Source: Halanaerobium congolense
GTDB taxonomy: Bacteria; Bacillota; Halanaerobiia; Halanaerobiales; Halanaerobiaceae
Direction of reading: 5' to 3'
Assembly: GCF_004366375.1 (NCBI RefSeq)
Contig: NZ_SOEF01000019.1
Location: 1-61,426 of the forward strand
DNA length: 61,426 bases
The notes below the pieces were generated by a model. The model saw only the letters and a program-made list of their open reading frames with translations, was not told the origin of the DNA and made no database searches. This document shows positions 1 through 61,426 of the stretch, one piece after another (within the stretch, counting starts at the first letter, position 1; every line of letters starts with the position of its first letter). The position numbers and the translations under genes were made by a program.

Positions 1-361
1 ATCTTGGTTTTCCCGTTCAGGTTATACCGCGACTTACTAAAACTAGTTTTAGTTTTAGACAAATACAGAACTCCTCCGGTCAATTATTCCATCTTGCTGT
101 CATTCCAACCCTAATCACATCTGCAAATCCAGCCTAGATTGCATGGTTGTTATGCCGGCATTGAGCTTCTTCGTTTCTTAGGCGAATCGCCATTTACAGA
201 TGCCACCTCTGGTTCACATAATGTTTTGGACTAACAGCACGTCTCAGACTCTTCAGATTCCACCTCACGGTGAACACCCTGTCATTGTTGACTTCTACAT
301 GATACATGCCACAACATAGATAGGACTTTCACCTATTATCAGAATAATTTACGGAGCACAC
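1..361 (-). mobile_element. Group II (IIC-like) intron, 5' part, cut by window edge
   Basis: Read on the minus strand, the segment starts with GTGTG at 361, the group II 5' consensus. It then shows a domain I signature: a short stem with GGTGAAAGTCC near 323-336, followed by a GTGAGGTGGAATCTGAAG-type stretch near 256-274, resembling known IIC introns from memory. The 5' splice site lies directly after the T-run of a rho-independent terminator, the usual target of class C introns. The reverse-transcriptase ORF and 3' end would lie left of position 1 and cannot be seen. Class assignment rests on motif recall and insertion context. Confidence 0.8.
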
Positions 362-362
362 C

Positions 363-400
363 AAAAAAAGCAGTTAGCGAAGCGATCAACTAACTGCTTT
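363..400 (-). terminator. Rho-independent terminator of the sugar operon
   Basis: On the minus strand AAAGCAGTTAG (400-390) pairs with CTAACTGCTTT (377-367), followed by a run of seven T. It lies just downstream of the isomerase stop codon at 434 and ends the catabolic operon. The intron begins two bases after the T-run. Confidence 0.85.
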
Positions 401-433
401 AGAATTAATTATTAATTTTTAAAAATTGAAAAA

Positions 434-1423
434 TTACTTCTCCATCGAATCATCAAAGGCCAGATTAGAAGGATCAAAGTCAACATTGCGGACAAAGCGG
501 AGAGCTTCTTCAGCTCCATAGATCCGATCCATACCGCTGTCTTCCCATTCAACAGAAAGAGGACCTGTATAATCCATCTTATTTAACTCTCTAATAATTT
601 CATCAAAATCTACAGTCCCATGACCCAGAGATCTAAAATCCCAGCCGCGGCGGCGGTCACCAAAGGGAAGATGAGATCCTAAGATTCCTTCCCTTCCATT
701 TAAGCTGACAGCAGCATCTTTCATATGCACATGATAAATTCTTTCACTAAAATCTCTCAAGAATAGGTGAGGGGTCATTCCCTGCCAGATTAAATGACTG
801 GGATCAAAATTAATCCCAAACTCAGGCCGCCAATCAAATTTATCTAAAAGTTTTTCTGTGGTGTAAAAATCAAAGGCAATCTCAGTTGGGTGGACCTCTA
901 AGGCAAATTTAACTCCATTTTCTTTAAATACATCTAAAATTGGATTCCAGAGCTCAACTATCTGCTCAAAACCTTCTTCAATCATCGCTTCTGTTGTCTG
1001 AGGAAAAGAATAAAAAAACTTCCAGATTGGTGAGCCTGTAAAACCAGTTACTACCTCAACCCCTAAATTTTTGGCAGCAACCGCTGTTAATTTCATCTCT
1101 TCTACCGCCCATTTTCTTATCTCTTCCGGCTGACCTGCATATTTTTCCGGAGCAAAATTGTCGAGCCGAGGGTCATAACGATCACCAACACACTGACCGG
1201 CTAAATGATTACCAATAGCCCAGACTCCCAAGTTATTTTTCGCCAATATTTCAAGCTTTTCTTCAACATAAGAGCTGTCTTCGGCTGCTTTTTGAACATC
1301 TAAATGGTCACCCCAGCAGGCAATCTCTAAACCATCATAACCAATTCCACTCATTATTTGGGCCAGTTCTGAAAATGATAGATCTGCCCACTGACCTGTA
1401 AAAATAGTTACTTTACGTCCCAT
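434..1423 (-). CDS. Sugar phosphate isomerase/epimerase (TIM barrel, IolE/IolI-like)
   Basis: A 329-residue member of the xylose-isomerase-like/AP-endonuclease-2 TIM-barrel family, probably acting on a keto sugar or inositol derivative in the cytoplasm. Likely metal ligands lie in LEVHPTE, DPSHLIW, HVHMKD and LSVEWED, in the usual order. It is longer than typical IolE proteins (about 270-300). The ATG at 1423 is preferred over an upstream in-frame GTG because AGGGG lies 8 bases before it. Last gene of the catabolic operon, paired with the Gfo/Idh gene at 1481-2626, which suggests an oxidised sugar intermediate. Exact substrate unknown. Confidence 0.85.
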   Translation of the reverse strand: MGRKVTIFTGQWADLSFSELAQIMSGIGYDGLEIACWGDHLDVQKAAEDSSYVEEKLEILAKNNLGVWAIGNHLAGQCVGDRYDPRLDNFAPEKYAGQPEEIRKWAVEEMKLTAVAAKNLGVEVVTGFTGSPIWKFFYSFPQTTEAMIEEGFEQIVELWNPILDVFKENGVKFALEVHPTEIAFDFYTTEKLLDKFDWRPEFGINFDPSHLIWQGMTPHLFLRDFSERIYHVHMKDAAVSLNGREGILGSHLPFGDRRRGWDFRSLGHGTVDFDEIIRELNKMDYTGPLSVEWEDSGMDRIYGAEEALRFVRNVDFDPSNLAFDDSMEK

Positions 1424-1480
1424 TTTCCACACCCCTTAAATAAAATTATCATTTATCGTCTTATAGTTTTTAAGCTTCTC

Positions 1481-2626
1481 TTAGACTTCAACCCATTTTT
1501 CTTCTCTGGAACTTTTTAAAATTGCTTCAGTAATTTTGACTTCCAAGGCTCCATCAGCAAAAGTAGCAAAATCATAATCAGCAGGGTCTCCTGCCGCTAA
1601 AATACAGTTATAAAAATCCTTAATCGAATTTTTTAATCCTTCTGACCAACCTTCAATATGACCGCCCGGATAATAACAATCTTTTTTAACCTTTTCAGAT
1701 AAAATTCCAGGATCTTTTAGTAAAATTTCATTTGCTTTATCTCTATGACCAATAAATAATTGATTGGCATTTTCTTGCGACCAGGAATAAGTATTTTCAC
1801 TTCCATTAATTTCAACAAATAAATCATTTTTATGGCCGGCACTAACCTGAGAAACTGTGAAATTTCCAACAGCTCCATTTTCTAATTCTAATAAAACAGA
1901 ACCATAATCTTCTGTGTTCACACTTATTTTGTCAAATTTAGCTTCTTTGGATTTATTTTTTTCAAATGTTTTGTTTTCACCTGCAGGCTTTTTTCTATAT
2001 GGGTGAATGATTTTTAGGTTAGAAAATACTTTTTTTATTTTTGAGTCAGTTAAAAACTGAACTAAATCACACCAATGTGATCCAATATCTGCAATTGCTC
2101 TTGATTCTCCACCAGCTTCAGAATTAACTCTCCAATTATAATCTGTATCGTATAATAACCAGTCCTGAAGATAATAACCCTGTACAATATTAATATTTCC
2201 AGCTTCATTCTTAATCTTATTTTTCATTTCTTTAACTAATGGATAATGTCTGTAATTAAAATTAACTCCATTATAAACATCACTATCTTCTGCAACCTGG
2301 GTCAGCTCTTTTGCCTGTTTATAACTGACAGCAAGAGGTTTTTCAGAAAAAACATTTTTATTAGCTTTCATAGCAGCTATATTAATTTCACAATGCAAAA
2401 AGTTTGGAGTACAATTGTGAATTGCATCAATTTCTTCATTTTTAAGTAATTCTTTGTAATCTCCATAATATCCAGGAATATTTAATTCTTCAGCTCGTTT
2501 TTTGGCAAGAGCAACATCATTTTCTGCTAAAGCGATCACTTCAATAAAATTCAATCTTCTCATAGCCTCAATATGAGCCTCTCCAATAAATCCACTACCA
2601 ATAATCCCGACTTTTATTTTTTTCAT
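1481..2626 (-). CDS. Gfo/Idh/MocA-family NAD(P)-dependent oxidoreductase
   Basis: A 381-residue sugar or inositol dehydrogenase-like protein. The N-terminal Rossmann motif is VGIIGSGFIGEAH; the family EKP motif is in SEKPLAVSYKQA (catalytic-site Lys), followed by NFNYRH and a DIGSHWCDL segment containing the family's conserved His. It would oxidise or reduce a sugar hydroxyl with NAD(P). AAAGGA precedes the ATG. It lies between the permease gene and the last isomerase gene, co-directional with short gaps. A second, only moderately similar member of the same family lies at 5192-6352, so the pathway may use two successive redox steps. Substrate not predictable from sequence. Confidence 0.85.
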   Translation of the reverse strand: MKKIKVGIIGSGFIGEAHIEAMRRLNFIEVIALAENDVALAKKRAEELNIPGYYGDYKELLKNEEIDAIHNCTPNFLHCEINIAAMKANKNVFSEKPLAVSYKQAKELTQVAEDSDVYNGVNFNYRHYPLVKEMKNKIKNEAGNINIVQGYYLQDWLLYDTDYNWRVNSEAGGESRAIADIGSHWCDLVQFLTDSKIKKVFSNLKIIHPYRKKPAGENKTFEKNKSKEAKFDKISVNTEDYGSVLLELENGAVGNFTVSQVSAGHKNDLFVEINGSENTYSWSQENANQLFIGHRDKANEILLKDPGILSEKVKKDCYYPGGHIEGWSEGLKNSIKDFYNCILAAGDPADYDFATFADGALEVKITEAILKSSREEKWVEV

Positions 2627-2694
2627 ATTGAAAAATCCTTTCTTAAAAAATATTAATTTATCTATTTTTGAAAGTTAATTGATATTTAGTTTCA

Positions 2695-3642
2695 CTATTT
2701 CTTTTTACCTAAGGCTACAGCAAGAATAATAATTAATCCTCTAATAATCATTTGTTGACTAACATCAAGCCCAGCAATTATCAAACCATTATTAATTACT
2801 CCCATCAGTAAAGCTCCTACTAAAGTACCAATGATTGTACCCATTCCTCCAAACAAACTAGTACCACCAAGAATAACTGCAGCTATTACTGAAAGTTCAT
2901 CTCCTTCTCCAAAAGTATATCTTCCTGACTGCATTCTCCCGGCATATAACATACCGGCTAAGCCAGCCATTAAACCAGATAATGCCATAACCTTAAATTT
3001 AATTAGGGAAGTTTTAACACCAGTATATTTTGCTGCTTTCTCGTTTCCCCCTACTGCCAGAGTATGTCTTCCAAAAGTGGTTTTATTATAAACTACATAT
3101 CCTATTAAACCGATTAATATCATCCAGAAAAATAATATCGGTATTAGTCCTATATTACCAGAACCAAACCAAAAATTATAAGTATCATTTAAAATAGGTA
3201 TGGGTTTAGTATCAGTTAACCACATGGCGGTTCCTCTAATAGTTCCCATCATACCCAGAGTCACAAGAAAAGATGGAATACCAATTTGGGAAACAAAAAA
3301 TCCATTTACAACTCCGAAAAACATTCCAGTTGCTAATCCTACAATTAATGCAATAATTATTCCTAAGCCAGCATCCAATACTAATGCAGTTGATAATGCA
3401 GAAAGAGCAGTGATAGAACCAACAGATAAGTCAATTTCTCCAGCTGAAATTACAAATGTCATACCTATCGCCATAACTGAAATAATTGCTGTTTGTCTAA
3501 AAATATTAGCAATATTAAACACAGATAAAAATCCATCTTTATACAAAGTTATTGCGAAAAATATGAAAACAAATGCAAAAGCAATAAAAACAATATTTTG
3601 TTGCCAATCAAACCGAAATCTTCCTTTAATTTTGGATTGCAT
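2695..3642 (-). CDS. Ribose-type ABC transporter permease (RbsC family)
   Basis: A 315-residue polytopic inner-membrane permease of the BPD_transp_2/RbsC family, with many hydrophobic segments and the family stretches FVISAGEIDLSVGS and AAVILGGTSLFGG. It would form the channel of a carbohydrate importer with the ATPase at 3626-5131 and the binding protein at 6404-7510. An in-frame start exists upstream, but the ATG at 3642 has GGAGG at good spacing. It overlaps the 3' end of the ATPase gene by 17 bases, consistent with translational coupling. Family clear; the sugar is unknown. Confidence 0.9.
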   Translation of the reverse strand: MQSKIKGRFRFDWQQNIVFIAFAFVFIFFAITLYKDGFLSVFNIANIFRQTAIISVMAIGMTFVISAGEIDLSVGSITALSALSTALVLDAGLGIIIALIVGLATGMFFGVVNGFFVSQIGIPSFLVTLGMMGTIRGTAMWLTDTKPIPILNDTYNFWFGSGNIGLIPILFFWMILIGLIGYVVYNKTTFGRHTLAVGGNEKAAKYTGVKTSLIKFKVMALSGLMAGLAGMLYAGRMQSGRYTFGEGDELSVIAAVILGGTSLFGGMGTIIGTLVGALLMGVINNGLIIAGLDVSQQMIIRGLIIILAVALGKKK

Positions 3643-5131
3643 GTTGTAAATCCTCCTCTGATCTAATTTCTGATCTTTCAAAACTATCAACCACTTTACC
3701 TTCACTCATAATTAAAATCCTATCACTTACTGCCATAAGTTCTCTTAATTCAGAAGATATAACTAATACTGATTTGCCCGAATTTGCAATTTCTCTAATA
3801 ATTTCCATAATTTCAGTTTTTGCTCCAATATCAACTCCAATAGTTGGTTCATCTAATAAATAAATTCGAGGTTCAGTTGCCAACCATTTTGCTAAAACAA
3901 CCTTTTGTTGATTACCACCAGATAAAAGACTCACTTTTTTATGCATACTATCAGTTACAATATTCAATTTATCAATATAATTATTAGTAATATCTTTTCC
4001 AATATTATTATTAATTAATAACCGAGATTTTGTCTCATCAAAAACTGTTAAGAGTATATTTTCCTTAACACTATGATCTAAAATTAATCCTTCTTCTCGC
4101 CTATCTTCTGGAATTAATGCAAATCCTTTGTCCATAGCATCTTCGGCATTTTTTATTGAAATTTCTTTTCCATCAAGTAAAATTTGGCCAGTTTTTTTAT
4201 CATCTAAACCAAAAATTGTTTCAACCATTTCTGACCTACCACTACCCATCAATCCAGCTACACCAAGTATTTCTCCTTTAAATAATTTGAAGTTGACATC
4301 ATTTAAATTGCTTTTGAAAGAAGAAAAATTTTTAACTTCAAGAACAGGTTTATCTTTTTTGAAACTATTTTTTCTAGGTTTCCATTCAAATTTTTCTTCT
4401 AAATTTTTTCCAACTATATATTCAATTAACTTATCCATATCTATTTGGGATGTTTTTACCGTAGTGATTTTTTTTCCATTTCTTAATATAGTAATTCTAT
4501 CTGTTATTTTAAAAATTTCTTCCATTCTATGAGAAATATATATTATAGATACATTTTTTTCTTTTAATTTATCAATAAAATCAAATAATAATGTGGTTTC
4601 ATTTTCCGAAAGAGCTGCTGTAGGTTCATCCATAATTAATATCTTTGCATCTTTAGAAACAGCTTTAGCTATTTCTATCATTTGGGCATAACCTACACTC
4701 AATTCACTAATTCTAATTTTTGGATCAATTTCTAATTCAAGATCATTTAATAATTTTTTTGTTTCTTCAATCATCTTTTTATCATTAATTAATTTTGATT
4801 TGTTTTTCTTCGGTTCATTATTTAAAAAAATATTCTCTGCCACAGATAAAGTTGGTACTAAACTTAATTCCTGAAAAATAATAGAAATCCCATAGTTTTC
4901 AGCATCATTTAGATTTTTTATATCTACTAAAGATCCTTCAATATAAATTTTCCCCTCTTCTTTAGTATATACTCCAGTTAAAATCTTCATTAATGTAGAC
5001 TTTCCTGCACCATTTCCACCAACAAGAGCATGTACCTCACCATTTTTTAAATTAAAATTTACATCATTTAAAACTTTTGTTTTGTTAAAAGATTTCCCTA
5101 TATTTTTCATTTCAATAATGTTTTCACTCAT
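3626..5131 (-). CDS. Sugar ABC transporter ATP-binding protein (RbsA/MglA type)
   Basis: A 501-residue double-ABC ATPase of a CUT2-class sugar importer. The first half has Walker A GGNGAGKST, a signature-like LSVGYAQMIEIAKA and Walker B ILIMDEPTAAL. The second half has the usual degenerate P-loop (GLMGSGRSEM) but a canonical LSGGNQQKVVLAKWL signature and YLLDEPTIGVD. Length matches the family (about 500). Cytoplasmic face of the membrane, energising the adjacent RbsC-type permease. A strong stem-loop lies upstream in the gap to the Gfo/Idh gene. Confidence 0.93.
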   Translation of the reverse strand: MSENIIEMKNIGKSFNKTKVLNDVNFNLKNGEVHALVGGNGAGKSTLMKILTGVYTKEEGKIYIEGSLVDIKNLNDAENYGISIIFQELSLVPTLSVAENIFLNNEPKKNKSKLINDKKMIEETKKLLNDLELEIDPKIRISELSVGYAQMIEIAKAVSKDAKILIMDEPTAALSENETTLLFDFIDKLKEKNVSIIYISHRMEEIFKITDRITILRNGKKITTVKTSQIDMDKLIEYIVGKNLEEKFEWKPRKNSFKKDKPVLEVKNFSSFKSNLNDVNFKLFKGEILGVAGLMGSGRSEMVETIFGLDDKKTGQILLDGKEISIKNAEDAMDKGFALIPEDRREEGLILDHSVKENILLTVFDETKSRLLINNNIGKDITNNYIDKLNIVTDSMHKKVSLLSGGNQQKVVLAKWLATEPRIYLLDEPTIGVDIGAKTEIMEIIREIANSGKSVLVISSELRELMAVSDRILIMSEGKVVDSFERSEIRSEEDLQHAIQN

Positions 5132-5149
5132 AAGAACATCCTTTCTTAG

Positions 5150-5180
5150 ATGGCCGAAGAGGTAAAACCTCTTCGGCCAT
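5150..5180 (-). promoter_or_regulatory. Intercistronic 13-bp stem-loop between Gfo/Idh and ATPase genes
   Basis: ATGGCCGAAGAGG (5150-5162) is perfectly repeated in inverted form at 5168-5180 with a 5-base loop. No T-run follows on either strand, so it is not a canonical terminator. In this position such stems often stabilise upstream mRNA or cause partial attenuation, which would give more binding protein than ATPase. That role is inference. Confidence 0.6.
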
Positions 5181-5191
5181 GGTAATAATAT

Positions 5192-6352
5192 TTATACCGA
5201 AACCCAACTTTCTTTTGAAGCTGATTTTAAAATTCCATCAGCAATAACATCAATTCTATAACCGTCTTCAAAGTTAGGAGAGAGGTCAGTATCTTCTACA
5301 ATTGATTTAATAAATTCATAAACTTCAATAATTTTAGTCTCTCCATATCCAATACCAAGAGCTGGAATAGGCCAGAGATTTTCTCCGTAAGGATGTGCAG
5401 GACCTGTATAAAGAGTTTTGTATCCTTTTCTTTCTGAATCCTGATCGGTAAAACAGACTTGAAGTTCATCTCTGCGTTCATAATTAAAGTAAAGTGACCC
5501 TTTTTCACCATGTATTTCAAAGGTAAGGAAGTTATTTCTACCCCATGCGTTTCTAGTAGCTTCGATACTTCCTACAGCTCCATTCTCAAATTTTAACATT
5601 GTCATAAATTCATCATCTACATCAACCGGCTTTTTCTCTACATTACTTTCACCTTTTACTGTACCAAGATTGTCAACTCCACCTGCTTGAACTGGACGTT
5701 CTTTAATATAGGTTTTAGTAACTGCATTCACATCAGAAATCTCACCAACTAAATAGCGGGCAAAGTCCAATACATGTGACCCTATATCTCCTAAAGCACC
5801 TGAACCTGCAATTTCTTTTTGAAAACGCCAGGAAAGTGGTGATTCTGGATCTGCAGACCAATCCTGTAGATAAGTTCCTCTAAAATTCAGAATTTTTCCT
5901 ACTTTTCCGTCTTCAATAAACTTCTTAGCTAGAACAACAGCTGGAGTTCTGCGGTAATTATAAGCAACTGCATGTTTTACTCCTGCTTTTTCAACAGCCT
6001 CATACATCCTCTTAGCTTCCTCTGCTGTTCTAGCAAGAGGTTTTTCAGAAATTATATGCTTTCCTGCTTCAGCTGCAGCTACTGCAATTTCTTCGTGAAA
6101 TTTATTTGGAGTACAGATGTCAATGATATCTATTTCAGGATCATTAACAGCTTCTTTCCAATCAGTTGTATATTTCTCGAAACCAAAACTTTCTGCAGCC
6201 TGTTTTGCAGTTTCTTCATCAATATCAACCAAAGTCTTTCTAACCGGCATTGCTGGAGCAGGTGAAAAAAACATCGGCATACCTGCATAAGCGAGTGAAT
6301 GAGCCTTTGCCATAAATCCAGCACCTATCATAGCAACATTTAATTTTTTCAT
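5192..6352 (-). CDS. Gfo/Idh/MocA-family oxidoreductase
   Basis: A 386-residue NAD(P)-dependent dehydrogenase-like protein. It begins with the Rossmann motif VAMIGAGFMAKAH, followed by SEKPLARTAEEA, YNYRRTP and DIGSHVLDFARYL, the family active-site blocks. It lies between the binding-protein and ATPase genes of the same operon, with a stem-loop after its stop codon. It shares architecture with the protein at 1481-2626, including a GTYLQDW/GYYLQDW-type stretch, so the two are probably paralogues acting on related substrates. Family certain; reaction unknown. Confidence 0.88.
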   Translation of the reverse strand: MKKLNVAMIGAGFMAKAHSLAYAGMPMFFSPAPAMPVRKTLVDIDEETAKQAAESFGFEKYTTDWKEAVNDPEIDIIDICTPNKFHEEIAVAAAEAGKHIISEKPLARTAEEAKRMYEAVEKAGVKHAVAYNYRRTPAVVLAKKFIEDGKVGKILNFRGTYLQDWSADPESPLSWRFQKEIAGSGALGDIGSHVLDFARYLVGEISDVNAVTKTYIKERPVQAGGVDNLGTVKGESNVEKKPVDVDDEFMTMLKFENGAVGSIEATRNAWGRNNFLTFEIHGEKGSLYFNYERRDELQVCFTDQDSERKGYKTLYTGPAHPYGENLWPIPALGIGYGETKIIEVYEFIKSIVEDTDLSPNFEDGYRIDVIADGILKSASKESWVSV

Positions 6353-6403
6353 AATATTTTATTCCTCCTATATATTTGATTAATAAAAATATTTTCATTC
6401 GTT

Positions 6404-7510
6404 TTATTCATATTGATTTTTAATATTTTCTGGGGCTTCACTATTATAGACTGTTTTCCAGCTTTCAAGTAAGTTTTCTCTAGTTACTCGAAGGGCTGGT
6501 ACAGCATAATATGGTTCTACATCTTTTTCTAGCAAGGCTTTTCCAGCAATAATTGCCTCAGAAACTCCCTGCCAATAAGGTATTTGTGCTCCCAGTCCTT
6601 TGATCATACCACCTCTAGCCATATCTAAAGCTACATTTTCTCCTAGGTCAATAGTAGTGATTTTAAGATCACTTCTACCCATTGGACGTGCTGCTGATAA
6701 AACACCTTCTGCGGGAACATCCCATACAGCAAAAATTCCATCTAAGGTTGGGTTTCTTGTTAGCATCGATGAAGCTACATTTGATGCTTCTGATGGATTA
6801 TTAAATCCACCCTCTTCCACTATTTCAATATTTGGATAATTTTCTATAATTGTTGTTTTGAATGCTTCATATCTCTGAGCTGTTACAAAGAAATCAGCAT
6901 CATGATATACTATTCCTACTGTTCCTTTTCCATTTAATTCTTCAGCCATAATTTCTGCAGCAACAACTCCATTACCATAATTATCAGCAGAAACAACACT
7001 TGCATAGTCTTCACCAGGAGTAAAGCCAGCTGGAACATTATCCATAAAAACTAATTTAATGCCTGCATTGACAGCAAGTCTAAAAGCATTTGCAGTTGCT
7101 GTTGGATCAACTGGAATACTTATAATTACATCCGGTTGTCTTGCCATCACAGTTTCAATATCAGAAGTCTGTTTTTCTACGCTAAATTGTGCATCAGTTA
7201 CTGCAACAACTTCAATATTCATTTTCGAAAATGTCTCTCGAAGGGCATTAATCTGTGCTCTTGACCAGTCATTACCTGCATAATGCATCACAATAGCAGC
7301 CTTATAATTACCTGATTTTATTTCTTTTAGTTCATCCTCACTTAAAGAAAGTGTCTTAGCAGAAGTGGCCTTATTACCACGAGGACCATTACTGTAAATT
7401 TCTCTATCAGGTAATTCATCAGTTACTGAGATGCCTGCTGCAAAAGTTGTGCCACCAATTACCAATAACAGAACCAATATTAAACTGATAACCTTAAAAT
7501 TATTTTTCAT
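6404..7510 (-). CDS. Sugar ABC transporter substrate-binding protein (RbsB-like)
   Basis: A 368-residue periplasmic-binding-protein family 1 protein. It has a clear signal peptide (residues 1-25, hydrophobic LILVLLLVIGG, possible cut after FAA) and no lipobox Cys. The mature region has type 1 fold stretches such as RQPDVIISIPVDP and TATANAFRLAVNAGIKLVFMD. Compared with E. coli RbsB it carries extra N-terminal sequence of about 40 residues. It would deliver the sugar to the permease and ATPase encoded in the same operon. The fold is clear; ligand unknown. Confidence 0.9.
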   Translation of the reverse strand: MKNNFKVISLILVLLLVIGGTTFAAGISVTDELPDREIYSNGPRGNKATSAKTLSLSEDELKEIKSGNYKAAIVMHYAGNDWSRAQINALRETFSKMNIEVVAVTDAQFSVEKQTSDIETVMARQPDVIISIPVDPTATANAFRLAVNAGIKLVFMDNVPAGFTPGEDYASVVSADNYGNGVVAAEIMAEELNGKGTVGIVYHDADFFVTAQRYEAFKTTIIENYPNIEIVEEGGFNNPSEASNVASSMLTRNPTLDGIFAVWDVPAEGVLSAARPMGRSDLKITTIDLGENVALDMARGGMIKGLGAQIPYWQGVSEAIIAGKALLEKDVEPYYAVPALRVTRENLLESWKTVYNSEAPENIKNQYE

Positions 7511-7534
7511 TTTTTCCTCCCTCTCCCTATTGTG

Positions 7535-8353
7535 TTATTCTAAACCTAATTCTTCTGCAAGATATTCCTTAGTTATTTTTGCCCCTTTTTTAGGATCTTC
7601 ATGACTATCTAATTCAATTGTAATCCAGCCTTCATAATTAGCATCATTTAATATTTTTAGCATTTTTGAAAAATCTTGAGTACCTTCACCCAGTGGAACA
7701 AATTCTCCATCTTTTAAATCTTTAAAATGAATATATACAATTCTATCAATATATTTTTCTATAACCTTAATTGGATCTGCTCCTCCAGCTTCAAGATGAG
7801 CAGTATCTGGACATAATTTAATTTCAGAATTTTTCATTACTTTATCTAGTTGTTCTGGGCCTTCACATGTAGTACCTAAATGAGGATGATATACTGCAGT
7901 CATTCCATATTTATCTGCGATTTCAGCAGCTTTATCAAGCCCTTCCCCTAAAGCTTTATAATCTGACTCTACTACACCACCACTTCTTATTGCTCCACCT
8001 CCTAAAACAAGATACGTACCACCTAATTCTGAAGCTAATTTAACAACCTCTTCAATTTTATATAATTCTTCATCTAAAATACCTGGATAAATAAAGTTCG
8101 CTCCCGAATAAACCCCTATAAATTCCAAATTATTTTTTTCTAACAGCGTTTCAAACTCTTCTTGCTTATTAGCAAAGTCCATGAGATTGCCATCAAATAT
8201 TTCAAACCCCTTATAACCTAAATTACCAATATCCTCTAAAGCTTCCTCTGTAGAGCCATTTGCTAAATAATAAGAATCTTTAATTGAAGTAACTCCTGCA
8301 GGATGGCCAACTACTCCTCCCCAGGTATTTGTTTCATAACCTAATTTAATCAT
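7535..8353 (-). CDS. Sugar phosphate isomerase/epimerase (TIM barrel)
   Basis: A 272-residue xylose-isomerase-like TIM-barrel protein, the normal size for IolE/IolI/Hyi relatives. Likely metal or substrate residues are in YHPHLGTTCE, LCPDTAHLEAGG, IHFKDLKDGE and ITIELDSHEDP. It is the first gene after the LacI-type promoter-operator at 8526-8580, so it heads the catabolic operon. With the second isomerase at 434-1423 and two Gfo/Idh enzymes, it suggests a multi-step conversion of an oxidised sugar or inositol. A specific reaction cannot be assigned. Confidence 0.85.
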   Translation of the reverse strand: MIKLGYETNTWGGVVGHPAGVTSIKDSYYLANGSTEEALEDIGNLGYKGFEIFDGNLMDFANKQEEFETLLEKNNLEFIGVYSGANFIYPGILDEELYKIEEVVKLASELGGTYLVLGGGAIRSGGVVESDYKALGEGLDKAAEIADKYGMTAVYHPHLGTTCEGPEQLDKVMKNSEIKLCPDTAHLEAGGADPIKVIEKYIDRIVYIHFKDLKDGEFVPLGEGTQDFSKMLKILNDANYEGWITIELDSHEDPKKGAKITKEYLAEELGLE

Positions 8354-8458
8354 TAATAATTCCTCCTAATTTTTCACTTATTATTGACAAGAGCTTCTTA
8401 GCATTTACATATTACTGTTTTTTAAAAAATGAAACTACATTATCACCACCCCCTGAAT

Positions 8459-8472
8459 TGTAATCCATTACA
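8459..8472. promoter_or_regulatory. Secondary palindromic operator candidate
   Basis: TGTAATCCATTACA is a palindrome apart from its central two bases, and its half-sites resemble those of the main operator at 8526-8545. It lies 54 bases downstream of the main operator in the untranslated leader, a plausible auxiliary LacI-family site. Binding is inferred only from half-site similarity. Confidence 0.45.
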
Positions 8473-8525
8473 TATATTAATAAAATTTTTTTTTAGTATT
8501 CAATTTAGTAGTAATATATAATTAT

Positions 8526-8580
8526 AGATGTATTCGATTACATCTAACAAAAGTATATACTATTTATTTTGATTTGTCAA
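8526..8580 (-). promoter_or_regulatory. Promoter and LacI-family operator of the catabolic operon
   Basis: On the minus strand the -35 TTGACA (8580-8575) and -10 TATACT (8557-8552) are separated by exactly 17 bases. Just downstream lies AGATGTATTCGATTACATCT (8526-8545), a near-palindrome centred on TCGA as in LacI-family operators. The -35 overlaps the last codons of the upstream small gene. The same arrangement occurs before the repressor gene (10112-10165). Confidence 0.8.
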
Positions 8581-9054
8581 ACTATTTTCATAATTTTTAA
8601 AGTTAAATCTTTGTTTTCGAATCTGATCAACAAAATTCTCGAAGGGTTCGTAATAATTTGATGAATTAAATTTTACTTTGACTACTGGATCTTCTGATGA
8701 ATCAGTAATTATTTTAAATTGTCCTTCCAAAAGGCAAATGTCTAATTCTATACTGCTGATTTTGTCATAATATAAATGTTTAATCCTGTATCCTAAATAA
8801 TTATCAGTAATTTCTTTAAAACCTTCTTCTAAAAAAATTATCCCGTGGGTTGTAGCTACTAGTAATTTAGCCGATTTATATACTGACGATTCAATATCTC
8901 TCTCATTTAGATGTTCTCTTTTTATAAAAATTAGATCTATTATATCTTCTTTTTCAGTAAAAATTGATTTTTTAGAAATTACTTCCTTAAAAATATGATG
9001 AACATCATTCTTAGCTTCTAATATAGAATTAATTTTCTGCTCTAAAGACTGCAT
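8560..9054 (-). CDS. Hypothetical protein, possible PH-like domain
   Basis: A 164-residue soluble protein I do not recognise firmly. The middle (about residues 65-130) alternates beta strands with LLVATTHGIIFLE and YDKISSIELDI-type stretches, as in bacterial PH-like or SHOCT-associated domains. An excellent GGAGG precedes the ATG. It lies 16 bases downstream of the LacI-family gene and is probably co-transcribed with it under the autoregulated promoter. Its 3' end contains the -35 box of the downstream catabolic operon. Role unknown. Confidence 0.7.
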   Translation of the reverse strand: MQSLEQKINSILEAKNDVHHIFKEVISKKSIFTEKEDIIDLIFIKREHLNERDIESSVYKSAKLLVATTHGIIFLEEGFKEITDNYLGYRIKHLYYDKISSIELDICLLEGQFKIITDSSEDPVVKVKFNSSNYYEPFENFVDQIRKQRFNFKNYENSLTNQNK

Positions 9055-9070
9055 AAAACACCTCCTTCAT

Positions 9071-10072
9071 TTAAATATTTTTATATCCGCAAGAATCCCT
9101 AATAATCAATTTGCTTTCCAATTTTATTTTATTATTTTCAAGTTCTTTTTTTTCTAATATATCAAGTAATAATTGCATAGCTTTTACACCAATTTGATAC
9201 ATTGGCTGACATATTGTAGTAAGAGATGGCTCATAAATAGAAGCTATTTCAATATTATCAAATCCGACCAATGCGAGATCATCAGGTACTTTTAATCCAT
9301 TACTTTTAATAGCTTTAATAGCTCCAATTGCCATCTGATCACTGTCAGCAAAAATTGCTGTAGGTGGTTTATCTAATTTAAGTAGTCTTGACATATTTCT
9401 ATAACCTGATTTATAGCTAAAATCACCTGTATTAATTAAATCATCATAAACTTTTAAATTATGATCATGAAGCGCCTTTTTATATCCTTTTAATCTGTCT
9501 TGACTTAAAATTACATCTTTAGGACCTGAAATATGTGCAATTCTTTCATGACCCAGTTTTATTAAATGCTCTGTTGCTTTATAAGCTCCTTCAACATTAT
9601 CAATAGAAACAGTTGGTACACTTTCTTCATCAATATATTCACAAGCCAGCACCATATTATACTTTTCTGAAATTTCTCTTATTAATTCCGAATCTATCCG
9701 TGCAGTTAAAGATATTACCCCATCTGCATATTTTTGATCCAAATTTTTTAAATACTCTTTCTCTAAACTCAAATCATTTTTTGTATCTCCCAATAATATC
9801 TTATAACCATTTTTCATCGCCACAGATTCTATTCCTCGCACAATTTTAGAAAAAAAGGGATTACTTATATCTGGTAAAATAACCATTATTATCTCTGTTT
9901 TCATTGTTCTCAGATTTCTAGCTAATACATTCAACTCATAATTTAGTTCGTCTGCAGCAGCTAAAACTTTCTTTTTTGTTTTGTTACTTACAGCATCAGG
10001 ATTAGAAAACACTCTAGAGACTGTAGCATCTGATACATTTGCAAGTTCTGCAACATCTTTCATCGTTGTCAT
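9071..10072 (-). CDS. LacI-family transcriptional repressor
   Basis: A 333-residue LacI/GalR regulator. The N-terminal helix-turn-helix is TTMKDVAELANVSDATVSRV (about residues 2-21), followed by the hinge helix and a periplasmic-binding-like effector domain with IFADSDQMAIGAIKA and LALVGFDNIEIASIYEP. Length is typical. Its promoter carries an operator nearly identical to that of the catabolic operon, so it probably represses both itself and the operon, with release by a pathway sugar. That circuit is inferred from the duplicated sites. Confidence 0.93.
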   Translation of the reverse strand: MTTMKDVAELANVSDATVSRVFSNPDAVSNKTKKKVLAAADELNYELNVLARNLRTMKTEIIMVILPDISNPFFSKIVRGIESVAMKNGYKILLGDTKNDLSLEKEYLKNLDQKYADGVISLTARIDSELIREISEKYNMVLACEYIDEESVPTVSIDNVEGAYKATEHLIKLGHERIAHISGPKDVILSQDRLKGYKKALHDHNLKVYDDLINTGDFSYKSGYRNMSRLLKLDKPPTAIFADSDQMAIGAIKAIKSNGLKVPDDLALVGFDNIEIASIYEPSLTTICQPMYQIGVKAMQLLLDILEKKELENNKIKLESKLIIRDSCGYKNI

Positions 10073-10111
10073 AAAATCATTCCTATGCTTTAGTATTTAT
10101 TTAATTACTGT

Positions 10112-10165
10112 AATGTATTCGATTACATCTGATAAAATTATATACTAATTATTTTGATTTGTCAA
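10112..10165 (-). promoter_or_regulatory. Autoregulated promoter of the lacI-family gene
   Basis: Minus-strand -35 TTGACA (10165-10160) and -10 TATAAT (10142-10137) are 17 bases apart. AATGTATTCGATTACATCT (10112-10130) lies immediately downstream. About 55 bases match the promoter at 8526-8580 closely, including spacer bases, which suggests copying rather than convergence. Confidence 0.8.
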
Positions 10166-10270
10166 ATAATTTTTTAAACAAGTTTGTGTGAAGCATTTGT
10201 GGGAGACTTTTCCTCACAAAGACATAATCCTATATTTTCTTTACTGATAATCATTTTTCAAGCTTAAATT

Positions 10271-10702
10271 TTAGTTAATATCAGCTGATATATTTTTTAG
10301 TCCTTTAACCCAGTCCTGACCTGATTTTGGTCCTTTTAGAGCGGGCATTGTTGCTCATAGCACTTCATATTTTGATTTTAAATACTTTTTCTAGACATTA
10401 TTATATGCCTTTCTTAGATCATCTGTTTTAAACTCCCAGCTGATTTTATTTAAATGCTTTTCTAAAGTGTTATTTCTATCTGCTATTATTATCTTTGCTA
10501 AGTTTCTTGCTCCTTTTCTAGACCACCTCATACCTCTTTTTTCAAACCTGTTAGCTAATACTTTATCTATATTATTTTCTTCTATATTATCCAGTAGTTT
10601 AGGTACCAATTCTGAATTACCAAGTTTTTTAAAGAATTTCTTATTTAAATGACATTTATCCAAAAATCTAATTTTTATTTGAAGTATGTATTCTCCATCC
10701 AT
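10271..10702 (-). pseudogene. Remnant of an ISLre2-type transposase gene
   Basis: The frame 10391-10702 (103 codons) reads as the C-terminal third of an ISLre2/UPF0236 transposase: a KCHLNKKFFKKL stretch, then RGMRWSRKGARNLAKI. The family's C-terminal tail is found out of frame at 10271-10348 (MPALKGPKSGQDWVKGLKN). The gene therefore has no N-terminal part and carries at least one frameshift. It fills the gap between the regulator promoter and the outer-membrane gene at 10861. The rest of 10166-10860 holds only an imperfect hairpin near 10196-10222. Confidence 0.7.
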
Positions 10703-10860
10703 TCAGCTCTTTTTAAGCTTGTTTACAGATAATTCTAAAAACTTTTTTATAAATTCTTGAATTAAGATTCATTTTGTAATATTCTTAAATCAAGTTCCAA
10801 GGGTCTTACTCCTTTCTTTTATTTTACACTAACGTTCTAAGAAATTATTTTCAGAAAAAT

Positions 10861-12099
10861 TTACTGATAAAACTTATAGGTAACAGGCTGTTTTAGCTGA
10901 GCTGGTCCCTGGCGGTCGGATTCCCACTCTTTTGCTTCATCCCAGTTGGTGGGCAAGCTGTGGGGGCTGACTAAGGCTTCGACCTGCAGATACCAGGGCT
11001 CAACTTTCATTACAACTTCAGCCTGACTGGGATCTGTGATTCCCCATTTAGAAATTCGGTGTTCATAGAAATTTCTGGCCTGACCGTTCTGCCAGTAGGT
11101 CATTATTCTTTCAGCTTTAATTTCTCCTACCAGTTCTGTCCCCTCTGGTTTTTGCTCAAGGTAACCAAAATCACCTGAAGCCAGCGGAATATGAGCTACA
11201 AAACCTTCCGGGCTTCGGGTATAATCAAAGCGCAGTTTACCCAGCAGTTCTGTAACATCTGAAAAAGCAAACTCTACCATAAAACCGGTGCGGCGGTCAG
11301 TTTCATTTTCCCGCTCGTTCTCTATTTCTTCGTATAAGAAACCTGCCCTGTAGCCGTGCCAGTTTCCACCTAGATAAATATTATAGCCGTCTCCACTGCA
11401 GCCTAAATGGCTGCCGCTTCCCGTATATTCTCCGGCAGAGTGGCGGAGAGCCAGTTTACCAGCTCTGGCTTCAAAGTCTAAAAACTTCCAGCTATCTCGA
11501 TAATAGAGATAGTTTTCGATCCAGTTGCTGCCATCTCGGTCTCCATAATCCCAGTTAATACCGGCAGCATGATAGCCCAAACCGGCTTTAGTTTCATAAT
11601 CAAGGGTCAGTATCTGCCCATTATAGCCGGTTTCTGCATCCTCGAAACGCAGATCTTCAGTTCCCGGTACATGATCAAAATAGGAAATTAAATCTGGTTC
11701 TGGAAAACGAAGATAGCGAATTCTACCGGTTTTTAAGCTGAGGCTCAACCTGCCAAGCTCACTGTTGTGAAAGGCATATCCTTCCAGATAAAGTTCATCA
11801 AAATTGGGGTCAAAACCCGACAGAGTGTCAATCTTTTCATTTGAACGCAGAATAGAATTAAGACGCAGTCCAGGTGCCAGATCAACATTGGTCCGAAGCT
11901 GCAGATTACGTAAATTAAAATGGTCATCCCAAAAATGGGCTCCCATCCCTAAATCCCAATGGCCGTTAAAAGTACCAGTGTGAGGCAGCCACCAACCTTC
12001 TGTTTCTTTTCTCTTCAGGTTCTCAGTAGGAGCGGCCGCCGCAGAAGCTGTAAAAATTATTAGAATTAAGCTGAGTAATATAACAATAGTTTTTTTCAT
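10861..12099 (-). CDS. Predicted outer-membrane beta-barrel protein
   Basis: A 412-residue exported protein with an N-terminal signal peptide (KKTIVILLSLILIIFTASAAAA). The mature part is rich in alternating polar/aromatic strands with frequent Gly, Tyr and Trp (for example GYHAAGINWDYGDRDG), and it ends in aromatic KFYQ, all typical of beta-barrels. It is visibly more GC-rich than its neighbours. It is divergent from the polysaccharide export operon at 12426-16537. I do not recognise a named family; an alginate- or Wzi-type outer-membrane porin role is possible. It supports a diderm envelope. Confidence 0.65.
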   Translation of the reverse strand: MKKTIVILLSLILIIFTASAAAAPTENLKRKETEGWWLPHTGTFNGHWDLGMGAHFWDDHFNLRNLQLRTNVDLAPGLRLNSILRSNEKIDTLSGFDPNFDELYLEGYAFHNSELGRLSLSLKTGRIRYLRFPEPDLISYFDHVPGTEDLRFEDAETGYNGQILTLDYETKAGLGYHAAGINWDYGDRDGSNWIENYLYYRDSWKFLDFEARAGKLALRHSAGEYTGSGSHLGCSGDGYNIYLGGNWHGYRAGFLYEEIENERENETDRRTGFMVEFAFSDVTELLGKLRFDYTRSPEGFVAHIPLASGDFGYLEQKPEGTELVGEIKAERIMTYWQNGQARNFYEHRISKWGITDPSQAEVVMKVEPWYLQVEALVSPHSLPTNWDEAKEWESDRQGPAQLKQPVTYKFYQ

Positions 12100-12362
12100 A
12101 AATTATTCCCCTAGTTAGCTGATAATTAAAAATCCCTGACAGACGAAATCAAAAGCAGATGTTCAGATAGAAGAAATAAACTTTAAAAAATATTTTTAGT
12201 AAATTAAATGAAATTTGCTAATCTTTTCTAAATTACACAATTATATTATACTTAATTATATAGTTTTTTGCAATTATTTCAGCAATTAAAGAACTATTTT
12301 TTAATTTTCCAAAAGTTAGCAGCCGATTATCCAAAAATATTAAAATCAATCTCTGCCATATC
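12100..12362. other. AT-rich divergent intergenic region
   Basis: This stretch separates the divergent outer-membrane and polysaccharide-control genes. I see AT-rich sequence with no convincing ORF or strong hairpin. Promoters for both directions presumably lie here; only the plus-strand one just downstream can be specified. Confidence 0.4.
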
Positions 12363-12391
12363 TTGTTAACCATTTATAGTTATGCTATAAT
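12363..12391 (+). promoter_or_regulatory. Promoter of the polysaccharide export/phospho-control operon
   Basis: TTGTTA (12363-12368) and TATAAT (12386-12391) are 17 bases apart and lie 34 bases before the ATG at 12426. No operator-like palindrome is evident nearby. Confidence 0.7.
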
Positions 12392-12425
12392 AAGTACTGA
12401 TATTTAAGAAAATATGGTGATAATA

Positions 12426-13217
12426 ATGATTGACCTACATTCACATATTCTAACAGAAGTTGATGATGGAGCTGCTGCAGCTGAAGAATCCCTGGCAGTA
12501 CTTAAAGATATGGAAGCTAAGGGAGTAAAAAAGGTTGCTGCTACCTCTCATTATCCACTCTATGAAATAGATAATTATAAGGAGTTTATTTTAGAGAAAC
12601 TGCAGCAGCTGCGCCAGCAGGCAAAATTAGCCGGACTGGAGATTGAAATTCTAAGCGGTTCTGAGATTTTAATCGACCGCAAAACAGCAGAATTATTTTA
12701 TAGAGATCAGCTTCTGACAATAAACGAAACTGACTATATATTATTAGAGACTTATCTTAATTCTTATCCAGATTACTTTCCCGATTTAATCCATGACTTA
12801 AAAGCAATGGGTTATCAGATTATAATTGCCCACCCGGAAAGATATCCCTACATTCAGGCCGACTTTACCCTGCTTTACCAGTGGGTTGAGGAATATGGAC
12901 TGAATTTAATGCTCAACAGCTCCTCTTTTATTAGTGAGCACGGCAGCAAAACCAAAGAAACAGCAGAAAAAATCTTAGAACTTGGTCTGCCACAGCTGAT
13001 GGCTTCTGACACTCATGGAATTAAAAAAAGAACCTTTAGCCTGGATCAGGGGCTAAAAATAGCAGAAAGCTTAAAACCGGGCAGCAAAGAAATTTTTCTT
13101 AAAAATGCTGAAGCAGTTACTAAAAATCATGAACTTGAAAAATTTGAAATTAAAAGAGAAGAAAAATCAATTCTGAAAAAGTTCTTTTCTTTTTTTAGCA
13201 GCAGTAAAAATATTTAA
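12426..13217 (+). CDS. CpsB/YwqE-type tyrosine-protein phosphatase (PHP domain)
   Basis: A PHP-family metal-dependent phosphatase of about 263 residues, of the kind that dephosphorylates bacterial tyrosine kinases. Metal-binding motifs: DLHSHILTEVDDG at the start, ATSHYPLYE, AHPERYPY and the final ASDTHGI. The ATG at 12426 is chosen over an in-frame ATG 12 bases earlier because GGTGAT then serves as ribosome site and the protein starts with the family's MIDLHSH. First gene of a four-gene operon that ends with the kinase. It probably controls chain length or export by reversing tyrosine phosphorylation. Confidence 0.92.
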   Translation: MIDLHSHILTEVDDGAAAAEESLAVLKDMEAKGVKKVAATSHYPLYEIDNYKEFILEKLQQLRQQAKLAGLEIEILSGSEILIDRKTAELFYRDQLLTINETDYILLETYLNSYPDYFPDLIHDLKAMGYQIIIAHPERYPYIQADFTLLYQWVEEYGLNLMLNSSSFISEHGSKTKETAEKILELGLPQLMASDTHGIKKRTFSLDQGLKIAESLKPGSKEIFLKNAEAVTKNHELEKFEIKREEKSILKKFFSFFSSSKNI

Positions 13218-13234
13218 GTGGAGGAGGAAGCTTT

Positions 13235-14347
13235 TTGAAAAGAAGAATCATCTTAATTACAGCAATTTTATTATTTTTTATTACAGCCCCAATTATAGCC
13301 CAACAGTATAAGCTAAACGTTGGGGACCGGATCAATATCTCAGTCTGGGGGCATCAGGATTTAAGCAAAGAAACAATAATCGATCCAGATGGAAGAATTT
13401 CTTACCCCTTAGTCGGCTCAATTAAAGCTGAGGGCAAAACAACAGCTGAAATTAGAACTGAGCTGCAGGAGGCTCTCAGTGAATACATAATTAATCCCGA
13501 AGTTAGTGTTAATCTAATCTCCTACAGAAAACTAAGGGTAACGGTGATGGGAGAAGTACGCCAGGAAGGCAGCTATGAAATCAGAGCTGACAACCAGGTT
13601 CTGGATGTTATTTCTTTAGCCGGTGGTATTACCGAAAATGCTGAAGCTGAAGCTGCAGTTCTGCAGCGCCAGGGTAAAAAACTAAATGTTAATTTAAAGG
13701 AACTCCTCAGAGGTAATAATTTAGAAGATAATTATCAGCTGCAGAATGGGGATCAGATTTTTGTACCCAAACAAGAAAGGTTAACCGCTTCTATTCAGGG
13801 GGAAGTTAAGGCTCCTGGTCAGTATGAATTAAGTTACGATAAAGAAATCCGCTTAAATGACTTTTTAGCTCAAGCTGGAAGTTTAACAGAAAATGCAGGC
13901 GAAAAGATCCGCTTAATTTCAAATGACAAACCTATAGAATTTGACGTAGAAGATACACTGGCTGCCAAGAAGAAGGCTAATCCAATTGTTCAGGATGGAG
14001 ATTCCATCTATATTCCCTCTGCTTTAGAGGAAGTAACTATCTTAGGTGAAATTGCCCGTCCAGGCAGTTATGAGTGGAACGAAAATATGAGGCTGGCTAA
14101 TTTAATAGCTCGAGCCGGTAATACTAAAGATCGAGCTAATTTAGAAAAAATTAGGTTGGTCCGTAATAACAATGAAATTCAAGAAATTAATATGCAAAAA
14201 TTCTTTGAAGAAGATGAACTCACTGCAAATCCAAAATTGCAGCCAGGAGACTTAGTTATGCTTGGTGAAGATGATTCAGTGGATTGGACCAGAGTCTTCT
14301 TTATGTTTGGTGGGTTCAATAAAATTAAAGACTTCTTTGGTTGGTAA
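13235..14347 (+). CDS. Wza-like polysaccharide export protein (Poly_export/SLBB)
   Basis: A 370-residue exported protein with a signal peptide (residues 1-22, IILITAILLFFITAPIIA) but no lipobox. A Poly_export domain (YKLNVGDRINISVWGH to about residue 100) is followed by three SLBB-type repeats, opening with VTVMGEVRQEGSYEI, ASIQGEVKAPGQYEL and VTILGEIARPGSYEW. It would form or cap the outer-membrane or periplasmic export channel. The start codon is TTG with GGAGGAGG at the right spacing. Presence of this family supports a double-membrane cell. Confidence 0.9.
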   Translation: MKRRIILITAILLFFITAPIIAQQYKLNVGDRINISVWGHQDLSKETIIDPDGRISYPLVGSIKAEGKTTAEIRTELQEALSEYIINPEVSVNLISYRKLRVTVMGEVRQEGSYEIRADNQVLDVISLAGGITENAEAEAAVLQRQGKKLNVNLKELLRGNNLEDNYQLQNGDQIFVPKQERLTASIQGEVKAPGQYELSYDKEIRLNDFLAQAGSLTENAGEKIRLISNDKPIEFDVEDTLAAKKKANPIVQDGDSIYIPSALEEVTILGEIARPGSYEWNENMRLANLIARAGNTKDRANLEKIRLVRNNNEIQEINMQKFFEEDELTANPKLQPGDLVMLGEDDSVDWTRVFFMFGGFNKIKDFFGW

Positions 14348-14358
14348 GGGGAGAAAAT

Positions 14359-15840
14359 ATGAATTCAGACAGCAAATACATAGTTCAAAACCGAAATGAA
14401 AAAGAACTTAAAGAATATATAATGATGCTCTGGTATAAAAAATGGCTGATTATCGCCCTAATGTTTGCAGCTCTAATCGCCTCCTTTTTTATAACTTCTC
14501 AGATGCAGCGCATTTATCAAACCTCAACTATGCTGATGGTTCAGACGGAAAGTGGTCCGGAAAATCTCTTCAGTGAGGAACTTTCTTTTGTCGGTAAAAA
14601 TGATAAATTAATCAATACCTACAGCAGGATTTTTACCAGCCGCCGCATTATGGAGCAGGTAATTAGGGATGTAGATTTAAAAAATGAAGAAGGAGAATAT
14701 ATTCCTGCCGGTGCTTTACGGCAGAATATTTCGATTCAGGCCGGTCAGGATACTGACTTAATCACGGTCCAGGTCAATTACCACGACCCTAAACTGGCTC
14801 AAAAAATAGCCAATTCTGTTGTCGAAAATATGCAGCAGGAAACCAGGGAATTAAACCAGGCTTCACTTAAAGGAGCCTCCGATTTTATAGATTCACAGTT
14901 AGCTAAAACTCAGAAACGCTTATCTGAACTTGAAGACAAACTTTTGGCCTACCGGGAAGAACACGAGCTTTTAATGCCCGAAACTCAGGGAGAAAATCTG
15001 CTGGATCGTTACGCAGAACTAGAGGGCCAAAAGGCTGAAGCAGAATTAATGCAGCAGGAAGCCGAAATTTCCTTAGCTGAAATAAATCAGAAATTAGAAG
15101 GGATAGATCAAAAAATTATCAGCTCAGAATCTATCAGCCGCAACCCAGAAATCAATGCAATTCAATCTAATTTAACCTCTCTTTACACTGAGTTAGAGGG
15201 GCTAAAAACAAAATATACAGCAAAACATCCAGAAGTTAAGGCTGTTCAAGCTCGAATTGATAACTTAGAAAAAGCTTTAAATAACAAGACTGCTGAGATA
15301 GTCAGCGGCAGAACTGAAACAAATAACCCACTTTATCAGAATTTAAACAGCCAGATAATTCAGCTTGAAGTCCAGCAGGTTACTTCTGCTGCCAGAATTG
15401 AAGTCTATAATCAGCGGCTGGCTGAAATGGAAGCAGAATTAGATAAGTTCCCTCAGGCAGAACTTAATTTCTTAAGGCTGCAGCGGGAGAAAAATGTGGC
15501 CGAAGAAATTTATCTACTTTTAAGAAATAGGAAGGAAGAAATTAATATCCAGCAGGCAATGCAGACTTCTGATATTTTTGTCATCGACAATGCTTATCTG
15601 CCCGAAAATCCGATTAAACCTAATTTAATGCTCAACCTGGCAGTTGCAGTTTTGCTGGCTCTAATGCTTTCGGTAGGAATTATCTTCCTCCTTGATTATT
15701 TAGATAACACTATTAAAAATGAAGATGATCTGCAGCAGATTTCAGATTTACCTGTGCTGGGGATTATCCCGGACTTAGACGAAATAGATCACTATAAAAA
15801 TTACGGGGAGGGGGATCAGAATGACCAAAAAGAAGAATAA
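14359..15840 (+). CDS. Wzz-type chain-length determinant / polysaccharide co-polymerase
   Basis: A 493-residue inner-membrane protein with an N-terminal TM segment (WLIIALMFAALIASFFI), a long periplasmic coiled-coil region (about residues 170-400) and a second TM near the C terminus (LNLAVAVLLALMLSVGIIFLL) preceded by the proline-rich PENPIKP. This is the Wzz/GumC layout without the fused kinase. The ATG at 14359 is preferred over the in-frame TTG at 14341 because AAGGGGAG lies before it. Its 3' end overlaps the kinase gene by 20 bases, implying coupled translation. Confidence 0.9.
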   Translation: MNSDSKYIVQNRNEKELKEYIMMLWYKKWLIIALMFAALIASFFITSQMQRIYQTSTMLMVQTESGPENLFSEELSFVGKNDKLINTYSRIFTSRRIMEQVIRDVDLKNEEGEYIPAGALRQNISIQAGQDTDLITVQVNYHDPKLAQKIANSVVENMQQETRELNQASLKGASDFIDSQLAKTQKRLSELEDKLLAYREEHELLMPETQGENLLDRYAELEGQKAEAELMQQEAEISLAEINQKLEGIDQKIISSESISRNPEINAIQSNLTSLYTELEGLKTKYTAKHPEVKAVQARIDNLEKALNNKTAEIVSGRTETNNPLYQNLNSQIIQLEVQQVTSAARIEVYNQRLAEMEAELDKFPQAELNFLRLQREKNVAEEIYLLLRNRKEEINIQQAMQTSDIFVIDNAYLPENPIKPNLMLNLAVAVLLALMLSVGIIFLLDYLDNTIKNEDDLQQISDLPVLGIIPDLDEIDHYKNYGEGDQNDQKEE

Positions 15841-16537
15841 AAGCCAGGAAATAAAAAGTGATAAATTGGTCGCCTTACATCATAAAAAGTCTCCAGCAAC
15901 TGAGGCTTTTAGAACTATCCGCACCAATCTGCAGTTTATGAGTCCTGATAAGGAATTAAAGGTTATTATGGTTACCGGTTCTGAGGCTGGTATTGGTAAA
16001 TCAACTGTTGCCAGCAACTTAGCTCTAACCTTTTCAATGACTGGTCAAAAGACTTTATTGATCGATACTGATATGAGAAAGCCAATGCTGCATAAACTTT
16101 TTGATCTTCCCAATTTCCAGGGCTTGAGCTCTTATTTAGCCGGAGATCAGGATGAAATTGAAGATTTGATTCAGGAATGTAAACACAGCGGTACCTTTTT
16201 ATTACCCGCCGGTCCCATTCCCCCAAATCCTTCGGAGATGCTTAACTCCAAAAAAATGGAGGATTTAATTAAAAAATGCAAAAAAGAAAATGCAATTACA
16301 ATTATTGATGCACCACTCCTGCTGCCGGTTACAGATGCTCTGCTTTTATCACAAAAGGTTGATGGAGTGATTATGGTAGCCGAAACTAATCAGACAAAAA
16401 AAGAAGTCTTTACTAAAGGAATAGAAAGACTACAGCAGGTTAGTGCCAATATTTTAGGTACTATTTTAAATAAGTATCCGGTTAATAAAAGTTCATATTA
16501 CACCTATGAAAATTATTATTACTATGGTGAAGAATAA
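15821..16537 (+). CDS. CpsD/CapB-type bacterial tyrosine kinase
   Basis: A 238-residue BY-kinase. Walker A is GSEAGIGKST (GIGKST where GEGKST is usual), Walker A' is LLIDTDMRKP, and Walker B lies in TIIDAPLLLPVTD. The C terminus is a tyrosine cluster (SSYYTYENYYYYGEE), the autophosphorylation tail. It works with the Wzz-type protein just upstream as a split kinase pair, opposed by the PHP phosphatase at 12426. Cytoplasmic, membrane-associated through its partner. The operon ends at a strong terminator right after the stop. Confidence 0.93.
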   Translation: MTKKKNKSQEIKSDKLVALHHKKSPATEAFRTIRTNLQFMSPDKELKVIMVTGSEAGIGKSTVASNLALTFSMTGQKTLLIDTDMRKPMLHKLFDLPNFQGLSSYLAGDQDEIEDLIQECKHSGTFLLPAGPIPPNPSEMLNSKKMEDLIKKCKKENAITIIDAPLLLPVTDALLLSQKVDGVIMVAETNQTKKEVFTKGIERLQQVSANILGTILNKYPVNKSSYYTYENYYYYGEE

Positions 16538-16540
16538 TTT

Positions 16541-16583
16541 AAAGCTCTTACTTACTTCTTAAGAAGTGGTAAGAGCTTTTTTT
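16541..16583 (+). terminator. Rho-independent terminator of the export/kinase operon
   Basis: AAAGCTCTTAC pairs with GTAAGAGCTTT, followed by a run of T. An inner CTTCTT/AAGAAG stem extends the hairpin. Confidence 0.88.
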
Positions 16584-16709
16584 GATCTTAATTATCAATT
16601 TTTTCTTATCTATCAACATTATATAATATCAGGAAATTATACCTAATGGTTTGTTGGGGATAATATTTATAGTTTAATAATTTCCGCTATCAACGAAATT
16701 TAACCTGCT

Positions 16710-17726
16710 TCAGCCCCGATTTAATTCCGCCGGACTATAACCTTTTAAAATCCACTGCTTTGTATTATTATGAAAATCATTGATCAGCTTAATCAGTTCA
16801 TCTTTTTCTTCGAAAATATCAATTCCAAAATTCTCAGCTAAAATACGAATGATTTCTGCAGTACTGATGTTATTATTGATCATCAGATAAAAGCTAAAAA
16901 GAACCTTTTCAGCTTCCTCATCGGGCAGCTTATAATCACTGATTAATTTCTTTTTAAATCTTCTCTGAGCAAGGTTCCAGCTGGGATGACCTTTTTGATA
17001 GGCATTCTCTACTTCTTTTTTAGAGGGAATATAATAATCTAGATCACTGCGGCTTTCTCTCTCAATAAGAATGTCAGATGCGTCTTCAACAGCACCTAAA
17101 ACAAAAAATGGTCCAGCACTATAAGCTAAAACTGAAAATTCTCCGTATTCTACAACTACATCTAAGGGATCAATTCTCCATTCAGGAGTCAGAAATCTCT
17201 CTAAAGAGTTATATAAAAGCTCAGGAGTTAAAACTCCATAATAGACTGCACTACCAACTGCATATTTAATATAGCTGTCATTTAAACGAATTTGTTTTTT
17301 AATGCTTTTTTTATTTAAAATAGCTTTAATTTTACTTCTCAATTTTTCTGGTATGAGAAAAAAAGCGGTCTCCTGATTCTGACCTAAAAATACAACTCCC
17401 CGGGCCTGAAAATATTCTGCTATATGAAAAGTAAATTCATTAACTTCAATATAGGCTCCGGAATATCTTTCACACTGCATAATTATTTCTTTCAAAAATT
17501 CAGTCTGTTCTGAACCTAAATACTGAATCCAGGACTCCAAATTATCAGCAATTCTTTTAATCAATTCTTGAATAAGTTCAGCTTTATTAAGCTGGCTAAT
17601 ACCATGAAAATCCCAGAGCTTTCTCATCTCGTTCAGCTCATTTTTTGTTAAATTTGATAATAATTGATTATAGCTGGCATCCGGTTCAATATTATCTAGT
17701 TCGTCAATCCAGAAATTTTCTTTCAT
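16710..17726 (-). CDS. SAP-like/SEC-C-related hypothetical protein (paralogue without zinc tail)
   Basis: A 338-residue soluble protein. Residues about 20-65 (LLSNLTKNELNEMRKLWDFH, then [18 protein letters not shown]) look like a SAP/Rho-N-type nucleic-acid-binding motif. The C-terminal segment LINDFHNNTKQWILKG matches the protein at 21245-22384, but the SEC-C zinc motif is absent here. The ATG at 17726 has GGGGG 8 bases upstream, whereas the first in-frame ATG at 17741 has no ribosome site. Function unknown; the two paralogues flank toxin-antitoxin genes. Confidence 0.7.
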   Translation of the reverse strand: MKENFWIDELDNIEPDASYNQLLSNLTKNELNEMRKLWDFHGISQLNKAELIQELIKRIADNLESWIQYLGSEQTEFLKEIIMQCERYSGAYIEVNEFTFHIAEYFQARGVVFLGQNQETAFFLIPEKLRSKIKAILNKKSIKKQIRLNDSYIKYAVGSAVYYGVLTPELLYNSLERFLTPEWRIDPLDVVVEYGEFSVLAYSAGPFFVLGAVEDASDILIERESRSDLDYYIPSKKEVENAYQKGHPSWNLAQRRFKKKLISDYKLPDEEAEKVLFSFYLMINNNISTAEIIRILAENFGIDIFEEKDELIKLINDFHNNTKQWILKGYSPAELNRG

Positions 17727-17904
17727 AAACAAGTCCCCCATTAAATTTTTATTTTACAATAACCCTACAAATTTTTAATTTGAGATTTTTTAATCTTATA
17801 ATTTTCTATGCAAAATCTCTTTCTCTATCTATTATACAACTTTTAATTCTAACTGGCAAAAAAACTAAATATTTTTTAATCATAAAAAACTATCACATCA
17901 TGAT

Positions 17905-17955
17905 TTGATTTAAGAGTTTTTACAGTATATAATATAAGTATGGGTAAGACCCATA
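17905..17955 (+). promoter_or_regulatory. Promoter and operator of the AbrB-RelE pair
   Basis: TTGATT (17905-17910) and TATAAT (17928-17933) are 17 bases apart. TATGGGTAAGACCCATA (17939-17955) is a perfect 7-base inverted repeat over the expected start of transcription, a natural binding site for the AbrB-type antitoxin. Autorepression is inferred. Confidence 0.75.
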
Positions 17956-17975
17956 AAATACAAGGTGGTGATAAA

Positions 17976-18230
17976 ATGAGTGATAAGTTAGTTGTCAAAG
18001 TAGACTCAAGAGGGAGAATAACAATTCCTAAAGAAGCCCGTAAAACTGCAGATATAGAAGCAGGAGATGTTCTTTTTATGAATCTCAGTCCAGGTAGAGT
18101 AGAATTAACCAGAGCAATTGAAGATCCACTTGTAGAATTAGCGGCCTATGCTGAAAAAGAATATAAAAAGGGTAATACACAAAACTTAAGAGATTTTGCT
18201 GAAGAAGAAGGGATTAAATTAGATGAATAA
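17976..18230 (+). CDS. AbrB/MazE-family antitoxin
   Basis: An 84-residue protein with an N-terminal swapped-hairpin AbrB domain (LVVKVDSRGRITIPKEARKT, then a DIEAGDVLFM stretch) and an acidic helical tail that would wrap the toxin. The ATG at 17976 is chosen for the GGTGGTG just before it. Its last codons overlap the toxin start by 8 bases, the usual type II arrangement. It probably binds the inverted repeat at 17939-17955. Confidence 0.9.
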   Translation: MSDKLVVKVDSRGRITIPKEARKTADIEAGDVLFMNLSPGRVELTRAIEDPLVELAAYAEKEYKKGNTQNLRDFAEEEGIKLDE

Positions 18231-18537
18231 TTATTCTGTTGAAATTATTCACTTAGTTAAAGAGGACTTAAAAAAACTTAGACATCAAAAAGAAGCTGCT
18301 GTTAATCAGATTATTTCTTTAGAAAAAGAACCAATTAAAAAAAGCAAATCTTTATCTGGAACTCTAAAAGGTTTAAGAAGTTTTAAATTTACTTTAGCTG
18401 ATGGTCAATATAGGGCTATTTTTAAAATTTTAGAAGATAATAAAGTGTGCCTGCTGATCATTGTAGGCAGCAGACAAAATATCTATTTAGAAGCAAAAAG
18501 AGGAGTTAAAAATCTTAAAAAGCAGGGATTAAGATAG
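18223..18537 (+). CDS. RelE/ParE-family toxin
   Basis: A 104-residue RelE-superfamily protein. Family stretches: VKEDLKKLRHQ at the N terminus, SLSGTLKGLRSFKFTL, then GQYRAIFKI and a closing LIIVGSRQNIYLEAKR. RelE-type toxins usually cleave mRNA in the ribosome or, in the ParE branch, inhibit gyrase; the branch cannot be told here. It overlaps the AbrB-type antitoxin gene by 8 bases. Its final KQGLR codons form one arm of an inverted repeat with the convergent SecB-like gene. Confidence 0.85.
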   Translation: MNNYSVEIIHLVKEDLKKLRHQKEAAVNQIISLEKEPIKKSKSLSGTLKGLRSFKFTLADGQYRAIFKILEDNKVCLLIIVGSRQNIYLEAKRGVKNLKKQGLR

Positions 18538-18573
18538 CCATTGAGTATAGGAATGACTATAATCCCTGCTTTT
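18521..18573. terminator. Bidirectional terminator built from two convergent gene ends
   Basis: AGCAGGGATTA (18521-18531) and TAATCCCTGCT (18560-18570) form an 11-bp stem with TTTTCTT beyond on the plus strand. The left arm encodes the RelE-type toxin's KQGL and the right arm, on the other strand, encodes the SecB-like protein's final KQGL. Confidence 0.6.
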
Positions 18574-18979
18574 CTTCCTGAAAAAATGGTGGAGTGATTA
18601 TAGTTAAGTCATCATCCGCATTTGTTATATTACCAATAAGTAAAGATACTTTTTCTAATACAGGAGCAAGAATATCCCTATTTTCATCAATTTCCTTTTC
18701 TAGTTTATCAATATTTAAATCATCTTCAAAGTCCTCATTAAGTTCATACATTACATTTAGTTCTACTAAGATTTTATAAAACATTTCTGGATAAAAAAAC
18801 ACTTTTCTTCTAAAGGTCAAATAAACATAATCCTCATCATAATCTATTACCTCAAACTTATCTGCTATCTTAAGATCTATATTTTGTTGATTAAATTCTT
18901 CGTTTTCCATTCCTAAATAATTAAAATCAATATTTAATAAATTTATCTTAGGATATCTAGCTAAATTAATAAAACTCAT
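18557..18979 (-). CDS. SecB-like chaperone of a toxin-antitoxin-chaperone locus
   Basis: A 140-residue SecB-fold candidate. It has alternating beta strands in the first two thirds (DKFEVIDYDEDYVYLTFRRK), a helical ILAPVLEKVSLLIGNIT segment like SecB's conserved P-x-L-x-P helix region, and a closing ITPPFF. The start at 18979 has GAGGGGG 6 bases upstream; a TTG 15 bases earlier is not needed. SecB is rare in Firmicutes, and here it directly follows an MqsA-like gene with a 22-base gap. This suggests it stabilises the antitoxin rather than serving general export. SecB identity is by pattern only. Confidence 0.7.
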   Translation of the reverse strand: MSFINLARYPKINLLNIDFNYLGMENEEFNQQNIDLKIADKFEVIDYDEDYVYLTFRRKVFFYPEMFYKILVELNVMYELNEDFEDDLNIDKLEKEIDENRDILAPVLEKVSLLIGNITNADDDLTIITPPFFQEEKQGL

Positions 18980-19001
18980 AATATTCCCCCTCAACTAAAA
19001 A

Positions 19002-19775
19002 CTAAATAGACTTATTTTTACTTTTTTTATTTTTTATTTTATATTTAACTTTTTCTTCAGACATAGATTTTTGATTCCAAACTACTGCTGGTGATGTTTT
19101 ATATCTTAAAATTGAACTTTGAATTTCTTTTTTTAATTTACTTTTATCCTTTTCAGCTTTTTCAGCAGCATATTCTTTAGTTATTAAAAAGAGAAGATAT
19201 TCAGATATACGCATTTTATCTTTTTCAGCTTTCATCTTAATTTTTTTATATAATTCTCCCGGTAAAGTAACTTCTACTTTATTTTTATTAGCTATCATTT
19301 CTTCAAGTCTTTTACTCAGCTTTTTAATAGTTTTATTGCTGAGATTATCTGAGTTGTTTTCCAGTAAAATTTTAACATTAGATGGCTCTTTAATTAATCT
19401 TAGTTGATTATTATGGGTTTGATCGGGTAAAGAACCTCTTTCATATCTGTGATAAGTTATTTCTCCCCAGCCTAATAGTCTGCTTATTTCTTTCTGAGTT
19501 AATTTATATTTTTTTCTAATATCTTTTATTTCTTTAACTGATAAAATATTTTTCTTTTCTCTAAATTTATCAAATGCTCTTTTTTGATTTTCTCTATCTA
19601 ATTTTTCATGAAAAAGTTTTGTTTTGCAATTCTTACACACAGCTACTTTAGCATTTATTTCAATTTCTTCTTGGTTTAATATATTTCTGCTCTCTTTTAC
19701 TGATTCAATATCATATTCCACAAAGTTATCACATTTATCACAAAATAATTTATCAACATCTTTTGATTCTTGCAT
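19002..19775 (-). CDS. MqsA-like antitoxin with Zn finger, XRE HTH and extra C-terminal domain
   Basis: A 257-residue antitoxin of unusual length (classical MqsA is about 130). Residues 12-50 form a CxxC...CxxC zinc site (Cys12, 15, 47, 50). An XRE helix-turn-helix follows at 79-117 (KLTQKEISRLLGWGEITYHR). After it comes a ribbon-helix-helix-like stretch at 166-203 (KVEVTLPGELYKKIKMKAEK) and a basic tail with SPAVVW. In characterised TAC systems the antitoxin carries a C-terminal chaperone-addiction segment; this extension is the candidate here. GAGGAGGG precedes the ATG. Genes on both sides are the MqsR-like toxin and the SecB-like chaperone. Confidence 0.8.
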   Translation of the reverse strand: MQESKDVDKLFCDKCDNFVEYDIESVKESRNILNQEEIEINAKVAVCKNCKTKLFHEKLDRENQKRAFDKFREKKNILSVKEIKDIRKKYKLTQKEISRLLGWGEITYHRYERGSLPDQTHNNQLRLIKEPSNVKILLENNSDNLSNKTIKKLSKRLEEMIANKNKVEVTLPGELYKKIKMKAEKDKMRISEYLLFLITKEYAAEKAEKDKSKLKKEIQSSILRYKTSPAVVWNQKSMSEEKVKYKIKNKKSKNKSI

Positions 19776-19802
19776 TTAAAACCCTCCTCGCTTTGTAGTC
19801 AA

Positions 19803-20174
19803 TTATTTATAAGGAAAATCAATAGGATAATCTGCTTCATGGAAAGATAAGCATATGACCTGTTCTCTACCTCTAGTTTCAACCCTTATTTTTATGTAAA
19901 ATAATGTTTTTCCCAGAGCAGTATTGATTTCCCTGGCAAAAAACCACCAATCATAATTGTTATAATTTTTATAATCAGGTTCAGGCCCTTTCCAATAATC
20001 TTCAACTTCCAAATTTTCTATATAAAATTTAGCAATATCTATAGTTAAACCGTGTTTATATAATGAATTTAAATTCTTCTCTCTATCTACAAAATGAAAA
20101 CCATTAATTTTTCCTATAACTTCTCGCATCCGGGATAAAAAATTATTAATTTTTGATTTTTCTAATAATGACAT
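19803..20174 (-). CDS. MqsR-family toxin (putative)
   Basis: A 123-residue protein of the size and pattern of Firmicute MqsR-family toxins. It has a helical N terminus with INGFHFVDRE, then YIENLEVEDYWKGPEPD, a beta segment KTLFYIKIRVE and the ending VICLSFHEADYPIDFPYK. MqsR toxins are RelE-fold mRNA interferases. It is the first gene of the three-gene locus, 27 bases before the MqsA-like gene. The toxin-first order is typical of MqsRA. Family call rests on motif recall; the zinc-finger antitoxin next door supports it. Confidence 0.75.
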   Translation of the reverse strand: MSLLEKSKINNFLSRMREVIGKINGFHFVDREKNLNSLYKHGLTIDIAKFYIENLEVEDYWKGPEPDYKNYNNYDWWFFAREINTALGKTLFYIKIRVETRGREQVICLSFHEADYPIDFPYK

Positions 20175-20220
20175 AATTTAATACCCCGCTTTCCAACTAC
20201 ATTATTATCACTTCATAATA

Positions 20221-20272
20221 ATTATACTACTTTTAACCAGATTAATCAATATATATTATCATATGATAATAT
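20221..20272 (-). promoter_or_regulatory. Promoter and 20-bp palindromic operator of the MqsR-MqsA-SecB locus
   Basis: On the minus strand TTGATT (20249-20244) and TATAAT (20226-20221) are 17 bases apart. Directly upstream of the -35 lies a perfect 20-base palindrome at 20253-20272 (ATATTATCATATGATAATAT). MqsA-type antitoxins autorepress through palindromes, so it is a likely operator. Confidence 0.75.
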
Positions 20273-20396
20273 GATTTTTGGTTTTATATTAAAGTTACCG
20301 GAAATTGAAAAGTGTATTCCTGGAAGTTGCAAACTAAAATTCCCTATTATTGCAGGATAAAAACCCCCATCTCAACTAAGTGTGCACTTTGTTGCA

Positions 20397-20431
20397 TAAA
20401 AAACCCCGACAGCTAAGGTGCCACCAGGGTT
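20397..20431 (-). terminator. Terminator after the decayed Rpn-type genes
   Basis: Minus-strand hairpin with AACCC (20431-20427) pairing with GGGTT (20406-20402), an inner GGTGG/CACC stem and a T-run at 20403-20397. It follows the stop codon at 20450. Between it and the mqs operator (20273-20396) I see no gene, only AT-rich sequence with short repeats that may be an old IS end. Confidence 0.6.
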
Positions 20432-20449
20432 ATGATCTGTTTATATTAT

Positions 20450-20835
20450 TTAATGCTTTAAAAAATCTATTAATTCTGCCTCCGAATTTGTGGTTACTAT
20501 TTTTTCACTTAAATCTTCAATTTTACTTAACTCAGCCTCATTAATCAATTTAATAATTTCATTATCTGCATCACCAAATTTAGCCTTAATTTGCTTCATC
20601 AGAATTAATCTTGCTTCTTCCTGTTTTCCCTCAATTTTTCCTTCTTCTTTCCCCCTTTTTCTATTTTCTCTCTTAATTCTTTCATCTTTTCTTTACCGTC
20701 TTTATCAGACATATTAACAACAGTTGTGTTGTAACCCAGGCTCCCAGCATTAAAAGCTGCCCTATAAAAGGACAGTTCTAAATAACGATTTTTCTTTTTT
20801 AGCAAAAATTGGTTCCGTAAACGGTAGCTGCACAT
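20450..20835 (-). pseudogene. Decayed Rpn-type nuclease gene, fragment A
   Basis: Two frames together encode parts of an Rpn-type protein related to that at 22572-23435. One has the middle (AGSLGYNTTVVNMSDKDGKE, compare CGSLGYNSTVVDMSKKDGKK). The other has a C-terminal tail, KFGDADNEIIKLINEAELSK, ending in LIDFLKH. The two are joined by a frameshift in a purine-rich run near 20640-20670. The N-terminal nuclease core is missing, so it cannot be functional. Confidence 0.75.
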
Positions 20836-20849
20836 TCTATTTAACTATT

Positions 20850-21228
20850 TTACTGCTTTAATGCTTCTTCTAATTCCTTTAAATCCCTAATCTTAGAAAT
20901 TCTTTCACTTAACTCTTCTAATTTACTAATTTCTGCCTGATCAATTAATTCCATGATTTTATCATCAGAACCTTCAAAATTACCTTTAACCAATGTCTTA
21001 AATAATTTTCTTTCTCCCTTTTTTTCTCCCTGTTCCTCTGCATACTTAAATATTCTAACCATCTTGTAATCCCTCCATATTTCTGAGATTTCCTGATCAC
21101 TATTCATCAAAGGTAAAAAGATTAAGTCAAGATAATTTATCAAAATCTATTATACAACTTTAAATCATAACTGGCAAAACGAATTAAATCTGAAATAGAA
21201 ATTTTTGCTTCTTCCTCTAGATGAAGGA
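20850..21228 (-). pseudogene. Decayed Rpn-type nuclease gene, fragment B (internally deleted copy)
   Basis: This is a close copy of parts of the gene at 22572-23435. It keeps an N-terminal LHLEEEAKISISDLIRFASY-type piece (21150-21228), then jumps to YLDLIFLPLMNSD, then straight to QEISEIWRDYKMVRIFKY and the ELEEALKQ end. The second deletion joins two SDQ-coding repeats of the parent, consistent with recombination between short direct repeats. Sequence downstream of both stops is also nearly identical (about 20798-20850 and 22520-22572). Confidence 0.8.
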
Positions 21229-21244
21229 TTGACCTATAACTTGA

Positions 21245-22384
21245 TCAATTTTCCTTGCCCAAACAGCATTTCTTATATTTCTTGCCGCTGCCGCAGGGAC
21301 AGGGATCATTTCTGCCCACCTGCTCACCTTTTACAACTGTCTGTTCACCTACTGAACCATCCTTATTCTTTTTCGGCAGAGGCTGCAGGTGTTTTTTCTC
21401 TTCTTCAAACAACTCCTCGGGAGTATGACCTTTTAAGATCCACATTCTGGTATTGTTGTGCAGATCATTCAGCTGCTGCACAAAGTTATCGCTCTGTTTC
21501 TCATTTTTAAACTCATAATCACTGGTAAAATCCTGCAGGATCGAGATTGTACTAAAATCATTTTTTATATCCATCATCATCTCCCAGAGTATATCTTCAG
21601 CTTCAGCCTCTGAAATCGAAAAATCACTGATCAGCATTTTTTTAAATTTTCGCTGCACAGAATTTAACTTTTCCTGTTCATTGCTGCCGGCATAGAGTAT
21701 ATCCTTTTTTCGTGGTAAATAATAATCAACATTTGATCTCATTTCGATTTCATCAATTATTTCTTCCGGGCTGATAACCGCTGGATAAAGATAATAATAA
21801 CTGTAGAGTTTAATTTTATCAGTTGAGCGATATGTTTCATCTATTAAGTTTCTCAGATCAAGATAATCTATATCTTCTTTTATATCATAGTATTTCTCAT
21901 AAAAATCATAAATTTCTCTTCCACCCAGGGCACCATAATAAACTAATAGGCCGCTGACAAAAGTTATGATTTCTTTGTTTTCCTTAATTTGTTTTTTAAA
22001 CTCAGATTGATTTACAATTTCTTCAATTTGTTCTGCTATATCAGCAGGAATCCTGACAGAAGTTTCTTCTTCATCATCGATTAGATCAAGAATACCCCTG
22101 TAATAAAAATTATATAATGCTTCGGGTAAAACATCTCTAAAGCTGACATCAACTCTTTCATTTTTTGTCTGTGCTTCAATTACCTTTTCCAGAAATTTAA
22201 TATTTCTTGGAAGTTGATACTGCAGCCAGTCTTTTAGCTGAGCTTTAATCCGTTCAGCAAGAGCATCTATTAATTCAGCCTTGTTTAACTGACTGATTCC
22301 ACCGAACTGCCAGTACTGTCTGATTTCAGTTAGTTCATTTTTAGTTAAAGTCGCTAAGAAATCTTTTAAATTCTGCTGCTGCAT
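21245..22384 (-). CDS. SAP-like protein with C-terminal SEC-C zinc motif
   Basis: A 379-residue protein. The N terminus ([20 protein letters not shown], then [18 protein letters not shown]) resembles a SAP/Rho-N nucleic-acid-binding motif. The C terminus carries the SEC-C motif [18 protein letters not shown] with four zinc-binding positions (C-x-C...C-C). The middle is shared with the shorter protein at 16710-17726, including [18 protein letters not shown] precedes the ATG. SEC-C domains occur on SecA and on many uncharacterised proteins, so no function can be given. It lies between intact and decayed Rpn-type genes. Confidence 0.8.
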
Positions 22385-22571
22385 ATTTTAGCCCCCTGTA
22401 TTTGTCAAAATTATTTATTTACATCTCTATTATACAACTCTAGGTCATAATTAGTAAAACTGTTAATAAAAATGCCCTAATTAAAGGACATTGATTAATA
22501 AGTTTATTATTCTATTTATTTTAGCAAAAATTGGTTCCGTAAACGGTAGCTGCACATTCTATTCAACTATT

Positions 22572-23435
22572 TTACTGCTTTAATGCTTCTTCTAATTCCT
22601 TTAAATCCTTAATCTTAGAAATTCTTTCACTTAACTCTTCTAATTTACTTATTTCTGCCTGATCAATTAATTCCATGATTTTATCATTAGAACCTTCAAA
22701 ATTACCTTTAACCAATGTCTTAAATAATTTTCTTTCTCCCTTTTTTTCTCCCTGTTCCTCTGCATACTTAAATATTCTAACCATCTTGTAATCCCCCCAT
22801 ATTTCTGAGATTTCCTGATCACTTAAAAATTTATCGCTCAATACAAAAGTCATTGCAACAAGATTATTTTTTAAATTGCTTTCTACTTCCAGTTTTTTCT
22901 CCAGCTCAATAGTTTCTTTGACTCGATCAACTATTTTCTGATCACTATTCATCAAAGGTAAAAAGATTAAGTCAAGATAATTTATCTTTTCCTTATTTTC
23001 AATTTTTGCTTTTAATTCTTCCAGTTTCTTTTTGCCATCTTTTTTAGACATATCTACAACAGTTGAATTATAACCGAGACTGCCGCAGTTAAATCCTGCT
23101 GTTGAATCTGTATAGCCCTTAATACATAAAATTATCGTCCGAATTCTATCTCTATACCTATTATATAACTTTAAATCATAACTGGCAAAACGAATTAAGT
23201 CAGAAACAGAAATTTCTGCTTCTTCCTCTAAGTGCAGTATTGACCCGTCTTCCAGCATAAAGTTTAAATCCAGTAATTTTAAATTTGTTTCAATCTCAGC
23301 AAATTCAGTTTCCAGATAAGAAGCAATTCCAGGCAGCTCCACCTCTAAAAAATCAGCAATATCATTTTTAAAGAGATTAAAAGAGTCTTTAAAAACAAAA
23401 TCATAGTTATGAGCCGTCACATCAAACTGCTGCAT
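22572..23435 (-). CDS. Rpn/YhgA-type PD-(D/E)XK nuclease-like protein
   Basis: A 287-residue intact member of the Rpn (recombination-promoting nuclease)/transposase_31-like group. The nuclease-like core is in the first 130 residues, with a putative LDLNFMLEDGSILHLEEEAE active-site region and a GYTDST stretch. The helical tail ends with a coiled-coil-like LEELSERISKIKDLKELEEA. The related Rpn proteins of E. coli are DNA endonucleases that raise recombination. Two degraded copies lie downstream (20450-21228), so the family has duplicated locally. The active site looks divergent, so activity is uncertain. Confidence 0.75.
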   Translation of the reverse strand: MQQFDVTAHNYDFVFKDSFNLFKNDIADFLEVELPGIASYLETEFAEIETNLKLLDLNFMLEDGSILHLEEEAEISVSDLIRFASYDLKLYNRYRDRIRTIILCIKGYTDSTAGFNCGSLGYNSTVVDMSKKDGKKKLEELKAKIENKEKINYLDLIFLPLMNSDQKIVDRVKETIELEKKLEVESNLKNNLVAMTFVLSDKFLSDQEISEIWGDYKMVRIFKYAEEQGEKKGERKLFKTLVKGNFEGSNDKIMELIDQAEISKLEELSERISKIKDLKELEEALKQ

Positions 23436-23526
23436 TAAATTTCCTCCTCTTCTAATATTTATACTATATAAAGTATATCATAGAATAAATTGGAAATAAA
23501 GTAAAATTATTATTTTGGTGATAAAT

Positions 23527-23551
23527 AAAAAAGGAGAGCTAAAAGCCCTCC
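23527..23551 (-). terminator. Terminator of a small minus-strand transcript
   Basis: GGAGGGC (23551-23545) pairs with GCTCTCC (23539-23533, one G-T pair), loop TTTTA, followed by a run of T. A CTAAGCATTGCTTAG palindrome lies just upstream. Confidence 0.7.
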
Positions 23552-23571
23552 AACATTAAACTAAGCAATGC

Positions 23572-23670
23572 TTAGTCTCTATATTTATTTAATCTACTAT
23601 TACGTTCATAAAAAGGGGATTTAAAATTATCATCTGTGATAGCTAAGTTATAATATTTCTCGCCAAACAA
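23572..23670 (-). CDS. Possible small protein (32 aa)
   Basis: An ORF of 32 codons (MFGEKYYNLAITDDNF, ending RNSRLNKYRD) starts at TTG with GAGGTGAA just upstream and is followed by a convincing terminator. It is divergent from the phage-type replication genes. No family recognised. Ribosome site plus terminator is the whole case. Confidence 0.4.
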   Translation of the reverse strand: MFGEKYYNLAITDDNFKSPFYERNSRLNKYRD

Positions 23671-23691
23671 AAATTCACCTCGTATTTGGGG

Positions 23692-23725
23692 TTGTAGATG
23701 ATAAAATAAGACAATACATCTACAA
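23692..23725. promoter_or_regulatory. Inverted repeat between the small ORF and the replication module
   Basis: TTGTAGATG (23692-23700) is perfectly repeated in inverted form at 23717-23725 with a 16-base spacer, in the divergent region. It looks like a regulator site; no regulator gene is nearby. The rest of 23726-23916 is AT-rich and without an ORF. Confidence 0.45.
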
Positions 23726-23916
23726 TATTTACAATAATAAATAATATATGTATTATTTAGAAATAATTACATTTCACCCTTAAAATATTTTCCATTTGAT
23801 GATAAAATATTCATATCATTAATAGAGGCTGATCATCGTTTCAAAATAAAAAGAAAGGAGATATTTTTTTAAAATAAATTGTGAAAATATTCTTAATAAA
23901 AAGAAAGGATGATTTG

Positions 23917-24936
23917 ATGTCTTATAATAAGATACAGGATAATTTTTGGATTGACGAAAAAGTAAGAGGCTGGGATTTTAAAACACGGATGACTGCACTT
24001 TACCTCCTAAACAATCAGCACAGGTTTTCTGAAGGTCTTTATCACCTTCCCCTAAGCTATATTGTAGAAGATACTAAATTAACGAAAAAAGAAATAGATA
24101 AAGCACTTAAAAAGCTCTGCTCTGATAACTTTATTAAATATGACAGAGTAAATTCTATTGTTTTGATCATTAATGCTTTAAAATATCAACCGTTACAAAA
24201 TATTAATCACTGTAAAGCAGCATTAAAAAAATTAGAACAGCTGCCTAAATCGCCTTTATTAAAAGAATTAATTGAAAAAGCTAAACTATATAATCCCAAG
24301 TTCTATCAGCTCTTAAAGAAAAAAAGTCAGAACATAAAATTTCTCCAAATAGCTTTTCAAGAAATTTCAAATAATGACCTTAATTTAACTCAAACTAAGG
24401 GCCTTAGTTTAGATCTAAATAAGGGGCTCAAAAGAGAGCAAAAAGATTCTCAAGCTCAAACTCCAACTCCAGTTCCAATTCTAACTCAAACTCTAGATAA
24501 AAAGGCAGAAATAATTTTTAAAGATAATCAAAACCCAGAATTAAAAAAATTAGAAAAGATGACCTGCTATTTAATCGAGTTAATAGAAAATAATAATCCA
24601 AGAGCACCTCTACCAGCTAAAGATCCAGCAGACTCTCGTTTTAAAAAATGGCTCAAAGAACTGGAAAAACTTCATCGCCTGGGTCCTGTAGGAGCAAATG
24701 CAAATGAAAAAAAAGGTTACAGCTTCCAAGAAATCGAAGCTATTATCAACTTCAGTCAGCAGGATCAGTTCTGGAAAAATAATATCTTAAGTGCCCGTGC
24801 TTTAAGAAAACAAATAATTAAATTGGAAAACAAGATGAAAAGTTCTAAATACTCTCAATCTAATCAAAAAACTGATATGTTAAAAAACCTATATTTAGCT
24901 GCTAAAGAGGAGGAAGATAACAATGGAAAAAACTGA
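23917..24936 (+). CDS. Phage-type replication initiator / DnaD-like protein
   Basis: A 339-residue protein with an N-terminal winged-helix region (NKIQDNFWIDEKVRGWDFKT, then LPLSYIVEDTKLTKKEID) as in phage replisome organisers. A low-complexity linker follows (a TPTPVPILTQT stretch). The ATG at 23917 has AAAGGAT at proper spacing; the GTG at 23881 does not. It overlaps the next gene, a helicase-loader-like protein, the classical phage order. No integrase, repressor or structural gene is nearby, so this is an orphan module. Confidence 0.7.
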   Translation: MSYNKIQDNFWIDEKVRGWDFKTRMTALYLLNNQHRFSEGLYHLPLSYIVEDTKLTKKEIDKALKKLCSDNFIKYDRVNSIVLIINALKYQPLQNINHCKAALKKLEQLPKSPLLKELIEKAKLYNPKFYQLLKKKSQNIKFLQIAFQEISNNDLNLTQTKGLSLDLNKGLKREQKDSQAQTPTPVPILTQTLDKKAEIIFKDNQNPELKKLEKMTCYLIELIENNNPRAPLPAKDPADSRFKKWLKELEKLHRLGPVGANANEKKGYSFQEIEAIINFSQQDQFWKNNILSARALRKQIIKLENKMKSSKYSQSNQKTDMLKNLYLAAKEEEDNNGKN

Positions 24937-25462
24937 AACTATTAAAATTCTTAGTTACTTAAACAGCTGCTATACTAACCGCTTTAAGTTCCCGAAGGTT
25001 AATGATGAAAATGCTAATAAGATGATGATTGAAGTCTGGTATGATTTCTTAAAATACTATGAATACCCGCTGATCACAGCAGCTCTCAAAAAATTAATTA
25101 TCAATCATCCTAAATGGCCTCCTACACCTGGTGAAATAGTTAAAGAAGCAGCTAATCTAAAAAAACCTGGATCTGCTAAAATTACAGGAGGTGAAGCCTG
25201 GTATCTGGCAACAAAAGCTGTTCATCAATACGGTTATTATAATTCTCAAAAAGGAATGGATTCTCTACCCGATTCAGTCAGAGAGGCGGTTCGCAACTTT
25301 GGCGGCTTTGCAGCCCTCTGCCACAGTAAAGATGATAGCTTTACCAAAAATCAGTTTATAAAAATCTACCAGGAAGTTTATCTTAAAAATGAAGATACAG
25401 CCTATTTACCACCAGCATTTAAAGAAAAACTGCTGCTAATCTCAGAAAATGATGAGGTGTAA
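24923..25462 (+). CDS. Phage-type helicase loader-like protein
   Basis: A 179-residue protein whose first 80 residues (LNSCYTNRFKFPKVNDENAN, then LITAALKKLIINHPKWPPTP) match the pattern of phage replicative-helicase loader/inhibitor proteins. The PGEIVKEA stretch is typical. GAGGAGG precedes the ATG, which lies inside the end of the upstream initiator gene. It probably loads the host DnaB helicase onto the initiator complex. Confidence comes from the pattern plus neighbour order. Confidence 0.65.
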   Translation: MEKTETIKILSYLNSCYTNRFKFPKVNDENANKMMIEVWYDFLKYYEYPLITAALKKLIINHPKWPPTPGEIVKEAANLKKPGSAKITGGEAWYLATKAVHQYGYYNSQKGMDSLPDSVREAVRNFGGFAALCHSKDDSFTKNQFIKIYQEVYLKNEDTAYLPPAFKEKLLLISENDEV

Positions 25463-25465
25463 AAA

Positions 25466-25807
25466 ATGTCTAAAAAAATATATACAAAAGCCCAATTATA
25501 TGACCTGCTCTGGAATAAGGCTGAAGAAATAGAAAGGATTCCGGGAGCAAGAGATCTTAATAGTGATCCTAATCTACCAAATTACCAGGTCTTTATTGAC
25601 TGTTTTGGTGAATTTAGAAAATCAGAAAAGTTAAAAGTGTTGGTTATGGTTTTTCAAGAACTGAATAGAAGAAATACCTGTTTCTGTAATGACAGCTGTG
25701 ATTGTGATCCAGGTGAATGTGATAAAAATGTTGTAGATTGCAAAGCAAAATTAGATAAAATTGATGTTATTACTTATTTTGGACTCTTTGATACAATAAC
25801 TTTTTGA
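25466..25807 (+). CDS. Homing-endonuclease-associated-repeat-like, Cys-rich small protein
   Basis: A 113-residue protein. Residues about 5-55 (YTKAQLYDLLWNKAEEIERI, then RDLNSDPNLPNYQVFIDCFG) follow the homing-endonuclease-associated repeat pattern, a small helical DNA-binding motif. The second half has a cysteine cluster (CFCNDSCDCDPGEC) that could bind metal. GAGGTG precedes the ATG and the gap to the loader gene is 3 bases, so it belongs to the same operon. No nuclease domain is present. Confidence 0.6.
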   Translation: MSKKIYTKAQLYDLLWNKAEEIERIPGARDLNSDPNLPNYQVFIDCFGEFRKSEKLKVLVMVFQELNRRNTCFCNDSCDCDPGECDKNVVDCKAKLDKIDVITYFGLFDTITF

Positions 25808-25815
25808 TCACTCCT

Positions 25816-25846
25816 GCAGCCTCTTTTATAAGGGGCTGCCTCTTTT
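25816..25846 (+). terminator. Terminator of the phage-type module
   Basis: GCAGCCTCTT (25816-25825) pairs with AAGGGGCTGC (25830-25839) through ten pairs including one G-T, with loop TTAT, followed by CTCTTTTAATT. It lies 9 bases after the Cys-rich gene. Confidence 0.8.
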
Positions 25847-25848
25847 AA

Positions 25849-26028
25849 TTAGATATTTTTCTTCTTTTTGATTCTCTTGAGCTCAGCAGATTCGATATTG
25901 CTGAGTAAAATTAGAGTATCAATAGATTCTTTAAGCCCTCTAATCAAAGTTTCAAAGCGCAGCAGTAGATAAATAGATAAAACCATTGGAAAACCATAAG
26001 AACTGATTAATGTAAATAACTGCTCCAT
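25849..26028 (-). CDS. YvrJ-family small membrane protein
   Basis: A 59-residue ORF with the YvrJ pattern: MEQLFTLISSYGFPMVLSIY, one hydrophobic helix, then a charged amphipathic stretch (RFETLIRGLKESIDTL) and a lysine-rich end. AAAGGGG lies 9 bases before the ATG. YvrJ proteins are short, holin-like in appearance and often sit beside phage or stress genes. Function unknown. Convergent with the phage-type operon. Confidence 0.7.
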   Translation of the reverse strand: MEQLFTLISSYGFPMVLSIYLLLRFETLIRGLKESIDTLILLSNIESAELKRIKKKKNI

Positions 26029-26204
26029 AATTCATTACCCCTTTCTGAACTTATGTTTACTTTAATTTTATCATTTAAGTTGAGAAAGAGGAAGGATGGT
26101 TTGTAAAATTTAATAGATTTTTCTTTAAGTTTTGATCTATCAGCAGCCCCTATCTAATTTCTACTTTAGATCTGCTTCTGCTGAATTTAATATTACTTAT
26201 CCCT

Positions 26205-26342
26205 TTATTCTTTTAATTTATTACCCAAATTTTCTTCTATAAAATCATCGTCAACATATTTAAAAGATTGAGGGGCAGTAAAATTATTTATACTGTCTTT
26301 TGAAATCGCTTTGTTATAAAGATTTAATTTATCAATCTTCAT
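26205..26342 (-). CDS. Possible small protein (45 aa)
   Basis: An ORF of 45 codons (MKIDKLNLYNKAISKDSINN, ending EENLGNKLKE) with a natural-looking composition but no clear ribosome site. No family recognised. It may be a real small protein or chance. Confidence 0.3.
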   Translation of the reverse strand: MKIDKLNLYNKAISKDSINNFTAPQSFKYVDDDFIEENLGNKLKE

Positions 26343-26440
26343 TTTAATACATTTGTTCTCTTATTTCAACTCTATTGTCATAGAAAATTAATAATTTAAA
26401 AGTAAAAAAATCACTAAGTACAGACCTGATATAATTTTTT

Positions 26441-26487
26441 TAGCAGGGCGACAACCCTGCGGTTTCTACCCACAAAGCTCCCGCCTT
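26441..26487. other. GC-rich structured block in an AT-rich gap
   Basis: GCAGGG-CGACAA-CCCTGC (26443-26460) is a perfect hairpin, followed by GCGG...CCGC pairing to about 26484. It is the only GC-rich patch in a roughly 550-base gap. No T-run follows on either strand. It could be a small structured RNA or an IS200/IS605-type end. The rest of 26343-26576 shows only a weak terminator-like stem near 26531-26545 after the epimerase gene. Confidence 0.35.
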
Positions 26488-26576
26488 AAAATTTATGAAA
26501 GTATCTCCACAATATCTAAAAAAATAACTACTGTATCATCTACAGCAGCACCCAAATTAATTTATTCAAATATTTA

Positions 26577-27491
26577 TTACTCTTTTGTGTAATAATCATA
26601 AGTTTGTTTTAAACCAGATTTCAGGTCAAACTGAGGCCCCCAGCCCAGAATTTTTTTAGCCTTAGTATTATCTAAAGCTGAATGCCTTATATCTCCTGGT
26701 TTTGCCTCTTTATAGCTCGCTTCAAGCTGATAGGCTGATAATTCATTTAAATCTTCTAGCAGCTGATTTACACTGTTTTGGACCGCTGTGCTGATATTTA
26801 AGAGCTGATTGTCAGCTTTATCTAAGGCTAAGTAATTAGCTTTAACCAGATCGTAGACATGGATAAAATCCCGGCTCTGTTTACCATCACCAAAGATTAC
26901 TGGATCTTCTTCTGCTAAGAGCTTATCTAAGAAGATAGAAACTACTCCACCTTCTCCTTTGGGATCCTGTCTTGGTCCATAGGCATTGGCATAGCGAAAG
27001 ATAGTATATTTTAAATCATATAATTCAGCATACATCTTGAGATAATGCTCGACTGTATGTTTTGTTATTCCGTAAGGTGACATTGCTTTAACTGGATGTT
27101 CTTCAGCAATTGGTAAATGCTCCGGCTCTCCATAGACTGCTGCCGAAGAAGCATAGATTATTTTTGCTGCTCCATACTCTCTACACATTTCTAAAAGATT
27201 GATAGTTCCTAAAATATTATTTTCTGCATCAAAGATAGGGTCTGCAATTGACTGCTGCACATCTATCTGAGCTGCATGATGAATAACATGGCTGATCTTA
27301 TTTTCTTGAAATACTTTTTCTAAGTTCTGGTCTCTAATATCAAGCTGATAGAATTTAGATTTTTTGTTGATGTTTTCTTTTTTGCCTGAGCTTAAATTAT
27401 CTACTATTATTACTTCTTTCCCCTGTTCAATTAGATAATCAGCTATATTGGAGCCGATAAAACCGGCTCCACCTGTGATTAATATCTGCAT
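26577..27491 (-). CDS. UDP-glucose/UDP-GlcNAc 4-epimerase-like (GalE family)
   Basis: A 304-residue extended short-chain dehydrogenase. The NAD-binding motif is ILITGGAGFIGSNIADYL; the catalytic Ser and Tyr/Lys are in YASSAAVYGEP and SPYGITKHTVE (YxxxK), and FGDGKQSRDFIHVYDLV closes the substrate site. It would interconvert UDP-hexoses or UDP-HexNAc in the cytoplasm. Last gene of the polysaccharide locus. A second SDR epimerase at 30729-31685 is closer to uronate epimerases, so this one is more likely Gal/GalNAc-forming. Confidence 0.87.
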   Translation of the reverse strand: MQILITGGAGFIGSNIADYLIEQGKEVIIVDNLSSGKKENINKKSKFYQLDIRDQNLEKVFQENKISHVIHHAAQIDVQQSIADPIFDAENNILGTINLLEMCREYGAAKIIYASSAAVYGEPEHLPIAEEHPVKAMSPYGITKHTVEHYLKMYAELYDLKYTIFRYANAYGPRQDPKGEGGVVSIFLDKLLAEEDPVIFGDGKQSRDFIHVYDLVKANYLALDKADNQLLNISTAVQNSVNQLLEDLNELSAYQLEASYKEAKPGDIRHSALDNTKAKKILGWGPQFDLKSGLKQTYDYYTKE

Positions 27492-27553
27492 TGATTTAAC
27501 ACATCCTAAGATTTAATTTTAATCTAAAAAAACCGCAATAGGGTAGTATACTC

Positions 27554-28825
27554 TTACTTCAGCTTATAATAAATCTCATCCAGTTTCTCTACAGTTTCCT
27601 TAAGCTCATCCTCATAATCCCGGAGTACATAATCTAAATTATCGAGCTCAGAATTATAGACATCAAAGACCTTCTCTAAAAGTTTTAAAATATCATTTAA
27701 GCGGTCTTCTATCTGCTCATCATCTTCCAGCTGATATTCAATTTCCTCTATTTCTGTAAAATAAAGAGGCAGCCTTCTGCTCAATATCTCTTCTAAGTCC
27801 GATATTTCCTCTTTAACGACAGTTAATTCTCCATTGGCTAATTTATACTGCAGCTTATCTCGAATCTGATAGAGGCTCAGCTGAACGTCTTTTAAGAGTT
27901 TTACATTTACCAGATTATTTTTCCTCTGCCCACTATTTTTTAACTCTCTAAAATAGATTAAAAGAGCAAAGAAAACTAAGATAATAATCATAAAAGACTG
28001 AGTTGTAGCAATTTTAGTTAATAAAAAGGCAGTTAAACCAAAGCTGAAGCTGATTAAATAGAGTATCTGCCGGCTCTGTTCCTCATTTAAACCGCTGTCT
28101 AAGAGTATGTGGTGTAGGAGCCTTGAACGAAGCTGAGTAAGATCAAAGTCCTTTTTAAAGATCAGCTGATAAAAGACAATTAAACCATTGATAATTGGAA
28201 TCCCCAGCAGCATTGCCGGTAAGACTAAGGAAATAAAGGTAATACTTTTAACAGCACCGATGATAGAAATCAGTCCCAGCACTGCCCCCACAAACATACT
28301 GCCTGAATTACCGAGTTCCCAGTTTTGATGATTGCGGGCTAAGTATTTAATAATAATTAAACCCAGCAGTAATAATGCTGCTGAAACAACTGTCAGGTAG
28401 CGGCCTAAATCCCAGGCAATAATTAAAATAAATAAAGATGAAATAATAGCAATACCTGAGGCTAAACCTTTTAAGGCATCAAGTAAGTTTAAAAGATTGA
28501 TCATTAAAACAAACCAGACTAAGGTTACTGGAAAACTTAATTCTTCAAAGTAGATAAAACCTTCAAAGGGATTGGTTATGTAATTAACTCTGATCCCAAA
28601 ATAGACGAGATAAGCTACTGCTAAGACCTGCAGCAGTAGCTTTGTTTTAAAGCTAAGATCTTTATAATCATCTAAGAGCCCGACAAGATAAATTAAAGTT
28701 AAGGCTGATAAAAGATGAAAACTGGCTACCTTCTCGACTCCTAAGACTAAAAAGCCAGCAATAAAAATTAAAAAAACTAGTGCTCCACCCAGAGGTATCT
28801 TATTTCTTTTAGCTGAATTCTGCAT
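27554..28825 (-). CDS. Truncated, divergent MraY/WecA-family protein with C-terminal coiled coil
   Basis: A 423-residue polytopic protein of the glycosyltransferase-4 (MraY/WecA) superfamily. It starts right at the family's PxGG loop (RNKIPLGGA), lacking the usual first two TM helices. The Mg-binding LLDDYKDL is kept. The second Asp of the NLxDGxDGL motif is Lys (NLLDALKGLASG), and the GDxGS catalytic Asp is Asn (ELGNSGSMF). An HHILLDSGL block remains. About 110 extra C-terminal residues form a long acidic coiled coil. The ATG at 28825 has AGGTGG upstream. It may be regulatory or structural rather than catalytic. Confidence 0.8.
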   Translation of the reverse strand: MQNSAKRNKIPLGGALVFLIFIAGFLVLGVEKVASFHLLSALTLIYLVGLLDDYKDLSFKTKLLLQVLAVAYLVYFGIRVNYITNPFEGFIYFEELSFPVTLVWFVLMINLLNLLDALKGLASGIAIISSLFILIIAWDLGRYLTVVSAALLLLGLIIIKYLARNHQNWELGNSGSMFVGAVLGLISIIGAVKSITFISLVLPAMLLGIPIINGLIVFYQLIFKKDFDLTQLRSRLLHHILLDSGLNEEQSRQILYLISFSFGLTAFLLTKIATTQSFMIIILVFFALLIYFRELKNSGQRKNNLVNVKLLKDVQLSLYQIRDKLQYKLANGELTVVKEEISDLEEILSRRLPLYFTEIEEIEYQLEDDEQIEDRLNDILKLLEKVFDVYNSELDNLDYVLRDYEDELKETVEKLDEIYYKLK

Positions 28826-28835
28826 AAAAACCACC

Positions 28836-29459
28836 TTATTTTGATTTAAATAATTTTTCTAGAAAAGTTTCTGCTTTGTCATCTGCTTTTTGGTGTTCAT
28901 ATATATCTTCTCGCTTTAGGACCTTAATTCCTGTTTTTATTATTATTTTTAGATCCAGCCAGAGGCTCTGGTTTTCTACATAGTATTGATCTAAGGCTAT
29001 TTTATCTTTAAAAGTACAGTGATCTCTGCCGTTTATCTGGGCACAACCTGTTACTCCCGGTTTTGCCTGATAAACTCCTTTGTTTTTTCTGGCCTGGTGA
29101 AATTCTTTTTCTGCCAGAATTAAAGGTCTTGGTCCCACAAAGCTCATTTCTCCTTTGATGATATTAAAAAGCTGTGGCAGCTCATCTAAGCTCGTTACTC
29201 TTAAAAAGTTACCAAAGCTTGTTATGTAATCTTCTCTATTATCTAAATCACGGCTTGCTTTATTGTCTGGTGTGTGGTGATACATTGTTCTGAATTTGTA
29301 GATTATAAAATCTCTGCCGTACTGTCCTGTTCTTTTTTGTTTGAAGATTGCTGGCCCGTGTGATTCTATTCTAACAATTAGAGCAATTATTATCAATAAA
29401 GGAGATAAAATGATGATTAATAATAGTGAAAGTATTATGTCAAATATTCTTTTGGTCAT
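28836..29459 (-). CDS. Initiating undecaprenyl-phosphate sugar transferase (PHPT family)
   Basis: A 207-residue membrane-anchored sugar phosphotransferase of the WcaJ/TuaA C-terminal type. It has one N-terminal hydrophobic segment (IILSLLLIIILSPLLIII), then KRTGQYGRDFIIYKFRTM, TSLDELPQLFNIIKGEMSFV and the VGPRPL and KPGVTGCAQING signatures. It transfers the first sugar-1-phosphate to the lipid carrier. Short-form size (about 200) as in monotopic enzymes. Presence beside a degenerate WecA-type gene suggests this enzyme starts the repeat unit. Confidence 0.92.
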   Translation of the reverse strand: MTKRIFDIILSLLLIIILSPLLIIIALIVRIESHGPAIFKQKRTGQYGRDFIIYKFRTMYHHTPDNKASRDLDNREDYITSFGNFLRVTSLDELPQLFNIIKGEMSFVGPRPLILAEKEFHQARKNKGVYQAKPGVTGCAQINGRDHCTFKDKIALDQYYVENQSLWLDLKIIIKTGIKVLKREDIYEHQKADDKAETFLEKLFKSK

Positions 29460-29518
29460 TTTATCATCCTTTCTTTAGAAGAGGAGTTTAGTAAAATAAT
29501 CACTTTCTTATGTCTCAA

Positions 29519-30688
29519 TTATTTAAGATTTAATAGTTCCTGATATAACTTATCAGTTTCTTCCACCATATTTTCTACAGTCCAGCTATCATTAACTTTC
29601 TTTTGAGATTTTTCACCCATTTCATTTCTGATTTTTCCATCTTCAATTAAAAGTTTTAACTTTTCTACCATAGCTTCAGTATCTTTCATGGGCACAATAT
29701 ATCCATTTTCACCTTGATCTACTATTTCCCAGGCTCCATCTACATCAAAAGTAACAATTGGTTTTGCAGTTGCTGCTGCCTGAACTAAAACTCTTGGTAG
29801 GCCTTCCCAGAGTGAAGTTAAGATTTTTATATCAAAGATTGAAAAAACATCAGCTATATCTGTTCTATAACCGGTAAAAATTATATTGTTTTGAAGCTTT
29901 AAATTTTTAACTTTTTCTTTTAATTGATCAAACTGAGATCCGTTCCCTACTATTAAAAATTTAACTTCTGGATGATCTGCTATTATCTTCTCTGCTACTT
30001 CTATATAATATTTATAGCCTTTGCGGGGTTCAAGTTTTGAAACCATTCCCACTACAAGATCATCTTCAGCTATCCCTAATTCTTTTTTTAATTTATTAAT
30101 TTTATCCTGATGATTATTGCTGGCATCAATAAAATCAGAAAGTTCCATTCCGCTTCTAATGGTTAAGTAATCTTCTGCCTTACCTACATTAGCTTTGATA
30201 TATTTCTGCTTCATATCTTCACCAACAGTTATAAATTTATCGGTAAATAAGCCGCAGAATCTTTCTATATTTTTAAAGAATTCTCTTTTATGAACAGGTA
30301 TCTGATCAGGAAAGGTAATTCCATGGACTCCGTGAATAATATTTTCTACTCCAGCCATTTTTGCAGCTAATCTACCTAAGACTCCTGCTTTAGCAATATG
30401 GGTATGAACAATCTGATAGTTATTATCTTTGATAATTTTATAAATCTCCATTAATGCTTTAAAATCTTTGACAGCATCAATTTCTCTAACTAAGCTTTCT
30501 ACCTGATGAACATTGATGTGATTTTCGATAGATATCCTTTTTAATATTTCTGATTCTGTTTCTTTACCTGTTAATAAATCAATCTGATATTTATCTTTAT
30601 CTAAACCATTGATCGTAAATAAGGTGTTTTCATCTGCCCCTCCATTTACTACTCTGGTTATAATATGTAAGACTTTTGTTTTTTCCAT
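29519..30688 (-). CDS. GT4-family glycosyltransferase
   Basis: A GT-B-fold glycosyltransferase of about 389 residues. N-terminal ITRVVNGGADENT resembles the GGxE loop; C-terminal blocks are GMVSKLEPRKGY, NIIFTGYRTDI and EGLPRVLVQAAATAKPIV. In the last, the EX7E motif has Gln in place of the second Glu, a variant seen in this subgroup. The second ATG (30688) has GGAG at proper spacing. It would add a sugar to the lipid-linked repeat unit. Donor unknown. Confidence 0.87.
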   Translation of the reverse strand: MEKTKVLHIITRVVNGGADENTLFTINGLDKDKYQIDLLTGKETESEILKRISIENHINVHQVESLVREIDAVKDFKALMEIYKIIKDNNYQIVHTHIAKAGVLGRLAAKMAGVENIIHGVHGITFPDQIPVHKREFFKNIERFCGLFTDKFITVGEDMKQKYIKANVGKAEDYLTIRSGMELSDFIDASNNHQDKINKLKKELGIAEDDLVVGMVSKLEPRKGYKYYIEVAEKIIADHPEVKFLIVGNGSQFDQLKEKVKNLKLQNNIIFTGYRTDIADVFSIFDIKILTSLWEGLPRVLVQAAATAKPIVTFDVDGAWEIVDQGENGYIVPMKDTEAMVEKLKLLIEDGKIRNEMGEKSQKKVNDSWTVENMVEETDKLYQELLNLK

Positions 30689-30728
30689 CTGCATTACTCC
30701 TCGTTAAACTAAATATAAATTATGAAAA

Positions 30729-31685
30729 TTATTTATATAATTCTTTTAAGAATTCAACTTCTCTTGCCAGCCCTTCTTCAAACTCAACCTCAGGTTCATA
30801 ACCGAGCAATTCTTTAGCTTTAGATGTATCGGCTGAAGTATGTTTTACATCCCCTTTAACAACCTGCTGGTATTCTCTATTGGCTTCTTTATCGATCAAT
30901 TCTTCCATTAAATCAATAGCCTCATTTAAAACTACTCTTTTACCATCTCCACCAATATTAAATATTTCGCCTTCAACATCACTTTCTGCAGCTAAGATAT
31001 TGGCTTTAACTATATCATCTACATGAGTAAAGTTACGAGACTGTTTACCATCGCCAAAGACGGTTAATTTTTTATCTTCTAAAATAGCTTTTATAAAAAT
31101 ATGAAAGGCCATGTCCGGTCTCTGTCTTTCCCCAAAGACAGTAAAGTATCTTAAGGATACTGTTGGTACATTAAAATTCTGATGGTATAGATATGCTAAA
31201 TTTTCTCCTGCTAATTTAGAAACCCCATAGGGTGAAACTGGCTGTAATCTATTAGTTTCCTGCATCGGTAATTGATCTGTATCTCCATAAACTGATGAGG
31301 AAGAAGCATAGACAAACTTCTTTATATTACTTTCTTTTGCTGCTTCTAATAACTTTTGGGTGCCTTTGACATTATTATGTGTATAAATCTCAAAGTCTTC
31401 TCCCCAGCTTGATCTAACACCTGCCTGGGCTGCCTGATGGAATATATAATCTACATCTTTTAGTAATTCTTTTAAGTCAAGTTCATTTATATTTTCTTCA
31501 ATTAAAGTAAAGTTTTGATGGTCAATAAATGAATTTATGTTGTTTTCTTTTAAAGAACGATCGTAGTAATCTATAAAACAATCAACACCTATTACCTGGT
31601 GTCCTTCTTGAAGTAATTCTTCTGTTAATGTTGAACCAATAAAACCTGCTGTACCTGTTACTAATGATTTCATGTTCTCATTCAC
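30729..31685 (-). CDS. NAD-dependent epimerase (UDP-glucuronate/UDP-hexose 4-epimerase-like)
   Basis: A 318-residue extended SDR. SLVTGTAGFIGSTLTEELL binds NAD; the active-site segments are ASSSSVYGDTDQLP and SPYGVSKLAGENL (YxxxK), followed by RYFTVFGERQRPDM, the pattern of UDP-GlcA/UDP-GlcNAcA epimerases. It would act on the product of the UDP-sugar dehydrogenase at 37583-38884. Overall the gene lies mid-operon between a GT4 gene and a polymerase-like gene. Specificity is inferred. Confidence 0.85.
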   Translation of the reverse strand: MNENMKSLVTGTAGFIGSTLTEELLQEGHQVIGVDCFIDYYDRSLKENNINSFIDHQNFTLIEENINELDLKELLKDVDYIFHQAAQAGVRSSWGEDFEIYTHNNVKGTQKLLEAAKESNIKKFVYASSSSVYGDTDQLPMQETNRLQPVSPYGVSKLAGENLAYLYHQNFNVPTVSLRYFTVFGERQRPDMAFHIFIKAILEDKKLTVFGDGKQSRNFTHVDDIVKANILAAESDVEGEIFNIGGDGKRVVLNEAIDLMEELIDKEANREYQQVVKGDVKHTSADTSKAKELLGYEPEVEFEEGLAREVEFLKELYK

Positions 31686-31693
31686 CCAGCACC

Positions 31694-32947
31694 TTAGTCA
31701 TCAACTATTGATATCACATTAAAATATGGACTGATTAAAATAAATATCAAGATCATAAAAGTCATTTTATGCCTGATAGCTGTACCAAAATTTGCAGTAA
31801 CCACTGCATAGCCCAAAACTCCAATAGCTAAAAATATTAATAATAATAGAATTCTTTTATTATAAATCTTATCACTTATAACAAAATTTCTTAAAGTATA
31901 TAAAATAATACCTATCAACATAGTTGATTCTAAAAAAGCAAATATGATAAATATATTTGAACTTATGTCCCAGATAAAAGGTGCAAATAAAAAGTACAAA
32001 CTTCTTATAGGTAGATATATTATCATGTCAAAGATATTGTTATAACTAATCCACTCTAAATAGGCTGCTCCACCTGAAGTTCTATATTCCATTTCTCTGG
32101 CAATATAATCAAAACTTAAAAGCGGAAAGATATTAGCTTCAAGTAAATATAGTACTCCAAAAAAACTAAAAGCTAGTCCTAAAATGGAAATAATTTTATA
32201 AATCAATGCACTGTTTTTTACTTTTTTCCAGATAAAATAAACTATAAAAATAAAAATGAAAAGAGGTAAGTTCTGTTTTCTAAGATAAAATATAAAAATA
32301 AAATCTAAAAGAAAAATCAATTTATTTAAAATTATATGTTCTTTAAATTTAAAAAATTGTTTAATTAAATTAAGTGTTAAAAATATTATTAAAGCATCTC
32401 TCATGTTGATGGAAGTAAATATAATAAAACTAGGCCAAAAAACTGAAAGAAAGGCCGCTTTCAAAGCCATTTCTTTATTGAAATCTGTATATATAGAAAT
32501 ATCATAAACTTCTCTGGCTATTAATACCCCAAGCAAGGCATTAATTATTCTGATATTTATTTCATAGGAACCCAAAATAGTATATATAAAAGATACAAAT
32601 AGAGAATAACTTTTAACAGATGTACTTTCAGATATATTATAAAATAAATTTCTGAAATTATATAAATTATTTTTAATTAACAAAGCAGTACTCTGAAACT
32701 GGCCTGTATCCCAGCCATAGGGTAATAACTCAAATGAATAATCTAATATAATAAAAATCATTCTTAATGTAAATGCTATAATAATAAATAAATATAATTT
32801 ATTTTTTGTTTTTGAATATTTATATACAAAAAAAGTATATATTAATATCATCAAAATTATTACATTTATATATTCTAATTGGAATAATATTATTCCAATT
32901 AGAATTGTTGCTAATAAAATTAGTAAATATTTTAGGTTTTTTTTCAT
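31694..32947 (-). CDS. Polytopic membrane protein, probable Wzy-type polymerase or GT-C
   Basis: A 417-residue very hydrophobic protein with roughly 10-12 TM helices. A luminal-type loop after the second or third helix has YGWDTGQFQSTALLIKNN, and near the C terminus is ANFGTAIRHKMTFM, a pattern common in oligosaccharide polymerases of Gram-positive loci. No other polymerase candidate exists in this cluster that also encodes a Wzx flippase, so it is the best Wzy candidate. A perfect 34-bp palindrome lies in its 5' end (32872-32905). Confidence 0.65.
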   Translation of the reverse strand: MKKNLKYLLILLATILIGIILFQLEYINVIILMILIYTFFVYKYSKTKNKLYLFIIIAFTLRMIFIILDYSFELLPYGWDTGQFQSTALLIKNNLYNFRNLFYNISESTSVKSYSLFVSFIYTILGSYEINIRIINALLGVLIAREVYDISIYTDFNKEMALKAAFLSVFWPSFIIFTSINMRDALIIFLTLNLIKQFFKFKEHIILNKLIFLLDFIFIFYLRKQNLPLFIFIFIVYFIWKKVKNSALIYKIISILGLAFSFFGVLYLLEANIFPLLSFDYIAREMEYRTSGGAAYLEWISYNNIFDMIIYLPIRSLYFLFAPFIWDISSNIFIIFAFLESTMLIGIILYTLRNFVISDKIYNKRILLLLIFLAIGVLGYAVVTANFGTAIRHKMTFMILIFILISPYFNVISIVDD

Positions 32948-33066
32948 TTATTAATAATGCTCCCATTTTTATCAATATATTTAAAACATTTCTTAAATTT
33001 ACCTTATAATGGTTGATTTAAATTTTTAAGAAAATATCTTTTTTATCTTATCCGCGCTATTGAAAT

Positions 33067-34944
33067 TTACAAATATTCATGAAGCCATTTTTCGAAAACA
33101 AACAAAGACCATAATTCTCGAGAACGATTTACTTTATTTGTAAAATGATCATTTAAAATATTTTCTATATAATCATAATTAAATAATTTTTCTGATCTTA
33201 TTTGTTCTTCATTCAGTTCATTTAACAAATTAGATTTAAGTTCATTTTTAAACCATTTGTCAATAGGAACTCTAAACCCATGTTTCTTAGCGTTAAATAG
33301 TTTATCAGGAATTAAATCACTAAAAGTATCTTTTAGTATTATTTTTTTATTTTTAGTATTTATTTTATATTTAGCTGGTATTTGAGCTGAAAGTTCAATT
33401 ACATCTTTATGAAGCATTGGCACTCTCGTTTCCAAAGAATTAAGCATGCTAGTCCTATCAACTTTATGAAGCATATCACCTTCTAAAACAACTTTTAAAT
33501 CTGTATATAAAGTTTTATGTAATTCATTTTTCATATCAACTTCATCATAATAATCCTCTATAAAATCTAAACTATCTTCTTGAATATATTGCTTTTGAAA
33601 TAATTGTTTTATTTCTTCATTTCCAAAACCCAAACACATTAAAGACTTGCGTTGATCAAAAACATTTTTATTAGAATTATTAATAACCTTTCTAATCTTT
33701 CTAGTAAAACTAGTTGTGTCAGGCAATTTATAAATGATTTTTTCAATGATATTTTCTCTTAACCATTTGGGTACTTTATTATACAAATTAGAATAATAAT
33801 TGATTAAATATTTATCATATCCTCCAAATAATTCATCCCCCGAATCTCCTGTTAAAACCGTTTTAACATGACCACTTGCAAAATTAGATACCATATATGT
33901 CGGTAAATATGATGGATCTGCAAAAGGTTCATCAATATTCTTTAATATTTTATCTAAATGTTTCAAGATATCTTGATGCTCCAGATACTTAATATGATGA
34001 TTGGTATCATGAAATTCTGCTGCTATCTTCGCCCTTCCACTTTCATCAAATTGTTTATCTCTAAACCCTATAGTAAAAGTATCAATCTTTTTATTAGATA
34101 ATTGAGAAGCAATTCCTGTAATAATTGTTGAATCAATACCGCCACTTAAGAACGTTCCTATTGGTACATCTGCAACCATCGCTTCTTCAACAGCCTTAAA
34201 CATTGTCTCTCGAAGCTTATTTTTACAATCATTATAATCTCTAATTAAAGATTCTTCATTATATTGAACATTCCAATATTGTTTTTGCTCTATTTCTTCA
34301 TTTTTATTAATTTCAATATAGTGACCTGGTTTTAATTTATAAACATTATTGAAAATAGTAAGAGGAGCAGGTATATAAGTCAATCTAAAATATTGATTTA
34401 AGGCTTGTATATTAATTTCTTTCTTTAAAAGGTTTGTAGATAAAATACTTTTTAATTCAGAAGCAAAAATAAAAAAATCATTGTTTTTATGATAATATAA
34501 TGGTTTTTCACCAGCTCTATCCCGAGCTATTATCAATCTATCACTTTTTAAATTATATATAGAAAATACAAACATACCATTCAATTTGTTAAAACTATTT
34601 TCTTTATATTCTTCATAACAATGTAAAACTACTTCTGTATCACTATCTGTATAAAAAGTATGCCCTTTATTTAATAAATCTTTTTTTAAAGATTTGTAAT
34701 TATATATTTCTCCATTAAAAACAATTACTAATGTTTTATCTTCATTAAAAATTGGTTGAGAGCCTGTATCCAAATCAATTATAGATAAACGCCTCATTCC
34801 AAGCCCTATATTATTATTTATAAAAGCCCCATCCTCATCAGGCCCTCTGTGAATTATTTTTTTGTTCATTTCTGAAATGATATTTTCTATTTTATTTTTA
34901 TTAAATCTATTTTTAAATTGATAAAAACCATTTATACCACACAT
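33067..34944 (-). CDS. asnB: Asparagine synthetase-type glutamine amidotransferase (AsnB family)
   Basis: A 625-residue class II amidotransferase. MCGINGFYQF supplies the catalytic Cys2 of the glutaminase half; the synthetase half has the PP-motif FLSGGIDSTIITGIASQ and TGDSGDELFGGYDKY. In polysaccharide loci such proteins usually amidate uronic acids in the repeat unit rather than making asparagine. A UDP-sugar 6-dehydrogenase and a uronate-type epimerase in the same cluster support this. Length and motifs are complete. Confidence 0.9.
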   Translation of the reverse strand: MCGINGFYQFKNRFNKNKIENIISEMNKKIIHRGPDEDGAFINNNIGLGMRRLSIIDLDTGSQPIFNEDKTLVIVFNGEIYNYKSLKKDLLNKGHTFYTDSDTEVVLHCYEEYKENSFNKLNGMFVFSIYNLKSDRLIIARDRAGEKPLYYHKNNDFFIFASELKSILSTNLLKKEINIQALNQYFRLTYIPAPLTIFNNVYKLKPGHYIEINKNEEIEQKQYWNVQYNEESLIRDYNDCKNKLRETMFKAVEEAMVADVPIGTFLSGGIDSTIITGIASQLSNKKIDTFTIGFRDKQFDESGRAKIAAEFHDTNHHIKYLEHQDILKHLDKILKNIDEPFADPSYLPTYMVSNFASGHVKTVLTGDSGDELFGGYDKYLINYYSNLYNKVPKWLRENIIEKIIYKLPDTTSFTRKIRKVINNSNKNVFDQRKSLMCLGFGNEEIKQLFQKQYIQEDSLDFIEDYYDEVDMKNELHKTLYTDLKVVLEGDMLHKVDRTSMLNSLETRVPMLHKDVIELSAQIPAKYKINTKNKKIILKDTFSDLIPDKLFNAKKHGFRVPIDKWFKNELKSNLLNELNEEQIRSEKLFNYDYIENILNDHFTNKVNRSRELWSLFVFEKWLHEYL

Positions 34945-35005
34945 GTAACAATCTCTACCTTTCTTATCCCCGATATATAAACTTTCAATTAAAATCTAGG
35001 TATTA

Positions 35006-36115
35006 TTACTTTTTTAGAAGTAATCTTTTATAAGTAGTTACCAGTGAATCTACCATTTTGTCCAAATCATAATTATCTGCTCTTTTTACACATTTTTTTA
35101 CTATTTTATTATAATAGTTATCATCTTTAATTAATTTATTTATTATATCAGCAAGTTCTTTTTCATTCCCCTGCTCAAATAAAAGTCCAGCACCTTTTAC
35201 AACTTTTCTCAAACCACTAACATCACTTGCAATAACTGGTTTACCTGCTGCCATTCCCTCAACTGCAGCCAACCCAAAACCTTCCCAAAAAGAAGATAAA
35301 ACTACAATATCAGATGTTTTCAAAATTCTTTCTATATCATTTCTGAATCCTAAAAAATGAACTCTATCATTAAGGTTCAGATTTTTCACATATTCCTTAT
35401 GTTCATTCAATAACTTTCCCTCGCCAACTAAAAATAGATGTACATTATTATCTAATTGTTTCAACGCTCTAATCAATGTCTTCTGATCTTTTTGCTCAGA
35501 AAAGCGTCCAACCATCGTGATAAATATGTTGTCTAAATTACATGTAGAACACAATTTTTTTTTTGAATATACTTCAGCTTCGTTAAATTGTTGAATATCA
35601 ATTCCATTTTCTACAATAATGAATTTAGTCTTTTTCTCTACTCCTAACCAGTCAATTAAGTTAGTTTCTGTCTTTTGACTTATTGAAATTACTTTATCAA
35701 ATTCTTTATAAATTAATTTCTCAATAGGTCTAAATAAAATATAATCTCTTCTTCTATAATGAGTGTTATGTTCAGTAAATATCAATTTAAATTTTCTATT
35801 GAATAATGTTTTTGCAGCCAAAGTAGCCCAATACAGAGTAGGAAATAGGTGAGCATGGATAATATCAAAGTCATTATTTTTGATAAATTTTCTAATTAAT
35901 ATAACATTTATCGGACTATAAATATTATCTGCCCTTATAACATTTATCTTAACACCTTGTTTTTTAAGACTTTCTGCAAACACATTATTTTTATCTGTTA
36001 AAAGTAATAATTCTGCTTCTATATTTTCTTTTTTGTTCAAAATAGGAAGAGTATCTTTTATTAGCTTTTCTGCCCCACCTGAACCTAAATTATTGATTAT
36101 ATGTAAAATTTTCAT
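35006..36115 (-). CDS. GT4-family glycosyltransferase
   Basis: A 369-residue GT-B glycosyltransferase. The N terminus has IINNLGSGGAEKLIKDTL; the C-terminal domain has MVGRFSEQKDQKTLI, VHFLGFRNDIERIL and an intact EX7E motif in EGFGLAAVEGMAAGKPVIAS. Cytoplasmic, acting on lipid-linked oligosaccharide. Upstream lies a dead sulfotransferase gene, so this segment of the locus has lost at least one modification enzyme. Confidence 0.88.
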   Translation of the reverse strand: MKILHIINNLGSGGAEKLIKDTLPILNKKENIEAELLLLTDKNNVFAESLKKQGVKINVIRADNIYSPINVILIRKFIKNNDFDIIHAHLFPTLYWATLAAKTLFNRKFKLIFTEHNTHYRRRDYILFRPIEKLIYKEFDKVISISQKTETNLIDWLGVEKKTKFIIVENGIDIQQFNEAEVYSKKKLCSTCNLDNIFITMVGRFSEQKDQKTLIRALKQLDNNVHLFLVGEGKLLNEHKEYVKNLNLNDRVHFLGFRNDIERILKTSDIVVLSSFWEGFGLAAVEGMAAGKPVIASDVSGLRKVVKGAGLLFEQGNEKELADIINKLIKDDNYYNKIVKKCVKRADNYDLDKMVDSLVTTYKRLLLKK

Positions 36116-36134
36116 ATTTAATTCTCCAGTTTAT

Positions 36135-36630
36135 TAAATCTGAATCCCATATTTTGATTTTAATATTTCATAATTCGCATCTAAATCTCGCGAATAAAAT
36201 TCAATATTTAATTTTTCTAAGACTTCTAAAATATTTTTTATCTGCTCTTTAGATAATCTATTTTTCCAGGTAGTTAATGGATCACTATTTTCTTTTTTTA
36301 CATTTGAATCAGAAACAGTTGTCTGGCTTAGTATATTAATCTTATTATATACTGTTATCTATCAAATTAATTCATTAACTGACTCTTTAACTAGACTTTA
36401 GTAAGTAACAAGCAAAGTATTAATACATTTTTCCCATTCTTTCAGAGGAATTAAATAATCATAACACCAGGTTATAGCTATCGGAATTGTTTCTAAAAGT
36501 TCAAGTAGCCAGGTTGTACCCCCCTAGGGCTTCCAGTTATTACTAAATTTTGAGGGTTGTCTATTATTGATCCCAGGTTCCAAATTTTATTTAAGCCAGT
36601 TTTCAATATAATCTTAATTATTTTGTTCAT
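36135..36630 (-). pseudogene. Sulfotransferase pseudogene
   Basis: From the ATG at 36630 the frame reads a sulfotransferase start with NLVITGSPRG. A one-base change in a G-run (near 36522-36528) then breaks it; shifting frame restores GTTWLLELLETIPIAI, so the original PAPS-binding loop was close to SPRGGTTWL. Further on the frame meets stops, and a C-terminal piece (WKNRLSKEQIKNILEVLEKL, ending IQI) remains near 36135-36290. The middle is missing. A full sulfotransferase persists at 48898-49764. Confidence 0.75.
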
Positions 36631-37571
36631 ATATTAAATTTCTCCTTTAAATTATGTAAATTAATATCAATTTCAAAAATTGATAAAATAAAAATAACCA
36701 ACCCTTTATAGTTAACAATATTATTTTTTATCATTTTTTTGGAAAATATTTTTGCTTTATTGTAACTATTGTTTTTATAATATAATTTCGCCATTTCAAA
36801 ATAATAATTATCATAAAGTTTCTTTTTTTCTTTTGGAAATTCATTCAATTCATTTTCCCACTTACTTAAAAATATTTTCCAACCTTTTTCCTTACTATTA
36901 ATATTTCGACTAATTTTATTGTCATGTGAACTAAACTTAACTAAAAATTCATCCACATAATCAATATCATAATTTTTACTTATTCTCAAAAACATATCAT
37001 GGTCTTGGCGACTTAATAATTCAATATCAAATAATCCTACTTTTTGAAAACAGATTTTTTTTACTAAAGCAGTTGGAGTACCTATATAATTCATTTCCAA
37101 CATATCTGTATATATACTTCCATTAACTAATTTAATTTTCTTTTTATGATAAACTTCCCCCGTATTATTTTTAAAACTATACATTCGACAATATACTAAT
37201 CCCAAATTATTATTATTTTTAAACACTTCTATTTGCTTTTTTAATTTTGTGTTAACCCAAATATCATCATCATCTAAAAATGCTATATACTCACCTTCAG
37301 AAGTTTTTATCCCAGTATTCCTAGCAGCAGAACCACCTTTGTTCTCTGTATGTTTCAAATAAACCAAATTATCATTATCGGCATACTTATCCATAAACTC
37401 TTCAGTTTCTTTCCTATACTCACTATCTTCATCATTATCATCAACTACAACAATCTCTATATTATCATAAGTTTGATTTAAAACACTATCAATAGCTCTA
37501 CCCAACATATCAGGCCGCTTATAAGTAGGAATAACTACACTAACTAAAGGATTCTCTTGTTCATTACTCAT
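36627..37571 (-). CDS. GT2-family glycosyltransferase
   Basis: A GT-A glycosyltransferase of 314 residues. The N-terminal VSVVIPTYKRPDMLGRAIDS, the VVDDNDED stretch and the metal-binding AFLDDDDIW are the family's nucleotide-sugar site. RQDHDMFLRIS is the usual acceptor/base segment. The ATG at 37571 has AGGTG 8 bases upstream; an in-frame TTG lies further up inside the dehydrogenase gene. It would add a sugar to the repeat unit. Confidence 0.9.
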   Translation of the reverse strand: MSNEQENPLVSVVIPTYKRPDMLGRAIDSVLNQTYDNIEIVVVDDNDEDSEYRKETEEFMDKYADNDNLVYLKHTENKGGSAARNTGIKTSEGEYIAFLDDDDIWVNTKLKKQIEVFKNNNNLGLVYCRMYSFKNNTGEVYHKKKIKLVNGSIYTDMLEMNYIGTPTALVKKICFQKVGLFDIELLSRQDHDMFLRISKNYDIDYVDEFLVKFSSHDNKISRNINSKEKGWKIFLSKWENELNEFPKEKKKLYDNYYFEMAKLYYKNNSYNKAKIFSKKMIKNNIVNYKGLVIFILSIFEIDINLHNLKEKFNI

Positions 37572-37582
37572 TAATAAAGCAC

Positions 37583-38884
37583 CTACATTCTCCAATAATT
37601 ATATATTTTCTCAGCTTCAACTTTATCAAAAATAGACTTAACATCAATAAATACAGGTTTATCAATATCATCCTTATAAAACTTTTTAAATTCTTCTAGT
37701 TCCATTTCATTATACTGATCATGATTTACTGCAACAACTACAGCATCTGCATCACTAATATTATTAATATCCTGCAGTTCTATTCCATGTTCTCTCACTG
37801 CCTCTTCTGGATCAGCAATCGGGTCTGTCACCTTAACATTAACATGATACTCTTCCAATCTATTAATTAAATCTGCAACCTTACTATTTCTAAGATCAGG
37901 TACATTTTCCTTAAAAGTTAAACCCATTACAAGAACTTTAGATCCATTCACCTTAACATTGGACTCAATCATTTTCTTCACAATTTTTTCAGCAACAAAA
38001 TTAGACATCTGATCATTAATCCTGCGCCCATTTAAAATCAACTGTGATATGTAGCCAAGTTCCTCAGAGCGATATGTTAAATAATAAGGATCAACTCCAA
38101 TACAGTGTCCACCTACAAGACCAGGATAAAAATTGAGGAAATTCCATTTGGTCCCTGCAGCTTCTAAAACTGATTGAGTATCGATATCCATCTTATCAAA
38201 AATCATAGATAACTCATTCATAAAAGCAATATTAACATCACGCTGGGAATTTTCAATTATTTTTGAAGCTTCTGCTACCTTAATAGAAGGAGCTCTATGT
38301 ACTCCAGCTTTAATGATGCTCTCATAAATTTTAGCAATAACTTCTAAACTCTCTTCATCCATACCAGAAACAACCTTAACAATAGTTTCAACAGTATTAA
38401 CTTTATCACCAGGATTAACTCTCTCAGGTGAATAACCCACTTTAAAGTCTTTACCACAAATTAAACCTGATTCTTCTTCAAGTATTGGTACACAAACTTC
38501 TTCTGTAACTCCCGGATAGACTGTTGACTCATAAACGACAATTGATCCTTTTTTTAAGTTTCTCCCCACTGTTCTACTTGCACCTGTTACAGGGTCTAAA
38601 TCTGGAACATTGTTTTTACCAACAGGAGTCGGAACAGCAACTATATGGAAATCTGCCTCTTTTAAATCCTTCTCATCAGCAGTATATTTTATATTTGAAA
38701 TTTTAGCTAATCGATCTCTGCCAATTTCATTTGTTGGATCTTCCCCATTTTTGTATTTACTTATTTTGTCTTGATTGATATCAAATCCGATTATATCTAT
38801 TCCATTTTCAGCAAATGCCACAGCTAATGGTAGACCAACATATCCCATTCCTGTGATTGCTATTTTGATGTTGTTAATATTCAC
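37583..38884 (-). CDS. UDP-N-acetylhexosamine 6-dehydrogenase (TviB/WbpO type)
   Basis: A 433-residue nucleotide-sugar dehydrogenase. NAD-binding IAITGMGYVGLPLAVAFAE, central GYSPERVNPGD, the catalytic Cys in PGLVGGHCIGVDPYYLTYR and the C-terminal VMGLTFKENVPDLRNSK are all present. The pattern is closer to TviB/WbpO than to UDP-glucose dehydrogenases. It would make a UDP-HexNAc uronic acid, a likely substrate for epimerase and amidation. The start is GTG with GGAGG at ideal spacing. The defence-like island begins directly upstream. Confidence 0.9.
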   Translation of the reverse strand: MNINNIKIAITGMGYVGLPLAVAFAENGIDIIGFDINQDKISKYKNGEDPTNEIGRDRLAKISNIKYTADEKDLKEADFHIVAVPTPVGKNNVPDLDPVTGASRTVGRNLKKGSIVVYESTVYPGVTEEVCVPILEEESGLICGKDFKVGYSPERVNPGDKVNTVETIVKVVSGMDEESLEVIAKIYESIIKAGVHRAPSIKVAEASKIIENSQRDVNIAFMNELSMIFDKMDIDTQSVLEAAGTKWNFLNFYPGLVGGHCIGVDPYYLTYRSEELGYISQLILNGRRINDQMSNFVAEKIVKKMIESNVKVNGSKVLVMGLTFKENVPDLRNSKVADLINRLEEYHVNVKVTDPIADPEEAVREHGIELQDINNISDADAVVVAVNHDQYNEMELEEFKKFYKDDIDKPVFIDVKSIFDKVEAEKIYNYWRM

Positions 38885-38934
38885 ATAAAAACCTCCAATT
38901 TGTATGTTGATATAATTTTAAATATCTATAAGAT

Positions 38935-40635
38935 TTAAACTACATCAACTCTAAACCCAACTTCCTCCAACTTCTCTTCTTCTCTATTATCCAACCCAGG
39001 CAAATTAACAAAGAGATTCTTCTTCGTTCTACTCAAAGCGACATAATAACGTCGATGTGACTCTGTATTTTCTAAATCAGTATCACAAATAAAAGTCATA
39101 AAACATTCTTTTTCTTCTGATGGGATAATTAACAGTAAATTATCAAATTCGGCACCCTTTGCTTTATGGATTGTTCTATAAAAGCTGTTATCATTTTCAA
39201 GATTTATAGTCAGTGCAACTTCATTATATTTCAAATTACTATATAAATCATGTGGCCCACCACTATTTCCAATTCGCCTGCTGATATCACTGGTATCAAA
39301 ATAATTATAAAGATAATCATTATGAAACTTTTTAAGAGTTAAATTTTTATATTCATCATAACAATTAATTAATCTCTGTAAATTTCTAAATCCATCTTTT
39401 TCAGTAAAATTACTGCTTTTGCGATAGGCTCTAAGCATATATCTTAAACCATCTTTAAAATTTTTATCTGCCGCAGATTCCACAGCTTTAATTATATTGA
39501 AAAGTAATTCCCGCCTTTTAGAATTGCTATCCTCTGTTAATAAATCCCTTAAGCTCATAACTTCTGGATATTCTTCCAGCTTAAATCGCATCATATTAGT
39601 GGCTTTATTTGTATAACTTAAAGTATAAAAATCTTCTTCCAGCAGGTTATCAACATACTCATAAGCAGAATTAAAATTCCCTGTTAGAATTTTAGGAACT
39701 TCTCCACTTAAATTATTAGGACTGCTCTGCTGAAAATTACCATTAGATCTCAAATTATTTAAAACACCAATAATCTCTTCGGTACTCCTGCGGTTATCTT
39801 CAATCTTATATAAAAGCATATCATTTAATTCAAAATTTATAAAACTTTCTACACTGGATCCTAAAAATTCATATATTGATTGAGCAGTATCTCCAATTAC
39901 ACCAACAATAGTCTCTTTTTTTGCCAGTTTTTTTATAATTTCTGTCTGAACAGGAGTAGTATCCTGAAATTCATCAACAAAAATATATGGAAACTTCGCT
40001 CTTAATATTTCTCTAACTTCATCATATTTTTTAATAATTTTATGGCTTAAAAATAATACATCATTATGACTGAGGAAACCCTGCTGCCAGCACAATTTTT
40101 TATACTCAATTATTGAATCAAATTTGACCGCAGATTCATAAGGAAGTTTTAATTTCCACTTTAACTCTTCATCCTCAAAATAAGTAACTGTTTTCTGCAT
40201 ATCTTTCTGCAGCTGTGCATAATCTCCTACATACTGATTTGTTTGTCTTAACCATTCCTTTAAAATGCTAATTCGAGCAATAAAATCCTGATGACCATCA
40301 ATTTCAGCAATATTTAAATTGTATTTATCTTCCAGAAGCCAGCTATAAGGCTTAATAACATTCTTATATAAAAAACTGTGTATGGTACTAATTTCAACAT
40401 AATCCAAAGAATTTTCAAGTCTATCAGCTAAGGTTTCAACTCCAATATTAGTATAAGTAATACAGGCAATTTTTCTGGCTTTTTTCAATCGTTTAGAATT
40501 TTTTATCACATTTTGAATATGATTAACCAAAAATCTGGTTTTACCTGCTCCAGGACCAGCACAGAGTTTAAAATGGTTTTCTGTTCCAATTAATTGATCA
40601 CTGTCTTCTAATTCTATGGCTCTGGATAAATCCAT
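38935..40635 (-). CDS. UvrD/Rep-like helicase, GajB-like
   Basis: A 566-residue superfamily 1A helicase. Walker A is AGPGAGKT (residues 26-33), followed by CITYTNIGVETLADRL, the DEFQDTTPVQTEI motif II, a QSIYEFLGS motif III, TIHKAKGAEFDNLL (motif V) and YYVALSRTKKNLFV (motif VI). It overlaps the end of the OLD-nuclease gene by 22 bases, the arrangement of the Gabija defence pair (GajA-GajB). GajB proteins sense phage nucleotide depletion or DNA ends and switch on GajA. A class 2 OLD/UvrD pair outside strict Gabija is the alternative. Confidence 0.8.
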   Translation of the reverse strand: MDLSRAIELEDSDQLIGTENHFKLCAGPGAGKTRFLVNHIQNVIKNSKRLKKARKIACITYTNIGVETLADRLENSLDYVEISTIHSFLYKNVIKPYSWLLEDKYNLNIAEIDGHQDFIARISILKEWLRQTNQYVGDYAQLQKDMQKTVTYFEDEELKWKLKLPYESAVKFDSIIEYKKLCWQQGFLSHNDVLFLSHKIIKKYDEVREILRAKFPYIFVDEFQDTTPVQTEIIKKLAKKETIVGVIGDTAQSIYEFLGSSVESFINFELNDMLLYKIEDNRRSTEEIIGVLNNLRSNGNFQQSSPNNLSGEVPKILTGNFNSAYEYVDNLLEEDFYTLSYTNKATNMMRFKLEEYPEVMSLRDLLTEDSNSKRRELLFNIIKAVESAADKNFKDGLRYMLRAYRKSSNFTEKDGFRNLQRLINCYDEYKNLTLKKFHNDYLYNYFDTSDISRRIGNSGGPHDLYSNLKYNEVALTINLENDNSFYRTIHKAKGAEFDNLLLIIPSEEKECFMTFICDTDLENTESHRRYYVALSRTKKNLFVNLPGLDNREEEKLEEVGFRVDVV

Positions 40636-42662
40636 TTTATCGCCTCTTTTATATAATCAGGAATCTTAATTTCTAAATCATCACTTATTAATTTAAATGC
40701 TAATTCCTGGGCCACAACTGCCTTACTGGTAGAATCTAAAAATCTGCCAGCTATTATATGTTTTCTGAGTTCATCAGCTTCTAAATTAGAATTCACCAGA
40801 TCCTTCTTAAGTTTCTTTTTGAATTTATTTTTATTCATCACTTCCAGTATATCATCAATTGAAGAATCTGATTCAGCTAATTCCATAATTTTTTCAATTT
40901 CATCTTGATTGCTCATGGATTCAGTTATTAGATCTTTATTACAAGGATTACTTAAAAGTAAATCATACTCAAAAGTAGAACTTTTACCTTTCTCCTGAGT
41001 ATAAATCCGGATATTACCATCAGATTCAGAATATTTATCAACTGTAGCATTCGAACATTCCTTATATTCAAATTGATCGTCATTATTAACTGCAAAAGGA
41101 TTACAGCTTTTCCATTTAGCATTTTCTTCATTTTTTCTTCTCACTGGATCAAGGTCTGTTATACAGGCTACTTTTTTATTTAAAGCAGCATCATTTTTCT
41201 CGAGATCAAAAAGTTTTAAGAAATGTTTAAAATGCCTGCCGCCTAAATTTACTATGGAAATATGTTTATCAATTAAATCTTTATCCATCTGCTTTGCAAA
41301 TTCTGGAACTAACAACGACTCTGAAATACCTTCAACAAAGATTAATGCTTCTGCAAAAAACATATCTGATTTTGTTACATCCAAAAATCTCTCGATATAT
41401 TTTTTAGAATCCTGGTCATCTTCTTTTTGACTAAAAACTCTACCTGGATAAGAAATTTTGACGCTTATGTCATTTTTGTTTAAAACAATTAAATCATCTA
41501 AATCGACAGCTGCGGTTATATTAGGAGAATGAGAGCTAATAAAAATTTGTCTTACCTCATCTTCCTGATTGTCATTTAAAAATTTCAAAAACAAATACTG
41601 CATATTAGGATGAAGATGTGCTTCTGGCTCCTCAATTGCCAGTATTGAATATATTTTAGCATTACTCCCCAGATAATCTCCAGAGGCATCTTTCTGCATT
41701 TTTGCTAGCAGCAGAGAAATATAAATCAAATTATTATAGCCAAGACCATTTTGATCTGCAGGGATCTGAATACCTGTTTTATCTTCTATCATTAATTTTA
41801 AAGCAGAATACATTTCTGTATCTAAAAGTTCTCCTGCAAACTCTGGTTTAGAACCATCAAAAGAAGCACCAGTTTTGTCAGCATATTTCAAAATTTCCTC
41901 TTTACCTGCTTCCATTCGCTGATGAAGCTGTTTTAATAACGGCTTAGTATCTTGATTAAATTTATTTTTGTTTTTCCTAATTTCTTCTTTCTTTTCTCTA
42001 TCAGATAAGTCATTATCAGTTTTAATGTCATAATCCATAAAGAAGTCAATTACTTCTTTTAGTAGAGTTTTGCTGCCGCTATATAAATCTCTTTCCACAT
42101 CACGAATAGGTGATAAAAACTGAAAATCAAATTTTTTTAAATCTGAACTATCCAGTCTGTTTTTATGATCAGGATTTCCGACATATCTATTATATTTGTA
42201 TTTGCGCAAAAATTTTGATTCAATCAACTGCCAGTAATCATTTGGATTACTGCTGGAAAGATTATTTATTTCTTCCAGGTAATTTTCCAATTCTTTTTCT
42301 GGTAGATAATAGTGGTATGTTATTTTTGCTTTATAAGGGCTTTCTAAATCAATTAACCAGTCAGAAACTGTAACAAGATCATCTGAATAGTTTTCTTCAG
42401 CTTCAGATTCTTCTAAAATAGCAGTAATCTTTATTTCTGGTGGCTTTTCTTTTAATTCAGCAATTGTTATATTTTTAGAAAAGTCATTAATTGACATGGA
42501 TTTGCTAGAGCTGTGGTCAAATAAGATTGACAGAGCATTAATTAAGGTTGTTTTACCAGAATTATTTTGTCCAATTAAAACATTAATTCCTTCATTAAAT
42601 TCTATCTTGATTTTTTCTTTAAAAACTCTGTAATTTTCAAGATTAAGCTCTGAAATATACAT
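40614..42662 (-). CDS. OLD-family ATPase/TOPRIM nuclease, GajA-like
   Basis: A 682-residue protein. The ABC-type ATPase half has Walker A GQNNSGKTTL (31-40), Walker B in AIEEPEAHLHP (342-352) and the H-loop SSHSPN (376-381). The C-terminal TOPRIM nuclease half has FVEGISESLLVP (Glu444) and DLDPVRR (Asp503, Asp505). This is the GajA/OLD domain order; it is about 100 residues longer than B. cereus GajA. GGTGG precedes the ATG. GajA nicks or cuts invading DNA when NTPs fall. Confidence 0.85.
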   Translation of the reverse strand: MYISELNLENYRVFKEKIKIEFNEGINVLIGQNNSGKTTLINALSILFDHSSSKSMSINDFSKNITIAELKEKPPEIKITAILEESEAEENYSDDLVTVSDWLIDLESPYKAKITYHYYLPEKELENYLEEINNLSSSNPNDYWQLIESKFLRKYKYNRYVGNPDHKNRLDSSDLKKFDFQFLSPIRDVERDLYSGSKTLLKEVIDFFMDYDIKTDNDLSDREKKEEIRKNKNKFNQDTKPLLKQLHQRMEAGKEEILKYADKTGASFDGSKPEFAGELLDTEMYSALKLMIEDKTGIQIPADQNGLGYNNLIYISLLLAKMQKDASGDYLGSNAKIYSILAIEEPEAHLHPNMQYLFLKFLNDNQEDEVRQIFISSHSPNITAAVDLDDLIVLNKNDISVKISYPGRVFSQKEDDQDSKKYIERFLDVTKSDMFFAEALIFVEGISESLLVPEFAKQMDKDLIDKHISIVNLGGRHFKHFLKLFDLEKNDAALNKKVACITDLDPVRRKNEENAKWKSCNPFAVNNDDQFEYKECSNATVDKYSESDGNIRIYTQEKGKSSTFEYDLLLSNPCNKDLITESMSNQDEIEKIMELAESDSSIDDILEVMNKNKFKKKLKKDLVNSNLEADELRKHIIAGRFLDSTSKAVVAQELAFKLISDDLEIKIPDYIKEAIKWIYPEP

Positions 42663-42735
42663 TTATATACCACCATTCTTAAAAAGCCAAAATATTAAAT
42701 CTCAACAATTATTATGTTTAATTTAGAAATCATAT

Positions 42736-43068
42736 TTATGCTAATTTATCATCATAATACTCATCCCAAACCTCAGCAGCATCTTTAATTGTTCCTTGAG
42801 CTATTATCTTCTCACCAGCTTCAACCTTTAAACAGCTGGCAAGTAATTCGTCATTAGAATCCATTGAAATCAAAGAATAACTGTCAACTAAAAATTTAAT
42901 TTCATCATTAAACAAGCTTTTATTGTCAGCTAAAAGAACATCATAAATAAAGCCATCGACTAACTTTCCATCTTTCCAAATTCCTTCTTTAGCTTTTACA
43001 CCATCAGGTTGATATTCTATACCCTCTCCATTTCTTTGATGATCTTTAAAACCACCAGCAAAAATCAA
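42736..43068 (-). CDS. MORN-repeat-like protein, possible displaced 3' half of the upstream gene
   Basis: A 110-residue frame whose first 45 residues hold MORN-like repeats (GGFKDHQRNGEGIEYQPDG, then EGIWKDGKLVDG). The start at 43068 is a TTG with a weak AAGG. The open frame actually extends upstream to about 43170 with convincing protein-like sequence (NSEGKKLCGAKFDANVVIEG) but no ATG. There it meets the end of the TM gene at 43164-43463, in another frame. A single-base change would fuse the two into a TM-MORN protein. Confidence 0.5.
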   Translation of the reverse strand: MIFAGGFKDHQRNGEGIEYQPDGVKAKEGIWKDGKLVDGFIYDVLLADNKSLFNDEIKFLVDSYSLISMDSNDELLASCLKVEAGEKIIAQGTIKDAAEVWDEYYDDKLA

Positions 43069-43163
43069 ATTACCTTCCCTATCAAAAATTTCAGCACTGC
43101 CTTCAATTACAACATTAGCATCAAATTTAGCCCCACATAATTTTTTGCCTTCACTATTATAAA

Positions 43164-43463
43164 CTATAATATGATCATCTCTTTATTCTGCTCTAACTCC
43201 TGGTCTTTTTCTTTCCTTTTCTGCTGAACTTCCAGCTTATAAAGATAATAGGCAATAATTACTGAAACCATTATACTTACAATAGAAAGATATAAGCTGA
43301 GATAATCGCGTAATTGAATTTCTGCAAAGAATTCTCTTCCCAAACCAAAAGAAAAGTATGAAAATATTTCAGGAAGATAATTGATCACAGAAAAAAGAAG
43401 CGGAATTACTACAATAGGTAATATCATTATTAAAATTGCTGTTAAAATAATTTTTAGAAACAA
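43164..43463 (-). CDS. Small two-TM membrane protein
   Basis: A 99-residue protein with two hydrophobic helices (IILTAILIMILPIVVIPLLF and LYLSIVSIMVSVIIAYYLYK) and a charged C-terminal helix (QQKRKEKDQELEQNKEM) that stops at the frame boundary described for the MORN-like ORF. No family recognised. It lies just after the HEPN gene in the defence-like island. It may be the membrane anchor of a frameshifted TM-MORN gene. Confidence 0.5.
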   Translation of the reverse strand: MFLKIILTAILIMILPIVVIPLLFSVINYLPEIFSYFSFGLGREFFAEIQLRDYLSLYLSIVSIMVSVIIAYYLYKLEVQQKRKEKDQELEQNKEMIIL

Positions 43464-43473
43464 AATATCACCC

Positions 43474-43938
43474 TTAAATTTCTTTCATCCCGGCTGCTAG
43501 TCTCTCCAAATTATCCAATGCCTCTTTGGTCCCAATAACTGCATCTTCTAAATCGCGTTCTAGTTCGCGACCAGATGTTCTAGGGTATTTAGAGGAATAA
43601 TCAGCATCATTTCTATAATCTCTTAATTCGCTAAGTGTTTCGCCGATGTCCTTTTTTATAGAATTAAGCCGTTTTCTATATTCCAGATCAAAGTGATTAG
43701 TATGTTTTAACTCATTAATTAAACGGCTGTGAGAATTTCCGCTATCTTTTAATTGAGACTCAGTTAAGAGTTCCGCTTCAATAGCAAAGTTTTGGCAGAA
43801 ATGATATAACCCGTAATAAGCTCTGCTAATTCCTGTCCTGATTAAATATTCATTTTCCTGACTAAAATCACCATCATTAAAAATTTCTTCTGCATAATCA
43901 ATATAATGTTTACAGTCAAAGATAAAATCAAGTGACAT
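43474..43938 (-). CDS. HEPN-domain protein
   Basis: A 154-residue all-helical HEPN-superfamily protein, a class often made of RNase toxins. The candidate RNase motif R-x6-H is in SRAYYGLYHF. Later blocks LKHTNHFDLEYRKRLNSIKK and LRDYRNDADYSSKYP are typical of the family. The ATG at 43938 has GGGAGG upstream and the start M-S-L-D-F is family-like; the longer frame up to 44028 is overlap with the partner gene. It overlaps the frameshifted partner by 11 bases, as in toxin-antitoxin pairs. Confidence 0.75.
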   Translation of the reverse strand: MSLDFIFDCKHYIDYAEEIFNDGDFSQENEYLIRTGISRAYYGLYHFCQNFAIEAELLTESQLKDSGNSHSRLINELKHTNHFDLEYRKRLNSIKKDIGETLSELRDYRNDADYSSKYPRTSGRELERDLEDAVIGTKEALDNLERLAAGMKEI

Positions 43939-44331
43939 GAAAAACAATCCTCCCATCAAGGTCATCACTGTGATCAAAATACCAATCATATTTAAACTTT
44001 TTAAATTTAGCCCTGGCTTCCGCAACAAACAACTCCGAAGTATTTATATAAACAGCCAGATAATCAAAGTCCGCAATCTCAGGATCAGATTTTTTAACCA
44101 GAGTAAGTTCCATATTGTCAGCAAAAGCTTCATTGATTTTTCAGCTGCTTTTAATAAGAAAGTTAGTAAATCACTTTTATCCGTTAGATAGTCAAAAATT
44201 TCACCAGAATTTTCTAACTGATAGCAAATCCCCAGAGATTCCAGCTGATTATTATCTATTGAAGGAGCCTGAGGAGAACTTTCATTAATTTTATTTGAAT
44301 AATTCTTCTTATCCAGACTAAAACTTTTCAT
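43928..44331 (-). pseudogene. Frameshifted partner gene of the HEPN protein
   Basis: The N-terminal frame (MKSFSLDKKNYSNK, to LLTFLLKAAEKS) with AAGGGG before its ATG loses sense at a run of A near 44140. The correct continuation is in another frame: INEAFADNMELTLVKKSDPE, then WYFDHSDDLDGRIVFHVT, ending at 43928. Five A where six would keep the frame explains the break. The C-terminal part resembles small proteins seen next to HEPN genes, a likely antitoxin. Real mutation or sequencing error cannot be told apart here. Confidence 0.65.
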
Positions 44332-44428
44332 AACAGCTTACCCCTTTTTCCTATGCTAATTTCAATTGGACTGTCTTATCTGCTTCTAACTATTTATATA
44401 TAATTCAATGTTAATAGTAAATCACCTG

Positions 44429-46228
44429 CTAAAGTAAGTCAGAAATCGCATCTTTAAAATCATTAAACTCTGACTTCATTTCCGCTTCCGTCAACCCAAG
44501 TTGTTCTTTATAAACTGAAAAATCTTTTTCTAAAAAGTGATGTTCTAAATCCTCTATTAAACCCTTTAGCTCCAGCTTATCAAACCCACTTATATCTTTC
44601 TTCTTTGGAGCTTCACATTCGTCTAATCTCATTAGCTTAAAAATCAACAAAATCAAAAACTCTTTAATATAATTAAAACGACCAAAAAACCTTAGATCTG
44701 TATCTTTAGCTTGATAGGAGATTTCTCGATAATTAATAATCAGCAGTAGAAGGTTTCTGAAATCATAGGGCATTATAATTTTATGCTTTAAATTTGGGTA
44801 ATTATCTTTTATATTATCCCAGAAGTAATTAAGCCATTCATATTTTTCAAAATAAATGCAGCAGGCTCCAGCATATAAACTAAGTGAATATCTATTGCGA
44901 ACTTTAAAATAACTAAGAGCTTCCTTAATCTCTTCATTAATTTGTTTCTGCTCAATTATTTTTTTGTCAGCATATTGATTAATCTCATCTACATATTTCT
45001 GGAATTTATTCTGCCATTCAACTAAAGTTTTCTTATCGAAAATTAATTGTCTTTCTTTACTGAGTTCCTCTTCTAAGCTTCGTATTTCTTTCATTTTATC
45101 ATCATCAGAATCAAGAGAATTTGAATAGCAAATTGATTTATATTCCGGAACTTCTATAATTAATCTTTGACTTAATTCTTCTATTAACTTTGAAAAGGCT
45201 TTTTCATTTCCACTTTCTACAGTATAATAAATAATCTTCCTGATGTAAGAATTTAAAAGCTCAAGTTTATTTAAATTTTTATCGAGCTGCTCATCATCAA
45301 CTAAATAGAAATACTCTCTATACCAGCGAATTGTCAGCAGAGTTAATTTTTCTGGTTCTTCACTTTTATTAATTTCCTGCTTATAAAGAGTTGTTATTTT
45401 TCTTAATAAATATTCCAGCTCAGGATTGCTTTTATCTTCAGCTTCTGAATCGACCTGATCAGCATACTCATAAATTTCAGCTGCAATGAACTCAGTAATA
45501 ATTTCAGCTAAATACTGTGATTCATAATCATTTTCTTTTATCTGCTCGTAAAAATAAAACCACTGGTTAATTAAAAATTTATAAATTCTAATGCTATTTT
45601 TTTCTTTTCTCCGAATTAATTTATAACCGGAAAATATTTCACTGTGTTGTTGAAAAAGATTATCAAATTTTGATTCAATCTTTTCTTTGCTAACCTTCCC
45701 AACTTCGCTCAGAACAATTTTCATTTTTGCATCTAGATAATTCATCTCATCTGACAAATTTCTATCTACTATTTCTTTTTCTGATTCAAGCTTCATTTTT
45801 TTATCAATATTCTCAAGCAGCCAGTTTTTTTTTGAAGAAAAATTAACAAAAAAACCAAAAGCTTCTTTAAAATAGTAAAGCACTGCTATTGTAAAGCCAA
45901 AGCTTATAAACCCTAAAAAATTCAGTTTATTTAAAAATAATCTGTCATCTCTAAATACTAAAGCAATTATGATTACAGATAAATTAGCTAAATTCAGTTT
46001 CAACATTAACTTTATAATTTCATTTTCTAAAAATATTTCCTGTAAAACATCACTTTGGTATTTATCACTTAGTCTATTTGCTACTTCAATACTTAAAGGA
46101 AGAAAAATAGCAAGAATAGAAACACTTAAGGAGGCAGAGATGGTGTAATAAGTTGAACTAAATGAAAGGATATCTAAATCAAATAGTAAAGCAATTTGGT
46201 TTTGAAGTATCAAAGAAAGCTCTTCCAT
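44429..46228 (-). CDS. Three-TM protein with large cytoplasmic helical domain
   Basis: A 599-residue protein I do not recognise. Three TM segments lie near residues 27-48 (TISASLSVSILAIFLPLSIE), 77-93 (LNLANLSVIIIALVF) and 103-120 (FLGFISFGFTIAVLYYF). The remaining 470 residues are charged and helical, with coiled-coil potential around EEELSKERQLIFDKKTLVEW. It starts 25 bases after the FRG-domain gene and is surely co-transcribed. Membrane proteins with a cytoplasmic sensor are a common effector design in phage defence. That role is inference. Confidence 0.7.
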   Translation of the reverse strand: MEELSLILQNQIALLFDLDILSFSSTYYTISASLSVSILAIFLPLSIEVANRLSDKYQSDVLQEIFLENEIIKLMLKLNLANLSVIIIALVFRDDRLFLNKLNFLGFISFGFTIAVLYYFKEAFGFFVNFSSKKNWLLENIDKKMKLESEKEIVDRNLSDEMNYLDAKMKIVLSEVGKVSKEKIESKFDNLFQQHSEIFSGYKLIRRKEKNSIRIYKFLINQWFYFYEQIKENDYESQYLAEIITEFIAAEIYEYADQVDSEAEDKSNPELEYLLRKITTLYKQEINKSEEPEKLTLLTIRWYREYFYLVDDEQLDKNLNKLELLNSYIRKIIYYTVESGNEKAFSKLIEELSQRLIIEVPEYKSICYSNSLDSDDDKMKEIRSLEEELSKERQLIFDKKTLVEWQNKFQKYVDEINQYADKKIIEQKQINEEIKEALSYFKVRNRYSLSLYAGACCIYFEKYEWLNYFWDNIKDNYPNLKHKIIMPYDFRNLLLLIINYREISYQAKDTDLRFFGRFNYIKEFLILLIFKLMRLDECEAPKKKDISGFDKLELKGLIEDLEHHFLEKDFSVYKEQLGLTEAEMKSEFNDFKDAISDLL

Positions 46229-46253
46229 TATAATCTAACTCCTAATATCAATT

Positions 46254-47411
46254 TTAATCAGGTGGATAATATACCATCCGACCACCAATTGCCAGCCTTT
46301 CCTGATCAACAAATTCTTTAATATCCCAGGAATCATCAATTTTAGTCTTCAGGTCATCACTCAGCTCCAACGCCGGCTCACCAACTTCTGTTCCATAAGC
46401 AGCAAGTTTAGTCAGCCACCAGTCTTTAGATTTAATCACACCAAAATTATCATAAGCTTTATCAAAACTATCTTCACTAAAAGAATCGCCAGTTTTAATT
46501 TCATCTATCAGCCCACTTAAAAGCTCCATTGACCGATCATGAAAAAGTTCCCTGCCGCCATCGAAAAGTTCATAAATTTCTGCTGCAAATTCAGGGGTTC
46601 TTTTGAAATATAACTTTTCAAAGCCGTGGTCAGCTGCTAAATCATAATTAACTATATCACCTAACTTCATTGTATCGATAAAATAGCCCCTCTGCTTATA
46701 ACAGCGGGTAAAAGGTTGATAACCAATTGGAAGCACATCCTTAACTTTCTTTTCAGCTTTAAGATTAATAGTTAAATCATCTACCCTTTTATATAAAACA
46801 GCATGAGAACCAAAATCATTTTCTCTAATATCTCTTTTGCTAACAGGCTGATATTTTCCATTGCCCATATGTTTACAACAGGCAAAGAATAATGCTACTG
46901 CAAGATCATCCGTTATATCTAGATACTGAGTTCTAATGCCATAATGTTGAGCAATTACATAAGAAAATATATCACAATAATTCCAATCTAAATTATGTTT
47001 TAATTCATTAATCATATTTGAAAAAGCTATTATTTTTAATTGAGCAGTAAAGAATTCTAATTCTCTTTCTGCTTCTGTCTCTAATCCAGCAAGTTCTCGC
47101 CCTAAAGAAGATCTGCATTTAGATCCATTATTTTTTCTGCTGTAATCTTTTGCTTCACCCCTATAAAAAGTTTTTATAGGAGAATTCATTCCATATTTAA
47201 CTACTATTCCATGAGGATATCTGACTGTACTACCATTGGTAAACAAATCTGCATATAAATCTTCTCGTGCATTACGTCCTAAAGGAAAAACATCTTTACT
47301 AGCCATAGTAGCTCTTCTTGCAGTTGATACATTTTTGTTTCGTTCTTTATATTCCTGCTGCAGTGCTATAGTTCTCTTTAACTTATCAAGTTTAATAACT
47401 TTTTTAGTCAA
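46254..47411 (-). CDS. FRG-domain protein
   Basis: A 385-residue protein carrying an FRG domain: TFYRGEAKDY (81-90, the F/Y-R-G core), AQHYGIRTQYLDITDDLAVA (154-173) with FFACCKH after it, and QPFTRCYKQRGYF (232-244). FRG domains occur in many mobile and defence-associated bacterial proteins; the biochemical role is poorly known. The start is TTG with AGAGAGG at good spacing. The gene begins 18 bases after the flippase stop codon, so it is physically in the polysaccharide operon, and it precedes the 3-TM gene. Confidence 0.8.
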   Translation of the reverse strand: MTKKVIKLDKLKRTIALQQEYKERNKNVSTARRATMASKDVFPLGRNAREDLYADLFTNGSTVRYPHGIVVKYGMNSPIKTFYRGEAKDYSRKNNGSKCRSSLGRELAGLETEAERELEFFTAQLKIIAFSNMINELKHNLDWNYCDIFSYVIAQHYGIRTQYLDITDDLAVALFFACCKHMGNGKYQPVSKRDIRENDFGSHAVLYKRVDDLTINLKAEKKVKDVLPIGYQPFTRCYKQRGYFIDTMKLGDIVNYDLAADHGFEKLYFKRTPEFAAEIYELFDGGRELFHDRSMELLSGLIDEIKTGDSFSEDSFDKAYDNFGVIKSKDWWLTKLAAYGTEVGEPALELSDDLKTKIDDSWDIKEFVDQERLAIGGRMVYYPPD

Positions 47412-47429
47412 AATATAACCTCTCTTTTT

Positions 47430-48878
47430 TTATTTCACAGCACTTTTCAATCTCTTAATCTGTTCAAAATATTCTTTGCCGTCAATAATTAAAAAGATAG
47501 CTGCATAAACAACAATTCCAGTAATTACATTAATAGCTAATTGAATTGGCATTTGTTCAATATTCGGTGTTACTAGATAAGTTTTAGTTAAATATACAAT
47601 TATCATCATAAATATGGTGTATAAAAATGACTTCTTAATAAAGTTAACCAAATCCAATAAACTCATATTAATCAAACTACCAGTAATATAAAAACTAATC
47701 CAAAAAGCGTAAAAACTAAAAATTGCAACTCCAGCTGCAACTCCTATAATTCCCCAGTTCATACCAATGAGCATCGCAACTGCTAAATTACTAACAGCAA
47801 ACAAATTCCATTTAAATGAAATATCTGATCTTCCTTGAGATAATAAAATAGTCCCTAGTGTTGTTCCTAATGATTGTAAAGCACCCGTAATACTAAGTAT
47901 TTGAATTAATATAATTACCGGAATCCAATTTTCACCATAAATACTTAGGATAAACTCAGGAGCGACTATAAATAATCCTCCCATCATTGGAAAAGTTAAA
48001 AGTGAAATTAACTGTAAAACTTTAAGATAATATTTTTTTATTGATTTTTGATTATGTTTTATTTGAGAAAAAGCTGGTAAAAATGTATTGCTTATTACAC
48101 CACCAATTTTTTGAACCGGAATTAACATCATTTTATAAGCCAATGTGTAATAACCAAGTGCTTCTGAACCTAAAAATCTACCTATTAATAAATAATCCAG
48201 ATTACGATTAAAATAATTCAAAATGCTCGAGCCAAAAACATAAACACCAAAATTCAATAAATCTTTAATCTCTTTAAAATCAAATCTAAAACTAGGAACC
48301 CATCTATTAAATAATATTATTAAAATTGTATTAACAATATTTTTACTGATATAACCTAAAACTAAAGACTTAACACCAAAACCATTAACAGCTAAAATAA
48401 TAGTAATAATACCATAGGAAATTGTTGAAATGATATTGATATTAAAAAGCTCTTTGAATTTCATTTCTTTTCGTAATAAACTCTGTTGAATAAAAGAGAA
48501 AGAAACTACTGTAAAAACTATAGAAATAAGTCTTAATAACGGAGCTAAACTATTTTGGTTAAAAAATAAAGCAACTAAATCTGCACTAAAAAAGACAATC
48601 CCAGTCATTGTTATCCCAACAAACATATTAAACCAAAACAAAGAAGAAAGACGTCTTTGATTTAAATTTTCACCCTGAATAATTGCAGGTGAAAGACCAA
48701 ATTGATTCATCATATTAATTAAAGCTATAGTAGTTTGTATCATTCCCATAACACCAAAAGCATTGGGAGATAATAATCTTGCTAAAATAGCTGTTATTAT
48801 AAAATTTAGTCCGGTTAAAGAAACACTGGATAAACTATTCCAGATCCCTCCCCAGAAAGTTTTCTTTTTTAATGACAT
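47430..48878 (-). CDS. wzx: Wzx-type polysaccharide flippase
   Basis: A 482-residue MATE/MOP-superfamily membrane protein of the PST branch, with about 12-14 TM helices. N-terminal TFWGGIWNSLSSVSLTGLNF and ILARLLSPNAFGVMGM are typical of Polysacc_synt proteins, as is IIQGENLNQRRLSSLFWF. It flips the lipid-linked repeat unit to the outer face of the inner membrane, working with the PHPT initiator and a Wzy polymerase. Normal length. Confidence 0.9.
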   Translation of the reverse strand: MSLKKKTFWGGIWNSLSSVSLTGLNFIITAILARLLSPNAFGVMGMIQTTIALINMMNQFGLSPAIIQGENLNQRRLSSLFWFNMFVGITMTGIVFFSADLVALFFNQNSLAPLLRLISIVFTVVSFSFIQQSLLRKEMKFKELFNINIISTISYGIITIILAVNGFGVKSLVLGYISKNIVNTILIILFNRWVPSFRFDFKEIKDLLNFGVYVFGSSILNYFNRNLDYLLIGRFLGSEALGYYTLAYKMMLIPVQKIGGVISNTFLPAFSQIKHNQKSIKKYYLKVLQLISLLTFPMMGGLFIVAPEFILSIYGENWIPVIILIQILSITGALQSLGTTLGTILLSQGRSDISFKWNLFAVSNLAVAMLIGMNWGIIGVAAGVAIFSFYAFWISFYITGSLINMSLLDLVNFIKKSFLYTIFMMIIVYLTKTYLVTPNIEQMPIQLAINVITGIVVYAAIFLIIDGKEYFEQIKRLKSAVK

Positions 48879-48897
48879 ATTTCACTCCTGAAAATAA

Positions 48898-49764
48898 TTA
48901 TTTCTTAGAATAAAATTCATATCCTAACTTTTCCATTTCTGAAGAACAAATATTTTCTATATTTCGAATTACTTCTTCTGAAAATAATTCTGTAATCTCT
49001 TTATTTTTATTTTCACCTTTAGGTTGATATTGTTTGTCTACTAAATGAGAAATATCATTTTGCTTTTTTATATTTAAATCTTCACAATATCTTTGAATTG
49101 AACTTGTTTTATCTTCTATAAAATCCTCATAGCGAATTAAATAAATAGAATCTTTATTTTCTAGAAATAATTTAACAGTATAAACCCAATTATATGCCAT
49201 AGAATAGGGAACTTTATTAGAAGGATTATCCCCTAAAACTTTACCATTCACAAACCATTTCCAAGGATTAATGATTTTCATATCATCTATTTCTTTGGTA
49301 TCTATTGGTAAACTACTGGGAGAAATATTAACTCTATCCAAGACACTCCTGACATTATCAACAGGATGTCTTGTAATTAAAACTATTTTTGACTTTGGAA
49401 ATATGTCTTTTATTTTAGAATACAAAAATGTCAAATTAGGCTCCTTGACTAATTTTTTAGCAAAGCGATGAGGGTTTTCACTAATAAACTTTTCAAGTTC
49501 AATATTTCCTTTATATAATTCTAATTGTTTATACCACATTTCTGGTATATCTATAGTTTTTGTTAAACCACCATAAACTGCAATTAAGCTTGAAATAACA
49601 GATGTCCCAGTTTTTGGATTTCCAATAACTATGAACTTAGGATTAGAGCCAAATTTTAGTTTCAAATTATAAACAGGGTTGAAAATTTTATAATAAATTT
49701 TATTAATATACTTATTAATTAATTGTCTTCTCCCCATTTTAATTAACTCCATCATAAAATTCAA
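48898..49764 (-). CDS. Sulfotransferase
   Basis: A 288-residue PAPS-dependent sulfotransferase-like protein. The 5'-phosphosulfate loop is KFIVIGNPKTGTSVISSLIA; the 3'-phosphate segment is VLITRHPVDNVRSVLDRV, with Arg and Ser at the expected spacing. It may sulfate the surface polysaccharide, which suits a halophile. Its 3' side lies by the flippase gene and its start overlaps the aminotransferase gene. A second sulfotransferase gene at 36135-36630 is dead. Confidence 0.82.
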   Translation of the reverse strand: MNFMMELIKMGRRQLINKYINKIYYKIFNPVYNLKLKFGSNPKFIVIGNPKTGTSVISSLIAVYGGLTKTIDIPEMWYKQLELYKGNIELEKFISENPHRFAKKLVKEPNLTFLYSKIKDIFPKSKIVLITRHPVDNVRSVLDRVNISPSSLPIDTKEIDDMKIINPWKWFVNGKVLGDNPSNKVPYSMAYNWVYTVKLFLENKDSIYLIRYEDFIEDKTSSIQRYCEDLNIKKQNDISHLVDKQYQPKGENKNKEITELFSEEVIRNIENICSSEMEKLGYEFYSKK

Positions 49765-50878
49765 TTATTTTTTCAGCAATATATTCAATATCTCTATCTT
49801 TCAATCCATAATACATAGGCAAACGTACTAATTTTTCACTCTCACTGGTAGTAAACTTATCTTCACCAACAAACTCACTGAATTTTTTACCAGCTTTAGT
49901 AGAATGCAAAGGTATATAATGAAAAACAGATTGAATATCATTTTCTTTTAAATAAGAAATCAGTTTAGTTCTTTCTTCTAAACTTTCCGTCTTTATATAA
50001 AACATATGGGCATTGTGTTCACAGTTATCTGGAATATATGGTAAACTGATCATGTTTTTTTCTTCCAATGGTTTCAATAATTTATAATACAAATTCCAAG
50101 ATGACACCCTATTATTATTAATTTCTTCAGCTTTTTCTAATTGAGCATATAAATAAGCAGCATTTATTTCACTGGGAAGATAAGAAGAACCATGATCCTG
50201 CCAGGTATATTTGTCTACCTGACCTCTGAAAAATTGACTTCTATTAGTTCCCTTTTCTCTAATAATTTCAGCTCTTTCTTTGAATTTTTCATTATTAATA
50301 ATTAAGGCTCCACCTTCACCACTAGAATAATTTTTGGTTTCATGAAAACTATAACAACCTAAATCACCTAGTGTTCCCAAATATTCATCGTTATACTTCG
50401 ACATAACTCCCTGAGCAGCATCTTCAATAACATATAAATCATACTCATCAGCAATTGAGTTAATCTTATTCATATCACAACTTACACCAGCATAATGAAC
50501 CGGGACTATAGCTTTAGTTTTATTTGTTATTGCCTGTTCTATTAAATCTGCATCCATGTTCATTGTCTCTGGCTCAATATCTATAAACTTTATTATTGCT
50601 CCTCTTAATACAAAGGCATTAGCAGTAGAAGTAAACGTATATGAAGGCATTATAACTTCATCACCTTTTTGAATATCAATTAACAAAGCTGCTAATTCTA
50701 GGGCATGAGTCCCAGAAGTTGTTAAAAGAGCTTTTGAACAGTTAAATTTATCTTCCATCCATTTATGGCATTTTTTTGTAAAAGGACCATCACCAGAAAT
50801 TTTATTGTTTTCTTCAACTGCTTCTTTAATATAATCTATTTCTTTATTGATGTGAAGCGGTACATTAAAAGTTATCAC
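49739..50878 (-). CDS. wecE: dTDP-4-amino-4,6-dideoxygalactose transaminase (WecE/RffA)
   Basis: A 379-residue PLP-dependent DegT/DnrJ/EryC1/StrS aminotransferase. The PLP lysine is in CYSFHETKNYSSGEGG. GTNRSQFFRGQVDKYTWQDH and SSYLPSEINAAYLYAQLE are the WecE-specific blocks, clearer than for generic family members. It converts dTDP-4-keto-6-deoxyglucose to dTDP-Fuc4N. It is bracketed by WecF-like, WecD-like, RfbA and RfbB genes, which complete the dTDP-Fuc4NAc route. Confidence 0.92.
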   Translation of the reverse strand: MITFNVPLHINKEIDYIKEAVEENNKISGDGPFTKKCHKWMEDKFNCSKALLTTSGTHALELAALLIDIQKGDEVIMPSYTFTSTANAFVLRGAIIKFIDIEPETMNMDADLIEQAITNKTKAIVPVHYAGVSCDMNKINSIADEYDLYVIEDAAQGVMSKYNDEYLGTLGDLGCYSFHETKNYSSGEGGALIINNEKFKERAEIIREKGTNRSQFFRGQVDKYTWQDHGSSYLPSEINAAYLYAQLEKAEEINNNRVSSWNLYYKLLKPLEEKNMISLPYIPDNCEHNAHMFYIKTESLEERTKLISYLKENDIQSVFHYIPLHSTKAGKKFSEFVGEDKFTTSESEKLVRLPMYYGLKDRDIEYIAEKIIEFYDGVN

Positions 50879-50896
50879 AATTCCATCTCCTAATTT

Positions 50897-51964
50897 CTAG
50901 CTATTAAAAATATTACTCCATTCTTCTATGAATACATCAATATTAAATCGAAAATCAATCTTTTTCCTATTCTTTTTTGCAACTTCAGAATCAATTTCAT
51001 CTAATAGATCATTATTAGAATTATTAAATGAAAAAACTTTAATATCATTTTCTTGCATAAAATCCCAGGTCACTATATCATCTCTAATATAGACCTTTTT
51101 ACCAAGATAAAGCAAAGTTAAAATGTTCCCCATAGCTTGCTGTCTTTGATGATTAAAAATTGCTATATCAATATTACTCAGCAATTTATTATAAGTTTTT
51201 AAATCCATAAACTTAGTTAATGGAACAAAATCTTTACCAAATACTTTTTTGCCATATTTAATAACTTTCTTTTTTTGATCTTCTTTGCCATATGATAAAG
51301 GACAAATTATTTTTATCTTTTCATTTTCATTTTTATTTTCTTTTATTTTATCTAAAATTTCTACATGATTATTACTGGGATCAGCAGAATTGCCAACCTG
51401 TATAAAAATATGTTCTTTATTATGAGTATTAATTTTAAAATTAGTCTTAGGAATATTATAGCTAGGTATATTACTTAAATAACAAATACACTTATAATAA
51501 TTAGCTTTTGTTTTATACCACTGTTGAGCTAATTTATAGTCACCCTTTATATAAGTAATTATCCCTTCAATATTTTTAATTACATAAAATATCATATAAT
51601 TATAAATTTTACTTTTCAATTTTCTTTTTTTTAGACGTTTTTTATAACTATATAAATCTCCCCCCCATAAAATCCATTTACACTTTTTTAAAAGCCAGGG
51701 GTTAGTAAATAATATAATAAATATATTTCTATTAAATAAACCATGTAAAAAAATATTATCAGTTAAATATAAATCTTTTAATATCTTTAAATAATCTTTT
51801 TTGCTGTGATATTGAAAAATGTTTTTCTTATTATTATAATAAGAATTTTTATTATTTTTTGATAAAATAATAAATTTATGTTTTTGAAAATAAAAGTATT
51901 CTTCTATAAATCTAATATATGGCTCAATAAACTTATCATCATTCATTATATGTAAATGTTTCAT
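50897..51964 (-). CDS. wecF: Fuc4NAc transferase-like protein (WecF/GT56)
   Basis: A 355-residue protein of GT56 size (E. coli WecF is about 359). It begins MKHLHIMNDDKFIEPYIRF and has KKCKWILWGGDLYSYKK, the family's WGGDLY core, plus IFIQVGNSADPSNNH and FNHQRQQAMGNILTLLYLGK later. It transfers Fuc4NAc from the dTDP donor to a lipid-linked acceptor. It overlaps the WecD-like gene by 4 bases. The enzyme is best known from enterobacterial common antigen synthesis, so its presence here points to a similar sugar. Confidence 0.85.
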   Translation of the reverse strand: MKHLHIMNDDKFIEPYIRFIEEYFYFQKHKFIILSKNNKNSYYNNKKNIFQYHSKKDYLKILKDLYLTDNIFLHGLFNRNIFIILFTNPWLLKKCKWILWGGDLYSYKKRLKKRKLKSKIYNYMIFYVIKNIEGIITYIKGDYKLAQQWYKTKANYYKCICYLSNIPSYNIPKTNFKINTHNKEHIFIQVGNSADPSNNHVEILDKIKENKNENEKIKIICPLSYGKEDQKKKVIKYGKKVFGKDFVPLTKFMDLKTYNKLLSNIDIAIFNHQRQQAMGNILTLLYLGKKVYIRDDIVTWDFMQENDIKVFSFNNSNNDLLDEIDSEVAKKNRKKIDFRFNIDVFIEEWSNIFNS

Positions 51965-52674
51965 ATTAGATCCTTATTAAATTTATTGATTTTATAATAC
52001 CAGCTATTGATTTTATTTAACTTAAAATTATTTTTATAATAAAAGTTTAGTGCATTATAATTAGTTCCCTGAGTAGATACAATTAATCTTTCTATTTTTT
52101 TTTCTTTTAAAAGTTTATAAGCACTACTTAATAATTTACTCCCAATACCTAAACCCTGATTATTTTTTTTTACACCGAGCAAACCAATCTCTGCAGAATC
52201 ATCATTTAAAAATTTTAAAGTAATAAAACCAATTATTTTGTTTTGATCATTTCTTTCAATTATACAACAATCATCAAATGTACCTAAAACACTTTTTTTT
52301 ACCCAAAGACTATAAAAATTACTAATTTTTTGGTTTGTTAACCTCTCAAATACATCAAATCTGCTTTTTTCAAAAACATTTGAAGCAATTAAACAAACAT
52401 CATCTATATCTTTTTTTTGTGCAATTTCAAATTGGCTTCTTTTATAATTATAATTACTTAAATTTCTAACTAATGAAATTTCTAAATTAATAAAATTAAA
52501 TTTTTTTGATTCTAAAAAATTAATTATTTTCTTTTTATTAATTTCAACCTTAGACTGTATAATATCATAATCAAAAAAATTATGCTCTTCAGCTTCAAAA
52601 TTATCATTTTCAAAATGTAAGTCAGCAATTTCAAGATCCCAAAAATCACTATCCCATTTAAGTCTGTTTAACAT
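51961..52674 (-). CDS. wecD: GNAT acetyltransferase, WecD-like
   Basis: A 237-residue GNAT protein. The N terminus [20 protein letters not shown] is typical of WecD/RffC. The acetyl-CoA loop is in LLGVKKNNQGLGIGSKLLSS (Q/RxxGxG/A) followed by a conserved ALNFYYKNNFK end. It would acetylate dTDP-Fuc4N to dTDP-Fuc4NAc. It abuts the RfbA stop (ATG overlapping) and overlaps WecF. Very AT-rich even for this locus. Confidence 0.85.
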   Translation of the reverse strand: MLNRLKWDSDFWDLEIADLHFENDNFEAEEHNFFDYDIIQSKVEINKKKIINFLESKKFNFINLEISLVRNLSNYNYKRSQFEIAQKKDIDDVCLIASNVFEKSRFDVFERLTNQKISNFYSLWVKKSVLGTFDDCCIIERNDQNKIIGFITLKFLNDDSAEIGLLGVKKNNQGLGIGSKLLSSAYKLLKEKKIERLIVSTQGTNYNALNFYYKNNFKLNKINSWYYKINKFNKDLI

Positions 52675-53561
52675 TAATATCGCCTCAAATATTTATTCTC
52701 CGTACATAAATTAGTTAGATATTTCCCATAGTCAGTTTTAATTAAATTATCAGCAAGATTTAATAATTCTTCATCATCAATCCAGCCATTACGATAAGCA
52801 ATTTCTTCAACACAAGCAATGTAAAGACCCTGTCTCTTCTGTACTGCTTCAACAAAATTAGCTGCATTTAATAAACCATCATGAGTTCCAGTATCTAACC
52901 AGGCTAACCCTCTACCCAAAAGTTCTACATTAAGAGTACCATCTTCCATATATAATTTATTTAAATCAGTTATTTCTAATTCTCCTCTATCAGAAGGAGT
53001 AAGTTTCTTAGCTTTTTCAACAACAGAATTATCATAAAAATACAAACCAGGAACAACATAATTTGACGTAGGATTATCTGGCTTCTCTTCTAAAGAAATA
53101 ACCTTCTGCTCTTCATCAAATTCAACAACTCCAAAAGATTCAGGGTTAGTAACATAATAACCAAAAATTGTAGCTCCATCATTTAAGTTAGCTGCCTTCT
53201 TAAGTTTTGGTGTGAAACCCTGACCAAAAAAAATATTATCTCCCAAGATTAAAGAAACATTATCATCACCTATAAAATCTTCACCAACGATAAAAGCCTC
53301 TGCCAGACCATTTGGTTCATCCTGAACTTCATAAGAAAGTTCTAAACCTAAATGGCTGCCATCACCAAGTAATTCTTCAAACAATGGTAGATCTCTTGCT
53401 GTAGAAATAATTAATATTTTTCTTATCCCAGCTAGCATTAGAACAGAAAGCGGATAATAAATCATTGGTTTATCATAGATCGGTAAAATTTGTTTTGAAA
53501 TTGATTTTGTAGCTGGATATAATCTGGTTCCTTTGCCCCCAGCTAAGATAATACCTTTCAA
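52674..53561 (-). CDS. rfbA: Glucose-1-phosphate thymidylyltransferase
   Basis: A 295-residue RfbA/Rml[21 protein letters not shown] is the nucleotide-binding start, with [28 protein letters not shown] and [19 protein letters not shown] as substrate-binding blocks. It forms dTDP-glucose from dTTP and glucose-1-phosphate, the first step for the Fuc4NAc donor. Length matches long-form RmlA (about 292). Second gene of the locus; the rfbC and rfbD genes of the rhamnose route are absent. Confidence 0.95.
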
Positions 53562-53579
53562 ATTAAATCCCTCCAGTTT

Positions 53580-54686
53580 TTATATATCTATATACATGTC
53601 TTCATAGTAATTTTTATAATCACCTGAAGTTATAAGCTTAAGCCAGTCCTGATTATCTAAATACCACTTTATAGTATCAACAATTCCATCTTCAAACATA
53701 GTAGTAGGTTCCCAGCCTATTTCTTTTTTTATTTTACTGGGATCAATAGCATATCTTTTATCATGTCCGAGTCTATCTTTAACAAAAGTAATTAAATCTT
53801 TATTTATATTATTAAATTCTGTATTAGCAACTTCTTCATATTCATCATTTTCTTTTAATAGCTCATTTATTTCTTCAATTAAAGTTTTTACAATCTTAAT
53901 ATTAGTTTCCTCATTATTTCCACCTATATTATAAACTTCTCCAGCTTTCCCTTTTTCTAAAACCATATCTATAGCCTTACAGTGGTCTTTTACATATAAC
54001 CAATCTCTAACATTTAAACCATCACCATAAACAGGCAATTCTTCTCCATTTAAAATGTTATTAATCATTAAAGGAATAAGTTTTTCTGGAAATTGATAGG
54101 GACCATAGTTATTAGAACATCTGGTAATTAAGGTAGGTAAGTTGTGTGTTTCATTATAGGAGCGTACTAACATATCTGCACTGGCTTTAGAAGCTGAATA
54201 AGGACTGTTAGGTTGAATATTAGTTTCTTCTGTAAAAAACCCATCTTTACCTAAAGATCCATAAACTTCATCAGTTGAAACCTGCAGAAATTTAACATCA
54301 CCATTATATTCTCTTTCTCCAGTTTCCCATTTGTCTTTAGCTATGTTTAATAGATTCTGAACTCCTAAAACATTTGTCTTTAAGAAAATTTCTGCATCTT
54401 CTATTGAACGATCAACATGAGATTCTGCAGCAAAGTTTACTATGTAATTAATTTCCCACTGATCAAAAATATATTCTACTAGTTCAGTGTTATTAATATC
54501 TCCTTTTATAAAAGTAAGCTTTTCCGGATTATTATTTAAATCTTCTTCTATATTTGCTAGATTACCGGCATAAGTTAATTTATCAAGACAAATAATTTTA
54601 ATATCTTTATGCTTTTTATCTAATATGTATTTGATAAAGTTACTACCGATAAAACCGGCTCCTCCGGTGACTAAATATGTTTTCAT
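53580..54686 (-). CDS. rfbB: dTDP-glucose 4,6-dehydratase
   Basis: A 368-residue extended SDR. NAD site YLVTGGAGFIGSNFIKYILD; the catalytic QVSTDEVYGSLGKDGF, SPYSASKASADMLVRSY (YxxxK) and ITRCSNNYGPYQFPEKLIPL are characteristic of RmlB. It makes dTDP-4-keto-6-deoxyglucose, used here by WecE. It is the first gene of the 28-kb polysaccharide locus, downstream of a structured leader. Slightly longer than usual (about 350), with extra residues near 255-300. Confidence 0.95.
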   Translation of the reverse strand: MKTYLVTGGAGFIGSNFIKYILDKKHKDIKIICLDKLTYAGNLANIEEDLNNNPEKLTFIKGDINNTELVEYIFDQWEINYIVNFAAESHVDRSIEDAEIFLKTNVLGVQNLLNIAKDKWETGEREYNGDVKFLQVSTDEVYGSLGKDGFFTEETNIQPNSPYSASKASADMLVRSYNETHNLPTLITRCSNNYGPYQFPEKLIPLMINNILNGEELPVYGDGLNVRDWLYVKDHCKAIDMVLEKGKAGEVYNIGGNNEETNIKIVKTLIEEINELLKENDEYEEVANTEFNNINKDLITFVKDRLGHDKRYAIDPSKIKKEIGWEPTTMFEDGIVDTIKWYLDNQDWLKLITSGDYKNYYEDMYIDI

Positions 54687-54806
54687 TTATTATCACTTCC
54701 AAAATAAAGTTTTAAATATAAAAAAATAGCCTCTTACAGTCAAGCACTAATCTTAAGTACTCAAACATAACAAACCACAATAAGTATTTCTATTAAATTT
54801 TTTCTC

Positions 54807-54963
54807 CACCGCAACACGCTGATGACTGTGTTGCAGTGAAATAGTTTGTTACATCGCTTCTTAATATTTAAGCATCGCTTAAATATTTCTCATATGTTGT
54901 TTTAAAATGTACAGTATGTCAACAAAAGTATATCTAAATCTTTATTAGTGACATCGAATGTCA
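54807..54963 (-). promoter_or_regulatory. Leader and promoter region of the polysaccharide locus
   Basis: In transcription order on the minus strand I see TGACATCGAATGTCA (54963-54949, perfect 6-base arms), then TTGACA at 54922-54917 as a good -35 with only a weak -10 after 17 bases. Two stem-loops follow: 54887-54863 (11-bp arms, loop ATC) and 54838-54807 (CACTGCAACAC with GTGTTGCGGTG, 11 pairs allowing one G-U, 10-base loop). Neither is followed by a T-run. Such leader hairpins could serve antitermination by a NusG/LoaP-type factor; no such gene is in the window. Confidence 0.45.
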
Positions 54964-55172
54964 TTTCCTTAAATTTACATTATATTTTGCTAAATATTTC
55001 TTAATTTACTCTTGTTAGTTATTTTAATGCATTTTTAATCTAAAATCAACAAAATCAGTGAATTTTTTCCCTTATTTCTTATTTTAATACACCAAAGAAC
55101 TAAATACAATGAAAATTTATGTCTTATTTTGTCGAAATTAGGTGAAATAATAGAACGATTGTTTTGAATATC

Positions 55173-55294
55173 ATATATGGTTGCACTGCGAAAAATCCTA
55201 ATTAAGAATTTCCGACTTATATAATCCCTATCAGGATAAGCTTCTCAAATTGATATAATATCAAAAATCGACTTTTCGCAGTGCAACCATATAT
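55173..55294. repeat. 122-bp element with 22-bp perfect terminal inverted repeats
   Basis: ATATATGGTTGCACTGCGAAAA (55173-55194) is repeated in perfect inverted form at 55273-55294. The 78-base interior has no ORF. It has the shape of a small non-autonomous transposable element (MITE) or IS ends left after deletion. I see no clear target-site duplication. Confidence 0.6.
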
Positions 55295-55379
55295 TTTTTA
55301 TAAATACCTTTAAAAATAATATTTATATTTTAAGATCCTTAAAACTTCCATATTACATACTGGATCAGATATGAATTAC

Positions 55380-55408
55380 AAAAACGAGCAGAAAAGTCTG
55401 CTCGCTAC
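55380..55408 (-). terminator. Terminator downstream of the second catabolic operon
   Basis: CGAGCAGA (minus, 55104-type arm at 55404-55397) pairs with TCTGCTCG (55392-55385), 8 bp with a 4-base loop, followed by TTTTTG on the minus strand. It ends transcription coming from the kinase operon and the decayed gene before it. Confidence 0.75.
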
Positions 55409-55448
55409 TTGAAAATTTTTTTACTATAAATTTCAGATTCTGTTATAA

Positions 55449-55853
55449 TTAATTAAAATTATTATAAATACTATAATTCTTAACTCCATAAATAGCTGAT
55501 TCTAAAAGTTTTGAACCTCTTAACATACCACCACTATTATATTTTTCCATTAAATCGTCATAAACTCTATTACTGAGGCTTTACCACCCTTTTGACTAAA
55601 CACACAGAGATTTACTCCGAAACCTGCCCAGGCTGATAAAGCTTCCTTAAATATTTGAATAAATATATCTCCCAAGTCATTAAGCCATTCATTGAAGATT
55701 GCGATTAAGAATTTGCCGTATTCTTTTGGACTTACTAATCTAAATATTACATTTCCCTCTAAAATTATTGGTTTCCGGATAGAATTCTGTTTTTTTAAGA
55801 TAATAGCAATATTCGCAGTCTAAATTACATACTGGGTCCATTGGAAAAGCCAT
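55449..55853 (-). pseudogene. Decayed anaerobic sulfatase-maturase (radical SAM) gene
   Basis: From the ATG at 55853 it reads FPMDPVCNLDCEYCYYLKK, carrying the CxxxCxxC radical-SAM cluster motif in the anSME context. It then jumps over a large deletion to RLVSPKEYGKFLIAIFNEWL, followed by AWAGFGVNLCVFSQKGGKAS, blocks of the same family's middle, before a stop. A further frame to 55449 (KLLESAIYGVKNYSI) I cannot place. A second PVCN-like scrap lies near 55335-55375. The active enzyme would activate sulfatases, so the lineage probably once had one here. Confidence 0.7.
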
Positions 55854-55929
55854 ATATTAAAATTGAATTTTTGTGCTTTCATTATCTAAACTTTCCTGTT
55901 ATTTTTAGCTAATTTATAGAATACCCTTT

Positions 55930-56862
55930 TTACTTATTGACTTTAATAACTCTAATTTTTTTTATATATTTTTTTACTTTATTCAACTCAACAAAACCAG
56001 TCTTTTTTTCCGCAGCATTTGCCACTCCACAGGCATTGGCAAATTTTAACATTTCTATAATATTCATTTTTTCAGCTAAAGCTACTGCCAATCCTGCAGT
56101 AAGACTATCTCCAGAACCAGTTACATTTACAGATTCTATTTTTGGAACCTCAACTTTATAGATTTCTTTTTCGGTTATATAGTACATACCTTCTTTACCT
56201 AAAGTTAATGCAATATTGTTAGCACCGTGTGACTGAAGCTTTTGGGCAGCCTTTAATAAATTGCTTTCAGAATTAATATTAAAACCTACAATATTTTCAA
56301 TTTCACTTTTATTAGGCTTAATAATATAAGGGCCACCTGCAGCGCCCTGCAGTAATGCTTCTCCACTGGTATCTAAAATAACTTTTTTATTATTTCCTTT
56401 AGCTATTTTTATTATCTTTTGGTAAAAATCTGTTCTAAGTCCGGACGGCAAACTACCGGAGATAGCTATTACATCAAATTTATTAATCTTCTTTTGATAA
56501 TTATTTAAAAATTCTTCTTTTTCTTCAGTAGTAATTTGGGGACCATTTTCTAGAACTTCAATTGAATTATTATTTTGGTCAATAATATTAAGGCAGCTTC
56601 TTGTAATACCTTTAATTCTTGTGAAATCACTATCAATTTCTAATTTCTCTAACTCATCAAAGATAAAATCACCAGAAAAACCCCCAATAAAACCTAAAGC
56701 CGTAACTTCTCTGTTTAATAAATTAATAACTCGGCTGACATTGATACCTTTTCCACCAGCAGTGGCCTGATAGTCTCCTGTGCGTTGAACAGTATTTTTT
56801 TTAATTTCTTTAATATTATATCTTCTGTCAACTGAAGTATTCAATGTAATTGCAGCTATCAT
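55930..56862 (-). CDS. PfkB-family sugar kinase (tagatose-6-phosphate/1-phosphofructokinase type)
   Basis: A 310-residue ribokinase-fold kinase of the LacC/FruK subfamily. TLNTSVDRRYNIKEIKKNTV and TAGGKGINVSRVINLL are the N-terminal sugar-phosphate-binding blocks; VTGSGDSLTAGLAVA holds the catalytic Asp. In this operon, beside a tagatose-bisphosphate-type aldolase and a NagA-type deacetylase, tagatose-6-phosphate is the most likely substrate. It overlaps the aldolase stop by 4 bases. Confidence 0.87.
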   Translation of the reverse strand: MIAAITLNTSVDRRYNIKEIKKNTVQRTGDYQATAGGKGINVSRVINLLNREVTALGFIGGFSGDFIFDELEKLEIDSDFTRIKGITRSCLNIIDQNNNSIEVLENGPQITTEEKEEFLNNYQKKINKFDVIAISGSLPSGLRTDFYQKIIKIAKGNNKKVILDTSGEALLQGAAGGPYIIKPNKSEIENIVGFNINSESNLLKAAQKLQSHGANNIALTLGKEGMYYITEKEIYKVEVPKIESVNVTGSGDSLTAGLAVALAEKMNIIEMLKFANACGVANAAEKKTGFVELNKVKKYIKKIRVIKVNK

Positions 56863-57722
56863 TTTAATAATCCTTTATTTTCACTACCGCAGAGCTTTAT
56901 TTTCTGCTTAACCAGCTTTTTCATATTTTCTTTGCCAGGTTTTAAGTATTTACGAGGATCATTAGCTTCTGGATTTTTGCTAAAGTATTCTTTAACTGCA
57001 TCGGAAAAAGCAATTTTTAACTCTGTAGCAATATTTACTTTTGTAATTCCCATTTCTATAGATTTTCTAACATCTTGATCAGGAACTCCAGAAGCTCCAT
57101 GTAAAACTAAAGGTATATCCACATTATTTTCTATAGCTTTTAAACGTTCATAATCAATTTTAGGATCCTTTTTATAAAGACCATGAGCTGTACCTATAGC
57201 AACTGCTAAAGAGTCAATTCCAGTTCTTTCAACAAAATCAGCTGCTAAATTGGGGTCAGTTAACTCAGATTCTGCATCACTTATTTCAATATCATCTTCT
57301 TGACCGACTAACTTACCAAGTTCAGCTTCAACACTTACATCATACAACCTTGCAAATTCAACCACCTCTTTTACTTTGGCGATATTATCTTCATAATCCA
57401 AAGCTGAAGCATCAATCATAACCGATTTGCAGCCTAATTTTATTGATTCTTTTATATCTTCAATATTTTCATGATGATCTAAGTGAAAAGCAATTGGAAC
57501 AGTTGATTCTGCTGCTGCACTTTTCATTATATTTACTAAATAACGCGCTCCTGCAAATCTAATGGTTCCTGGTGTTGCTGCCAAAATAATTGGTGAATTT
57601 AATTCTTCTGCAGCTTCAACTACAACTTTTGTAGTTTCCAGGTTGTGAATATTAAATGCCGGTACTGCATATTTTCTTTTTTGAGCATCTAGTAAAAGAT
57701 TTCTATTTGAAATTATAAACAT
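56859..57722 (-). CDS. Class II aldolase (GatY/KbaY/Fba family)
   Basis: A 287-residue zinc-dependent class II aldolase. Zinc ligands and catalytic residues are in AFHLDHHENIEDI (Asp, His), VAIGTAHGLYK and LVLHGASGVPD; SVEAELGKLVGQED is conserved. The ATG at 57722 has AAAGGAAG at good spacing and matches the family start; upstream in-frame ATGs lie in the nagA end. It would split tagatose-1,6-bisphosphate to DHAP and GAP. Fructose bisphosphate is the alternative substrate. Confidence 0.9.
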   Translation of the reverse strand: MFIISNRNLLLDAQKRKYAVPAFNIHNLETTKVVVEAAEELNSPIILAATPGTIRFAGARYLVNIMKSAAAESTVPIAFHLDHHENIEDIKESIKLGCKSVMIDASALDYEDNIAKVKEVVEFARLYDVSVEAELGKLVGQEDDIEISDAESELTDPNLAADFVERTGIDSLAVAIGTAHGLYKKDPKIDYERLKAIENNVDIPLVLHGASGVPDQDVRKSIEMGITKVNIATELKIAFSDAVKEYFSKNPEANDPRKYLKPGKENMKKLVKQKIKLCGSENKGLLK

Positions 57723-57741
57723 CAGATCACTTCCTTTAAAA

Positions 57742-58896
57742 TTATTTTCTATATACAATCTTTCCATCAATCACTGTTGAATAAATATTCATCATTTCAT
57801 CTACAACCGCAATGTTTGCATTTTTTCCTTTTTCTATGCTTCCTATTTTCTTGTCCATACCTAATAATCTTGCAGGTACAATTGTAACCATTTTTAAAGC
57901 TGTATATAAATCAATATCTGCAGCTTCTTTAATATTTATGACAGCATCTCTTAATTCTAATGTACTTCCTGCAAGAGAACCAGCTTCAGTTCTCGCTATG
58001 GAATTTTTCACTAAAACTTTTAGTTCACCCAACATATATTCTCCATCACTTAAACCACCAGCACGCATACAATCACTGATTAAAATAACTTTATCACTAC
58101 CTTTGATTTTTAATAATAGCTCTAAGGCTGCAGGATGGACATGAATATTATCAGCAATTAATTCTGAATAAACATCTTTATTGTTTAGAACTGCTCCTAA
58201 AGCTCCCGGCTCTCTATGGTGTAAGCCTTTCATTCCATTAAAGGTGTGTGTGGCAAGTTCTAAGCCACTTTCTACAGCAGCAGATGCTTCTTCATAACTT
58301 GCGTTGGTATGTGCCATAGTGGTTTTTATATTATTTTTTTCTAAAAATTTAATGATTTTATGAGAATTCTTTTTCTCTGGAGCAAGAGCAAAAACTTTAA
58401 TTGTATCATTTGAAAGCTCTAAAAGACCTTTTATTTCAGCTAGGTTTAGCTCTCTCATAAATTCAGTCGGATGAGCTCCTTTATGTTCTTCTGTCAGATA
58501 GGGTCCTTCTAAATAAGAGCCTAAAATTTTCGCTCCTTCCACCCCTTTTTTCATTGCCTGACTTATATTTATTAATGCTTTTTTTATTTTTGACATTGGA
58601 GCAGTCAAAGTAGTTGCTAAAAAAGAGGTAACACCTGTTTTAGCTAAGTACTTAGAAATTTCATTTAGAGCTTCATAATCACCATCCATTACATCTTTTC
58701 CAACTGCACCATGGATATGAAGATCAATCATTCCAGGAATAATTATCTTATCTTGATAGTCAATTATCTCATCTTCTGGAGAAAGTTTAGAGTTTTTGAC
58801 AAAGTCAACTATTTTTTTATTTTTTATTTTCAAAGCATAATTTAATAGTATTTCATCTTCTTTAAATATTTTTTTGCTTTTAATATAATAGGTCAT
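57742..58896 (-). CDS. nagA: N-acetylhexosamine-6-phosphate deacetylase (NagA/AgaA)
   Basis: A 384-residue amidohydrolase. Motifs in order: PGMIDLHIHGAVGKDVMDGD, GSYLEGPYLTEEHKGAH, MAHTNASYEEA, ATHTFNGMKGLHHREPG, ADNIHVHPAA and the catalytic SDCMRAGGL. All NagA active-site blocks are present. It deacetylates GlcNAc-6-P or GalNAc-6-P; the tagatose-type kinase and aldolase beside it favour GalNAc. A stem-loop (AAAATCAGCT...AGCTGATTTT, 58917-58961) lies in the gap to the Gfo/Idh gene upstream. Confidence 0.92.
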   Translation of the reverse strand: MTYYIKSKKIFKEDEILLNYALKIKNKKIVDFVKNSKLSPEDEIIDYQDKIIIPGMIDLHIHGAVGKDVMDGDYEALNEISKYLAKTGVTSFLATTLTAPMSKIKKALINISQAMKKGVEGAKILGSYLEGPYLTEEHKGAHPTEFMRELNLAEIKGLLELSNDTIKVFALAPEKKNSHKIIKFLEKNNIKTTMAHTNASYEEASAAVESGLELATHTFNGMKGLHHREPGALGAVLNNKDVYSELIADNIHVHPAALELLLKIKGSDKVILISDCMRAGGLSDGEYMLGELKVLVKNSIARTEAGSLAGSTLELRDAVINIKEAADIDLYTALKMVTIVPARLLGMDKKIGSIEKGKNANIAVVDEMMNIYSTVIDGKIVYRK

Positions 58897-58978
58897 TTTT
58901 TCACCCCATATAATTAAAAATCAGCTCTATTTAATAAATATTTATCAATAAAGCTGATTTTATAAATATTCATTTTAA

Positions 58979-59983
58979 TTAGTCGATTGTTATTGCTTTA
59001 TTTTCTTTAATAGATCTATGAACCCCTTCAACAATTTTAGTATTTTTTAGTCCAGCTTCAGAATCAGCAGATATAGCCGTATTATTTACAATACTATCAA
59101 CAAAACTATTTAACATATAAGTAGGAGGTAAAGTTAATTCACCATTTATAGAAGTTCCAATTGTACTAAGATGCTTATATGATTTACCAGCATGTTTAAC
59201 CATTTGATCTTGTAAATCAATATAAAGAGCTCCCTCTTCACCAATTATTTCAAATTTGCAGTCATAAATTAAAGGCATAGATTCAGGTAAAATCCAACTT
59301 GTTGTAAATACAGCATTAGTTCCATCATCAAATGTCACAGTAGCCTGCATTGAATCATAAGTATCTATTCCTAATGATATCAATTTTTTCTTTGTTCCTA
59401 CAGCGTAAACTTTTTTAACATCTTTATTATTATACCAACAAGCCATATCTATTATGTGGGGAAATAAGAACCATCCAGGTGTAGAATTTTTAGACCATTT
59501 TAACATTTCTGTAGGCACAAAAATTGTGTCATTTAATCTAGAATTTATAGAATTAATTTCACCAATATTACCACTTTCAATTTCTTTTTTTACAGCAACA
59601 AATGGAGGATTCCATCGATTTTCAAAAGCAACTAGGCATTTTATTTTATTCTTAGAAATAACATTGTGCATTTCTTCAGCATCACTAACTGAATTAGAAA
59701 AAGGTTTTTCAATTAATAAATGTAATCCTCTTTCAGCAGCATATATGACTGGCTCTTTATGTAAGTGATCAGGTGTAGCCACAATTATTGCATCTAAGTC
59801 ATTCTCATCAATCATTTTTTTGTAGTCTTTATATCCTTTAGTATTAAATTTTTCTTTGTTTTTTTCTAAACTTTCATTATTAACTTCTGTAATAGCTTCA
59901 ACACTTGCCTGATTATTTTGTTCTATACTTTCAGCATACATTTGCCCTCTAATTCCCATTCCTATAATTCCTGTTTTAACCAT
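58979..59983 (-). CDS. Gfo/Idh/MocA-family oxidoreductase
   Basis: A 334-residue NAD(P)-dependent dehydrogenase-like protein. It begins VKTGIIGMGIRGQMYAESIE, has IEKPFSNSVSDAEE (Lys of EKP), FENRWNPPF and PHIIDMACWYNN. Smaller than the two relatives in the first operon (334 against 381-386) and not closely similar. It sits between the ABC permease and deacetylase genes, so the imported compound may be oxidised or be a glycoside opened by a redox glycosidase-like mechanism. The latter is speculation. Confidence 0.83.
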   Translation of the reverse strand: MVKTGIIGMGIRGQMYAESIEQNNQASVEAITEVNNESLEKNKEKFNTKGYKDYKKMIDENDLDAIIVATPDHLHKEPVIYAAERGLHLLIEKPFSNSVSDAEEMHNVISKNKIKCLVAFENRWNPPFVAVKKEIESGNIGEINSINSRLNDTIFVPTEMLKWSKNSTPGWFLFPHIIDMACWYNNKDVKKVYAVGTKKKLISLGIDTYDSMQATVTFDDGTNAVFTTSWILPESMPLIYDCKFEIIGEEGALYIDLQDQMVKHAGKSYKHLSTIGTSINGELTLPPTYMLNSFVDSIVNNTAISADSEAGLKNTKIVEGVHRSIKENKAITID

Positions 59984-60023
59984 ATTTAATCTCTCCCTTT
60001 TAATTTAATATTTATGATACATA

Positions 60024-60854
60024 TTATTGTTTGACAGATCCTGCAGTCATTCCACTTACTAATTGCTTTTGTAATAGCCAAAAAATCACAACGACGGGTA
60101 AAGCTATTAATGCCGAACCAGCCATTAATACATTCCAATCAGTTGTGTACTGACCTTGAAAACTCGAAATACCAACTGGTAATGTCCACATTGTATACCT
60201 CTTTAGAAATACACTAGCAAATAAATATTCATTCCAACCAGTAATAAAAGAAAAAATACCAGTTGCCACTAAACCTGATTTTGCTAAAGGTAGCACTACA
60301 TAAAAGAAACTTGTAAATTTGTTACACCCATCTATTAATGCTGCTTGATCAATAGATTTAGGAATAGTATCAAAAAAGCCCTTCATCATCCAGGTACAAA
60401 AAGGAACTGAAAATGTTGTATAAGCAATCATCAAACCAAAATGAGTATTTAACAAACCAAGATTATTCATTATTATATATAAAGGTACTACTAATAGGGA
60501 ACCTGGTAAAACTTGCGTAAGTAAGATAATATATCCAATTGCCAGTCTTCCTTTAAATCTAAATCTAGACATTCCATAACCACCTAAAGTAGCAATAAAA
60601 AGTGAAAATATAGTTGTTAAAAAAGAAACAAAAAAACTATTCCAAGTCCACTTCAAAAAATGAAAAGTAGAGCTAGTTTCTAGTAAAGTTTTGTAACCTT
60701 CTAAAGTTATATTGTTTGGTATGAGTTTCGGAGGAAATGAATATACTTCATTTGCCGGTTTAAAAGAAGTCGAAATTATCCATAGAAAAGGAAATATAGT
60801 TAATAAGCACACTATAATTACTGAAATATAAATAGAAATCTTTTTAAAACTCAA
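60024..60854 (-). CDS. Carbohydrate ABC transporter permease (MalG type)
   Basis: A 276-residue CUT1 permease with six TM helices. The N terminus IYISVIIVCLLTIFPFLWII is followed by TSFKPANEVY. The coupling EAA motif is modified as DQAALIDGCNKFTSFFYVVL, and SFQGQYTTDWNVLMAGSALI is typical. It overlaps the MalF-type gene stop by 4 bases. With the truncated partner upstream it once formed a complete sugar importer; the binding protein would lie beyond the window. Confidence 0.9.
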   Translation of the reverse strand: MSFKKISIYISVIIVCLLTIFPFLWIISTSFKPANEVYSFPPKLIPNNITLEGYKTLLETSSTFHFLKWTWNSFFVSFLTTIFSLFIATLGGYGMSRFRFKGRLAIGYIILLTQVLPGSLLVVPLYIIMNNLGLLNTHFGLMIAYTTFSVPFCTWMMKGFFDTIPKSIDQAALIDGCNKFTSFFYVVLPLAKSGLVATGIFSFITGWNEYLFASVFLKRYTMWTLPVGISSFQGQYTTDWNVLMAGSALIALPVVVIFWLLQKQLVSGMTAGSVKQ

Positions 60855-61082
60855 TCTATCTCACCTCCTGATAGTATTTTTAAATAAACAACTATAAATA
60901 CTAATGAAAATAATAGCATTACAACCCCTGCTGCTGCAGCTTTACCAAAATCAAAAAATTGAAATGCCAGATGGTAAATATAAATTGGTAAAGTTTCTGT
61001 TGCTCTAGAAGGTCCTCCACGAGCTAAAAGATAAATTATTGCAAAATCTTTTATTGTCCAAATAATTAACTCAAACTTCGCA
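60851..61082 (-). pseudogene. Carbohydrate ABC permease (MalF type), 5' part lost by IS insertion
   Basis: Only the last 75 or so codons remain: FELIIWTIKDFAIIYLLARG, then GGPSRATETLPIYIYHLAFQ and a final TM helix, the C-terminal end of a MalF-type permease. The coding sense begins abruptly near 61082, where unrelated AT-rich sequence of the IS starts, and no proper start codon or ribosome site exists. The importer is therefore broken unless the gene is restored elsewhere. Confidence 0.75.
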
Positions 61083-61426
61083 CATAAATAACCCTTTTGC
61101 ACCTTGAAATTTCAATATTTAGCAGAATTTAAGTAATGTGATTTTACTGTTTTAAGCAGATATTGGCAGATGTTCTACTAAGTTTTCTGGAAGTGCCATG
61201 ATAAATGCTTCTAAAAGCTGATCCAGCTGTTTTGAAGTTAATGATAATTTATCTTTAATGGTTGTAATAAAAACTTCCATCAGCATATGTATAGCTTGAA
61301 TCCAGCTGATATCTGCCATTTCATCAACCAGAAGATAAAACATTTGCCCAAGTGTTCTGTCATCTGCATATTTTCTGTTTTCTACTGACAGTAACATGTA
61401 TCTTGTAAAGACAATTGCTGTATGAG
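61083..61426 (-). mobile_element. IS4-type insertion sequence, 3' end, cut by window edge
   Basis: The minus-strand frame 61152 to beyond 61426 reads the C terminus of a DDE transposase, as in Halanaerobium-type IS4 elements: HTAIVFTRYMLLSVENRKYA, then RTLGQMFYLLVDEMADISW and a helical end. The stop is at 61152. The 70 bases to about 61083 (ACATAAATAACCCTTTTGCA region) would be the IS end. The other end lies outside, so the target duplication cannot be checked. IS4 assignment is from memory of similar proteins. Confidence 0.75.

What the first reader, a model, noticed from the sequence alone, without database searches (positions are those of the whole stretch)
27554..28825. MraY/WecA relative missing TM1-2 and catalytic Asp residues, with an added coiled coil
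PxGG loop is at residue 12 or so instead of after two TM helices; GDxGS is GNSGS and DGxDGL is DALKGL. About 110 coiled-coil residues are added at the C terminus. A pseudoenzyme fused to a scaffold, encoded next to the true initiating transferase, would be an unusual regulator of repeat-unit initiation.
Basis: partly seen in the sequence, partly recalled or inferred. Interest (0 to 1): 0.6.

Follow-up and report, generated by a model that had tools for sequence, protein, structure and literature searches.

The report
Conserved inactive sugar-lipid transferase look-alike
Inside a bacterial surface-sugar operon sits a membrane protein that looks like the enzyme that starts sugar-chain synthesis but has lost the half of its active site that binds the sugar donor; a distant relative keeps the same broken version, also beside a working starter enzyme, so it is probably a helper or regulator rather than junk.

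Summary
The ORF is real (window 27554-28825, minus strand; ATG with a Shine-Dalgarno overlapping the upstream gene's stop). It belongs to the polytopic phosphoglycosyl transferases (WecA/TagO/MraY, PF00953), but one helix (TM1, not two) and cytoplasmic loop 1 are absent. It keeps the residues on the lipid-phosphate side (DD, K, Q, N..N, HH) and has lost the uridine/Mg2+ side: DGLDGL is DALKGL, GDTGS is GNSGS, and the YNFNPAxIFMGD loop is gone.

This is conserved. A Halanaerobiaceae MAG has a full-length orthologue (46-47% identity) with the same truncation and further Asp losses; substitutions concentrate at third codon positions. In both genomes a small monotopic PGT lies immediately upstream; in the MAG it is the only one detected.

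The coiled-coil tail was not added to a dead enzyme. Three genomes of another family in the class carry a homologous tail on full-length TagO-like proteins with catalytic motifs intact; those three have no monotopic PGT, whereas their five sampled family members without the tail do. My reading: a tailed polytopic initiator lost its catalytic role to a monotopic PGT and survives as its non-catalytic partner. Inactivity is strongly supported; the partner/regulator mechanism is inferred.

The parts
27554..28825 (-). TM1-less, degenerate polytopic phosphoglycosyl transferase with C-terminal helical domain (423 aa from ATG; 426 aa from GTG 28834)
28831..28837 (-). Shine-Dalgarno AAGGTGG overlapping the stop codon (TAA 28836-28838) of the upstream monotopic PGT, 5 nt before ATG 28825; suggests translational coupling
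   Evidence: sequence
28784..28795 (-). PLGG loop (residues 14-17), which follows TM1 in intact relatives and is here at the N terminus
28667..28672 (-). retained Asp pair D55 D56 (MraY D117/D118 position)
28628..28642 (-). retained K65...Q69
28460..28498 (-). NLLNLLDALKGLA: N113, N116, D119 kept; second Asp of DGxDG replaced by K122 (E in the orthologue)
28298..28312 (-). GNSGS: Mg2+-binding Asp of GDxGS replaced by N176 (S in the orthologue); preceding YNFNPAxIFM loop lost
28187..28189 (-). N216 in place of the Asp of PIxDT
28109..28123 (-). RLLHH: last two His of HxHH kept, first His lost
27557..27919 (-). C-terminal helical domain (about 120 aa), homologous to the tail of intact TagO-like PGTs in three genomes of another family of the class
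28836..29459 (-). small monotopic PGT (PF02397), intact SLDELPQLF motif; the likely true initiator
26577..38884 (-). surrounding polysaccharide gene cluster on the same strand: NAD-dependent epimerases, GT4/GT2 glycosyltransferases, asparagine-synthase-like amidotransferase, polytopic protein, UDP-sugar dehydrogenase

Best explanation
A catalytically inactive polytopic phosphoglycosyl transferase, kept by selection as a non-catalytic membrane partner of the small monotopic PGT encoded just upstream. Proposed history: a TagO-like initiator with a cytosolic helical tail started repeat-unit synthesis (the intact tailed forms). In the lineage of the window and its orthologue a monotopic PGT took over the chemistry, and the old initiator lost TM1, loop 1 and its UDP-sugar/Mg2+ half-site but kept the fold, the lipid-phosphate half-site and the tail. 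Proposed action: it sits beside the monotopic PGT, possibly still holding undecaprenyl phosphate, and its tail gathers or regulates the cytosolic machinery. Shown here by sequence comparison: loss pattern, conservation, tail homology, adjacency, genome-wide PGT inventory. Inferred: lack of activity, lipid binding, contact with the monotopic PGT, regulatory effect.
For: Orthologue with same truncation and lost Asp, 46-47% identity end to end. Codon-position divergence 0.47/0.26/0.64, non-synonymous distance 0.47 against 0.44 for the neighbouring monotopic PGT, synonymous sites saturated: constrained protein. Of 49 columns near-invariant in 35 intact relatives, 22 are kept in both (GG, DD, K, Q, N..N, GLA, GxxGS glycines, HH, G..Y) and 22 are lost in both, including the whole YNFNPAxIFMGD segment. 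In MraY D117 contacts the lipid phosphate, D265 binds Mg2+ (PMC4790310, PMC5039524), and D196/F262/K70 help form the uracil pocket (PMC6606608). B. subtilis MraY needs D98, D99, K116, N171, D174, D231, H289, H290 (PMC5039524). Monotopic PGT immediately upstream in both genomes, the only one detected in G032, where the only other polytopic PGT is MraY. Intact tailed PGTs occur in G054, G055, G057, which have no monotopic PGT, while the five other sampled genomes of that family have one and no tail (p about 0.018). Precedent: EpsW activates the monotopic PGT EpsZ, apparently by direct contact (PMC12802240).
Against: Only two pseudo members are known, one on a 4.7-kb MAG contig. In G032 a dispersed repeat (36 matches in that genome) separates the two genes, so tight coupling is not conserved. 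The two monotopic PGTs are hardly closer to each other than to others in the class (55% against 53%). The five tailed proteins are not shown to be one clade, only not rejected (p-AU 0.246; long branches). AlphaFold models were too poor to help (pLDDT 46 and 63).
Confidence: 0.5

Rival explanations
1. It pairs with the cell's own intact polytopic PGTs (TagO or MraY), forming inactive or retuned heterodimers, and thereby throttles wall or teichoic-type synthesis in favour of the polysaccharide.
For: MraY is a dimer in crystals, micelles and membranes (PMC4790310, PMC5039524), and the window's genome has intact TagO and MraY.
Against: G032 has no detectable intact TagO, only MraY. The gene is inside a polysaccharide operon behind a monotopic PGT.
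Confidence: 0.15
2. It is still a transferase with a rebuilt active site (other donor, other metal ligands), since DD, K, N..N and HH remain.
For: Retained DD/K/N/HH columns; strong constraint.
Against: The Mg2+ Asp, the second loop C Asp (uracil pocket), the loop D Phe/Asn/Pro-Ala, the PIxDT Asp, the RR pair and TM1/loop 1 are all lost in both orthologues. Replacement of the WecA D156 position abolished function of a Coxiella homologue (PMC5843353); in G032 that position is Glu.
Confidence: 0.1
3. It has been reused for another lipid-linked step, for example handling undecaprenyl-pyrophosphate sugars for the flippase or polymerase, or recycling carrier lipid.
For: Lipid-phosphate side kept while the nucleotide side is lost; located among Wzx/Wzy-type genes.
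Against: No positive sequence evidence for any such activity; the window also has its own Polysacc_synt flippase gene.
Confidence: 0.12
4. A decaying remnant of a displaced initiator with no function.
For: Loss of TM1 and of the nucleotide half-site; rare (2 of 38 order genomes).
Against: Open 420-430-codon frames in two divergent genomes, third-position bias, constraint like that of the neighbouring enzyme, and conserved tail.
Confidence: 0.08

Closest known systems
WecA/TagO polytopic phosphoglycosyl transferases (PF00953; TIGR02380 as the best NCBIfam hit, far below cut-off)
   Same: Profile match, GG loop, DD pair, K/Q, N..N, GxxGS glycines and HH kept
   Different: No TM1 or DxPxxR loop, no Mg2+ Asp, no DGxDG second Asp, loop D lost, extra C-terminal domain
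Tailed TagO-like PGTs of three genomes of the same class (L035, L036, L037)
   Same: Homologous C-terminal helical domain in the same place; polysaccharide gene setting
   Different: They are full length with all catalytic motifs, and their genomes have no monotopic PGT
EpsW-EpsZ of Myxococcus (non-catalytic activator of a monotopic PGT, PMC12802240)
   Same: Proposed role: a non-catalytic protein acting on the initiating monotopic PGT, encoded in the same locus
   Different: EpsW is a soluble response regulator acting on a large PGT; here a degenerate polytopic PGT beside a small one

Membership tests
Polytopic PGT superfamily (PF00953), by descent | Profile match over the core domain | tested here: met
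   E 4.3e-22, 79 bits against cut-off 27, residues 41-193; the orthologue also passes, 67 bits
Active polytopic PGT | TM1 plus cytoplasmic loop 1 (DxPxxR) before PxGG | tested here: not met
   Absent in window and G032; a single helix and loop 1 present in intact rows; no room upstream
Active polytopic PGT | Asp pair (MraY D117/D118) | tested here: met
   D55 D56 in both orthologues
Active polytopic PGT | Mg2+-binding Asp of GDxGS (MraY D265) | tested here: not met
   N176 in window, S in G032; Asp in at least 97% of the 35 intact rows
Active polytopic PGT | DGxDG of loop C (WecA D156/D159) | tested here: not met
   DALKG in window, EGLEG in G032
Active polytopic PGT | HxHH/HHH of loop E | tested here: inconclusive
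   Last two His kept, first His replaced by Leu in both
Active polytopic PGT | Transfer of sugar-1-phosphate to a polyprenyl phosphate | not testable with these tools
   Needs an enzyme assay
Tailed TagO group (this report) | Homologous C-terminal helical domain | tested here: met
   hhalign E 2.9e-6; real sequences score above all block and heptad-phase shuffles, though only just for the window's own tail
Non-catalytic partner of a monotopic PGT | Physical or functional interaction with the PGT | not testable with these tools
   Only adjacency and genome inventory

The most novel reading that the evidence does not exclude
Initiator handover: a polytopic PGT is replaced by a monotopic PGT yet retained as an undecaprenyl-phosphate-holding cofactor or sensor for it. 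In the boldest form, the monotopic PGT's re-entrant membrane helix occupies the place of the missing TM1, giving a hybrid poly/monotopic initiation complex.
Probability: 0.15. Interest if true: 0.8.

Novelty: new variant of a known kind. Interest (0 to 1): 0.5.

Why it matters
Undecaprenyl phosphate is scarce and shared between wall, teichoic acid and capsule pathways, and how initiation is controlled after translation is incompletely understood (stated in PMC12802240). A conserved transferase that kept the lipid side and lost the nucleotide side of its active site, next to a working PGT of the other superfamily, would be a ready test case for lipid-carrier sensing or channelling. A table in PMC10942596 lists polytopic PGTs as PGT domain only, and my literature searches for PGT pseudoenzymes found none; the library searched is open-access only, so this is not proof of absence.

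Tried and rejected
Missed upstream start or frameshift: rejected, no TM1-coding frame upstream in the window, and none noted in the G032 intergenic stretch. Decayed pseudogene: rejected on codon-position bias and the orthologue. Recently added coiled coil: rejected, homologous tail on intact relatives. A known domain in the tail: no Pfam family above cut-off, only chance coiled-coil hits in PDB sequences. Structure: AlphaFold on 4 sequences (pLDDT 46) and on the tail (pLDDT 63) too weak for fold searches, which I therefore did not run. Viral contigs gave only two distant WecA-type genes and no tail relatives. Plasmid records gave only partial matches of about 28-37% identity, the annotated ones named MraY family. 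Tree placement of the pseudo pair is unreliable because of long branches.

Full report
WHAT IS THERE. The minus-strand ORF 27554-28834 encodes 426 aa from GTG or 423 aa from ATG 28825. The ATG is the better start: AAGGTGG lies 5 nt upstream and overlaps the TAA stop (28836-28838) of the preceding gene. The frame upstream is full of stops, so no N-terminal helix is hidden. Pfam PF00953 matches with E 4.3e-22, and the best NCBIfam hits (WecA, archaeal MraY) lie far below their cut-offs. Residue numbers below count GTG as 1.

TOPOLOGY. Hydropathy scans find one hydrophobic helix before the PxGG loop in the same genome's TagO and in the full-length relatives whose first helix is detected (the scan misses it in L037, where the translation I used was started inside that helix), and none before it in the window protein or in its orthologue. 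So TM1 and loop 1 (DxPxxR) are missing, not TM1-2. The protein then begins in what is a cytoplasmic loop in its relatives, with three basic residues before the first helix, which fits an N-in, C-in arrangement and leaves the tail cytosolic (inference).

ACTIVE SITE. In 35 intact rows, 49 columns are at least 97% identical. Both degenerate proteins keep 22, lose 22, and 5 are kept in only one. Kept in both: GG, DD (55, 56), K65, Q69, N113, N116, GLA, the glycines of GDxGS, HH (241, 242). Lost in both: DxPxxR, the second Asp of DGxDG (K122 or E), the segment YNFNPAxIFMGD with the Mg2+ Asp (N176 or S), the Asp of PIxDT, RR, and the first His of HxHH. In MraY, D117 is tied to the lipid phosphate and D265 to Mg2+ (PMC4790310, PMC5039524), and K70, G194, L195, D196 and F262 form the uracil pocket (PMC6606608). 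The lipid side is therefore kept and the nucleotide/Mg2+ side lost. That division is my mapping of motifs, not a solved structure.

IT IS CONSERVED. In 61 genomes searched (own plus 60 relatives) the one strong full-length match besides the window itself is G032 (47%, E 1e-113). The 84,980-genome scan returned a matching record, PWDW01000038.1, a Halanaerobiaceae MAG (46%). It has EGLEGL and GSSGS, the same early PGG, and the same tail. Codon-position divergence is 0.47/0.26/0.64 with saturated synonymous sites and non-synonymous distance 0.47; the adjacent monotopic PGT gives 0.44. Only 2 of 38 genomes of the order carry it, so it is an accessory gene.

THE TAIL. A profile of the tail finds it clearly in 5 of 59 genomes of the class (three further hits near E 0.002-0.007 look like chance) and, outside the class, in none of the genomes in a 398-genome draw from the phylum. 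The three besides the pseudo pair (G054, G055, G057) are full-length TagO-like proteins with intact DD, DGLDGL, GDTGS and HxHH. Tail homology between the groups: hhalign E 2.9e-6 with a shared Y.....NLxY motif. All real pairs beat all shuffles that preserve heptad phase or 7-residue blocks, clearly for the orthologue and the intact forms, narrowly for the window's own tail (16.3 against 16.1 bits). No Pfam family fits. A weak model suggests a helical bundle. A single clade of all tailed proteins is not rejected (p-AU 0.246) but not shown either, with long branches.

GENOME CONTEXT. Upstream is a small monotopic PGT with an intact SLDELPQLF motif; around it are epimerases, GT4 and GT2 transferases, an amidotransferase and a UDP-sugar dehydrogenase, and elsewhere in the window Wza-, Wzz- and Wzx-type genes. 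In G032 the monotopic PGT upstream of the pseudoenzyme is the only PF02397 gene detected, and the only other PF00953 gene is MraY. The three genomes with intact tailed PGTs have no PF02397 gene, while their five sampled family members without the tail have one or two (Fisher p 0.018, a small sample noticed after looking). The window's genome also keeps an intact TagO next to ATP-synthase genes and an MraY.

INTERPRETATION. The tailed intact PGT and the monotopic PGT look like alternative initiators; the pseudoenzyme looks like a former tailed initiator retained beside the monotopic one. I judge lack of transferase activity very likely (about 0.85), and a non-catalytic partner role with the monotopic PGT the best single mechanism (0.5). 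Regulation of monotopic PGTs by a non-catalytic partner has an experimental precedent, EpsW-EpsZ (PMC12802240). What the protein senses or recruits is unknown; undecaprenyl-phosphate binding is a prediction from the retained residues.

LIMITS. Two sequences of the degenerate form, one from a MAG; no usable structure model; no metagenome search; the genome scan used two short peptide patterns only, so more orthologues may exist; the two monotopic PGTs are not specially close to each other; in G032 the two genes are separated by a dispersed repeat. The exclusivity pattern rests on eight genomes of one family.

Noticed in passing
38935-42662: A complete Gabija-type defence pair (GajB-like UvrD helicase E 6e-196, GajA-like OLD nuclease E 1e-281) sits beside the polysaccharide cluster.
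   Followed up: partly
L034 135-266 and 1973-2103: In the orthologue's contig the degenerate gene is flanked by two direct copies of a roughly 130-bp dispersed repeat that has 36 matches in that genome.
   Followed up: partly
31694-32947: 417-aa polytopic protein with no Pfam or NCBIfam match inside the polysaccharide operon; possibly the polymerase.
   Followed up: no
46254-47411: FRG-domain protein with weak matches to a candidate defence family (PDC-S15), next to a 599-aa protein without any Pfam or PADLOC match (44429-46228).
   Followed up: no
24923-25462: Protein with a phage G39P-type helicase loader/inhibitor domain (PF11417), next to unclassified small plus-strand ORFs.
   Followed up: no
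33067-34944: Asparagine-synthase-like amidotransferase close to the XrtA/PEP-CTERM eps_aminotran_1 model (547 bits, below its 817 cut-off) in the operon.
   Followed up: no
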